Below, one piece after another: positions 1 to 64,000 of a stretch of DNA of 64,000 bases (position 1 is the first letter of the stretch; each line of letters opens with the position of its first letter). The translations under genes and the position numbers were made by a program. A model generated the notes under the pieces. The model was not told the DNA's origin and made no database searches. It saw only the letters and a list, made by a program, of their open reading frames with translations. The DNA comes from Rostratula benghalensis (Eukaryota > Chordata > Aves > Charadriiformes > Rostratulidae). Where the stretch lies: positions 1,410,564 to 1,474,563 of the forward strand of contig VXAI01000181.1 of NCBI GenBank assembly GCA_013399305.1, in the 5' to 3' direction.

Positions 1-2637
1 TTTTTTTAAATAGGATAGAGTCACAAAGCCACCACATTTCTGAAACACGTAAATCTGGAATTGTGTCATGCCTTACTAAGATTACTCTCCCAACATATGC
101 TGGTTTTCTTCATGGTATAGAAGTCATACCTTTGAGTACTTCTGGAGCTCTGAATCATCCGTAATGGGCATATCCACATTCACAACCTAAAAATTGCACA
201 TCATTACATTTTTTTCAATAGCAGGACAATAAATACTTTACCAGAATGATGAATTCTGGCAAAAAAAAACCCAAAAACCACAACCCAAACCAAACAGATG
301 AGCAAAATAAACTATCCTTAAACAAAGTCATACTGATGCAAAATAATTTTAAACAAATGTTAGAAAAATCTTTCAGACACAGAACATTTACAACGAGGCA
401 TGTGGTGATTATGCACTATTACCAGACCCCAATATTATCCTATTCCCGAAGCCCAAGCGCCAATTTTAGTCAAGTTCAGTAATCCTGTATAAGCACAAAA
501 AGCCATTGTTTGACACAAATACCCAAAGTGACTTGCCAATCAGAACTTGAAAAGTAGGAGAGCTCAAGTTATTACTTCAGGCTCTAGTATCTAACATCTC
601 GACTAAACCACCGTCTTCTGCAGCGTGTTTCTAACGTGGCTTGAAACACAGGAGTTTAATTACCAAATTTGAATGCAAAGTGGATTATTTAAAACAGCCA
701 CAAGAAATCCCTTCAGTATATCTTCTTTTTATTTATATTAATAAAGTAACTATGTAAACCACCAGTTTTGTTGTAACATTCATCCTTAATATACTTATCT
801 GTAATCTTAGAAGGTTGTTTACTCTGATTTTAAATGTAGTAAGATGACATCTGTAGTGATCTGTGGCCCAGGGTTGGAGTTTGGGACACTGAAGTTGACC
901 ATGTCTGAGAGGATTGCTAGACTTATTAGATTTGGAAAATACATAGCCTTGCAGGAAAGCAGAAATTTCTATCCATGAAACAATACTAAGCCTTAGCTTT
1001 TTCTTTTGGCTTGATTTTAAACAGGGTTTCCAGCAGGTTGTTTTCCAGAACCTGGGGTATTTGTCCCTGACAGACAGAACCCATTTCATGTCCATTCGGC
1101 TGTAACTATGAGTGATGACTCCTCAGCTTGGCTGCTCACGCTTTGGTACCAAGCAACAAACAGCAGGCAGTTGTACATCCTTGTAGGGACTTCAGGATCT
1201 TCTTTTTCAGCAGGATCTTGGCTCCTTCCTTTGGTACCACAAAGGATCAGCTACACCGAAGCCATGAGAGACACCAAAACCTCTCCCTAAACAGTTATTT
1301 CCTCTGAAGAGAAACACTTCTGAGAGACTACTCAAACTTGTGGTGCTGCAGGGTGACTTTCTGGAGGCTGAGTGTTGGAGTGAGGACGGTGTGAAACAGG
1401 GACTGCACTAACAGGCTGAAATTGAACTCAACGTTGTTACTGAAGGCAGGCAAGCAAGACTAGAGGTAGGTAGGGATGACAAGAACTGGAAGAACTGAGA
1501 AATGACTTTCAAAGTGGGATGCCACAACAGTCTCCTCCTATTATTTAAAAGGACCCATCATTAACATTTTCACTCCTGACATTTTCCTGGTGGCAGCTAA
1601 AGAAGAATTAGAAACAGTTTCATGAGCTAAGCAGGTTTTCATCCTCTGTGGGAAGCCTGATAGCGCTAAGGGAAGTAATATCAGACTCTTGAAATGTAAG
1701 GATGGGAATACCAAGCAACTGAAGTGGGCAGCCAAACAGATTTATTGCATCACATACATAATCTTACACGAACTTCAGATCTTAAAGGAGTGCTAATGGA
1801 AAGAAGAGAAGTGAGTTTCACAAGGCAATTCTTAAAGCTACTTTAAATCTTCCAGTGAGTGACTGGAACGATGGCTACTCCAAGTAGTAAAAATAAGTGT
1901 CTCTAAATCAACTGGACAAGCATTGCAAAGACAAACAGGGCATTTTCTTGGTGGTGGTGAGAATTTTTTAGAGTCTTCGGAAAGAAGACTGGCTGGGATC
2001 TTTTATCTGTTCTCACTGGTAACACAGCACTCAACAGCAGTAGTGATTTACAATTTCAGTCAATTCCTCATGAAGATTTCTCAATGCAATCTTTTGCTTG
2101 GCAATTATTTAATATGAAGTGAAGAAATATCTAATAGATACTGGCACCACACCATTAAAACTACCATGAATTACCTTCTATTTTCCCAGCACGTTTGAAA
2201 ATCATTCTTTCATTCTTCCAATAAAACTGTAAGATTCTTTGTGAAACACAAGAACGCTATCCCGAGACTTTTATTTCCCAGTGCACAATAAAACATATAG
2301 ATCATAAATGAAATCATAAAAAGTGCCACATATTTTAAGTGGCTGTTATAATGCAGATTTAAAAGGACAGCTGATTTTCTTAAATCAACTCTTCCTGTCT
2401 AGTATCTGTATAAAAATAATATCTGTATAAACAGAATAAAAAAAAAAACCCCAAACCTCAAAAACTCGTTATAACACTTCTGTATTTCAGCCTTGACAAT
2501 AAGGGAATCAAGATTTGATGTTACTGATCTGTTCCAAACATGAAAATGTTCTATAAACAGCCTGTAAGGCTAAACTGACAGATCTGTAATTTAAAGCAAT
2601 GACATACATGAATGTGGTTTATCAAAAGATAACATAC
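1..2637 (-). other. PATJ intron, running off the left edge
   Basis: AT-rich non-coding sequence downstream of PATJ coding exon 12. No match to the next expected PATJ segment was found on the minus strand. Short open frames (for example 733-1095 minus) have no recognisable similarity. Confidence 0.7.
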
Positions 2638-2714
2638 CATAACTTCATATTCGGGTCCCAGCAGGTTTTCCCACTTGGATTTCAGCTCATGTGCTGGAGG
2701 GAGTGGGACTTTTC
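2638..2714 (-). CDS. PATJ: PATJ coding exon 12, just before PDZ4
   Basis: Residues 506-531. Acceptor ATATTTAG, donor GTATGT, phase 0 at the end. The text [18 protein letters not shown] matches the conserved segment ahead of PDZ4. It is the last PATJ exon found; the following exon is presumably left of base 1. Confidence 0.92.
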
Positions 2715-5700
2715 CTAAATATGAAAGCAAATATTAAATTTACAAGGATATTGTACATTCAGAAGTGCATTTGCTTCTAAATACTTCAATAAAAATTCAG
2801 TGTAAAGAAAAGATCAGAGGGAATAATCCCAAAAAGGAAAGTGCATTAAGCTGAGTCTACCGAAAAGTGCAAATCAAAAATGTCTTTCTTAGGAAAACAA
2901 TGCAAAATGTCAGCTACTGCTAACGTGTGATTTATTCAGCTGAGAAGCAGAAGAGGTGATGCTTGCATTGATGAGATGAGAGTTCTGTACCATATAGTAC
3001 TGTAAATAAATCATTCTTCCAGGCTGCAAAACAAATTTCGCACGACTTCATCATGTGTTGCTATAAAAACAGTTGCCTCTCCAGGGGAGCATCATCTCCC
3101 ACCAAAATGAACCCCCTTAAGAAGTAAACCACCTGATGAGATATTGCTGTTATCGAGGGGCTGCATCAGCACAATGCACTCACAGACTTTATTTATATAT
3201 TTGACAGGTAGAAAGGCTTGTCTAGTTTAATTAGGCCAGTAAGTAACATGAGCTTTAATATAAGCTCCAGTTCTAACCCAGTCTTCCGTGGGAACTTGGC
3301 TATCTTGACATTTATATCTTTTCAGCTTTCTTACTTATGCAACCCAGGCAGTATTACATTCATGTAAGACAATTTGACAGAGCTAGACAGCAGAAAATGA
3401 CTGGCTGCCCTGCATTTGACCTCCTCCAGAAGCTCAGCGCACGTATAAAGTTCCAAGCCGAAGCAACGTTTAACTGGTAAGAACCAAGCTCTAAAGCAAA
3501 TTCCATCTAGCAGCTCCAGCAGCAGCAACTGGGCTCTGAATTACTGAAAACGGGGTTTCCTCTCCACCCCCAAACAACTGGAATAGTTTGTGAGATGTCT
3601 AGACAAGGCACAGACCACTTAGTATTGTCGATGTGTCCGACTTAAATTTAGAATGTAAATCACAACCTCGCATTTTGCACACAAAATAGCGAGTAAAACA
3701 CCTCAAGGGGGGAATTCTGAAGGCACCAAGAGAAGCTCAGAGCCTACCTACTAGCACAAGCCAACACAAGTGGGATGTCAGGCTGCCTCTGCTTTCAACA
3801 CCTCTGCAGACTGTGAAGATAAAATGTGAGCTCTGCAATACAATCCTCATTACATCCTTTTATCACTTTGAAGTTTTCCGCTCATTAAAAGCAGATTTGA
3901 GTTAACTTTTACAATCACATAACCCATCGCTCTATCTCTTCCGCTCACTTTCTGTCTGAGAAACCACACTCCTCAGAGCCCAGCTACTAAGATTTCACTT
4001 GGAAATATCCAGAGCTTCTGTAGCCTAGAGGCTCAAGGAGACAGAGATATTTGAGGGTTCCAGTAATTCAGATAACTATTTTCTATCACCAAAAAGAAAC
4101 CCCACCAAGAAAAAAAAAGCTTGGGATTGTAAATACAGCCCACAGTTCTCTCTGAAATTAATGAATGCCTTAAATAAAGCAGGCAAGACAAATTGTCCCA
4201 AAATTCTCAGCTGTGAGTTATGTTTTTTTACCTCCATTGAAATGGAACTGAAGTTTCCAAGAAGTCATCTTCCTATTATCAAGCACAGGCTGATCACTAT
4301 CTTTACTTCCCAACTACAGCAAAACCAGAACACCAAGGCATTTTTCTGCTCCTTCCATTTGCAGAAATACATAGGGACAGAAATTCTTCAGTCTCTTTTT
4401 CTGCTATTACAAAGTTGCAGCACGAACACACAAGACCTAAGCACCTGCAATCCCCTCCGTGGCCAAATATAGACTTTAAGGTTCACCAGGAGCAATGAAT
4501 CTTGGGGTCAAACTCAACATTCAGTTCAGTACCTGTAAGCTCTGTTCAGTTGGCTGAACACAAATTATTTTGTCACTTCCAAAACACATTATCAAAACGT
4601 ATGAGTTGTCCCAAGCAGGTGCTGATGCACAGCTCCATTTGGAGTTTCCCCCCTACTTTCTTTCAAACACGCCTTGAAGTCTTTGCCTGGGACTTCCTCA
4701 GAACTGCGGAACTGTTGGCTGGAGGGATTTGGATTAAATATATTCCATTCCAACACACCCAATTCACTTAAAATGCTCAGTTTTTCCCCCAAACAGCTTT
4801 TTCCTCAGGGCAGTTAAGAGGAAGTTTCTTTCTGGTCTCTCATCCAGCTGGATTTCTCATGACCTGAGATCCGTACCACATCTTCAAACAATGTGCAAGG
4901 CCTCACAAACAAAAACACTTGCCAGGAACAGCTCTCATTAGCGACAACTTTTAATGTATCTTAGCCTGTCCTTGTGCCTGCACTTCCACATCAGGTTGGG
5001 TTTGTTTTTTGTTTTTTTTAATTTCTAGTACACAAACATCAAGAATAAATCACAAGTGTACTGTAAAAATAATCCTTCCTGGTTGAAATCGTCAGCTTCT
5101 TCAAAATTGGGATCTTTTCTTGTTGCAATTTCCTCCTGGCTTCACAAATTTACTACCCAAGGATGTGCACGGTGCTCTGCTGCACTTCATTACTGCACTA
5201 CCTTCATCTGCCCTACCATCAGGCAGTTTTCCCCAGCTGTCTTTAGGCACCTGATGAGCATCTTCACATCTTTGGGGTTTGAGAACTGTTGTGAGGCAAA
5301 AGAAAGCAGCTCTGCCCGGTCTGCAGCCTTGCAGATGCAGCTGGTAAGTTAATTGCCTCTAGGCTGGGAGCAGAAAGTTTCAGGCCTCCTGCACATTGCA
5401 TCCTAAACCACGTTGCCTTTGTAACAGAACTGCTTAAGCACGGCTTTGTCTGGCCAGAATTACTCTTTAATGCCTCTCCAGGAAATACAGTTTAATAAGA
5501 ATTTCACACAACTGCACTTAAAGGGAAGTAATACATATTTTATAAAACATACCTTTTACATTAAACTTCTAAGAGCATTTCCAGAGTTTAGTCAGAGCCT
5601 TAAATTAGCAGTATTTACTTTAGCACCAGCATAATGAAGTGCCCATCACCATGTCCAAAATAAGCACCTATCTTTGGAATTTAAACTTGGCCATTAAATT

Positions 5701-8700
5701 CTATTCCAAGGTGAAACCTTATACATCGTATTTCAGTACGAGTAAAACTTGAAAATAAGTATTTCAACTTCTTTAACAGAGATATAGACACACATTTTAC
5801 GGTTGCACAAAGCTTTTGCAGAGCCTTATAACTTAAAATGGTTTCTCACTATGATCGGGCATCATTGCCTGATTGCATTAAATGCTCCTAATTCATTACT
5901 CGGTTTGAAATCTGTGCCCACAGCCTTATCCTGCTGGCCCGAGGAGGACCAGAGCTGCTAGATGGTATCAAGGGCAGCACCCAACTTCAGTGTTTAAATT
6001 TTGGTATCCCACGACACACTGTACACACAAGCACATTACCTTGTGTTCTCCAGGGTAAGGGGAGCGTGGATATGCGGGAGAATAGAAAAATCTGGGAGCA
6101 CACTTGCTACACTGATACACCACGCTGCCCCAGCAAGGAATCCGCACTGGTCCAACTGGCTGCTGTGAATTCCTGGCAATGAAGGCCTTGCCAGACCCAG
6201 GTGCATCCATACCACACTCCACAGAGCTCCAGGGAAGGGGATTACGGGATTTGCACAATGTAGCATTGAAGGGGAGCCACTCGTATACATATAAATGGGT
6301 TAGAAACTCCTTTTGAAAAGAAGGAGTATTTATGGAGAAGGGGTGGATCCGCATCAAAGCGGTTTGGGTCTGCTGTGAAAAGGGCTCAAAAAGAGTTTGA
6401 CCCAAGCTGATTATCAGCAGAAGAGGGATCACTAAGGCATATCTAGATAACACACCTGGAGCCTAACAGACTTTGTTAACTTCAAGACGGGTAAAAGCAA
6501 TTTTGGTTCCCAGCATAAACTGATCCTGGCATTGATACACCCTATTTGCTCGGTCCTGGGTATTAGGTAACAAATTCCTCAAAAAGCTCTCCTTGTATCA
6601 GGGCAGACACCTGGGGCCTGTGACACAAGATAACCCAGTCATGAGGAGTCAGGACCTGACTACAGACATAGTGTTCGCTTCAGCAGGAAAAGAAAATACT
6701 TCATGCATAGGAAGTTCCACAGTGAAAAAAGGACTAAGTGACACAGGACAACATGTGCTGCTCTTTTTCAGCCTCAGTCATAGCGAGTCTAAGCCCTGCT
6801 GGCCCATCTGTCTATTCCAAGTCCCAATCAATATCTGCTTTTCCATTCATACAGTTAAAACAATGCTTTGATAACCCCACATCTCAGCTACTCAGCCACC
6901 TCTGATTTGGCTTCCTATTTCTGGCAAGATGCAAAAGTCACAACAAAGGATGTCTGGTTACAAGGCTTGGACAAAAAAGCAAACCAGAATGGAACATGAG
7001 GAACTGCTACATTTCCCTCGTTTCCAGGTTGTCTCTAATACTGACAGATCTTCCACAATCATAGCAAAATTGTTATTCATTGACAGCCATAATTTAGAAT
7101 CCTATGACATCTACATATCTCAGAAACAACAAGGCATAAGGATAATTTATGCTGACGTTAACACAAGCTGTAGAAATTCACCCAGAAATTCCTGTAGAAG
7201 AGCCCAGAAATCTGTAGCAGAGTTGAAGCTCACCTGTTGGAAAGGCCTCCAACTTTGATTCAGATGTCAGTTAAAAACCAAAGCAACCCACACCTTTGTG
7301 ATCTGTCCCTGTGTCCAATTACCTGTGTTGTTAAAAACTTAGGTCTAATTTGAACTCCCGTCCACCTTCCGAATCCAGCTCTCAGGTCTTTCCACCTATT
7401 ATGCCTTTGCCAGACCAGAGATTCTCATCTGCCTGCAGAGGTGTGCAGTCAACCATTTCCAGTTGTAAGCTCGGGACAAGACAGAAACTCTAGTTTCCCA
7501 CAGTGGCATGGGAGAAAGCAGTACACAACTGTGTTAGCACAGTCTGGGAAGCAGCAGGAAGCATGGAGAGGTTCGTGGGAAGCAAGGAGAAATTTATTAC
7601 TAAGAGGGGAATCTCACAGGATTACATGGCAAGTGGCACACAGATGATCCAGATGTTCATAGAAATGGCATCTGCCTCATTTGTGTAGAAAACAACCTAC
7701 AAATGGAGACATTTCACAAGACATGATCCCCTGTCCCTGCTGCTGCAACCACCTCTGGTCCTTCAGCAGGCCCTGCTCAGGCAAAACTCCCAAGAGAGAA
7801 TGCTGCAGCTCAGATCTCAGGTTGTAGGAGGCCAAGTTGAGCAGCTTGGAAGGGGAGTTCTGATGAAGTTACTACAGTGCCAAAAGAGGAAACTCAACAA
7901 ATGGGCATCAGAGATGACGTACAGGGAACCAACAGAGACCCCATGAGGGTAAGAAGATAGATATGACTGAGGTAACTCTGGATCAGGAAGTAAATGTGAA
8001 CTCCCAGGAGTTCCATCTCCTGATGCTGTTCGCTCAGCAACCTGGTTCAGGGCCCTGGCAGCAGAGGAGGATGAAGAAATCTTCTCTGTAAGGAGGAGAC
8101 TGAAGGGAGGACACCTCAGGTCATCAGAGTAGGACCAGGGCTAGAAAGAGGCATCAGTGATCTGGAGGCATTCAGCTCTACAGAGCTTGTGAGATTCATT
8201 CCAGCGTACCGAAAGTTTGCACCTCCACCATCTATAATTACCAAAGATGGCAATGAAAGGGGGATCAATAAAGACCAAAAAAGGGCAAACTTTATGCAAG
8301 GAGGAAGATCCAGAGTATTACATTTGGCCCTGGAGAGATGATGAGATACTTCATCTCGGCATCCACTTCCAAAGATATAAGACATGAATGATAAGAAGGC
8401 AAAGAAGGAAGAGGTGATACAGATTTGCCAAATGACTGCTACGTTAGCTATCTGGATGAAGGGTGCAACAAGCCTTGACTTTACCAAAGTTTTTGATGCT
8501 ATTTAAACATCAACATTCTCACTTGGAAACTGAGGAACCACGGGTTTGATGACTGTTAAACAGGCTGAAAACTAAATGGACCACTGGGATCAAAGACAGC
8601 ATTAAGCAATGGCTTGACAGCCAGGTATGAGAGAAGGTCAATAGCCACAGGGGCTAATGTTATCCACTATCTTCAGCAGTGACCTCCACCATGACACAGA

Positions 8701-9089
8701 AGAACTCTTGGCAAGCTGTGGACAGTGCCACATTTTGGGAACAGGGTGGGGTGGAAGAGTTGATCAATCCAACAGGTAGAGCTTTACTTCAGAGTAAGAG
8801 CATTACAGAGCAAAAGCTACAGATGGAGTAAGCTACAACAGCCCATCAGTACTGAAACCAGACAATTCCAAAGACTCAGAAGAGACACTGTAAGATATCC
8901 TGCCCACCTGTCTTATGTAGACTCTGCTTCTTTTCATTCTGAAGATTATCCTTCTGTTCTCGGTGTTCCTCATTCTTAGTGTCCACACTATTTTCAGTCC
9001 CTACAGCTCCAGGGGACATAAAGGTGGGAACAGTTGGCTGCACTGTGAAAAGAGACAAAAAAAAATAAATATATATTTTGCAGCGTGTG

Positions 9090-9120
<31 letters not shown>

Positions 9121-12100
9121 AACAGCACCTCATCAACTACTTTTTTTTTCTTTGGCTACACAGAAGTTTTGCACTCAATTTTGCCAAATCCTTCTTTCTG
9201 TTTCTTTCCACTCCTCCTTAAGTATTTCATTTTCTACAGTGTGCCTCTACAAAATAGAGGATCATGTGGTATCTAGTCCTAATTGTTCAATTAGGTAGCT
9301 GTAAACTGAGTGAAAAATAGAATTAGTTGCTGAAAAGGGAAAAGAGAAAAAAAAAAAGGATTACCTCTATCTGAAATTGTTTCTGAAATAGTAGAAGGTT
9401 TCCTTCTGAGCAAGGTAAGGCGGACAGTCTGCCCTGTGTTACGCAATGCCTCTACCACTTCCTGGTTGGTAAAATCCTGTATACTAACTCCATCAACCTA
9501 GACCAAGAAAACAGGATCATAAAATAGTAACCACATTATGTTCCCAAGCTGCATGCACATGCATCTTATTTTGTGCAGAAATTATAGGGTTATTCACCCA
9601 AGACAGTAGTGTTTGCAAAACAATCTCATTAAATTAGCTACGTTTCACTAATTAGATATTTTCAAAATGTATTTCAAAAAGGAAACACAAAAGTGATTTC
9701 TTCTGTCTTCATGGGGTAACCACAGAACAGAATTTATCAATCTAAGCATGCACTCCAACTTTTTTTGGTTACAAAAAACAGCCTGAGGAGCATTGTGGGT
9801 GGAGCTTCCCAGGAAGAGTAGTCAACCTAGAACTCTGTTCAATGCATGATCACTGTTAGTTTTCTCACAGATTCCTAACATGCCCCACACAAGCCTATAC
9901 ACACAGCTGTACATATAATCCATTCTGAACAGCCCAATTCTTACATTAATTCAGATGTTTTTATTTACACCCCAAAGACTCCTTTCACCTCACTGTTAGA
10001 TCATGCATCAATAGGGGCTTCTCCTGCAAAGCTGCAGATAAAAGCACAAGGTTGTATTAATTTTCACTCTCACAAAGGAGAAGCTGACTTTGGAAGGTCT
10101 GGCACAGCACACAGTTTAAAAGTAATTTAAAAATCATATCTCTATAAATATTATCTCTTAAAACAAAAAGGCTGTGTTAATTCATTCCTGCTTGTACTGT
10201 GAACGCAAAATTGGCTATTATTCAAATCTCTGTTCTTCGATGGGTTTTAATTTTTCTACACATAAAGCTTGTGTTTTTAAACCTAAATTGTGACTATTAA
10301 CATTCTGATTGTATCCACACTATGCTACACAGTCATTAAGGACCATAAACAGTGCCACATCTTGCAAAATCTTAACCGTCCTCAAATCCCATTCAATTCA
10401 AATAGACGCCAATGCTGCTCAACTTTACTTCAGGCCAAGAGCCAAGATTCTCCACTCTCACACATTTTAATCCAAATGCTTGCCTCTTTCATAGTTAACT
10501 ACTATTTACTACTTCTTTGAATATAAAATAATGTTTTAACCACAGCAAGGCAAAGCTCAGTTCTGTTACAAGTCTACCTAAGCAAATAAGAAGTACCAAA
10601 TTATTCCCTGTGCAAAGCGGAGGAGGTTTAATTAATTTTTAGAAAGTCTTTACTCCATTGTTCTTTTAACACTGAGATGTGTAATGAAGTATTAGTTCTA
10701 CAATATATAAGCAGACAATTTTACTTACAGCAACAATTTTGTCATGAACATGAATTTGGCCGTTGTGGTCAGCAGCACTACCAGGTATGATATTTTTCAC
10801 AAAAATCCCTGAAGGTTCTGTTGGCAGGGAGAGGAGGGGGGACAGAAACAAGTCACTACATTAACCTAATTTATTTCCTTTTCCAGTAAGATTTTTAATT
10901 ACAGCTTTTTTCACAGGCTGCTTCTGTCCACAAAGCTATGATTCTGTAAACCACCACCACTTGCATGTCACCACTCACACAGCTTGACATAGAATGACGG
11001 AGGATCTCAGGTGGAAAAAGCACCATCGACACAACCACCTTACACTGACCTCAAAACCTCAACGTTTTTTCCTTAAAATGGCCCAGAAAAGGCTACCTCC
11101 CCCATGGATTCATCCTTGTGCTTACCCAGGCTTTAAACCACAATCACTTAAATCCATGCTGCATTTGATTTCAATAGGACTACCTAAGCTAAAAGTAAAG
11201 TATGTGCTTAAGTACTTTGATCAGGACTTCAATCATCTTACAGCTGAAGAATTTAGTACTTTAAATCTCAATCAAAAGGGATTTTTCTTTAAAAAGAAGA
11301 AGGAGGAAAAAAAAGAGAAACAGTGAAATCAGAAATGCTGTCCTTTGTCATGTTTGATGTTTGACTATTAATTCTAACTTCTAATTAGAATAAGGAAATT
11401 AAACCAAAACAGAACAGTGAAAAACCCCAATCATCAGTTGAAACAGTAACCCTTTCCTTCCGCAAACTCCTGCAAAATACGAGATGCTGATCTTCAGTTC
11501 TAATGAATCTTGACACTTCATCCATCCTTTTCAGAACACTAACCTTCAGACCCCTGCCCAACGTGGTTTGTCCAGGCTCAGCAGAACCTCACTACTTCTT
11601 CCCATTGCCTGACACGTGCTCCTGGGATTCCTGGCCAGCAACGTCTGGGATCCCCTGGGAATCCCAGCTGCATCATATTCCCAGTATACTTTCTTGAGTC
11701 CCACGAGGAAGGGGAGGGAATAAAAAGCACCACCCCTTTGTGTAAAACCAGATATTCAGTCCAGTCAATTTTAAAGGTATTATAATTTGTGGAACCAATA
11801 TTTGAAAGATGAGGTAACAGCTCTAATTTAAAGAGGATTTAGAAAAACCCCATAGCCTAATTCCACGTCCCTATATCCCAGCGCAGGTATTTTAACCTCT
11901 TCCCAGAGTTTAGACACTAAACCAGCCATCAGCCAAAACCAAGTATATCATCTTGTGAAGGTGTCACACACATCACACACAGTTACCACTCTCTGCATCT
12001 CCTGCCTGGCAGAGGGATGGACCAGTTAATCTGATCTATTGTTGCCATTCTAACTCCTACAACTCATTAAGGAAACAAAACCCAAACGTTAAGCAATTTT

Positions 12101-15100
12101 GTACACACAGAAGCAGCCATTCAAAAGTTCATGCCAACTGGGAACATCTGATACTCTCGTTTTGAAATTCTTCTTAAAATGTGCTATCTGAACTGTGTGT
12201 ACAGCACAATGAGGAACAGTGGACAGGAACCTGTGTTATCTGTACGTGCAGGAACTGCTGGTCACAGTTTAATGTCTTGCACAGTGACAAAAGTGTGTAA
12301 AATTCACAGTCCAGCAGTCAAATGGGAATTATCTTTTCTTAAGCTAATTACAACTCTTTAAAATTTCTGTGGCTGAATGTCACTTTGCAGCAAGTTCTCC
12401 AAATATCTTCTTCAAAGATTTTGTAAGTGACATTGTTTCAAACATGTAATATAGTAAATAAAGGGTATTTGAGAAACCCCTGTCCTAGACTTCACTATAT
12501 CCTGTAGAACTCACCTATATCACACGTGCCAGCATATCCAACAATTGTTATCCCCAGGCTTTGCCCATTCTTTTTTATAAGTTCAACATCATAGGTCTCA
12601 AAAAGGTTTTCCTATAGAAAAAAGCACAAGACAGCAAAAAAAAAAAAAAATCTCATAGGTTTCCAGTACCATTACAATATTGCAGGTTAATTAAATCTTC
12701 AGAAGTGAGCAGTGATTTTCTTTTTCCTCTTTTGGGAGGGATTGTATTTGAAAAAGAGATATACCCAAGATTAGCTGAAAATAAGGTGTCACCTGAAATC
12801 ATAAATTGCTTTTTAAATTCTTTCCTAATACTTTCTCCACACACCTGTCAGAAGTATAATATTTTTATTTTATGGAAAACAAAGAATGCTTGGGGGCCAT
12901 TTCCCTTTTGATTCCACTGCCTCTTGGTAACAACAAACGTCCCAGTCAATCTCACAAGACAACAGAAACCTTGAATGTCCTCAGAATGACTTCTTTCCCT
13001 TTCATATGTCAGTCCTGATAAACAGCGGAATGAACCCACTTGCTCATTCTACTGGACAGTTAAGAAGCAAGAAAACCTGGTATAAATACACAGTGTTATC
13101 ACATCACACATTGCTGTCAGAAAAAGTGATGATTATCTCTCTGTGTTACCACCTACTGAGGAAGCAAGGGACAGGAGGAAAGAGATTGCAAAAAGGGATG
13201 CCCTGATATGAAAGAAACTTTGTGTATATGAGGGAGGGACATCTCTACTACAGAAGCAGTTGCCTACTTAAATGCAAATACTGGAGACTGGGTAGGTGTT
13301 TGAGCTTATTGTTTGGTTTTGTGTTAGATCCCAAACCACAAAACCATTCCAACAGTCAATCTTACACACATCATCTTAACGAGCTTGATACGATCCTGTT
13401 CAGATTTGAACATTACCAAATTGCAAAGAGCACTGGAAGCCTCCAGGTTGTCTAAGGCAAGGGGAAGTAAAAGCCTCATTAGTTTGCATTCAATGAAAAT
13501 TACTTTTAAGACCTAAGGGGGAAGGGAAAGTATTCATTTGTCAATGCTTTACTGTTCAACTGATAAGACGACTTCTCATAACAAACAATACTTGAAAAGA
13601 GAAGCACATAACATGACCTGTTCTCTGAACCCTCCCTCTTCTTACTACAATTACCAAAAACACCATAAAAGGCTGAGATTACGATATGATCTGACCTTCC
13701 ACCGGAGAAGTCTATGGAAAAAGGTCCCCACAAAGCTGGCCTCAGGATATCTGCACTGCTCTGCCCTGACAAGTGAAAATCAAAACTGCAAGACAGAGCT
13801 CAAACAGGACACACTAAAGACATTGGTGATACCAAAGAGAAAAACAATCAAGCACACACATCTGGGATTGCAAGGGATAAATTAAAGTACATAAAGCTGT
13901 TTGTTTTCAGTAACCAGATACAGTCCAATGGGATCAAGAAGTAGATGATGATGAAAGTAAGGTCTGTTAAAGTGATGAAATCGAGAGGGATAGTGTCACT
14001 GCCAATGGCAAAAAATGGACCGGGAAATAGGAAAACATTTTTCAAGAAAATCAACAGAAGAGAAGTTTAATCAAATTGCTTGCCAAATATCAGCTTTGGA
14101 AGAACCTATATTAAAAGCAGGACAAACTTGTGGCCGTACTTATTTCACTTTTCACTGAAAGAGAAATGGATCTCTAGCTATCTCCTTTCTTATCACACAC
14201 ACCCGTCCCTCCACTAGCCAACTCATTGAGCTCATTAAATGCTTTCCAACTCTCTTGCTCCACAAGATGCTGATGGAGATGAAGATAAGCTTTGATGCTC
14301 CGTCACTTATCTTTAGGAGAAGGAACCAAAACAGTAAACAAGCCCATAGCAACATCTGAAATGAAGCTATGGCCTTGGGAGTTCTGCTATTTTGACAGTC
14401 AAAAGCCCTTCAGAGTGCTCCAGTGCTATGGAAAATTTCTCTAAGTAATCTAATTTTTGCATTCTACCAGTAAGAAGTGAAGACTGGAGAAATCAAAGTA
14501 GAGAATCCTAAGTACAGTCAGCACAAACAGGCCGCTACATTGCTATCCATATCTTGGTGAGTACAAATAACATGACAGGGTTTTTGTGCCCACGCACAGA
14601 CACAAGTAATTTCAGTTGTTCTCTACTATAGGAAATGTAAAGGAAATAAAATATTAATCCAAAACTGAAGAAAAATAACCATACATTAAAAATGTCTTTC
14701 TGCTGGTTTGCAAAAAAGAAAAAGAAAATATTTTCTATTCCAAAGCTCACAGCTAGTGAAAGCACTCAGGAACCAGAGAGAAATTAGATTATAGCAAAAC
14801 ATTCTGTTGTAAATCAGACACAAACTGAAAGGTGGACCATTAAAATCATCATTAAATTAATAAATACATTCAAACTAGCCAATATTCTTGACTTCAACAA
14901 ATCTCTCAACACCAGAAAGGGAGGGGGTTCTTCAAATCTACATATGAAGGTACTATTTAGCTTAGAAGACAATAGATACTTTCAGAAAGTAGATGAAATT
15001 GCAGTGGTGGGTTGTTTTCTCCTCTAAACTACAAAGCAGGAATAAGGAGGTCACTGAAAAGACATCCAGAAGGAATAACATTTTAGAAAAGCTGCAGCAT

Positions 15101-18100
15101 CTACAAAGTTTGGTCTCAATTAGTGACCAACAGGCCCACCTTGAGGTGGGGAAAAGAGAAAAACAGTACTTTATAGGGGAAACAAAACTATGACCGTGTC
15201 ATTTTTTTTCATGATATGGACCTTGGAAAATACGATACAGCTGGAAAAGAAGTGCTTTGTAATGATACCAATTCCCTTGGAAAGCCTTTTTTACAGTATT
15301 AGACAAGCCCACTTTTAATATTCCAGCTTTATGTATACAGGTTACTCCCTCCCACCTCTCTGCCACTCATGTTTCCTATTACACCAATGCCTCTTCTGAG
15401 GGGAGCACCTTGAGCAGGACCTGAAAAGCTTTAGCAACAGCTTCAGCCACCGGAGTCTTCCAGAGAGATGCAAGACACCAAGCAAATGGGTGCCTTTGCA
15501 GTAACCATGCCCAGTAAGTGAGCAGGTGAGTTTGTAACCACCTGACTGCTAGCTTGACCTCTAAAAAAATGGTGCTTCATTAAAAAACAAAATTAAATCT
15601 CTCTTCACTCATATTCAAAAAACTAGACAAGAAAGAAAAGGCTACTCAGATTCTACACCTAAATCTAAGCAGCACAGTAGTAGCAGATGGTACACAAGCA
15701 CAGCTTTGTTTATGTTTCGAGACCTACTGTACACTTAGTGTAGCATTTGTTGATTTTAATTACTCAAAACTGAAAAGAATGACTTCAAAAACAAGAGACT
15801 TTGATATGACCATGATAAGATTTGCTAAAACAAGTTTCAAAATTTTTAGATATATTTCCTATCACAGACAGTAGCGTAGACGATGAAAACATTACACTTA
15901 TGTTTCATAAAAAGATGGTTGTGCTGAATAATTCTGGTGTGGCTGCGGTGCTCTGGATTTCAGTCTAGGGAAATTCACAGTCAGGTTTTAAATCCACTTA
16001 CAAATGATTGATTAGCAAAAACATAATGAGCTAAGGAGGAGAACTAAAAGTACCATTTATTGATAACATTTATGGTCTTGGTAATTAAATTACCCACTCT
16101 GAAGTAAATTCTGTAAAGCTGGTCATTCTGATCCCAAGATTATAGGTATTAATAACACACAGGGAAGGGGGAAAAATTATAGAAGGTAGGGCTATAATAA
16201 TGACCACTTAAATACAAGCATATGATATCTGGAAACTCAAAAGAGGAGAAGCACTTCAGGTCTCAAGAACACTCTGTTCTCCTCCTTTCAGAAGCCACAA
16301 CATACTTAAAATGTCACAAGTAAACACCAGATACTTACGTTTTCATTTTGAAAGGAAGGTAACGCAGCGACCGGCCACCTCACGGGAGCTGGTGGAGTCC
16401 CCCTAATGTCACACTTTGGGTCTCTTGCAACGATCATCCTAACAGAATTCCCACAGTTTCTCAGCACTTGGGCAACCTGTTCACTGGTCATTCCTTGCAC
16501 GTTGGTCCCTCCAATCTGTAAGATGTGATCTCCTGTCCGGAGCCTCCCATCCTTCAAACAGAAATAAAATTGAAAAAGAAAAAAGAAAAAAAGTTTCCAG
16601 TCTATACTTAAAATATTTTTTCCATTCCAAAATGGAAACTGTGTAGAGGTGTCTTTTTGGCCATGAGAGCCAATGCAAGAAAATACCATAAAATTGACCA
16701 CCACAGCATCATACTAAATTATTTAAGGAACCATTTGTACAATCATGCACCCTTTTTTCCACAGTAGTTAACAGCAGTAAATCAACCTTTCCAAATCTGG
16801 GTAAGATACACAAATTGACTAGCACCATTGCTAAGAGAGAGTTTACTTTTCTCACTTAGGAGAAAACAGACAGCAACAACGTTTTATTATCTCACAGGTT
16901 GTTAGGTATTGCTGTTTCACAGAATGTTCCTCCTCGGATAGGGGTTGGAACAAAAAGCAGAGCATTTTGATTTAGGACTTTTTAGAGTTTTTCCTAATAC
17001 CTCTATATTGCCTGGCAATTCTTTTCTCATATGACTAGCTCCAGCCCAAGCAAGTAAATCCACTGAAGGTAACAAGACTCCACACAAGCCATTTTTTACA
17101 TGATAATTATGATTCATGACCTACATAATCATTTCTATTATAAGCAAGCATTCATAGGACCAAATCCTCAGCTGGTATTGATCAGCACAGTTCCTCCACC
17201 TCAGGTGCATTGATTCATAGAGCAATCATAGCAGAGTTATTCCCAGAACTAACCCAAACTCATTTACAAACTCATCCAATTTTAACATGTATATGTGCTC
17301 ATTATTTCACATGCTCTTAATGATGTCTCATTCAGCTGAGAATGATGTGGTGAGTTCTTAACTTACATACTTCATTTGTAGCCAAAACACTCTATTCCTT
17401 ACAGCAAAGCAGGTGTTACATAATTAAAAAATGTTCATTTATACATGACAGGTTCAGAAGGAGGCACTCAAGCAAAAGCCAACATTTTCCAGTAAAGCTC
17501 TCTGCATCTCCATCATTTCCATCCTATTCTAGAGGAAGTGCTTTAGCAAAAAGAATACTTTAGTACTCTCTTGAATGTTACCGGATCCTGTCTGCATTTG
17601 TTCCAGACCTCAGATATTGTAACCTGTCATGACCAACTGCACATTAAAAATCAAAATCTGGTTTGCTATTGCACGTGTTCTACTCCTGAAACACAGCAAC
17701 ACTTAGCACTGAATCTTTAAAGATTAGCAATCAAAGGTTGCAAACTGTACCTGTGAACCTTAAAGGATACCAGTAGCTTCAAAAGTCTTTGCCTTGATCC
17801 TAAGTGTCTCCTTGAAGTGGTCAGACCACAAGGCAGGGACCAAAACCCCTTTAAAATGAAACCCACTACAAATAGGACATTTTCCATCTATAAACTGAAT
17901 CTTGCAATGCAAGTGCTTCAATAGGGCAGATTCTCGTGCCTCACAACTCATTTAGAGAGTTTGTCCCTACAGATGTTGCCAAATGTGCCAAATTCCACTG
18001 AGGACGTGCAAATCCATTACGAGGATTTGTCCTCCCCCAGACTTAGCAAAGGCTTAAAATACCAAAAAGTATTGAAAATATTAGAAGGTTAGACAACTTT

Positions 18101-21100
18101 TCAGAATTTCTCCGTGTTCAACAACGTTCTACAGGCCAAATCATGTTAGAGAAACAACTTAATTCATATCAGGTGCTGACTTTTTCCTCAATCATACCTT
18201 CAACATATTTATTTATAAAGAATATGTTGGCATTTAGAGTCTGATGCTATCAGCTTCCTTTTGTTTAAGTGTATTAGTTTATTTTAAGATTGTCAAACCC
18301 AGTTAATTATCCTTTACAATCAAACAAGAAGTGGCATAATATAACAAATTACCCGATCTGCTAATCCCCCAGGAACAATCGTTCTTACAACTACTCCACT
18401 CGACTTTCCTCCTACAATCCCAAAGCCTAATCCTGAACCGTCGTTAATCAGCTCAACGTCTTCAACGTGGCCCCAGTGAATCTGCAATTAATAAAAACAG
18501 GAGATATTAATTTTGGTCACTCTCTAATGTTTCTCGCTTTCACGTGTACCAGGAACGATGAGCGTTAATCAAAGCAATATTCTCCCTCTACCCCACATAT
18601 TGGGGATCTGTTGGATTTTGCTCAGTCAGCTTCATTTCCTTATAAATATGCAGTGGGATTTCTCATCTGTTTTTAAACATATGCCTTGTCCTTCACTTTC
18701 AGGATAACAGGATACTAGGAAAAAGCTTGACAACGAAAAAGTAATTTTAAGATTTTCTTGCCAAAATGAAAGCTATCCTCTTGGTTTTTCATAAATCAAG
18801 AATACTGCAAACAACAGAGAGAAACAGAGGCGAGGAGCTAGCACTGGCCTGGTTTTCACTCAGTGTTGCCCAAATTCTTATTTCTGTTATTTCACTTACA
18901 CACTTTAAACACCAGCAGTACATGCTGAATTCATAGCACAGCGCAATATTCTGCCATACTGAACTGGAAGCCTGTTTCTAAGCTACATTGTACCATGACC
19001 TTATGTTCTACAAGACAATCTGAAAATAACAAAGCTGTTAAGCAACCCAAACCCAGCCAATGTTTCTGTCAGATTAATATCTCACAGAAACCAAAATGGA
19101 GCAAAGTAGGCAGATTTAAGTCTTCTGTGAATAAAAGATTTATTAGCATATTGAAAATCTTTGCCAAAGCCAGTTAAATATCATAAAAGGAGTTAAAGAC
19201 CCCCTGTAGAGATATATATTTGTATTTTATTTTGTTAGTCTGTTCAGTGCAGATCTTTCAATGAAAAAGCAGTTAAAGTTTAATTCTTTAAAATTTTCAG
19301 TGCAATAAACAATATTGATTATCCACTAAAACCTTCAGATTTCACTAGCTCTATAATAATCATGAGGGAAATAATTACTGACAATAAAGAAAAAGCACTG
19401 CTCTTAACCAGATTTTCATCAAAACCTTCTAGGATAATAAATTAAGATTCCAATCCTGAAAACCCTGGATTTAGGTGTGCAGTTCGACCAAATCCAGTCA
19501 AGCCACCTGGATTGTGTGGTTTGAACACGGCTGGAAGTTCAGCCCTACCTTGTTACATGTCCCAGTGACAATCTCTCCTTGTTCAAGAAAACAAAAGGGT
19601 TTGCAATCAATGAAATTTGCAGATTTAAAAAAAAAAAAAAAAAAAAAAGCCCTGATAAATAAACAAAGACAAGGCTTTTTGTTTTGAGCAGTTGAAGTTT
19701 AAATTGGTTGGGGTATTTCAAGCAGTGCTCATGATAGGTTATGTTTACACTCTTTTAAGATGTAATCAGAGCACCTTTAATTGCCAAGCACAAGTATGTT
19801 TTCAGCTGGGTACACTCATAAAATGCTTTACCCAGCCTATGCTGAACAGACCCTGCTGCTAAGAATATGTTGATCTACTAAAGCTTCTGCTATCCCATAA
19901 AAACCCAGGATCTATTTTATAACAACTTCATGCAGCTTTGCAATGGAAGCCTTACACTTATTGCATGATCAGTCTAAATGAAATGTCACCACATATAAAA
20001 CCTGATTAAAGAAAAAAGACAAATCCCCATATGTAAGGCTTGCTAACACAAACACTTACAACCACAGAAAAATATCCCGCATTACTTCAAAATCTGATTT
20101 TGACAGTATTACAACAACTCACAGTCTCAGGTGGATTTATATCACTTAATAAGACAGGCGAAGTTCTGCTGTTGCCTTGAACTGGCTCCCTGGCAACAAC
20201 CAGATGTAGGGATCCTGTGGATTGCTGGAGGAGGGCAATAGCTTGCTGATGGGAAATGTTCTGATCCAATGGGGTGCAATTAATGGCCAGTATGTGGTCA
20301 TTTTCCTTCAGTCTTTGATCCCTTAACAAAACATTAAAAGTAAGTTTCAAATGCAGCATAGTGGCTTCACACAACAGGCTTGTGTGATTTAAATACAAAC
20401 ATGCAAAACACACAGTTATGCAAGGTTAAATATTTATATATTGAATAAATCTGATTATTAAACTGTCTTCACCAACATACAAAGCACACACAATCCACAC
20501 TGCACTGAACTGCCCACCCCTATTTTTATCCAACTTTATCATGGTAGAGAAATTTGCTTAATTTTTTCCCCTTTGGTTTTATTCAAAACTCAATGAAATT
20601 CCCTCATTTTTTCTTGATGATACTGAATTACAGGACAGCATTTTTTGTTGTTGTTGTTTTATGATGAACTAGGAACTATTCTTCATTACGTTTAGCATCA
20701 CATGATACTGCTTCTAAGTACTCAGCACTCAGGGTAGGATATTGCTTGTATCGTTATTTAATCTCAAGATTGATGAGCTGCACATTTATATTTTACTCAA
20801 AGTTTACGGTATGAAGCTTTCTTCTAGCAATACACGGTTCAACTTATATAAGTTTCACAGTTAATTACCCTAGTGATGAATTTAGATTTGTGACAAGAGA
20901 GAAACCATCACTCATCTGCTTTGTTAAATATTCATTCTGAGCACGAGACCAAACTGTTACATAGACAGACACTGCCTTCAAAGCTCTGTAGGAATCCAAA
21001 AAAAGTCTCCAGGAGATCTTGTCTCAGAAGCAAAACGGGAAGCATGCTGGGGAAATTTATAAACTCCAAAACAATATAACTGTACATTTTGAACTTCCTT

Positions 21101-24100
21101 TTTATCATGCGATGTTTAAGATGTTTCAAAGAAATCACTTTCTCGGAGCACTAACCATATTTTAGATTCTCTCATCACAGAAAGTGAGCAGCAGGTCATC
21201 AAATCCTAAAGTGAGATACTCAGCCTCCTTTGACATCCGGATCAGTCCATCTGTCTCCACTTTGAAAGAGCCTAATATGCTTTTCTTTAAGTGTTCTCTG
21301 GTGTGTTCTCTGCGGGCCCATAGCCATTATCATTCCAACCTCTCCCCACTCTTTTTGTCATCCTGCGTTGGCACTTCCTGACATGTGTTATTTAAAAAGT
21401 GACACCAGTGACTTGAAATCTAGACACATTTTCTTGAAACATAAATCCAAGCACTGCACTGCATTTGTCTCATGCCAACATTTGTGGTTTCACAATCACA
21501 TTTTATTTTTAAAGGATTGCTCTGTCTTTTGTTTTTGGGTGAAAACCCACAGACAATACGGGAAGAAACTGCCTGAAGCCTTGATTCTATGATGACATCT
21601 GTGCATGGATCTGTTGGGAGGACTGGATCTAAATTTGCACAGGAAATAAACAGTAAAACCAACTATAAATAGGATATTGTCATGGGCACATAAATAAAGA
21701 AACAAGTTGGGGAAAAAAAAATCTTTCAGGGACAGAATACATAAAAAAAAAAAAATATCAAATTGAAGATAATTTTTATTTTCCTTCTCTTCGGAGTTTT
21801 CTTTTGTTTTTTAATCAGTACTCAAGATTCTCTTAAGTGAGTCACGATTTCTGGAAATTCCATTTATGAATGGCTCAAATATTTAAAACTCATCTGAAAA
21901 CCTGATCCTCAAAACACAAGCCCATTTAGTTGAAAACCAGAATTCAAGATACCACCACCAACATATCCCACCAGATAACCCAGAGGAGCGTGTTACTCTG
22001 ACAGAGTTTTTAACATGAAAGTCAGGACTTTTACCTTCATGGAAGTACCACAACTTTCCAATACAATATTATAAAGATCTCACCTGTCAGCTATGCTTCC
22101 TGGCTGGACTTCCTTGACAAAGAGACCAACTTCTCCCAAGCTTTGATTTTTAAGGGCAACCACACTGAATCCGAGACCGCCAACAGAAGGCTTTTCAATC
22201 TTTATTGATTCTACTTGTCTCCCCTAATAAAACAGACAAAAATTGATTTACTAATTTTTAATGCAATAGAATGAGCTAGTTTAAAATTTATGAACGCTGG
22301 GAAAATTATTCTCCTCCTAAGACTAAACAAAGGCGAAGTACTGAATATGTTATTTCTATAAAAGCTCCTCCATTTATTATTTTTAATATAGCAGAGTATT
22401 GGGTATGCAAGCACTCCGAGGTTCTGAAACCTTAGGGAATTTAAGAGCTGCTTTCACACTTCATTCACATTATGAGATGAATTCCAAACTGGATGAAAAC
22501 TATGAACGAAGTGCTGTCTAGAGCAATATATTCAGGATTTCTGGAAATGCTGCATAGCTAAACTGAATTACTTGTCTTCTGGCTCCCCTTGCTTTTAATG
22601 CGGATTTTTAGGTGTGCATTCAAAAGATTGCAGCTTTTAAATAAAGGAATTAATTCTCTCCCCCTCCTTGCAATTTCACACTTAATGCTAAAAAAAAAAA
22701 AAAAAAAGTTTACTTTTGTGACTGCCTGCTTTTCAGTTCCAATACAAGATTTCTGGGGTTGTTTACTGGGAAATATCATTTAGAGAATGCACTGCTACCG
22801 CAGCTGTTTTATCCAAAATAATGTGCAGTCTTTACCACTAAATCTTTTATCTGATGAGTTAATGACACGCTAATGAGAAGAGTAATGCTCAAAATATTAC
22901 AGCTACATTAAGGTAGTCAATTAGCAACAGTTACTTAATATAGAAAGGCATGACTAACCAATTAAATTAATGGTTCAAAGCAATACAGAACAATACATTT
23001 GTGGTATAAATGCCAATCCCACATGGGTGGATGTCTGCACCTGTACAAGTTCCATAAGCATCTGGTACATGCTACATCACATGTTAATGAAATCAGCATC
23101 TGCCTGGCAAAGTTAAGACACACTAAATGAAGAGTTAAATAAAGTATTACATGTCAGTTCTTTTAATAATTTGCTCTGTTCATATATTAACAAAGTTGGT
23201 ACATTTCCAATTTAAAATGTACTTGATAAAACAAGTCTCTCCCATCAAAACAAGTTTCTGCAGAAAACATCCATTTTCAATTAAGTGTCATCAAATACCA
23301 GAAAAGTTTTCTGGCAACTGACATTTCTTTTCTGTGTTTGGTAGAAAGTAAGGGCAAAGGAAAACCAAAAAAAAACCCAACCAAATCACACCACTACAAC
23401 ACTTTCCAGTGCTGACATTTTCTTTTACAGGGAAAAGTTATCCTCAGCACTTCTGCTCTCTTACTGGCTAGGAGGCACCACGCTCCCAGACACACAAGAG
23501 AAGATCATGTTTGAAAACATACTCCAAAAGCCAGCAAGAAAAAGTTTGACATTAAAGAAAAATAAGTTTGGTCCACTAAACCCGAGAGCCTTACCTTTGC
23601 CATCTGTTGGATGATTGCATTAAATTCATTAATTCCCAGGTTTGGGATGAAGGTGGGTGCTTTGGGTTCGGGTGAACTGCAAGGTACATACGTGTTCCCA
23701 GCAGCAACTGACTTGTCAGCAAACACTAGCAGCCCTCTCCGAGTAAAATCAAAGTCTACCGACCGGTCAGGAGGCATATAATTGAGCTGTTAAAAATGAA
23801 CAAAGATATAGAAAACCTTTTAAAAACAAAATAGATTTCCACATACATATATATATAACATATACAGGTTAATCTTGACTGAAAACTGCCAAAGAAGCGA
23901 GCACACATATGTTCACGTATGCCTGTTCACACAAATACGCTCACCTGTATAAAATAAGCAATGTTAAGATATAACCTATAACTAAGCTACCATATCAAGT
24001 TTAAATTGTTTTTCAGAAGTCCCTTGAATGTCTCAACTGCGTTTCTACACCACTCATTTTCTCAATTTCTCCCATTATCTTCTGGCTCTGCTCCCCTCCT

Positions 24101-25461
24101 GATGCCCATTACCTTCTATTTACCCTGGTATTCCAGAAACAACACATGCAAAAGCAACATTAAAGAAGCACTCAAGCACTGTTGCAACTGACAGGCAAAC
24201 CTGAACAATTTTGGCACCAGAATCCAAATTTCTTAAGAGTCAAAGAGCCAAAGACCTGGTCTATATTATCTCCACCCCAGAGAGAGCCTACGGTACCAGC
24301 TACCTACCACTGAACATGTTATCATTGCTAGAACTTTTAGTTCAATGTCTAGTCCTGACAGACAACACAGAAATACAAAAAATATTCCCACAGTAAACTG
24401 AAAAAATCCCATCCTGAGTGAAAATGCTCATGAGGGAAATGCTTAAAAAGCACCTCATGAAAAAAACCCCAAATTTTCTAGATATGATAATTCTGAACAT
24501 TCTGGATATAAAATCCATCATGCCACAGTCACAAAGCATGATCTTAGCTTAGTCCCTGATTTTAAATTTGCACACCTGACTCTGCTAACTGCAGGGTCAG
24601 ACCTGTTCGTGCAGATGCGTCATTGATACCCATGTCCACAAGATCAAAGTGCGAAGATCAAATGAGAAACCAATCCACACAAGTTCCTTCCACTGCTGGA
24701 GCCAAATCATTTTTAAGTTAGCTTGGGTACATCAGCATCAGAGCTTGGAAAGTCTTCAGGGGTGGTTTTCTAGATTGTATTTCCCAAAACAGGTTAATCA
24801 TTCTTGAATAAGTCAGCAGGAACTAAGTGATGATGTCTTTTAAGGAGAAAAGATGCTGCCAGTTAGCTGATAAACAGTATTTAGCTTCTGTGAAAAACAA
24901 AGGATCCCAGTTCCAACTGCTGTTCCGAACTCAAAGTACTAAACCTGATGTCTTTTGCAGATGCTTTCCTCAAATTATGTGGTTCTCAACACCTGCCTCT
25001 TCTGCAGCCCTTTCAGAGCATGTTTGTTGGGATACCACTTCTCCTAGCTTGACCAAAAAAAACCCCAAAGCCCCCCAAGTTACAGCTTGTTAGGGAGAAG
25101 GCCCTCATCAGCACATGCCTCGGTGCCCTGTTTTCAGTTCCAAGTTCACTATAGTTATCATCACACCAACAATTGTCCTTTTACACTCACTTGTTCCTTC
25201 AGTTGCTTGATGGATTGCTGGAGGGTCAGTATCTGGTTAAACAAAGGACTCCTGAGTGTGTTACGAAGAACAGTCAGGTTTTCATTATGTTGGGAATCTC
25301 TTTTCTCACGCAGTTTTGCTTGCAGGCGATCAAGGATCTGCAGCACCTGCTGTTTATCTGCACCAGGACACAGTACCCGTTAGGAATGGAGCTTCATTTC
25401 TCAGCGTTTAACAAAAGTAATCACTTTCAGACTACATACCTGCAGCAGGATTTTCAGGCAT
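2638..25461 (-). CDS. PATJ: PATJ (INADL), N-terminal 531 codons in 12 coding exons; 3' part outside the window
   Basis: Joined exons (minus order): 25461-25440, 25357-25191, 23786-23595, 22223-22084, 20321-20123, 18481-18353, 16551-16339, 12611-12515, 10817-10729, 9497-9365, 9042-8908, 2714-2638. They total 1593 nt, stay in frame throughout, and all internal junctions are GT-AG. The product matches PATJ: an N-terminal L27 domain (about residues 5-65), PDZ1 (about 135-222, loop GLGF at 143-146), PDZ2 (about 247-331, GLGF at 257-260), PDZ3 (about 361-448, loop SLGI) and an acidic linker towards PDZ4. PATJ is the multi-PDZ scaffold of the CRB-PALS1-PATJ apical polarity complex; its L27 domain binds PALS1 at tight junctions. 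The start is the ATG at 25461, beginning MPENPA as in the known family. No frameshift or stop was seen. MPDZ is the closest paralogue, but the L27 and PDZ1 text and the TM2D1 neighbour favour PATJ. Confidence 0.95.
2715..8907 (-). other. PATJ intron between coding exons 11 and 12
   Basis: A 6.2 kb intron. It holds a decayed CR1 LINE near its upstream end and otherwise unremarkable AT-rich sequence. No missing PATJ exon is needed, since exons 11 and 12 join in phase. Confidence 0.75.
8200..8830 (+). mobile_element. decayed CR1-type LINE, reverse-transcriptase fragment
   Basis: At 8474-8503 the plus strand reads [10 protein letters not shown], the CR1 reverse-transcriptase motif usually seen as LDFSKAFDTV. 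About 8515-8556 reads [14 protein letters not shown], matching the next CR1 segment, then a WLDSQ block and an [10 protein letters not shown] block corresponding to the N-D-L-D-G region. The frame is broken by stops (for example TAA at 8504) and shifts, so it is an old dead copy lying antisense to PATJ. Both edges are approximate; the left part (to about 8100) may belong too. Confidence 0.72.
8908..9042 (-). CDS. PATJ: PATJ coding exon 11, acidic linker after PDZ3
   Basis: Residues 461 to the first base of codon 506. Acceptor TTTCACAG behind a strong pyrimidine tract, donor GTGGGC (weak). Rich in Glu, Asp, Lys and Asn (for example [10 protein letters not shown]), like the disordered PDZ3-PDZ4 linker of PATJ. 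Sequence similarity here is low; the exon rests mainly on phase fit and composition. Confidence 0.8.
9090..9115. repeat. (TA)n microsatellite
   Basis: About 13 TA units, only about 47 bases upstream (in transcript sense) of PATJ coding exon 11, next to its pyrimidine tract. The intron containing it (9043-9364) holds nothing else notable. Confidence 0.9.
9365..9497 (-). CDS. PATJ: PATJ coding exon 10, end of PDZ3
   Basis: Residues 417 to the first base of codon 461. Acceptor GTCTAG, donor GTAATC. Encodes [20 protein letters not shown] and the last strand VRLTLLRRK, then a serine/threonine-rich linker. Confidence 0.92.
9498..12514 (-). other. PATJ introns either side of coding exon 9
   Basis: Two introns (9498-10728 and 10818-12514). 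AT-rich, no further exon or repeat family recognised. Confidence 0.65.
10729..10817 (-). CDS. PATJ: PATJ coding exon 9, middle of PDZ3
   Basis: Residues 387-416. Acceptor CCAACAG, donor GTAAGT, phase 0 at the end. Text [18 protein letters not shown] then DKIVA is diagnostic of this PDZ3. The reading frame enters with the G left by exon 8 (GAA). Confidence 0.93.
12515..12611 (-). CDS. PATJ: PATJ coding exon 8, start of PDZ3
   Basis: Residues 355 to the first base of codon 387. Acceptor TCTATAG, donor GTGAGT. Text [19 protein letters not shown] opens PDZ3. The loop reads SLGI rather than GLGF, as in the known PATJ PDZ3. Confidence 0.92.
12612..16338 (-). other. PATJ intron between coding exons 7 and 8
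   Basis: A 3.7 kb AT-rich intron. A purine-rich stretch (about 13.8-14.05 kb) could be an old repeat but no family was identified. Nothing else seen. Confidence 0.6.
16339..16551 (-). CDS. PATJ: PATJ coding exon 7, second half of PDZ2
   Basis: Residues 284-354 (71 codons, phase 0 both ends). Acceptor TTTGAAG, donor GTAAGT. The segment [18 protein letters not shown] and the following [10 protein letters not shown] are almost unchanged from the known protein. The last 20 or so residues form the variable PDZ2-PDZ3 linker. Confidence 0.95.
18353..18481 (-). CDS. PATJ: PATJ coding exon 6, first half of PDZ2
   Basis: Residues 241-283 (43 codons, phase 0 both ends). Acceptor TTGCAG, donor GTAATT, a weaker site. 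Contains the [11 protein letters not shown] loop and [14 protein letters not shown]. The exon is too short to stand out as an open frame and was found by phase and family similarity. Confidence 0.93.
19627..19648. repeat. poly-A tract (22 A)
   Basis: Uninterrupted run of A in a PATJ intron. No flanking sequence was recognised that would mark it as the tail of a retroelement. Confidence 0.9.
20123..20321 (-). CDS. PATJ: PATJ coding exon 5, second half of PDZ1
   Basis: Completes R174 and runs to residue 240. Acceptor GTTAAG, donor GTGAGT, phase 0 at the end. Text such as [20 protein letters not shown] and the [11 protein letters not shown] helix closely follows the known PATJ PDZ1. Reading on past the donor gives a short non-conserved tail, so splicing at 20123 is preferred. 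Confidence 0.94.
22084..22223 (-). CDS. PATJ: PATJ coding exon 4, first half of PDZ1
   Basis: Residues 128 to part of 174. Acceptor TTATTAG, donor GTGAGA, phase 2 at the end. Holds the GGLGFSVV carboxylate-binding loop and the strand leading to VQPGSIADR. Confidence 0.93.
23595..23786 (-). CDS. PATJ: PATJ coding exon 3, L27-PDZ1 linker
   Basis: Residues 64-127, phase 0 at both ends (64 codons). Acceptor TTAACAG, donor GTAAGG. It keeps the family text around [12 protein letters not shown] and ends in a [10 protein letters not shown] segment. The middle (about residues 88-112) is poorly conserved and rich in proline and serine, as expected of a linker. Confidence 0.9.
25191..25357 (-). CDS. 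PATJ: PATJ coding exon 2, L27 domain
   Basis: Residues 8-63. Acceptor TGCAG, donor GTGAGT, phase 0 at the end. The helical, leucine-rich text ([12 protein letters not shown] and later [17 protein letters not shown]) is the L27 domain that pairs with PALS1. The intron to coding exon 1 is only 82 bases (25358-25439). Confidence 0.93.
25440..25461 (-). CDS. PATJ: PATJ coding exon 1 (start codon)
   Basis: Holds the first seven codons, reading MPENPAA, plus one base (phase 1), then a GTATGT donor. Bases upstream on the minus strand are 5' untranslated and contain several possible AG acceptors within about 40 bases, so the true 5' edge of this exon is not fixed. Confidence 0.88.
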
Positions 25462-28400
25462 GTTGAAGGGCGTTTTTGGAACTACTCAGAAAAACCTAGA
25501 TGAGTTTTTTAAAAAAATCAAATTAATAGTATATATATCTGAGCAGAATGCTAACAGATACACAGTTAATAAATGCAATAATAAAATGCTAAGCTAACTA
25601 TAACAAATGTCATTAAAAAAATACTACTACCCCCTGTTGTTTACCCCACATATTCAACAACACTCTGAGCACATCTAGTTGCCCTAAAGCATCAGCACAT
25701 CCAAAAAATCTTCCCTTGTTCTATGTGCTTTTCTTTTCACACACAGGTAGGACTATGAACTGCTCTTACCAATAAGAGTAAAAATGCAGATTATAAAAAT
25801 AAACATTAGGCAAGAGAAGTGAGAGACAGCTATGTTCAACCAAATTATTTGGAATGTGGACATTGAAGTTGTAAACTTTTTAAATATATGTAAAGATATA
25901 TGTATATCTTCCTGATATTTAAAAGTTACTTTCCTCTTTCTCTCAATTACTTTAACTATTCTTATCATGATAGTTCTGCCCCACCATGTGGCATCTCCCT
26001 ATAAGACACTGAAGTTCCCTCCACTCAGGAGACAACGTGCCATTATGGACCAAAACTGGCCAAATAAATAAATCCCCAGTTCGAGACGTTCCCAAAGGAG
26101 CTTAATTCTCATCACAACCCTGGTGCTCATTGCCTTCTCCTGTGTGAGCTTGCCTTTCTCTTTCCTATGTACACGACAAGCTTTGAAGGAACAGAATACC
26201 CTTTATCACACTCCTCTTCAGTGCTAAATAGAACTGGTCTCCAACTGGGGCTGAGGCCTAGATGGCAGTACAAAAACAACAGACTTGCAATTAGCAGTGA
26301 TGTTAAATTTGTACCCTTACTTGCATGTTATTACCTTGATGTGGAGCCTGTCATTCTGAAATCTGTCAAGGCAGTTACACCAAAACAGACTCAAGAAACA
26401 GGATTTCTGCACCAAGTACAAGCTCCTCTGAAAGAAGTCAGCAGTTTAATAGCACAATTTATATACTGATATATATTTATATTTTTTATATATTNNNNNN
26501 NNNNNNNNNNNNNNNNNNNNNNNNNNNNNNNNNNNNNNNNNNNNNNNNNNNNNNNNNNNNNNNNNNNNNNNNNNNNNNNNNNNNNNNNNNNNNNNNNNNN
26601 NNNNNNNNNNNNNNNNNNNAAAAATATCTCTGTATTTACTTTTTAAATCTTGCAGTCCAAGAGTAGAAAGGGTTATGTGCATCTGAATGCAATACCAGGG
26701 AAAGCACATCCCAGGGGCTCTCTCCCAGCAGGACCTCTGATCCTTTCAGCTCTGACACTGTCTGTGCTCACACCAAAAACATATGGAGTTCTGGGAGCAC
26801 ACCATTCTATTTAATGAAATGTTAAGCATTCAGGTGAATAGCTTATCTTCTGAAGAGTCAGATTAAGCTGGATTTACCTAATGAAATTAAAAAAAAAAAA
26901 AAAAGATAAAGGAGAAAGTAGAGGTGTGTCCCAAACCACAATTGCAGATTTATGCACCCTTTACTGTATCTGAGCAGCTTTGGCTCCTGGAGGAATTCCT
27001 GCAAAACTTGGTGGGTTTGCGTGGTTTCCACCCAGGGCCAAGCAAAATGAGCTGCTTTGCAAGACCATTAACAGATTTAGGAGGTCATTTTAAATCAAAG
27101 TCATAGCAAGAGTTGAAACGGCAAACCCATACAACCCCTGAAAGATTTTCAGGAATGCATCTGAACTTTTCTAAGTGCTGCAGCTTTATTTTCTTTTCCA
27201 TTTGAAATAAAACACTTCTAAGAGCACGGCAGCCTTTGATTCTGTGCTGAGACCTGATTCCGAAGAACAGATGAAAATACCATTTCCTTATACATTCCTG
27301 AGTCTTCACCTAAACCAAAAAGACAAAGTTAACCTCCTTGACTAAAGGTATTGCTCAAGTCTTAACAAAGCAGGACAAAGAATATGGAAATTTGTTCTTT
27401 CTTCCCAATTTAACTTCCCTCCATTTGCTTCCCTCCTCTGTTTTTCTACCTCACACCAGCAACTAAAAAAGAAAAAACCTAACCTAAAGCAAGAGAACCA
27501 ACATCAGAAAGGGATACAAAATAACTCCTCGGAGGAAAAATGGTTTGAAACACCTTTAAAACAGCAGTAGGGCGGAGAAAAGATTAAACCCAGAGAAGAA
27601 ATCCAGCATGGCAGGAAATAATGAGGACTTGACAGCACCATGCCCATCTAATAGCTGCAGCCAGGAGGCTGGCCCAGCTCTCCAGCCCTGTTCCATGCAT
27701 TTTGTTCTTCCTTTTCCATCAGTGCTTGCACTCATTCATCCGATCCCACAGCGAGCTGGAACAGGGAGCTAAACAGGCAGGAAAACAAAAAAACAACCTC
27801 TTTGCATTTTGGTAGGGTGAGTTTGTGCCCGGTTTGCTCTCATCTGACAGGCAGGAGGGGGGTGAGAAGTGCCCAGGGAAGAGGGATGGCACCTTGGAGC
27901 AGGCAGCAGAAAGCGGCGGCTGCGGCTCAGCTGCCCTGGCAAACTGCACCATGAGAAATAGCCTGCGTCAGTCAAAAACCAGCCTCAAAGAGCTGCCCTG
28001 ACAGCCTCCCAGATTAATCTTTTTGGGTTTTTTCCATTACAGTGGGTATAACAATAGCAATTATGTCGATGGGTACGGATCCAAGAAAGACAAATTTAAA
28101 CAGAAAAAAAGTAGGTGAGAGAACCATGCTCCATCTAGGCAGAAGACCCCTGGAAAAGGAGGTGTAAAATAGGGAGGGGGGGAAAAAAAAAAAAAAAGGA
28201 AAAAAAAAAGATTAAAGAAAGTTTCAGCTTCCTGCTTGAGCAACTCCAAAGTGTTGCTAAGAAGCCACTGCAGACCACTCTGTGCTGCTGGACGCCAACG
28301 TGGACCTCAGGTACAGTTCATATTAACAGTTCAAGTTTACACAGCACTTCAGGATTCCTCGTGATCAAAGCTGGCCTCCAGCCAGCCTGCAATGGTTTTT

Positions 28401-31400
28401 AGTGATTTCTTTTTGTGCAAGACGTTAAAACCACCCTCAGTATTTCTTTGTTCTCCTTTCTCGCAGGGGAGAAAAAAGAAAGCCCGTTATATTTTGAAGT
28501 AAACGGGTCCTCCTGGTGTGAGGGATCCCTGAAAAGACAAACTAATTTAAAGTTTTCAAGTAATGTGTAATTGAGGACAGGTCTCCAAGGCCAGCTTTTG
28601 GGTCCCAGAGAAATACAGAACTCTGTGTATTATTGAGCTGTTTACGTTTTGGGGCCCAAATATCTTATCATTAAACAATTTCCAAACACTGATGCACTGA
28701 GTGAGTCCAAGCAAGGCATAAACAGGCAGTTCCTAAATTAGGAGGTCCACTCCTAGAGGGAAATTTTGAAGGGATCCAAAACACTCCATGTCCTTAGCCC
28801 CATTCTCTGATTTTTACAGCCACTGATTTAGCTTATTCGTAGACAAAACTGCAAACCTCAGTTCAAAATTTATGTCACAACTCCCAAAATAACTGTAAAA
28901 TCATTGAGAAAATAATCATTTTCAGGAAGTTTAGTGTTTTCTAACACCAGATAAAAGCCCACACTCCAGCACAGCGTGCATCTGGGTTTTTGCTGTCTTC
29001 ACTTTGGAGAGCTCAACTCAACGCATCATAGGGAGCGGGAAAGTTTCATAAGGTTTTGTATGAAATCCTAAACTTGGATCTTCTTCAAAAGCAGACTGAG
29101 AAAAAAGGAATTCCCCCATGCTGATGCCAGCAGAGGTCATCAGAAGAGCTGAAAGGTTTAAGTCTTCCATTGCCATCACCCTCCTGCCAGATGCCTGCCA
29201 CTTGCACAGAGTCACAGGGTGCTCGACCTCAACACATCCCAAAGCCAGAGGGGAACACGACAGCCCTGGCAGTGGCCTTGACAAACACCTGCCCTCCACA
29301 AAGGGCTGCTGAAAGACAAAAATAAGGGGTTTCCTGCTGGGCTCTGGAGGAGGACAGGGTTTAGCCAGTGGAGATTCTTCTGCCCAGATCTCCCCACCCG
29401 TGTAGCAACTACAGTGGCTTCTGCCCTACGTCCTTCAGCTTGGGCTCCAACAACCTGTTTCCTTCCAGGGAAGTCCTGCCTCATGGGAGGCTCTCCCAGC
29501 TCAGTGTGGGACAATAAGCACCTCAATGTACAAGTGCTGTAACTGCTGCTGTTTTTCAAAGGCTTTGAACAGGGCCAAACTGAGCAGCCTGCCATGGGAA
29601 CAGCCAAGGCTGCATCCCAATCCAAAGTCACCTTTCTACACTAATGCGGTTGTAATTTTTCCTGGCTGATACGGTGCATATCGTCTTCCTCATCAGGGAG
29701 ATCTCTGACTTGGAAAATGTCAGTCCACAGAGTTTAAAATTTGATAAAGGCAAAAGAAGAGCAAACCAGCATTTTTTAGTGTGATTTTAATCCTAAATTG
29801 CCCTAACACAGCATCACCTGTAACTTCAAATAATAAATATTACTGTTTACAAGCCATCAAGCAACTATGTACTGTGAAAAAAAAACACTATTCTAACACA
29901 TATTTTGCTGTCCAACACGTTATGCTCAGTTTCCCATCCTGGTAACTTACAGAATAATTCACTCCAACCAAACTTAGCACATGCACACCTTTGAGATGAA
30001 ACCACCAAAACCTGGTGTTCTGTGTAATGCTGCAGTATTTATAAAAAGTGCTATCGAGCACGTGCTGAGTGCTCCAGGCTCCTGAAAAAAAGTAAACAAC
30101 CAAACAGTGCTTTGAGGACCTAAGCACAAATACACTACACGGGGTTAAGCTGGTCAAAGCTAAATATTGCTAAATATATATTAAAAAAAATTTTAAAAAA
30201 TACTCCACGGGCAATCTGAGGGTGTCCTGTTGTTCCCTATGATTAGTGACCATGAGAAGAGGAAAGCAAAACAAAAAATAACTCTGCTTCTGTGATAACC
30301 AGTCTCTCTGCAAATCAAGAGGAGTCTTACTCACTCTCAAGGCATGCTAACATTTAACAAGCAGAACCTGAATTCCTGCGGACTTCAGCCTCGAGGGAAG
30401 CGCCGGTGTGGGTTCTCTGATGTCTAATGGAAGGGTGAGCTCACGCCAAAGCCATTCTCCATGGAGCAATAATATGGTCTCAGAAACCTATTTGCACAAA
30501 GCTTGAGGAAAACTTGTTTCTGAGATCTAAATGTTGTCATATGCTACTGAAATTAGCCAATAAATCCTGGAATTACTAAGATGACAGCATACATGATTAA
30601 CAAATCACTTCATGGGGAAGGAGTGTTATTAGATATGGAGCCATAGTGAATTTCTTCAAGAATTTACACAGAACATAAAAGAACTGGTTTCTTATTTAAC
30701 CCCCCCTTACATGAAGAAAAAAAATCCTACTTCATTAGGAAGCTCTGAGTTGACAGGCACTGACAAAACGTGCTGCCAAGGGCACATTCCCTCCCTTGCG
30801 CCTCCTCTCAAGCAATGGACACTGTTTGACAACAACTATGAGGGCTCCTACACCCCAGAGCACCTTCTACCGCCATCAGGAGTCATGCAGCTCTCCCCAG
30901 CCTTCACCGGGACCCTCAGGGAGCCGCTGACACCCTCGTAGAAGCCTCGAGGGGCTCCGAGGCAGCCAAGTGCAGGCCAGGGTGGTGATGACACCAAGGG
31001 GGAGCCAGGAGATGGAAGGAAACACATTTCCAGAACATCCATTCCAAGACCAAGCACTAGCCAGTCTGAAGAAGGACTTAAACTCCTCCAGAAGAACCCT
31101 CACCACCATCTGACCCTACCTACCCCTTCCCACATACCACACCCGCCGGCTGCCGGGGCGTCGAAGGCAGCAAGGCCTCTCCTTCAGGGCAGGGCCTGGG
31201 GCGGGGGGGGGGAGCCCTCGGCCCCACCGCCTTCTCTACCGAAAGTCGCGCCTACGCCGGCCTGAGGGAACCGGGGGCCGAGGCGGGCAGGGAGAAGTGG
31301 GGACAGCGGCGAGCACCCCCTCAGCGCCGGGGGCGCTGCTGAGGCGGAGGGACGGGGCGAGGGGCCGGTACCTGCGGGCGGGAGGCGGCGGCGGTCGGAG

Positions 31401-31426
31401 CGGCGCGATGGCCGCCGGCTCTCACC
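25462..31426 (-). other. 5'-most PATJ intron region (5' UTR intron)
   Basis: Sequence between the ATG exon and the CpG island presumed to hold the first exon. Contains the N gap at 26495-26619 and A/T tracts near 26890 and 28180. Additional untranslated exons cannot be ruled out; none is visible by similarity. Confidence 0.5.
26495..26619. other. assembly gap (125 N)
   Basis: Run of N flanked by TA-rich sequence on the left and an A-tract on the right, consistent with an unresolved AT-rich simple repeat in the PATJ 5' intron. Confidence 0.99.
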
Positions 31427-31780
31427 TGGGCGGAAGCGGGAAGCGGGGGTGGGGAGGACGATCCCGCCTCACCTGCGGCGCAGGAAGCCGGGGCGGCGCG
31501 GCGGGAGAGCCGCCTCCCGGGGGACGGCCGGGCCGCATCCCTGCGGCGGGGGCGGGAGCGGCGGCCGCCGGCAGCCCGCGCCCGGGGAGGCACGTAGCGC
31601 CGGGCCGGAGGGAGAAGCCCCCGCTGGCGGCAAACCACCTCTTGCCGGCTCGGGGACCTCTGGCTGAGCGGTACGAGCCCTCGGGTGCTGTGAGGTGAAC
31701 GGGGCAGGAGGCTCGGAGAAGGGGACGAGGTGTACGGGACCCCCGCAGGTCAAGGCCCCCGGGGCTTGAGCGTGTGGACG
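31140..31780 (-). promoter_or_regulatory. PATJ: CpG island, probable PATJ promoter and untranslated first exon
   Basis: GC-rich and dense in CpG against an AT-rich background. On the minus strand there are two good splice donors inside it: CCGCCCAG|GTGAGAG (exon edge 31426) and CGCCGCAG|GTGAGG (exon edge 31473). Either could end a non-coding PATJ first exon joined to the ATG exon near 25.46 kb. Assignment to PATJ is inferred from strand and position; no TATA box was noticed. Open frames on both strands here are by-products of GC richness. Confidence 0.65.
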
Positions 31781-31799
31781 GGACCCTCGGTGGCCACAG

Positions 31800-33540
31800 G
31801 GAGTAGCAGCACCCGCTCTGTGAAACGCAGAGCTTATAAACTGAGCCGATTTCTCAGGTGATCCTAAGCTGCCCACGTACTTACAAATCACAGGCCTAGA
31901 AAGACATACACATCAACATAGCTACCAAACTGAGGGAGAAAAGTAGGTGTCAACTCCATGGAAAAGCTTTATTTGTACTCACTTGCAGTATATCTGTGTC
32001 CAAACATGGATTCAGGGCTGGTTTGGACTCGGATTCCCACCGAGGCCTCGGCAGCACAACCCTCACCGCTTCCAGAGAAGGGAATGGCCAGAGCCCTTGG
32101 AGGATGGCGTTAAGGGATTGTATCGCTTTCCCCATGGAGCGTGGAACTGGTGATGGACATACACCTTTCCCAGCACTGCTCCCGATGGCATCCGAAGCAC
32201 AGCTCCTCGCCTGGGGTGGCTAAAGTCCCTCCAGCAAAGATTTCCTTCTGCTACTCACAAAGTACTGAGCAGGCACCATTTTAGTTGAAGCTGATTGTGG
32301 GAACTGCAGATGCTTTTCTACCTGTGAAACCTGTATGGTAGTTGCTTTCAGATTTTTTTTTTAAAGAGATATACATGCCCATGAGATTTACATGCCCATA
32401 AAGTGGTCAAACAAAACTCTCCAGAAATAATTTTTACTCTGTTGTGCTGTTTCAGTGGCTTATTTGCTGCAGATCTTACACAGCCCTGCTAGTTGCAGAG
32501 GATAAGGGCTACAAAAGGTTTGGCGATTAAATTTACCTCAAAACTTTGGATTGATTTCCCCGTGGTCTGGTGCCGGTTCTGTTGTAGTAAGCAACCGTGG
32601 TTGCACTAGAGCACGCAGCACAGAATTACAGAATTGTTTTGGGTGGAGGAGACCTTTAAGGTGATGCAGTCCGACTGTTAACCCAGCACTGCCATGTTAC
32701 CACTAAACCATGTCCCTCAGCACCACTACGTGTCTTTTAAATACCTCCAGGGATGGTGACTCAACATGCTAAGAACATTTCATCCTCTTTTTTAAAATTT
32801 CAGATTCGCGATGCCTAACTTGTTGGTCCTTGCTCTCGCTGATGATTAACGTAGCACTCGTGCGAGGTGACAATTGTCCTGACAGTGACGAACAGCCTGC
32901 CGTGTTATTTATCCATCCGAGGGACACCTTGCAGACAGGAGAGACCAGACACCCTCCCGGTCACACCTCAGTTTTGATCTCGGAGGGGTGAGTTCACCAC
33001 GGAGCACACCCCGGGCCTGGCCTTTCCCTTCCCTTCCCTCTCGCTGAAAGGAATATCAATTTTTATTTGTATACTTTGCCTGCCCAGCTCCAGACTGCCG
33101 GTTTAATTTTCACACGTCACCCAAAAAAAGCTGTTAGATGGCAATATTTCACATGGCTGGCTGAGCTCTCTCTGTCAGCATTTTAAAATCCACTTTTTAA
33201 CTGATTCTTTGAATGTCTGAGCCTTGAACAAACCTTCTGTTGGGACTGACACGACTCGCCTGTAAGTCACCATTCCTCCCAAAATAACCAATAAAACCAA
33301 AAGACTTCCAGAAGGGCTGGGGAATTACAACATTCTCTTAAATACCGCACCGTCAAACCCAAATGCTAGAAAAACATGAAATAACCATACTGGAAGCAAG
33401 CAAAGATTGGTAATCACCTCTAAATACCTTATGAAGAGCAAATGCTGATTAAGATAAAAGCTTGCCTACTCTAGGCATTTAGTATTCATTTTAAAAAATA
33501 AATAGCATTTTTAACAGTACACCACCCGAGAGCGAAAGTC
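31800..33540. other. spacer between the two CpG islands
   Basis: About 1.7 kb of ordinary composition separating the PATJ and TM2D1 islands. It contains one CR1 tail fragment and nothing else recognised. Confidence 0.55.
32621..32772 (+). mobile_element. CR1 LINE 3'-end fragment
   Basis: Starts CAGAATTACAGAATTGTTTT with GGAGACCTTTAAG after it, and ends at ATACCTCCAGGGATGGTGAC, the hallmark order of avian CR1 tails. Diverged and truncated. Edges are approximate. Confidence 0.75.
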
Positions 33541-33615
33541 TACGCACAGCGCCTCAGGTCCGACATCTTAGGTAAGGGCAGGTGGGCGCCATCCCGCCAG
33601 GTGCTGGTGGCGGGC

Positions 33616-33626
33616 GCCGCCATCTT
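33616..33626 (+). promoter_or_regulatory. YY1-type motif
   Basis: GCCGCCATCTT, the reverse complement of the YY1 consensus AAGATGGCGGC. A second, GCGCCATCTT, lies at 33672-33681. Such motifs commonly sit near the start sites of CpG-island promoters; binding here is inferred. Confidence 0.55.
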
Positions 33627-33950
33627 TATTCAGGGCAGGAGCCCGCCGGTCCCCCTGCCGGGGCCGTGCCGGCGCCATCTTGAATAAGGGCACGCTCTGC
33701 CCTCCGCGCTAACCATTAGCCGCCTCAGAAGCCATATTTGCTGAGGTCAACTCCCCCGCCCCAAATAAAAAAAAACCCAAACAAACCAAACCAGAAATTC
33801 CCAAACCAGCCCCCTCAGCAGTCTACGAACAACTCGCGGGGCCTGCACCCCGCTCCTCCCGGCAGGCAGGCCGGCTTCCCCCCGCGCCGCGGGGCCGCTC
33901 CTCCCCGCCGGAGCCGGCGGGTCAGCTGACGGCGGCGGGAGGTTTTCATC

Positions 33951-34111
33951 ATGGCCGCCCGGCCGGGGCAGCCGCTGGCGGCGGGGCTGGGGAGGTGGAG
34001 AGGCGCGGCGGAAGCCCAGATCCTGCTTCTCCTCTGCTTCGCGGGCGCAGCTGTGGAGGGAGCGGTGGGCGCGGAGCCACCGCTCAAGTGCGACGAGCTG
34101 AGGCTGGGGCA
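33951..34111 (+). CDS. TM2D1: TM2D1 coding exon 1 (signal peptide)
   Basis: Start ATG in context CATCATGGCC. Encodes the signal peptide and LKCDELRLG, matching the known LKC-DL-VG segment. It ends in GGGGCA with two bases of codon 54; the intron begins ATATCCT, with no usable GT donor nearby, so the exon end is set by the U12 site and the family text GQY. Confidence 0.92.
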
Positions 34112-37100
34112 ATATCCTGAGAGCGGCCGGGGCCGGGGCGGGCGGCGGGGACTCGGTTGCTATGGCGATGGGGCCCGGCAGGGCGGAGGGGCCCGTGGCG
34201 CCTCGGCCCGGGCTCCCTTTGCCTGAGGGGAGGCCGCTTGCCCGGCCGCCTCGGGTGGAGGGGAAGGGGTGAGGTGCCTGGCAAGGAGGGGAAAGCATCA
34301 GGGAAGGAGCTCCGAGGGGATCTCGGCTGGAAGAAGCAGGAGAGGGCAGCAGCGTATGGTTATTTTGGGGGTGGTTCAAGTGTGTGCCTTTGTGCAGGTG
34401 TGGGGTATCTCTGATTTTTCAAAAAGAACACCCCGTGGGATGAGAGCTCCCCACTCCCCCGCGCTTCCACCTTCTTATTTTTTTTTTTTTGCAGGGCACT
34501 AGAGTAGACGTGGTGGCTTTGCAAAAGGTTGGGCTTTTGCCCACAGTCGGAAGCAGTGGGGCTCAGGTGTTACAGACCGGAGCTGTGAGGCTCCTGGCTC
34601 TCCACAGGCGCCTTGGGCCTTCCCTGAAAAATGTTTGTTGATGGTGGCTGACAGTTATTGATGTAGCTGCTGATCAAAAGTGTCAGGAAAGCAAATCTTG
34701 GAAAAGCTAACTTCATCTCTTGCTTTGCTTGGCCGTGGAAGTTCAGGCCTCTGGAAATAAGTTCCTGCACTGGTTTTTTCTAGTCCAAATTTTTGGCATT
34801 TCAGGTGTTCTTTGAATTTTGTATGTTACTGTAAAGTTTATCTTCTCAACCAAATGCCTCAGTTTGAAGGTACTCTGATATTGAAATAAGGGAGGAAGAC
34901 CAGATTAGGAGTGCTGCCTTGTTGCCTTCCAATATAGAGGCTGTGACCGATAAATACTGTAGTTCCTTTACATAGTGCAGACTGCAGCTCTAATTAAACG
35001 TGGAGCTTATGCAATATATTGGTGTATTAAATTGGATTAGCAGCTTTGCTGTATGGTAATGTGCTGTTCCTATTTTGGGGGATGGGTACGAAGGAAAACT
35101 AATGTCAAGGTGCATCTTAAATCCTCGGGTTTTAAAGAGAATAAATCACTGTTACACCTGTTGGGGTGTTTCATATGAAAAATGTTTTCCTCAATTACCT
35201 GAACATATATGTGCGATGAGCCTAAAATAGACAATAGTACACAAGAACCAATGAATTGTACAAATCACACAGCATATGGTAAGGATTTCCAACTTCTAAC
35301 ATGTATTGACAGTAGCTACATTTTTCCAAGGAAGTATTTAATTTATGCATTTGTGTAACTGCTAAATGAGCTTTATAAAATATGGGATTAGTAATATCAT
35401 TAGTATGAAAGCCTAAAACACTTGTGTGGATTGGATGCTTTACTGAAAATGAATAAATGTGTTGTCTCTGATTGGCATATTTATAAGTGAGATTTCTGGT
35501 AAATCTCTTCTATGTATGTTATATCCTCTAGGCTCTGTCATGTGCTACTGCGATTACAACAAACCCCCCTGTCGTACTGATTTTGCATATACTTGGAAGA
35601 ATTGACATGTGACGGAACAGCCTTCAAAATCTTCCTTTTTCTAAAAAAATATATATTTTTTTTAAGAAAATATGGTGCCTTCCATCAGGAATTTTTGGTG
35701 CCATGAGGCTCTGTTTCGAAAACGTATTTATTTTGATGTTAAGTGCTAAAGCACTTTTGGAGTACAACAGGACAATGCTTAAATTGATCATTGGTTCACT
35801 ACATATGTTTAGTTTTTCTGATGTTCTCAGCCATTGTGTTAGGTAATAGCAAAAATGTTCTCACCTGTGTTAGATAATAGCACAAGAGTTTTGCTTTATG
35901 TGCACTCATTTCAGTTCATGTCTATGCTTGTTGTCTTTTGTTTTCCATAAATACGGAATTATTTTCTTCACTGGGATACTCAGGGATAGTGAAGGTTTTC
36001 CAAATGCTTAATATGAGACTGGATTGAAGTATTCTCCAAAGTGGATCCTTTTTTAAGTTACTCAGTCCTTTACATCATGTCCCTGATTATAAATGTCCAG
36101 TCAGTGAACAGAAAGAGTATTCTGTAGTTTGATATTGATCACAACTCAAATTTTTGGTTGTCTAACCAGTTACCACATGATTCATCTTAGTATACTATAA
36201 ATTTGAACAGGAGATTAGCTATCTATAAGCTACCTTCTGGATTGTGCTTGAAATACTACTGTTTTTGAGCATTTTTCTGGGATCCATCACGCAAACAAAT
36301 AGGGGTTTAATTCAAAGCATCCAAGAAGTCTCATTGAGTTGAAGATTTCAAGTCTTAATGGATGACATTGACAGGAAAATTGTGTTCTTTTTGTATATAA
36401 ATACATTTAAACTGCCGTGGATTTCTTCTTTCACAATGCCTTTTTTAATTTTTTTAACAAGTAAGTAGATTTTTTGTAATTGTCTTAAATAAGGCACTTT
36501 GATGAGTAACATCCATGGTAGGACTTCATAGCAGATAAGTCCAGACGCAGCTCCTATTTTTTATCTGCTGCTGTTGGCCCCAAGTTGTTGTTGTTGGGTT
36601 TTGTTTGGTTTTTTTTTTTTTGTGGTCCCTATGCAATACGGATAGATATTTAAAAGAATTCAAATCCTAGTCACCTTGTTTGTAGGTAGCTTGGAAAATC
36701 TGGAAAGAAATGTTGAACCTGTCTTGTTGGAACCAACCAAGAGAACTTCCGAAACTGATAGCAAGTGGGTAAAGGACTGCTATATTTCCCTTTAATACAA
36801 CAGACTTCAGCACTGGAGAGTGACAAATATCTGGTAATACATTGCAAGCTTTTAGCAGATGTCACTTTCTGGTGGGATTTCCACTTCAGCTCTTTTAAGA
36901 GTCAAGCCTTAGCTTAGAAAATAATAAGAGTAATTTGGGTTGAAATAGACCTGAGGAAGTCCCATAGTCCAGCCTCCTGCTCAAAGCAGCGTTGGTATTG
37001 AATTCAGACCAGGTTGCTCAGGGCTTTGTGCAGTGGGATTTTGAAAACCTCCAAGGATGGTGCTGGTACCACCTCTCTGGGCAGCTTTTTCCAACATTTG

Positions 37101-40100
37101 ACTGTTCTCATGATGAAAATGTTTTCTTTTCTTCAGGTTCAGATTTCCCATTGACTCATAATGGAACCAAAATGGAAATCACAACAGAATTAGGGCAGCA
37201 ATTAGATTTGTGTATTTTGCTTAATATATACCATTCAAAAAGACAAGTTGTTTATAAGACTGGCTTAAAAAATATTTTTTAAAAAAATAATATATCAAGA
37301 CTGTTGCACAGTATAACTTCATTTGTATATTTCACTTGTATCTTGTCAGAAAAATGCTACAGTTACTGCTGTACAGTTTCTTGGTTACTGCTTCATTTCA
37401 AATAATTTTATTTTGTCCTCAGTTCAGTGTCTGCCAGCACCAAATATTACTTGCAAAGATCACCTTGGCATAGAAAAAGTCTTTACGGGCCGTGAAGTTG
37501 GATTTTACAAGCCTATTGCATGTCGCAATGTGTAAGTATGATATTGTTTTGCTAATAATTTGTGTTTGTTTTCACATTGAAGTTCTTCTAAAATGGTATG
37601 ATGTGTTGACAGAAGGGAAAAGAGCAATAAGGCAAAACTGTGCAGATATTGCCCAGTACGTAATTCTCTAATATATAGTATAAGGATACAACATATATGT
37701 TTACAAGTAAATCTGTCTCTGCCATTGATGCATTTTTCTTTGTTTACCTTTACTTTGCTTTACCTTAGTATTTTACTTTTGCTTCACTTAGAGCTTTACC
37801 CTGGCAAAAATTAGCCCCAAATGCTAAGGCTACGTTTGACGTATGCTTAAAACCCGCCTAAGTGCTGAAGGGATCTGTCTGGGGACACCTCTCCATCCCT
37901 TTTTTTGGCATTTCCCACTGTGTACTGGATGGGGGAACTGATCAGGGTTTGAGTTAACTTGGATCAATTCCTCAATTTGAGTCACAGTACAGTCACTTCA
38001 AGTCCTTGTTCCAGCACAAGGATGAGGGCAACTCAAGGATACGAGAGATTGGAGAAAAGAGGGCTGGACTGGGCTGCTCTCTTCAGTGGCTGGACTGGTT
38101 CCTGCCAGTTTGAAGTCTGCCTGTAGCTGCAGCTTAAGTTGTAGTATGTTTAGATACTGGGGGAGTTAAGTCTCTTTCCTGTTCCTCAGAAAATGTCATT
38201 TAGAGGAACCATTCTCTATTTTTAAATACCCTTTGTATTTAATTAAGTCCTCTGTGTCTTTCAAGAGCCCGTTTCTGAAACGTGAAAACGATGGACCTAG
38301 TTTTTCTAAGGCATGTTGTGAGCAATGGAGAGTTCTGGATACCAATAAATGTTCCACCTGGCCAATGCTCATGATCAGCAAACACCTGTCAGGACCATTT
38401 GTTTCTCCTTTTTGTGGGATTCACACAGTAGCTTTTTTCTTCTGTCCTACTGGAATCTTTGGAAATCAAAACTGCTAATATTTGCTGGCTATTCCTTATC
38501 ACGCTACTGGGCAAATAACTCTGATGTGATACTTAGTGCTCAATAATTTGCTTAACTCAGAAGTACAGCTCTGCCTCTTAGTTTCATAAATATTTTCTTT
38601 GTATTTAGTCTTCTCAGCAGTCAAAGCTCAGCAAATTGAAGAAAACATATTATTACAGCTAATCAAATTTAAATGCTAGCAAACTAGATTTCAGTCACAA
38701 TTTTTGTCCAGAAACAATTGCGTTTCAGTCCCATCTGTGATGGGGACCGAGAATAAGATGAGCTGTACTTGTTTAATAAAATTGCAGCTTCTTTGGAGTA
38801 GACAGTAATTCTTAGGTTTGGAGTATTTGTGTATGTATATTTTTGTGTTAATGTATTTTCTGGAAACACTTTTAAAGGTAGCTTTTCGTTATTAATTAAA
38901 ATCCCAAATCTATGTAGGCAAAAAAATGACATTCTTCTTATGATGTCTATTAATTGATCATGTGACTTTGATGAAATAATCAATGGCTACACTACCAAAG
39001 GAATGGGTTCTTCGAGTCCCATTGCTGTTAGTATGGCACGAGAGGAAAAGGAGCCTTTGTGGGCTTGTGGAAAATTCCCATAAAATACAGCTGTGAATGC
39101 CGGAAGGGTTACACAAGTGTGTCCTTGATAAAGCCCCAAAAGCCAGCTAAAAATGGCAGCAAGATTAATATTATCATCCTTCATACGTGCACTTATTTAA
39201 AAAGCAGTCTAATCACTGATCGTTTTATGAGCCTTTTATAAGACATTTTGAATGTTGCCTAAGTGTTAGAAACATTATTTTGAGCAGGAATCTCCAGCCT
39301 GATTATTACAACAATAGGCCTGCCCTTTCTACTGCTTTTTGGAGATTTTCCAACATCTTATCTGAGTTTTGATGGAAACTGTAACTGTCTTCTGGCAGAA
39401 ATAACTGCACAGAGTTTAACCAGAAAATTGGTTTGAGAATGCACCTTTCCATAGCAGGATTGTCCTAGCATGGGGACAGCAGTTTCATCACCATCCCTGG
39501 TTTTGGAAGGAGCGAATCAGCACGTTGTCCTTAGCCAAAACTGTAACTCACCAACAGTTCTGGGATCCAGTTATTTCAGAGCAAGACCAGGAGATGTTGT
39601 ATGTTTGTGGAAGTAGATGTGTTCCTATTGCTCCTAATATTAGTCCAAGGAAAATCTTGTAAAGGCTAATAAGGTTGCTCCAGCAAAGAAGTACTGGGAG
39701 TCAGGATTGCTTTGGTTTGGTTTTAATTTGATGTCTTGAAGGCAGATTTTTTTGCTGAATTCTTTAAATTGGCATTCTATTGTGTATTTTGCTTACTATG
39801 TACAGGCCCTGATTGTGAAATATCCATTACTCAAACAGTGGTCCATTGCATCAAACAGTGGTCTGTGAAACTCATGAAATTCAGTGTGGACAGGTCTTGG
39901 AGCATAGAAACCACTGTGACCTACAGCAGTACCTGCATATTATCAAATGCTGTGGGAGGGCTGGAAGAAAATGTTTTTTATGTGGCAGCTGGAAGAGATG
40001 TTTGCAGAAAAAAATAAAGCAGCAAGAAAAATTCAGAAGAGCAACTGAAAAGAAAGTGCATCTTTTACCCAATTGGAGAAGTTCCTTTAGGTGCCTGGGA

Positions 40101-43100
40101 TGTGTTATCTTCCTGCTTGAGTGGATGCAGCCTTGTTAGAGTATTAATGTAGAGTATTCACTTCATACTGGATTTCTTCTGCCCGTCAGTTTGATGCTGA
40201 CTCGGCTGCAGTCTGGTCTGCTTTTAAAAGCCTCTCAAGGCGTAGGCCAGGGCTCAGGTCATCACTGGTTTTGATCAGGAGCCTCTCAAATTAAACTGTG
40301 TTCCCACCTCTTATGTAAGGGCTCTTTTTTTTTTTATGCTTTAGCGTCCTTGAAGGGTCGTTGACCCTTTGTAGTTGATAAACAATTTCCAACAGTTTGT
40401 CTCAACTTTTCAATATAACCATTAGTGTTCTTCACAGTGGAAACAAGACATTTCTAAAGATGCTAATTTACGTTACATTAGGTTCCAGGAACTCCCAGTA
40501 TGTTCTGTGTTGCTAATAAGTGTAAGTAACAAATATTGAGGTAAGAGTCATGATTTAATCACTTAATGTTGCCATTAAGTTTTAAAGTCAGTAAATCTAG
40601 ATAATAAGCAAAAAGCTAGATCTGTATTTGGCATTGAAAATGCTTAATAAAGGTGCTTGGACCTTTCTTAGCTACTGTCTTTGTGAAACTCTATGTTTTA
40701 TTCAAATGTCAACCAAGAGTTTAATTTGGGCTTATTGAGTAATTGCTGGCACACAGGAGTGCACGTATCAAAACAGTGAATTATTGAATATTTTTAAAGT
40801 TCTAATTACATTTGGGTTTGCTGTTCTTTTCAGAAGCTAGCTGTTCGCCAATGCAGCAAGTTCTGGTATTGATAGCTCAGTGTTTCTAGCTTGCTTATTA
40901 GTGTAAAATTCACGTGAGCAATGACTAAAAGTTAGAGGTGCTTTGTGGCTTCATCACTCCAGCTGTTGGCACCGATGGTGCTGATTAGTATAAATCTCAA
41001 AAAGTCTGTTGTATCTGTGTGTTCTGTGTGAGTAACCATGGGATGCTTAACTTTCGGGTACCTCTCTACCACTGTATGTTTTTGTACGCTCGACAGCTCA
41101 TTTCATTTGTGACTTTGTGTGGAGTGTAGTAAATGGATACGGGAATTACACATTTTGTTGAATCCTTCCAGCAGCTTCTTCAGCCAGTGGCCATGGTTCA
41201 CTTCTCCTTCAGATCTCATTGCAGTTACTGTCTCTGCTGACACCTCACCTGTCTGTCCTGTTCCCCTCGATTTGGCCGTGTGTGAGACTAATGCTTACAG
41301 ACAGTATTCACACACCTCTTCGCTTCCCAGGGTTGTCTCAGTGGGGTTGAGCTGTTAGGCAGTGCTCTGTAAAACTGGGAATGTATCAGCAACTGAATTG
41401 TGTCTTTCTTGACAAGAAATCATGATCTAGTTTCAGAATAATCTGTATTCTGCAAGAGTATACTCGAGTTGCAACAGCTGAGTTTGCTTTAGGGAGGATG
41501 CCTACCAAGTTTGAAAGCTTAACATTATCAATTCTGTGTCCATTAATTGAAGACAAATAACAAGTCTGTTCTGGTTTGTTGGGTTTTTTCCTTTTTTTTT
41601 TTTTAAGCAGCAGGCAAGTGAGTCACTGCTTTAATTTTCAAAATGATGAGTGAATATATTTTTCAGTCATTGTCTACATTACTTGTTTCTTTTGACAGAA
41701 ATGGATACTCCTACAAGGTGGCAGTGGCTCTGTCCTTATTTCTTGGATGGTTGGGAGCAGATAGATTTTATCTAGGCTATCCTGCATTAGGTAAGTTACT
41801 TCTTTGGATTTTATTTGAGGTAAAGCTTGTTGTTATGACTGAGGTGTAAGTATATACTTATATTTTGAATAATGAAGGCTGACAGTCATAGGCTTAATTT
41901 TTATGACTAGAGTCCTTATTTTATTGTCAAGTAAGATAAAATCCTGCGTTCTCCGCAGCTTGCTAATCTGTTGGAGTGGTGACAAATGGATATATAGTTG
42001 TCAAACAGATAAAATCCTAATAAGCAAACATGATTATTGCTATTCATAGTTTTGCTTTATGTTTGCTTTGCATTGACGTCTACCACAGCATTCTTTGTGA
42101 GGCACTGAAAGAGAAGTGGTTTTGACTGGTGTGCCCAGCTACTTAAATGATGTGTGATTTTACCAGGACAAATAGTGGACAAGCTTTACAATAAACTGAG
42201 CGTTTTGGGATGTGGAATTGATTCTGGCAAATGCTCATAGTATTAATAACAGTTCTGCAGAAGCTGGGACCTTCAGTCAGACTTACCTCGAGTTGGTGTT
42301 TTTAGGACCTGATTCCCAAGGGTGATGGTGCAACTGGCTTTTGAATAATGGAAATACCTTGGTGTGTTAAAACTACTTTCACTGGCTGGGATTTGTGTGG
42401 TTTCTGAGCTGGGTAAATGGGGTAAATGCAAATCTAGATAACATGGAGCAATGAATTGAAGCAAGCTATACGTGTTACTGTCACTTCAGCTAAGAATTTT
42501 GAGTTTCTGCCCTTCAAATGCAAACCCTTATTTTTTTAATAACATTGTCTGTCCTTCTTGATAATCTTGTGTTAATATCTGTGTCTTTTTTCCCCCAAGA
42601 TTCTCTAATTAACACTTAAACTTTGTCCATCTGTTTCACAAAAAGATATATTTTTGGAAGCGATGAGTAAGGTGCACCTTTCTGTAACATCAGTTGATTT
42701 GGGATAATAATTTGCAGTAATTGTTTTGTAATATATTAGAGTAATGTATATGTATAAATCTTCTCTTCCTGTATAGAAGTTCTTCATGGCTCATGCTTGT
42801 TAACCTTACTGCATACACTCTAGCCAGTAATAACCAAAGTTAAAAGACTTAAAATTAAACTCTTTCAAAGTAAAGTTTTCAAGCTTTTGAAAGGTAAAAA
42901 AAGACAAGAGGTAAAGGTAGGAATAGAAAAGAAGAAAAAAAAAATCCATAAATGGGATTAATTAACAGTGATTGGTTGGTTGTTTTTTTTTTAGGTCATC
43001 CATGCCTTGGCAAAACAATATTAAGAAAGATAATAGCATTGAAATACTTTAAATGAGTGTAATGAAGACTGTAAATGTTTTGGGGTTAATTTTTTCCCCT

Positions 43101-46100
43101 TCTCTTTCACTTAAAGAGAGCACAAATACAAACAAGCTATTGAATGTGAGGAAATCAGGAAGGCAACCTCTTCCTCTCCCACACACTGTGAACTAAACCA
43201 TAAGTTACAACTGCGTAAGAGCACTATTTTTTCCCCTCTGTGTTTTAGAGCAGTTTATTTTCTCAGTGTGATCTGCTTGTGGGGAGGGAAGTAAGAAAGA
43301 AAACAGAACATCTACTTTACCCTGCACTCCAGAAACATATGTTCAGACACAGTTCTTCTAGATCCAGTAACATAATGGGGCAGCCAGTTCCTCAAGCAAA
43401 CTGGAGCTGCTGGTGGAACTAGCAATGGTCAGAGAACTGCTGGGTTCCTAAAATGCCAGCTGATGGTAAAGTTCAGGACCAGAGGCTGAGAGAAGATGGT
43501 ATAAGGAGCATCACAAATAAATGACTTAAATGGTAATTGCACTTGATGCAGCTAATAAAGTAAACTCTTCACCAGAGTTTGACGTTATTTAATCATCTTA
43601 AATGTAATTTCCTAAGGCTGGCATTTCTTTAGCTGGCTCTTTCCCTTATGGTTTGTTACTCTGCTGCCAGTGCTGGTACCCAAACCAGCAATGTGTGGCT
43701 CCTGCGAGTCTCCCGCATCAACCACTGGGAACAAGTTGTTTTAAACAATTACATACTTTGGGCTTTGCGCATTGAAGAGTTCTAACATGCACATAGGCTT
43801 TTCTTCTAATCAGCTGAAAGTCCATCCTGCTGCTACTCTTTCATCTTCATGGTTGTAAGGTATATTCTCCCCGTTTTCTCTGACCATTGTGTTGTTTCAG
43901 ACTGTCTCCCAGGAGTTTGTAAATCAGGCCAGTTCCATCCTGTCAACTATGGGAGCTCCATCCAGACAGCGGGATGGCTTTCCCTGCGGTTCCTCCCCCA
44001 CTCTCCTCCCTCTGCAGCTGCACAGAGAGAATGAGGGAGAGGAGAGGGTGTGCAAGATAGGTTGCTGTTTCTGAGAGAGGGCAAGTGTGAAGGAGGAGGA
44101 GAAGGGCAGGAGACCTTCAGGTGCTGGACCGAGTCAGGCTGGTTCTTTGGAGGGCAGCCGGGTGGTTTTACCAACAGGTCTTGTGCAGCGCGGCACAAGG
44201 TGTGGCTGTGGGGAAGACCTGCTCTGGGATGCCACACTGTATCACCTTATCAACATGCTTTCTCTCTTACTTGGAAATGTGCTGGCCCCTGTGAGCACAT
44301 TAAAGACATGCTTTTGAGCAGGGAACTATGTTTTCTCTGTATAGCCCAGACTACAACTGACTTCAATGCAACAAAACCACATTGCTCTTCATACTGTCTC
44401 TGCAAGGGTAAAGAGACAAGTGGATTCACAATGAGTATCTCATTTTCAAAGTAGTCCAGATATTTACCTATCTCAGCTGAAGGATTGCTTACAATATATA
44501 TAGAATTCATTGTATTGTATTCATTGTACAAGAAGCTACTCATATTTTTTTAAAAAAAATTAAAATTTTAAGACAGTCTCCTTCTGAAAGCATTTTCCAA
44601 ATAAAGTCTGCCTTGCTTGGCAACTTACAATGAAACATTTATCTGCTAGTTGCAACTCTATATATTTTCTATTAATGTTTCATTTATTCATACAAAAAAT
44701 AACATCTTTGAATATCAGTTAAAAATGTTTATACATATATATTCAAAATAAATTCCTATTTCAGCAAAAATATAAAAGAATACAAAGAATTGTTCTTCAA
44801 AGTAGTGTGTTCTGAAAATCAAATCAGTTTGTGGTGCAATTCACGAGGTGGCAGAAATTATCTTTTTATTCATAAGTAAATTTTGCAGCTCAATTTGGGA
44901 TTTTTTTTCTGTATGTGCATCAGTCAAAGAAAAGAAAATTTCCAGTAACTTGGGAATGAACTTTTGCCTTTCCTTGTTTTAAGATTATCTGTTTTATGTT
45001 TAAAATCTTTAAAGTGTATTTAGGATGTACAAATATTAATCTGTGGAGTGGTTTTGTTTGTTTCCCAGATAATTAAAGATGCATAGGTCTGTTTCTAGAT
45101 ATGTGTATTTTGCGGGATGGGGATACGTTGGGATTTGATTGTCACCAGAAACCTGTGAAATTCATAGTGATGGCCTTAAAGTTACACTTAAATTTTATTT
45201 TCATTTCTTTAGGTTTGTTAAAGTTCTGCACTGTAGGATTTTGTGGAATTGGTAGCCTAATAGATTTCATACTTATTTCAATGCAGGTAAGTCAGGACTT
45301 TCAAACAAGATACAAATCTGTGTTTGTTAAAGCTTTGATTTCATTGCTAATTCTTTGTTAGCATCTAGACTTAAGAATTTTTGTGTATTTAAAACTAAAA
45401 GCATTTTTTTAGCTCTGTTTGTAGATAGATGTTGTAAAATATAGATACAAAATATCAATATATTTGTTGTTTGCATTAGAAACTGGATTAGCGATCTATA
45501 AATACTTGCAATGAATAACCTGGAAGCTGTATCACCTGTAACACCATAAATTCGCTATATCAGAACCTCTGAGCTCTTTATAAGACACAGTGTTAGAATT
45601 TGCATGGATTGTCCTGCTGTTCTAAGAATCCTGGAGTTTGGAATTTGTGCTTTATTGTGAGCCCATCATCTGCAGTGGCCACACAGCATGCAGGAGAGAA
45701 GATATTGCCACTTTCGTTTTTGCTGCCTCTCCTCAATGTACAAGTCCCGTATCACCTGAGAGCTGTGACTGTGGGATTCATGGTGGTGAAATCCTCAGCT
45801 GGGGTGACATCCTGTGACATCATGAAATTGCCAAATTGGCTTACGTTGAAGTGCATCCATTTAGCACCAATTACAAATTGCCTGCGGTGACCTTAAAATG
45901 CATTGTGGATATAGCTATTGTTTATAAGGGGTTATAGAAGAATATTTTTAAAGTATGCATCTTTCCATATGTGTCTTCTACAGTATATTCATTCTCAAAT
46001 TCCTTTCTATGCCATTACTGTGATCTTGCCTCAGATCACTTACAGCTACAGTTGAGAATATCTTTCATCTCTCCTTGTACATCTCCCTTGTGATCCCGCA

Positions 46101-46635
46101 TCAATTTAGCATTTCCAGAACAAAAAGGCCATGATCTTCTCTCCTTGTCTCCATTCCCTACCTGTGTGGTATTTCAAAGATAGTTGTCATCGACCTAATT
46201 CTCTCCTGCCTCCCCTCCTTTGTTTGAGAAGAGTGGTTTGGAGCCCACTCATTTGTTAGCCTGATTTTGCACCTCAAATCCTCATCAGCTTAACCTAGCA
46301 CCAGCGCCTGGCTGTGTAATTTGGTTGATTAGAAGCCCTAGGGAAATGTTCCTTCAGAGACAGCACTCACTAAAATAGTTAAACTACAGCATAACTTCAA
46401 AATAAATCTAGTTTCTGTTTGACTAATTAAGCATGACTAATTTTATGATGGGAAAATTAGCTGTAATTGAGACATTAGCACAAAGTGTATATTTCACTTT
46501 GTGTTGGTTCTTTTTCTCTTGCAGATTGTCGGACCTTCCGATGGCTCTAGTTACATTATAGATTATTATGGAGCAAGGCTGACCCGGCTCACTATTACCA
46601 ACGCAACCTTCAGGAAAATGCAGACCTATCCTTAA
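33951..46635 (+). CDS. TM2D1: TM2D1, TM2 domain-containing protein 1 (complete, six coding exons, 206 aa)
   Basis: Join 33951-34111, 35205-35278, 37423-37531, 41699-41790, 45213-45286, 46525-46635 (621 nt with stop). The product matches the TM2D1 family in length (about 207 residues in mammals). It has a signal peptide with hydrophobic core ILLLLCFAGAA at about 24-34, a cysteine-containing ectodomain with sequons at N64, N71, N74 and N86, and then the TM2 hairpin: helix about 121-135, DRF motif at 136-138, helix about 147-168, and a short tail with another sequon at N196. TM2D1 (beta-amyloid-binding protein) is a two-pass membrane protein; fly members of the family act in Notch signalling. 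Intron 1 is AT-AC (U12 type); the other four are GT-AG. It is transcribed away from PATJ, as in other vertebrates. Confidence 0.96.
34112..35204 (+). other. TM2D1: U12-type AT-AC intron of TM2D1
   Basis: Starts ATATCCTGAG (U12 donor consensus ATATCCTT, seven of eight) and ends CTGAAC. A branch-site match TTTTCCTCAAT lies at 35185-35195, with its branch A about 10 bases before the AC end, as minor-spliceosome introns require. The join restores GQYMCDEP in frame. No other element was seen in this 1.1 kb. Confidence 0.9.
35205..35278 (+). CDS. TM2D1: TM2D1 coding exon 2
   Basis: Residues 54 (third base) to 79 (first base). Encodes YMCDEPKIDNSTQEPMNCTN then HTAY, matching the family's YICKDPKI..ATQEP.NCTN pattern. 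Contains three N-glycosylation sequons. Donor GTAAGG. Too short to be noticed as an open frame. Confidence 0.93.
35279..37422 (+). other. TM2D1 intron 2
   Basis: AT-rich intron with a CR1 tail fragment near its 3' end, a short GTT run and a T tract near 36.6 kb. Nothing else recognised. Confidence 0.65.
36935..37160 (+). mobile_element. CR1 LINE 3'-end fragment
   Basis: Shows the CR1 tail order: GTTGAAATAGACCTGAGGAAG, a block matching the usual 'tagtccagcctcctgctc' text, AAAACCTCCAAGGATGGTG, and CCACCTCTCTGGGCAGC. Diverged and inside TM2D1 intron 2, about 260 bases ahead of exon 3. Confidence 0.85.
37423..37531 (+). CDS. TM2D1: TM2D1 coding exon 3
   Basis: Residues 79-115. Acceptor TGTCCTCAG, donor GTAAGT. 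Encodes QCLPAPNITCKD and GREVGFYKPIACRNV, nearly identical to the known ectodomain; carries the N86 sequon. Confidence 0.95.
37532..41698 (+). other. TM2D1 intron 3
   Basis: 4.2 kb, AT-rich. Two overlapping open frames at 39736-40139 are unexplained (see findings). No repeat family recognised. Confidence 0.6.
41699..41790 (+). CDS. TM2D1: TM2D1 coding exon 4, first TM helix
   Basis: Residues 115-146. Acceptor TTGACAG, donor GTAAGT. Encodes NGYSYKVAVALSLFLGWLG then ADRFYLGYPALG: the first membrane helix and the conserved DRF turn of the TM2 domain. Confidence 0.97.
41791..45212 (+). other. TM2D1 intron 4
   Basis: 3.4 kb intron of AT-rich sequence. Nothing recognised beyond short A and T tracts. 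Confidence 0.6.
45213..45286 (+). CDS. TM2D1: TM2D1 coding exon 5, second TM helix
   Basis: Residues 146-170. Acceptor TCTTTAG, donor GTAAGT, phase 0 at the end. Encodes LLKFCTVGFCGIGSLIDFIL then ISMQ, the second helix of the TM2 hairpin. Confidence 0.97.
45287..46524 (+). other. TM2D1 intron 5
   Basis: 1.2 kb intron; nothing recognised in it. Confidence 0.6.
46525..46635 (+). CDS. TM2D1: TM2D1 coding exon 6 (C-terminal tail and stop)
   Basis: Residues 171-206 and TAA. Acceptor CTTGCAG. Encodes IVGPSDGSSYIIDYYGARLT and a tail ending TYP, matching the family end. A GTAAGT donor-like site follows nine bases after the stop. Confidence 0.95.
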   Translation: MVGPSDGSSYIIDYYGARLTRLTITNATFRKMQTYP

Positions 46636-48295
46636 CCCTGGCAGTAAGTGTCACAAACATACAGGGATGTGTTACATTTACAGAGGGATCCAGTCGTCCA
46701 CTACAATCACTGATGACTTTACTTACTCTTCCTCAGAACCGAATATTAAATGTACATTGAACAAAGATGAGAAAAATAAGAAGATTCCTCAAGTGAATGA
46801 GTTTACCTCAAAGGCACCAGGTTTCTTTGAGGCTGCTCTGTTTCCTTGAGCACAGAGTTTGTTGCTGAGTTGTACCATTTGTGAAATGTGCAGACTTTTG
46901 CAATTTGCACTGATGTTCTGTGTCTGTAAGTGTAATTTAGAGTGTCGTAGAGAGGTGGAGAAAGTTGTTCAGAACAACTAAGCTGATCTTTAGTCTGTTG
47001 AAATTGATGAGAGTTTTAGTATGGATGGGCCAGATTTACACACAGTTGTGAAAACAAACCCCAAGTGTAAATGAACTTAAATATCCCAAACCACAGAAAC
47101 TGGTGTTCTTGCCATCCTGTGACTTAAAATCCAGATGGCCCTAAATTGGGCGCTGGTGTATCTTGGGAAATTCTATTCATTGAAATAATTATTTCTGTAA
47201 AGCCTTAAATACAAATTTTGGTGAAGTTGCAAAATTTGATCAGTGCTGATCAACAGTAAACATGTGTATGCATAAAAAATAGAATTGTAAAAAAAAAAAA
47301 AAACAACCAGGGTGCGTGTTGGGGTGCCCAGAGGTTAGAATAGGAAATAATCGTTTTGCTTATTTTGATTATTATTTTTTCTTCTCTTGCTACTATCCAT
47401 AGTGCAATACCTGCCTTCTTTTTCTAAAAAGAAATTGGTACATGTGTTTTACTGCTACAGAACGTCACAAAAGAGAATTCTTTGTTGGAATATAGCCCTT
47501 AAAAGGTTCACGTTTTAGATCAGTTGTGTTTCAGCATAAAAACCTCTGTGTCCTTCAAAGTTGTTTGACCAAAGCCTTTAGGACAACCAAGTTTTACTTA
47601 CCTGTTCCTGTACAGAAAACTATATACACACAGAGGTAGAAAACTTTTCAACAGAATCTTCCTGGTGTTTGACCAATTTTAAACATTCCCTTAGCTTTCT
47701 GAAGGAAGCTGGCAGTAACTGAATGAGAAATCCACGTGCTATAAACTTCAGTGCAGAATTTTGTTGAACATTTTGGCTACTTTGTTTTTCAGATGAAACC
47801 TTCAAAATGTTATCAGTGTGGCCACAAATGGTATTTGTTAAGGGAATTACAAAAAAATGAGATTCCTAAATTGATTTTTTAAAGTGCAATTTGTGGGTAT
47901 TAGTCTCTCTTAAACCTATGTTAAACTGGTTCACAGAAAGCTTTGTAGGGAAATCCTGTTTCTTTCCAAATGAGTGAAACCTGACATGTCAGGTAATGAG
48001 AATAAACCACAATGACTACGTTGTGCTTAACAGTAATTCTTTCCTTCACATGAAAAAGACCTAGTTTTGGAATAATTGCTAACATGCATTTTCCTTGTGG
48101 GTTCAAAGAGACAAGACCACTCTGTTAGCTTTGTTCCCTTGCCTGGTATTTGTTGCATCTCCCTTTTGTCTCTCTCACTGAATGCTCTTTGTGCACGTCA
48201 GGTTTCTCTCCTGAAAATACTTCCAGAGGTAGGCAGGAAGTGGACGGAAAATAAATGTTTGAATCCAATAAAATTTCATGACTGAGATCATCCAG
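46636..48295 (+). other. TM2D1: probable TM2D1 3' UTR
   Basis: If unspliced, the 3' UTR runs to the AATAAA at 48267-48272, which is followed by GT-rich sequence (GTCTGGTTTTTGTTTG) at about 48303-48318, a classical cleavage context. An earlier AATAAA overlaps 48250. Alternatively the transcript splices at the GTAAGT at 46644 and ends elsewhere. Inferred from signals only. Confidence 0.4.
48267..48272 (+). terminator. TM2D1: candidate TM2D1 polyadenylation signal
   Basis: AATAAA about 1.6 kb after the stop codon with a downstream GT-rich element. Another AATAAA occurs near 49856, so this is a best guess. Confidence 0.4.
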
Positions 48296-48299
48296 TGAC

Positions 48300-51200
48300 T
48301 TGTCTGGTTTTTGTTTGTTAACACTAAAGCTGGTAACTGTGAAAATGGGGAGATACCATGGATGTTATAATAACAGCCTTGAGCTGTTTATAACAGGATT
48401 TCATTCTAAAATGTATCTTCGTGTGTAGAAGTAGCAGAGGGGTTTGACTTAATGATTCCAGCAGTCTGTCTTGTGCTTCATTATGTGTAAAAGAATACAG
48501 GAGTTACTTTGTGTGATTCAGATTAAAATATGGTTACAAGGTCCATCAGATAGTTTGTTCATCCCAGACACCAAGTAGCCGGCAGAAAGATGGATTTGTT
48601 ACTCCAAGTTGCAGTGTTTCTGTAGAAACAGAAGATGTGTGTCAGCCCATCCAGGAAATAAAAACTTCCATGGGATTCTTTCATCCTGATGCTCTCTGGT
48701 TGGTGATACCAGTGCATGCTCTTGTTGGGACTGCGCTGCTTTATCACAGCAGTGGGAATGAAGCCACGGGTGGCCAGACAGAGCAATATTGCCAACCTCA
48801 GAAAAATTCTATTTCTCCACCTTTTAGACAGGTATTCCACTTCATCCTCTTATCTTGTACTAACAACTTTCCACTCTTTCCCAAACCCTCTTCTTTGTCT
48901 GTAAAGCTTTTTAGAATTGGTGCCTCCTTTGGAACTTCTACTGGATACTGTTGGAATGATGTTCTGTATCTGCACACACGTATCTCTGTTTCTATATGCT
49001 TGGTTAGTTGCCTCGCTGGAGTTTTGAGAGGGTTAACTGAGTAAGCAGATAGTGCTGCAGGGCCAGGAGAGAGTTAGTGAGGTCTTTGTTTTCATCTTGT
49101 AATTGTCAGCTATGGCATGTTTACCATAAGGGCTGTGAAAAGTGTGATGCAAGATGTAAAGCTGTCCCACTGTGTTAATAATAAATTGGCTACAGTAATA
49201 TTTATCAAAATGTCTGTCCTATGATGATTTTCTGTGTTGCTGCCTGCATTAGCTATCTCCTGTCAATCAAGTTGTCCATCTTAGTGTTCCTGGAGTTCTG
49301 ATTGCACTCTGACTGCACTGGAATAATCTCTCTGGATTGTTTTTCCCCCAGACAGTTGCAAAGTGATAAAAATAATTAGACAATGTACTATGTCATCCTC
49401 CTGCCTCCTTCCCAGATAAAATTGTATCTGCTGGCCTTGCAGATATTGAGGAATCCTTTCAACATTCCAGCAAGACAGAGAAGTATTATTCTGTGTCTGC
49501 AAAAGTAAAGAACGTAAAAAGTAAAGGCCAGAGTTTAAAAAAAGAATTCAAAGTGCCTAGCCTTTAAAAGCCAGTATAAAGCTGGAGATGCTGCAGATTC
49601 ATGCCAGGAGTTAAATCCAAATCTTCCCTAAGTACCAGTGCAGTTCAGTCATTGTGCAAATGACTCCATATACCTGTCCTTTTTTTTTTTTTCCTTTTTT
49701 TCCCCCCCTTTTTTATTTTTATATCCATTTTAGGATTTTCTGGAATACACTTAGCTTTCTGGAAGAGCAATAGCTGGTAGAAACGTTCAGCTTTGGACAC
49801 TTCGCAGCCACTCACATGGTGCAAAAGTGGTTGTACTTAGGTGTGGTTGCTGTATTAATAAATGACTCTGGATTGTAGTTGTTCAGTAAGGTTCAACCTC
49901 TGCATCTTTCACTCGTGTTTAAAGCTTGTTTTCCAAAAGGATGGATTTAGAGGCATTTTAAAACAAGCTCTCTGACTGGTTAATCATCCTCCAACTTGAA
50001 TCACAACTATGCTACAGCAACTTCCCATGACAGTATTTTGTTATCCTAACAGTTTCCCTCTCCACCACCACCCACTACTTATTACATGAAGATATCGCTT
50101 CTGCTTTCAGGACCTGATAACACCTTAAAATGTTAGGTTTTATTATGTTTCCAAAGATGTATTACTGTATGTCTGCCAGTAAAACTTCTCAGCTGACAGG
50201 AAGGTCTTTGTGTTTGAAATGCTCCGTTAGAATTTTTTTTGGAGAACATCTGTTGTCACCCCATCAAGAATTGTTGCCTTTGTTCCTCAAGAGTATATTC
50301 AGTTATATTTGCTTACACAGCTATGGCTGTTCAGTCTTCTTGCATCTCAGTGGGTTTTTTTAATTTTATTTTTAGATTCATGAGGTGTTTAGTCCATTTC
50401 TGCACCGAGAACCATTCCTGTTGCTTGTTCTGCAGTTTTCAAACTTGCTTCCTCCAGAAAATGATGTTGAACACAGTAAGGCTGGGTGGTTTGCACCCAG
50501 CAGGGCAATTGCCAAAGGCAGGATTTTGCAGGCATCCATATTCCATATGCTTCCATTGCCTCGTAGGACTGTCACTAGTTGTGTGATTGCCTGTTATTTC
50601 ACTAATAAGGCACATGGTCTTTCAAACTCGGTCTTGTTCCAAACTACTTTGCCATTTTCATTATTGTAAATGGTCACTATATGGCTTCTTTAAAAACTGC
50701 ATCATTTTAATTCACTTAAGTCATGATTTTTAACCAACTGCTATGTTCTGGGCTCAACCTGCTTCAGAGTCTCTCAAGAGGTGAAATACAAGAGATTATT
50801 CTGTTTCCCTCTTGTCTGGATCTGAGGAGAAAAAATAGGTTAACTTTAGGCATACACTTAAGTGTTTTGCTGGACTGAAATTTGGTCAAGATTCTTTCCG
50901 CTTCCTTCTTCTCAATCCCTGTGTGTTACCCAGAGAAAATGACTGATCTCTGTGAATTATAACAAAATTGTGTTCTGTATGGAAACCTTTGCTGATAATA
51001 TTTGATACAGCTTTATGACATCCTGCGTGTTGCAACTTCATTTTTTTTTTTACCCCAAAGCTGCTTTTCGTTCACTTTTTGTTCGTGTATCAGCTCTCCT
51101 TGTTTGCCATTCAGCTCCCTTTGGCCATCCCGCCCCAGGTTCTCAGGTACCTCCAGGAGAAGCTGGACTCTTTGGAGCTGAATCAAGTATGCAGAACTGT

Positions 51201-53600
51201 CACGGCATCAGATCAGGGAATCTTTTGTGCGTAGGAAGCAAAGACACATTGGGGAGGAGTAGATGTCGATATGAGGGGGTTGTAGGTTTTGGTTTCTGCA
51301 GAGAGTACGTCTGAAACTTCAACCCGTGTTGTCTCTTTGCCTTCTGCTTCCTGAAGGTGGAGCCAAACCCCCTGTCAGATCTCCAAATCTTCCGAAGTTG
51401 TTCTTTACCGAATAGCAAAGACTTAGCGCTCCGGTATTTTTCCTTGCACAACGGAGAAAACTGGAAAGTGGATGAGAGGATTCTCTCTGGCCAAGAGGCG
51501 TTTTGCACCACGCTCACTCTCTAGACCTCAGACTGTAGCAAAGGACAAGAAAGGAAATGTAAGAATTATAAGAGCAGTCTCAATGGTGTGCAACAAAAAT
51601 GTTGGTCCATAAACTCCCAACAAAGAAAGTGTTTCAAAAATACTGCTTGTCTCCAATACAAACTCCTTGCTTTTTCCAGGATTTCTGATTCTTACTCTTC
51701 GGTGCTTCATTATAATCTCAAACACACTCCTGCTCTGATAATTCTCCATGAGACATTTGAATGGCTGCTTTCAAGACTGCAGTGCACTCTCCGAGAAGCA
51801 GAGTTCTCAGGCTCTGCAGATGCATATGACACAGCAGAATTTTAGGCAGTATAAAAATTATAAAGATCAGTTTCCATTACTGTAATTACTATATAAATCC
51901 TATCTTTAAGAGGCTTAGAACAGGCCTATTTAACCTTGGTTTGAGCTGAGGCTTGGTCCAAGTCTGATAAGTTGAACACCAGATTCTTTTTATTTATTTT
52001 TTTTTTTCTTTTCTCTGCAGCATCGTAACTTAGTGGGGAGTGGGGCAGGGAGGGAGATGGATCCAGCACATCCTCTGCACTCTGTCTCTGACAGGCTGGT
52101 GGCTGCAGTCGGGCAGTATACCTGTCCCCAGCCACCAGCAGGATTAAAAGAGATGTTTGTTTTGTTACCTCTGAAAAGCACCGTTTCTCCCCTTGGAACC
52201 TGTGGCTGCCTCCCTGACACAGCTGTACTGCAGAGCAGGTGTGTGGGACAGCTCGGAGAAAAAGGATCCTCAGATCCTGCACTCCTTGGAGGGCTGGGGC
52301 AGAAATTCCCATCTTTTATGTCATTTGCCCCACCGAGATGACAGCGAAGGCACTGGCTTGCCCTGGTTCTTCCCTTATGGGCAGATGAGGTGCCCAGAGC
52401 TGCCTCCAGTTGCCTTTCAGGTCAAAGCATTCAAAGCTGAGAAAGGAGTTGGCAGCACCATATGCAGAAGTTGGTGATATCCTGCTCTGTTGCTTAAGTG
52501 TGCCAGACTCTTTGCTGTAGGCCAGAGAGTGGCTTTGATATGGATAGCCATTGCTAGCTCAAAAAAAAAAAAAAAGCCTGGCACAGCACTTTCCATGTTG
52601 TGAACCTCTTCTGCGGTGGGTGCTTTGCCCCCTGAGTCAGTAGAGCTGTAGGAATGAATCTTAATGCATTCTGTTTCCTTCACACAGAGCCTTCTTCAAA
52701 GTTCCTCGGGGTTTACCATGGGGAAAACATGGTAAGAACATGTAACAGGAGATCACTGCCTGCAAAGAACCGAGACATCACCTGGAGCCCGAGGAGACTG
52801 CCCACCATATGGATTGTGTTGGCAGCAGCAGAAGCTTGGGGAATGCAGAGGTGGGGGGTAATTTTTAGGGCTTTCGTTCCATGGTCCCATTGATTATAAC
52901 CCTATTAAGAGGATGATGCATGCGACTTTTAAGTTATTTTGTTAACTAAGTGTAAGCAATGGATGTGTCATGCTAACAAACTTAATTGCTAGTGTGTCTA
53001 ATACAGTATGAAAGTACAGTATAGTGAATTTAAAAGGTTGTGGTAATCTAAGAATGTTAAAAGGGAAATGTGTGCCGGGGGGAAGGTGTGGGGGCTGGGG
53101 AGAAAAACGACTTACTTGACATTCACTGTCTTCCTCCCAGCTCCTTTGCTAAAGTAGGAACAGAATCGGAACAAAAAAATGTTTGTTTTACAGCTGTACC
53201 AAGTTACGGCGTGGACTCGTGCTCCCCCCCTCCTCTCCCACTTGCATCAAGTACATCCTGTACTTTTGGCAACATGTTGACTGGATATTTAAAAGCTGTG
53301 AACTGTTCTGAAAGTTTCACATACTGGGTTATGGGCCATGTGTGTTTGATCAAAATTCAATTACTGCACTGTACCATGCTTGGAAACCTATCATCCCAAG
53401 TTATGAAGTATGACGAAATAGGCTAATCTAATTGGTTCAGTATGGGAGCAGTATCAACCAAGCTTGTTATGATAAATAGCTTCCTGTGTTAAAGGTTCTC
53501 TAGAGCTTAAGTATCTTGGCTCACCTCCCTCTACAAAATAAGAATAGTGTTCCCTGGGAACAGTTACATCACTGTCCCTCTCCTACATTCACAATTAAAG
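48300..53600. other. intergenic sequence downstream of TM2D1
   Basis: No supported gene. Contains a C/T-rich run near 49680-49730 and short A/T tracts (for example near 52560). Open frames on both strands show no recognisable domain or coding-type continuity. Confidence 0.55.
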
Positions 53601-53608
53601 GTTTGTGG

Positions 53609-53640
<32 letters not shown>
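53609..53640. repeat. (AT)n followed by poly-T
   Basis: Short AT dinucleotide run passing directly into a T tract in intergenic sequence. Confidence 0.85.
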
Positions 53641-56600
53641 CATCTTGCTATTCCTTGAATAGATAAACCATGGCTATCTACCCCCTTCTCCACGTCCATC
53701 TCCTTCCCCTTTCCTCAGGTCAGGTCTCCTGGTGCTTACTGTGAGGCTGCCTGTTCCCTTTCAGGGCAAGGTAAGGCAAAAAAAATAATTGACCAGGATG
53801 GCAAAAGCCACCCTGGGCTGGCAGCTGGGGTTTGTGCACTGGGGCTTCAGTACGTGTGACACGTCCCTTTGTGTAAAGATTGGGAATTCTTGATGTTAAA
53901 CGTGGAAGCACTTTAATCTTCCTAAGCATACAAATAAAAGAACTTTTGGACAGTGAGTTTGGGACCTATGGATGCGCTGTTGTCATCTTGAAACTGAAAT
54001 TTGAGTTCATCAGTCGTTAAGCACAAATGCCGTGTGCGAGTGCTGGATTATGACTAGGGAAGGACTATGTTCTAAGCCTGGATTTGTAGTCACTAAATTT
54101 GTCGCTAAGACAGTGAGCTGCCTCCCATGAGATGAGACTGGCTTCCTGGTGTTATCTGCTCCATCTTTGGCGAGAAGCGCTTAGCTCGGATTTTGATGTC
54201 ACGGTAATAGTGTCAAGGGAAAAAAAAAAAAAAAAGAAAACAAAGCCAAAAACATGGGAAACTGACTCCTTACGCTCTGGCGATTCAATTTTTTTCCTTT
54301 CTTGAACCACACCCCCACGTGCCTAACTCCTACCTCAGAAATCCCCCTTCAGGCAAAATAATCGTGTGATGATCGTTTTACAAAACGTAATGTAGGCCTG
54401 ATATTGCAAGGCCCTTCAACATCGATGGAATTTCTCCCCAGAAAAACCTTATTCACTTACTTAAGGCTTGGTAGGATGTGTCCTTATGTAAGTGAGTCTT
54501 CGTATTAGCCCCAAGACTGCCTAATACCTGGATTAAGCCTGTGTGGTGATTAATGCCTATTTACGATATCGGTTATCCCGCTGCCTTTCTCTCTTCAGCC
54601 TTGATTAAGCCCTTTGCTTTACCATTTAAAATGTCCTGCTTAACCTTCTGCTTACAAACGTACGCAGTGCTGAGGTCTGCAGTTTTAACTAGAACAAGTT
54701 CTACCATAAATAATAGCATTTAATTTTAAAGTGCAACAGCCACAGCCACCGCTTGATTAAATGACAAAGAACAGCAGTCGCAAACTGGGGAACATTGAGT
54801 TTTTCACAAGAAATGTCTGCGTCCGTGTGAGGGGGGGAAAAAACCCCAAACCTTCCTGCTGATTATTAGCACTTTCTGTGTGGTTCTTTATTTTATGTGT
54901 TTGTAGAATATTATTACTAAAAGAGCCTAAACAGTGACTCGCTGCTATTTCCCCAAATATCTTTTGAAGGAGATAAACTAGATTAAGCTCTCTTTATAAA
55001 GTTCCCACAAGAAAGCTCACAGACACAGTAGCTTTACCTTCAAAAATAGAATGTGACTGTAGGCACTTATGCTAATCTCTTTTTTGGCAAATCAGCTTTT
55101 TTGTATTGAATCTTGCTTGATTGAATAGCGCTGGAGCTGCCAGAGTAAATGCTATTATCAATGTACAGTAATTAAGGAAATAGTCCTTGTCACTCCAACA
55201 GTGTCCAGGCAGTGCCTTCTGTAATAAAGTTAAATGATAAAAGAGATCTCTTCAAGGCGTAGATCCCGGATGGGGGGAGCTCCTGAGGTGCAGTGAAATA
55301 ACGCAGCGCGGGAGCCCAGGTGACGGGGACGAGGACGAGCGCCTGTGGAATCCGTGCTAAGTGCGTGTTTGACTCGAAAGGCCTAAATAGATCCTCAGCC
55401 CTAAAAACACATCATTGTTTCATTTGTCATGTAATTTCCTGACTCAGGGCGGTTGAGCATCTCCCCGTCTCCACCCTTCAGAAATGTGTGCGAGGGAGAG
55501 GAGCCCCGGGGAGCCCCTGCCATCACTCAGCAACTTCAAAGATCTTTTTCCCCCCTGGGGCGGCAGCCTGCGCGAACGATAAACCTTGCTGTAAGATCAG
55601 CGGAGCCGGGCTCTGCCAAATCCATTTAGGGAGAGAATTTCAGTTTAAAAAAAAAAAAAAAAAAAAGGGAAAAAGGGACTTGTCATTCCTTCCCCCCGCC
55701 CTTCCGTTTCACTTGAAACTTTACAGCCCGGCAGGACTTTGGTGGGTCACGATTGTTCCTGCAGTGCCCGGAGAGAGACGTTCCCCAAGAGGGGGGGGGT
55801 GGCAGAGGGGGTGGTAGAAGAGAGGAAAAAAAACTTTGGACATCTTCTGTCTCACAGCCTTATCTCAGGCACCAAGAAGTGTCAAATGTAGTAAAGCAGG
55901 GTGGTTCTCAGAGACCAGGAGAGAACCCTCATCTGCACTGCGGGAGTTGTCTCAGAGCTTCTGGGCTCCAGCCCTACCTCGGGGTCGTTTCAGTGAGCTC
56001 CTCTGGCCTAAGAGATGCTGAGGCCTGCAAGCCATAGCAAAGGTCTCTTCTCCAGCGAAGGGACGTGCAGAAGATGGGTTGTTTAATGGGCAATAAATAA
56101 CAAGGGAAGGTATTTAATCCAGAGTGCCGGGAAATAATACACACGCTTCAAAAGATGCTCAAAACTGAGGCTGCTAAATTTCACCCCACCACTTGTAAGA
56201 CACGGGCAGAAGGATGCTGGCCCCTCTACTGCTTTCCCCCAGCAGCCTATGTCTTGTCTAAACTCTGGATGATCATTTTCAGATTTCATAAACCTGGCAG
56301 TTTCACTGGGGCGTACGCTGCTGGGGATTTTAACATTCCCCGCCACGCTCCGCTTTAATGCATTGACATTCTGAAGGCTGGGCATCGTAACCCCTCCATT
56401 AAATCTTTGACACAATGAAGTGTCTTCTAAATAAAATAATTCAGAGGGATCGATCCAGTGAACTTCAGGGTGCACCTTTTCAATTATTTTTTAAAGATGG
56501 CAGCGTTCCGTGCATATTGAGGGCTGGATTGGTGTGGGGCTGGGAGGGAGGGGAGTCCTGTCGTGAGAGCAGACCTGAGCTGGGCTCCAGCAGGAGCTTA

Positions 56601-56797
56601 TGGGAACACTGGGATGGGAGCAGCCCCACCAGCCCTGCTCCTGCTTCCAGCTCCGCTCCGCATTGCTGGATCGGGGCCTCTTTTGTGCATAAAACATTAA
56701 TGTGCTCTGTATTGTTCCAAGGGATTAGAAGTTGGTTTTATTTTTTACATACCCCTAGCTCGACCTTCAGGACTGTCTGCTTGATTCTGAGCAGAAG

Positions 56798-56892
56798 TGG
56801 TCTGGTCAGAATTAAAAAAAATAAAATAAAAAAAAAAAAAGATANTGGTCTGGTCAGAATTAAAAAAAATAAAATAAAATAAAAAAAAGATA
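56798..56892. repeat. 47-base direct duplication around a single N
   Basis: A 47-base block beginning TGGTCTGGTCAGAATT and ending GATA occurs at 56798-56844 and again at 56846-56892, separated only by N at 56845, with small differences inside the A-rich part. This is the pattern of two contig ends that overlap but were joined without merging. Confidence 0.85.
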
Positions 56893-57291
56893 GCCTGGGC
56901 AGCGGGTTTTTTAATTGAGGCCTGCCAAATACCAAAGGCAGATGCTTTTTCATTCTGTAGCTCCTGGATACGCGGTCTACTTCTCGGTTTCAAGGACAAA
57001 GGAAACTCTTCTCCAATTAGATGAGGCATGAGATTGTGACATACAGGCTCTTTCCTTAAATAAAACAACAACAACAACAAAAGTTGGAAAAAAGATATTT
57101 GACCCTGAGTCAGTAAGTGCTATTAAAATAATGACTACTCCATAAATCCCACCGTAGGTACAGCCCGTATTCAGAGGGGTTGTGTCACTGGGAAGGCTGT
57201 GAGAGCCCCACACACAACTCCCGTGACCCAACTCGCCTCTCGAAGGCCTTACTTTCGAAACCAGGATATCGAGGAGTGGAAGCCAATTTAC

Positions 57292-57423
57292 CTGCCAGGC
57301 AGAATTCTGCTCCCTTCTCCCGTTTGACATCTCTATCGAGTCAGGCCGGGGGATATCGACCATGATCCGGTTGTCGGAACAGCCGAACTTCTTCCCCGAC
57401 ACACACACACTCGGCAAAGACAA
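57292..57423 (-). other. exon-like open block, unrecognised
   Basis: The minus strand is open from a stop near 57445 to a clean donor TGGCAG|GTAAAT at 57292. An ATG within it has a good start context (ATCATGG) and would give 24 codons from MVDIPRPDSIEM to SAWQ, ending in phase 0. Third codon positions are mostly G or C in this stretch, unlike the surroundings. I do not recognise the protein. It may be an initial coding exon, a non-coding exon, or chance in a conserved element. Confidence 0.3.
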
Positions 57424-58535
57424 GAGAATCTCCCGCTCCTCTCACCAGGCTCGGAGGAGCGGATTTATTTATGTTGTGTTTTTTTTTTAATAGGAACGTG
57501 GTTTGCCCAAGGTGACGTGGCTTTTCTCTGCTACCGGGAGGAAACGGTTAATGCTTTACAGACCACGCACCTGAATCTTAAAGCCTTCTCCAAGCACACT
57601 TGAATTTCTGCAGGAGGAGCATCGCGCCTCTGCGTCGGGGTCTACGTCGTTTCGCTCCCTGTATCTGGAGATGGGGGGCAATAGTTAAACTCCAAAATAA
57701 TTACAGCTCTTCTCTTTCCAGCCTCAGAGCCCTGATGTGTTTGCTGTAGATTTAACAGTTTACCAGGCAGCTGGAACTGTTGACTGATAATTGCTGCGAG
57801 TTTCTGATCCTCCAGAAGAAGTGAAGAGCCTCCTCCGTCCTCCGCCTATTGTTCCTACAGTTTGCTTTGCCGAAATTATTGAAATGAGGGTTATCGACAC
57901 TGCGCGGAGGGCTTGAGCCTCAGGTGCTGGGAATTAATGTTGCCTGTTTAATTACATCAGTTTGCAGCCTGATCTGCTGTCTGTCCTCTGTCACACAGCG
58001 TTGCTTAAAGCGAAATCGCAACCTCTCGTCAAACCGGGCGTGGGGCTGAGTGAGACTGGGACAAATGGAGGCGACTGGAAAAATTGCTCTTCTCCCAGCC
58101 AGGTCCAGCTGCCGTTTTGATTTCTCTCCACCTTGGTGGCTGTCTCTGGACCTTTGCAGCGTTCCTCCTGCCATATGCTATTGCCAAGTCGTTAGTTATG
58201 TATGACACCTAATGAAGCCCCAAACCATGGTGTTCTCTGTCATGACTCAGGACGCCTGGACCCCTGGTGCTTCTGGACAAGAAGCAGCACTCCTTGAACC
58301 CTTCCCAGCTCCAGCTGCAGTGCAGAACAGGCTGGAAGCTGCATCTGTGCCTGTTGGTGAGATCCCAGGGAAGGGCAGTCACAGCAGATACACACTGATG
58401 CCAGGCCCCACTGGTGGAAATCCCCTGGAGATGTGGGGAGCAGGAGGGAGCCTGCATGGAGCTCCTGGAGATGCAGATGGAGTGATGATGCTTCCCATCT
58501 TGTCTGCAGGAGCAGCAGCGTGTCAGACCATTTTC

Positions 58536-58742
58536 TCAGAATCACAAGATTGTAGGGGCTGGAATGGCACTTTGGAGATCATCTAGTCCAACCCCACTCC
58601 CAAAGCAGCCTCACCCAGAGTAGGTTGCACAGGAATGTGTTTGAATGTCTCCAGGGACAGAGACTCCACCACCTCTCTGGGCAGCCTCTTCCAGAGCTCT
58701 GCCACCCTCACAGTAACAAAGTTTTTCCTCATGTTCATATTA
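58536..58742 (+). mobile_element. CR1 LINE 3'-end fragment
   Basis: Reads AGAATCACAAGATTGTAGGG, then GATCATCTAGTCCAACCCC, TCTCCAGGGACAGAGACTCC and ACCACCTCTCTGGGCAGCC, the standard CR1 tail order. It is the best preserved CR1 piece in the window. Confidence 0.92.
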
Positions 58743-61700
58743 CCAGTCAGCTACATCCCAATGTCTGAAGAAACACCTGGGGCTGTCTTTCCTCCTGCTG
58801 CCCACAGAGCTGGTAGCACCCAAAAAATGCTGCTGACCCCAAAGGTCATTGAAACAAGTGCTGCCTGCAGCAGCCCAGGCTGGAGATCGATGGGGTGGCT
58901 TGACTTCAAGTTCTTGGGTTAGCTCAGCAGCCACCAGCAAGACAAACTCTTGGTAATCTTATTACTAATGCCCCCACTGCTCTTGGGAGAGCTTGTACAG
59001 AACTCTTCTGCAGTTTGCACACCCATAAAAGCCACCCAGAATGCAGTGAGGTGAGGAAGAAACACCATGCATTTTCATCATATTGGTATTTCTGGCACAA
59101 TTTGCATCGTGACTATGGCCTCAGTGAGGAGGAGCAATAAATACCTTCTGCAAAGCTCATATTGCGATGGATGGGAGAGGAAACAGTGACCGGAGGGGTG
59201 TCACATTCTGGAAACCCGACCTGGAAAGAAGGATCCACAATTACCCAGATGGGTAAGGGAGTCTCCAGGTCTTAGCAAAGCCCTTTGATTATCATAACAA
59301 GAAAACGGGTGCCAAACAGTTTTAAAGCATCCCGTGTATTATCGATGATTTTGCTGTTGATAGGAAGAATTCAAAGGGATGCTATTAGCATTCTGGGCAG
59401 AGAGGGAGCAGATCTATAGCATGGCCCTCAATAAATACATTGCTGCAGTAAACTTCTTTAGCACTTTGCAATTCACATCTGATCTCTGCTGACCTTTTTT
59501 TTTTTTTTGCTCCTAATTAAACCTTTAGCTTGCAAATGAGCCGTTTCCTACATCAAACTGGTATATGGCAAAGGAAGAAATTCTACCTGCGATTTATAGG
59601 AGTTGCTGGCGACCTAACTGTCTATCACAACCTTTTCTAATTGATCTCTCTTTGAATTAAATTTGACCAATTACTTTCTCCTGGGTGAACAATGATGACA
59701 CTATCCTTAAAAGCTATTGTGCCGATGGCAGCAGAGGAAGCTGGGTGGATTGGAAGATAACAATCTGTTTTGTGCACATAGTTGAGAATGATGAAGGCCA
59801 ACTGCCTCCAGCACCCAAAACCTCTGGTCATCTCAGCCAGCTGTTTTCCCAGAGTGGTGTGTGTTTGAAGAGACTGATTTTGAGCGGGTGTGCGTGGAGA
59901 TGAGTTAGACAGCTGCTCTTGTGAGCTCTACTCATGTTCTCACCTCCAAGCAGAGGAGATGCAAGCCTGCCATCACGCCTGCCTTGGTTTTGGAGCTGGA
60001 TTGCCAAATCAACCTCTTCCAGGTCACTCATGTCCTACAGTCCTCTTCCAGTGCAGTGGTGTGTCAGCCTTTAAGGTCCTTCTCCAGCGTACCATCCCAG
60101 AAGAAATCCCCCAGATCATGAACCAGCTGGGCCTCCACTGGTCTGTCTCATGATGAGCCCTTAGAAAAGGGAATGAAATATCTGAGATGGGCCTAACAGC
60201 ACGATGTTGAACTGCTGACCTTAAGAGTTCAAACACATCCCTGGCTGCACTGCATAGTTCTTCATGTGTTCCAATGAATCCTTCCCTGAAGCTGAACCAT
60301 GGGAGTTTGGCTGGAGCATGTCCTGTGGCAGCAGGGAAGGACCCTTGGCTTGATCAGACAGCAAGAACCCAGAGCTGCACCAGCCGCCAGCAACACGAAA
60401 GGAATTAAATCAGTCCAGTCCATTAAAAAGTCATGAGTCTCACTTCAAAATCCTTTTCAGAAGTATATTTTATCTGATTTTCCTTCGTCTCCTGGCTCCA
60501 GAGCGTGCATTTTCAAGCATTGCTTCTACAGCTGAAATGATGAGAAATTTCCTTGCCTTTAGTAGGAAGCCAGGAGGCTCCTGTCCACTCCAGATTGCCC
60601 ATGCCCCTGCAGCTCCACAAGTGTCATCAGGATGCAGGATTTCACACCACCGTTGCCCCTCTGCCTGCCCCATAGCAAGGGCTGTCAGCATTTCCAGTGG
60701 TATCCAGTGTGGGTGCAAATGCCACCACAGCCAGCACCCTACTGCTGTGTCCTCTGTGGGTAGCAGAGGGCACATGTTGGCTGGCAGAAGAGCTCTCCAT
60801 CCCTCACCCTATGCCTTTTAAAGACTTGCCCTAAACTATTTCCTCCTCCTTTGCATTGGACAGTAACTAAGATAATTTCTTGCTAGCTTTCCTGCTCAGC
60901 TTCTAGGGTGACCCTTCCAAAATCTCACAGGAAATATGGTCTTCTTCTGCAGGAGCATGGGACATCATCACCTGCTCTTTCCCAACCTTCCTCTGGAAAG
61001 AAAACAAAGAAAACAAAAAAAACCCCATCCTAAACACCTCCCAGGCAGTGCAAAAATGTTATTTAGAAGTAAGAAAAACTTCCCCAGACTCCAGCTCTGT
61101 GATGTGGGCTCTCAAGCAAGGGAAGTATCTCAGCTGAGAAAATGCTGGGGAAATGGCTTTTCCTTCATCTAAGTGGGTTGCAGGAGGGCTCCGGTGTGGG
61201 GTGCTAAGGGAAGAGGGGACCTTTAGGAAGATTTACATGTGGAATCTTTGTATGGTCCCTCCCGCCCATTTTTAATAAGGAAAAACGACTCACTTCCCAG
61301 CGTGGAAAAACAGAGGCTACTTGGCACCCCTGGGGATGGGGCAAGGGAGTCCGTGGGTTCCCCAAGTGAGGTGCAGGTTTCCTAAATAAATAATCACCGT
61401 GTGGTCCATTGGGGTGTCCCTCAAGCCACAGAATTCTTCTTTGGGCTTCCCTTGGCATCCCCAGCCAGGCCAGAAGGTGCCTGTGCCCACCTTCTCCGGT
61501 GTGTCTCAGGCTGCATCCCCATCACTCCCCACATGAGCCTTGTCGGCAGTGGCCTCAGTTCAGGAGGTTAAAAGTTATTAATTGAAAATCAATGGAAATA
61601 AAAAGAGTCCCATCTGCCGCAGCACACAACTCACTCCCCTCCTCCCCTGCCTCCCCGACATCCTTGCCCGCACTGCAGGAAAGGCAGCCGCAGCGCCCGG

Positions 61701-61950
61701 CCATGGCTGCGCAGTGCCCGGCCATGGCCCGGATCTCATGAAAAATTAAAGATTTGGAGGCAAAATGGCCAGTGACAAATGGGCTGGCGGCGGAGCAAAC
61801 ACACAGCGCCGTTCCTCACGGGGGCTGTCCCGGCGCCGGGGGTGGCCAGGCACATACACCAGAGGGCAAGAGAAGTTTGCCGAGCCACCGCCGGCCATGC
61901 AAGTAAACTTGGGAGATGGATATTCCTCCCCTTCCATCAACTCCTTTCAA
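58743..61950. other. intergenic sequence before the microsatellite
   Basis: No supported gene; short T tract near 59495 and a moderately CpG-rich stretch near 61.65-61.9 kb that includes two copies of CGGCCATGGC. Nothing else recognised. Confidence 0.5.
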
Positions 61951-61961
61951 GTGGACTGGAA

Positions 61962-62024
61962 AGAAAGGAAGAAAGAGGGGAAGGAAGGAAGGAAGGAAGG
62001 AAGGAAGGAAGGAAGGAAGGAAGG
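61962..62024 (+). repeat. (GGAA)n microsatellite, cut by the gap
   Basis: Starts as imperfect GAAAGGAAGAAAG purine sequence and becomes a pure four-base repeat from about 61980 up to the N run. The first kept bases after the gap (62062-62072 and 62083-62090) are still GGAA repeat, so the microsatellite spans the gap. Confidence 0.95.
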
Positions 62025-62054
62025 NNNNNNNNNNNNNNNNNNNNNNNNNNNNNN
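62025..62054. other. assembly gap (30 N)
   Basis: Gap inside the GGAA microsatellite. The 41-base periodic T pattern begins directly at its right edge. Confidence 0.99.
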
Positions 62055-63828
62055 TTTTTTTGAAGGAAGGAATTTTTTTTTTAAGGAAGGTTTTTTTTTT
62101 TTAAGAGTGTTCCTTTTTTTTTTTACTAACTTTTTTTTTTTTTCAAATCAGAGCTTTTTTTTTTTGCTTAAATTTTTTTTTTTTTTTAATTACTATTTTT
62201 TTTTTTTAAGTGATTTTTTTTTTTTAGGAATGACCTTTTTTTTTTTTGGGCTCATTTTTTTTTTTTCAGCAGCACATTTTTTTTTTTCTTACGTGTTTTT
62301 TTTTTTTAAATTAAAGTATTTTTTTTTTTATGCATGTTTTTTTTTTTTCTGAGGGACCCTTTTTTTTTTCTTCCCTGTTTTTTTTTTTTCCTGGAGCTGT
62401 TTTTTTTTTTAAGAGCCATTTTTTTTTTTTGACCAAACAGGTTTTTTTTTTGAGAGACCTTTTTTTTTTTTAAAAAATGACTTTTTTTTTTTAGTTAACA
62501 TTTTTTTTTTTTTCATCCATGGTTTTTTTTTTTAAGGGAAATTTTTTTTTTTTATTTCCACCAGTTTTTTTTTTAGTGAGAGTTTTTTTTTTTTTTGCCC
62601 TCACCTTTTTTTTTTAAAATCTGTTTTTTTTTTTTTCCTTGCAGCTTTTTTTTTTTTGTCCCCCTTTTTTTTTTTTGGCCTGACTCCTTTTTTTTTTTAC
62701 ATATTTTTTTTTTTTTTGTAGGTCACCCTTTTTTTTTTAACAGCGTTTTTTTTTTTTTAAATAACCAAATTTTTTTTTTAGGAAAATTTTTTTTTTTTTC
62801 AGAAGACTAATTTTTTTTTTTGGAAAATTTTTTTTTTTTTATAATGCCACCTTTTTTTTTTTCAGCGGGTTTTTTTTTTTTTCGTTACTGCCTTTTTTTT
62901 TTCTGAGATCTTTTTTTTTTTTAGCAAAATCAGTTTTTTTTTTCTTTCCTCTTTTTTTTTTTTTTGTAAGGGTCTTTTTTTTTTAGAATGAGTTTTTTTT
63001 TTTTTTAAAAAAATCTTTTTTTTTTGATATTTGTTTTTTTTTTTTACATCTGGCTTTTTTTTTTTTGCACCCAGTTTTTTTTTTTTAACTGGAAATCTTT
63101 TTTTTTTAGAATTATTTTTTTTTTTTTGTTGAAAAAGATTTTTTTTTTCTAGTCCATTTTTTTTTTTTACACTGCCAAGTTTTTTTTTTAACCATGTTTT
63201 TTTTTTTTTTATCTACCTGTTTTTTTTTTTCTTTCATGTTTTTTTTTTTTGCCACTTTTTTTTTTTTTTTTTTCTAATGTTTTTTTTTTTTTTCAGTGAA
63301 TATTTTTTTTTTTATATCCATTTTTTTTTTTTTCTAGGCAGGGTTTTTTTTTTAGCTCCACTTTTTTTTTTTTCAGGTTTGCTCTTTTTTTTTTGAGCAG
63401 ACTTTTTTTTTTTTCCTCCCCAGCCTTTTTTTTTTGACCCTTTTTTTTTTTTTTTCCTTTAGAGACTTTTTTTTTTCCATCCCCTTTTTTTTTTTTACAG
63501 AAAATAATTTTTTTTTTCTCTGTCCTTTTTTTTTTTTGCAGGGTTTTGTTTTTTTTTTGCCAGGCCTTTTTTTTTTTTTGAAGAGGAGCTTTTTTTTTTC
63601 CTGGCTCTTTTTTTTTTTTCACCAAACGCTTTTTTTTTTTCATCTGGCTTTTTTTTTTTTTAATTGCAACATTTTTTTTTTCCACACGGTTTTTTTTTTT
63701 TATATTTCATGATTTTTTTTTTACATAATCTTTTTTTTTTTTTTTTAGCAAACTTTTTTTTTTGGACAGCCTTTTTTTTTTTTCATCTTGTTTCTTTTTT
63801 TTTTTGCTGCAGTTTTTTTTTTTTTGAG

Positions 63829-63867
<39 letters not shown>

Positions 63868-64000
63868 TTTTTTTTATTTTTTTTTTGTCGAGACTTTTTT
63901 TTTTTTTGCAGAAGTAATTTTTTTTTTATAATATTTTTTTTTTTTTTCACATGGCTGCTTTTTTTTTTGGTTAAAATTTTTTTTTTTTAGGCAAGCAAGT
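62055..64000. repeat. 41-base periodic poly-T pattern over otherwise unique sequence
   Basis: From the gap to the window end, T blocks recur in a fixed frame: an 11-base kept window starts at 62062 + 41k for k = 0 to 47, followed by 10 T, an 8-base kept window and 12 T. I checked most of these starts and found no slippage. The kept windows are all different and of ordinary composition. No gene can be called; the long open frames here only read poly-Phe or poly-Lys. Most likely a technical overwrite (see findings). Confidence 0.95.

Follow-up and report, generated by a model that had tools for sequence, protein, structure and literature searches.

A 41-base frame of T blocks fills an assembly contig and is almost certainly a software overwrite of ordinary vertebrate DNA

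The window, that is, the whole stretch of 64,000 bases that was analysed, corresponds to C389:1410564-1474563, where C389 coordinates are those of the scaffold, in a genome of 1,086,608,298 bases and 1298 records; the genome size and the CR1-like repeats are consistent with a bird. On the minus strand, exon-like open reading frames at window positions 16306-16713 and 20087-20425 have as their best PDB matches PDZ-domain entries of InaD-like protein (2dlu, E 2.4e-25; 2db5, E 1.4e-23), and they are probably part of a gene in the window that we take to be PATJ-like. A GC-rich stretch at 30001-35000 (0.51-0.58 in 2-kb windows) is possibly the CpG-rich start of this minus-strand gene, and an Rfam scan of positions 1-62024 gave zero matches at the gathering threshold. 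At 56798-56892, two near-identical 48-base tandem copies meet at a single N (56845), a duplicate that may represent a small assembly join. A CR1-like repeat lies on the minus strand at 58514-58789, and the clean sequence ends in a plus-strand GGAA microsatellite (61961-62024), which is followed by a 30-base N assembly gap (62025-62054). The remaining positions, 62055-64000, belong to a contig overwritten with T, which would lie upstream of the PATJ-like gene; this placement has no bearing on the artefact.

On the plus strand from 62055 to 64000, every 41 bases comprise (i) 11 kept bases, (ii) T10, (iii) 8 kept bases, and (iv) T12, the 11-base kept segments beginning at 62062, 62103, and so on to 63989. 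This frame, with its period of 41, had been set out in a preliminary description of the sequence and proved exact: all 1042 of the 1042 frame positions outside the kept segments are T, with zero exceptions, and the 904 kept positions comprise A 277, T 230, C 211, and G 186. The kept segments are unrelated to one another, as had also been claimed, with a mean pairwise identity of 0.253 for the 48 11-mers and 0.246 for the 47 8-mers, compared with 0.255 expected from composition. The autocorrelation of 62055-64000, on which the period had been staked, was highest at a lag of 41 (0.669), with a lag of 82 next (0.650), and Tandem Repeats Finder likewise returned periods of 41 and 82. Furthermore, a detector of periodic single-letter frames was positive in 4/4 400-base pieces of 62055-64000, and it found such a frame in 0/153 N-free 400-base pieces of the clean positions 1-62024. 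A chance origin of the 41-base frame is negligible.

The T frame crosses the window edge and ends at C389:1483501. The affected contig is C389:1472618-1483501 (window coordinates 62055 to 72938; 10,884 bases), and it contains 265 complete 41-base units without slip, T at 5838 of 5838 overwritten positions, and 5046 kept positions. While the preliminary description was right that the register never slips, its span of about 1.93 kb was too short, as the frame fills the entire contig. The left border is the 30-base gap at 62025-62054, and the right border is a 28,726-base N gap (C389:1483502-1512227), beyond which the next 20 kb (L011 and L012) showed no frame in any of 48 N-free 400-base pieces.

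A second overwritten stretch, to the left of the window at C389:1369093-1405502 (36,410 bases; loci L033, L013, L010, L009, and L006), carries A with a period of 30, of which 16 bases are kept and 14 are A. Over the 28,447 of its 36,410 bases that were read, that is, all but C389:1372601-1380563, A was present at 13,279 of 13,279 masked positions, and the mask phase was identical on either side of C389:1372601-1380563, so that the A stretch is likely a single contig. Its kept letters in C389:1380564-1405502 had a GC content of 0.42 and a CpG o/e of 0.24. The stretch is bordered by N295 and N5061; both ends of the T contig and of the A stretch are thus N gaps, which indicates that the affected unit is an assembly unit and not a biological one. 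The 62-kb stretch separating the two (window 1-62024) is without a frame, and the presence of a different mask on its far side speaks strongly against a biological structure tied to this locus. This differently masked A stretch and the true extent of the T frame are additions to the preliminary description. The A mask keeps register with scaffold base 1 (kept where the 1-based coordinate modulo 30 is 1-16), which can be chance given the 30 phases available; the T mask is out of that register (first kept base modulo 41 = 28). Neither mask is in register with the ends of its own stretch, and no anchor for the masks could be inferred from the two registers.

In the T contig, the kept positions are vertebrate-like in composition and CpG depletion, close to the clean window: CpG o/e is 0.26, TpA 0.63, and GC 0.49, with a CpG o/e of 0.31 and a TpA of 0.68 in window 1-62024. 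Some dinucleotide ratios are unlike the clean window, such as those of CC (1.40 in the T contig vs 1.14) and GG (1.35 vs 1.19). In the first units (62062-62104), the letters left unmasked continue the four-base register of the GGAA microsatellite, with AA at 62071-62072, 62083-62084, and 62103-62104; the distances of 12 and 20 are multiples of four, and the register thus spans the first T10 and T12 blocks in multiples of four.

We also compared the kept positions with unmasked DNA by sliding three-unit pieces of the T contig (57 kept positions), gapless and on both strands, along an unmasked pool of 106,221 bases of C389 (window 1-62024, L007, L008, L011, L012, and the clean part of L033). With the T blocks left in place, the top matches were 50, 46, 46, 45, and 42 of 57, whereas the control maxima were 36/57 for reversed sequence and 36/57 with the T blocks excised. 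The control maximum was exceeded by 13 of 263 overlapping pieces, which lie at five places of the contig. The A stretch gave top in-place matches of 57, 54, 52, 52, and 50 of 64, the controls reaching 39 (reversed) and 39 (A blocks excised); here 13 of 414 pieces scored above control, and they lie at four places. Relatives above control were absent from this small unmasked pool for 250/263 (T) and 401/414 (A) pieces. With window 1-62024 alone as the pool, the top match was 38 vs 34 in controls, which is too weak by itself. When the genome was searched for one 35-base piece of the A stretch in unmasked form, only the piece itself came up (1 forward, 0 reverse, 0 control). The CR1-like repeat at 58514-58789 matches kept positions in place, and the top five matches of each stretch resemble copies of the CR1 family. 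In the printed best matches, the matched repeat letters fall in the kept segments at their original spacing. As the kept letters, wherever the pool holds a relative, align only with blocks left in place, the T blocks replaced bases and were not inserted among them. From the sequence comparison, in-place replacement is direct at nine places, and elsewhere it would be extended by the unbroken frame.

The preliminary description had proposed ordinary sequence in which T was written over 22 positions in each 41, and this proposal is supported by the GGAA register, the composition, and the in-place CR1-like alignments. We are almost certain that the T frame is a data artefact, namely positional overwriting of ordinary vertebrate DNA by software, and not biology. 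The marks of a positional overwrite were found throughout, in (i) the use of one letter with no slip, (ii) the alignment at original spacing, and (iii) the borders at assembly units. To produce it, a program step would have left 19 of 41 positions intact and given the remaining 22 a single letter, with length and register unchanged; the fixed letter would have been written into whole contigs, in a pattern that differs between contigs. We infer that this letter was probably A in each contig's own orientation, and that it reads as T here since the contig was placed reversed. Because common 2-bit encodings give A the code zero, the likely event would be that a positional AND mask was applied, or that positions of a packed contig or buffer were never written and stayed zero-filled; this zero-code idea draws on two contigs only. 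The occurrence of two unlike masks in neighbouring contigs, odd for a single bug, is a point against such a mechanism.

Known systems offer partial likenesses. The spaced-seed (positional) masking of k-mer tools likewise repeats, at a constant period, a fixed pattern in which some positions are kept and others ignored, but there the mask serves hashing and is not known to be written to the output, unlike here. Zero-filled or unwritten 2-bit packed positions would also turn missing letters into one fixed base. While faults in 2-bit packed words are expected at 4, 16, or 32 bases, which differ from the periods of 30 and 41, the run of 16 kept bases in the A stretch has the size of one 32-bit word. 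The CR1 retrotransposons of birds come in because the kept letters match CR1-like copies at exact spacing in several places; they are the underlying sequence that served as a ruler, and not the maker of the T frame. We identified no software with exactly such overwriting and no tool with these two patterns, and within the reach of a narrowly worded literature search, nothing relevant to a published description of such an artefact came up.

How widespread such masks are was judged from probes. We placed 79 short probes of 160-600 bases, 37 of them in C389 and the other 42 spread over 26 further scaffolds, in which the detectable periods were 8-69 (600 bases), 8-44 (400 bases), and 10-54 (160 bases), such that a longer period could escape. 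Among these, 68 were clean with letters, 10 consisted entirely of N, and the last one (L013) falls inside the A stretch; further affected contigs may exist. Nine of the ten all-N probes (L027, L031, L032, L054, L074, L082, L086, L088, L089, and L090) lie within the first 5.2 kb of their scaffold, which points to large N stretches near scaffold starts.

We see an even chance that the deposited assembly itself includes contigs with about half of their bases silently overwritten by contig-specific positional masks. A plausible if somewhat doubtful rival is that the overwrite is confined to the genome copy analysed here, through file corruption, data preparation, or a planted control, and is absent from the public assembly. 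Two masked stretches with differing masks flank this one window while 68/79 probes are clean, and the contig-specific periods resemble chosen parameters, all of which would suit an event in the copy; on the other hand, the masks extend far beyond the window (36.4 kb to the left and 8.9 kb to the right) and their ends coincide exactly with assembly gaps, as expected if the assembly contig is the affected unit. Stretches deliberately withheld from this copy, moreover, are stated to appear as N and not as A or T.

The remaining rivals concern the overwriting itself. Duplication of a 41-base, T-tract-bearing unit into a tandem array would account for the autocorrelation peak at 41 and for the Tandem Repeats Finder periods of 41 and 82, but we hold it to be extremely improbable: the kept segments resemble one another only at the level of chance (0.253 and 0.246 vs 0.255), they are at five places parts of longer genomic repeats in place, and zero T blocks lie off the frame. 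The units share no sequence by descent, as those of a tandem repeat (satellite) array would, and the in-place alignments refute the duplication array. An insertion of T blocks between genomic pieces, whether by biology or by an assembler, deserves equally little credence; we found no support for it, and the match with excised blocks equals that of the reversed control (36 vs 36 of 57; 39 vs 39 of 64), whereas blocks left in place reach 50/57 and 57/64, which refutes insertion at the places open to comparison. Weakest of all, to the point of being virtually discounted, is the idea that the T tracts are real DNA, phased at roughly two turns of the helix and under selection for curvature or for the exclusion of nucleosomes. 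The mean spacing of 20.5 bases pointed out in the preliminary description would suit it, but we reject it on the exact lengths over 265 complete units, the start and stop at assembly gaps, the nearby stretch with another period and letter, and the way in which the frame runs straight through copies of repeats; the early judgement that real curved DNA was much less likely was thus borne out.

In the reading of the T frame as positional overwriting, about 47 kb of the scaffold (36,410 + 10,884 bases) are sequence-like yet about half overwritten. Masked stretches of this kind would yield false signals of low complexity, composition, and alignment. If they are in the public record, the corruption escapes gap-based quality control, since every letter is a valid base, and recurrence would be possible in other assemblies from the same pipeline. 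Biologically, the T frame is of no importance, and its relevance lies in data quality.
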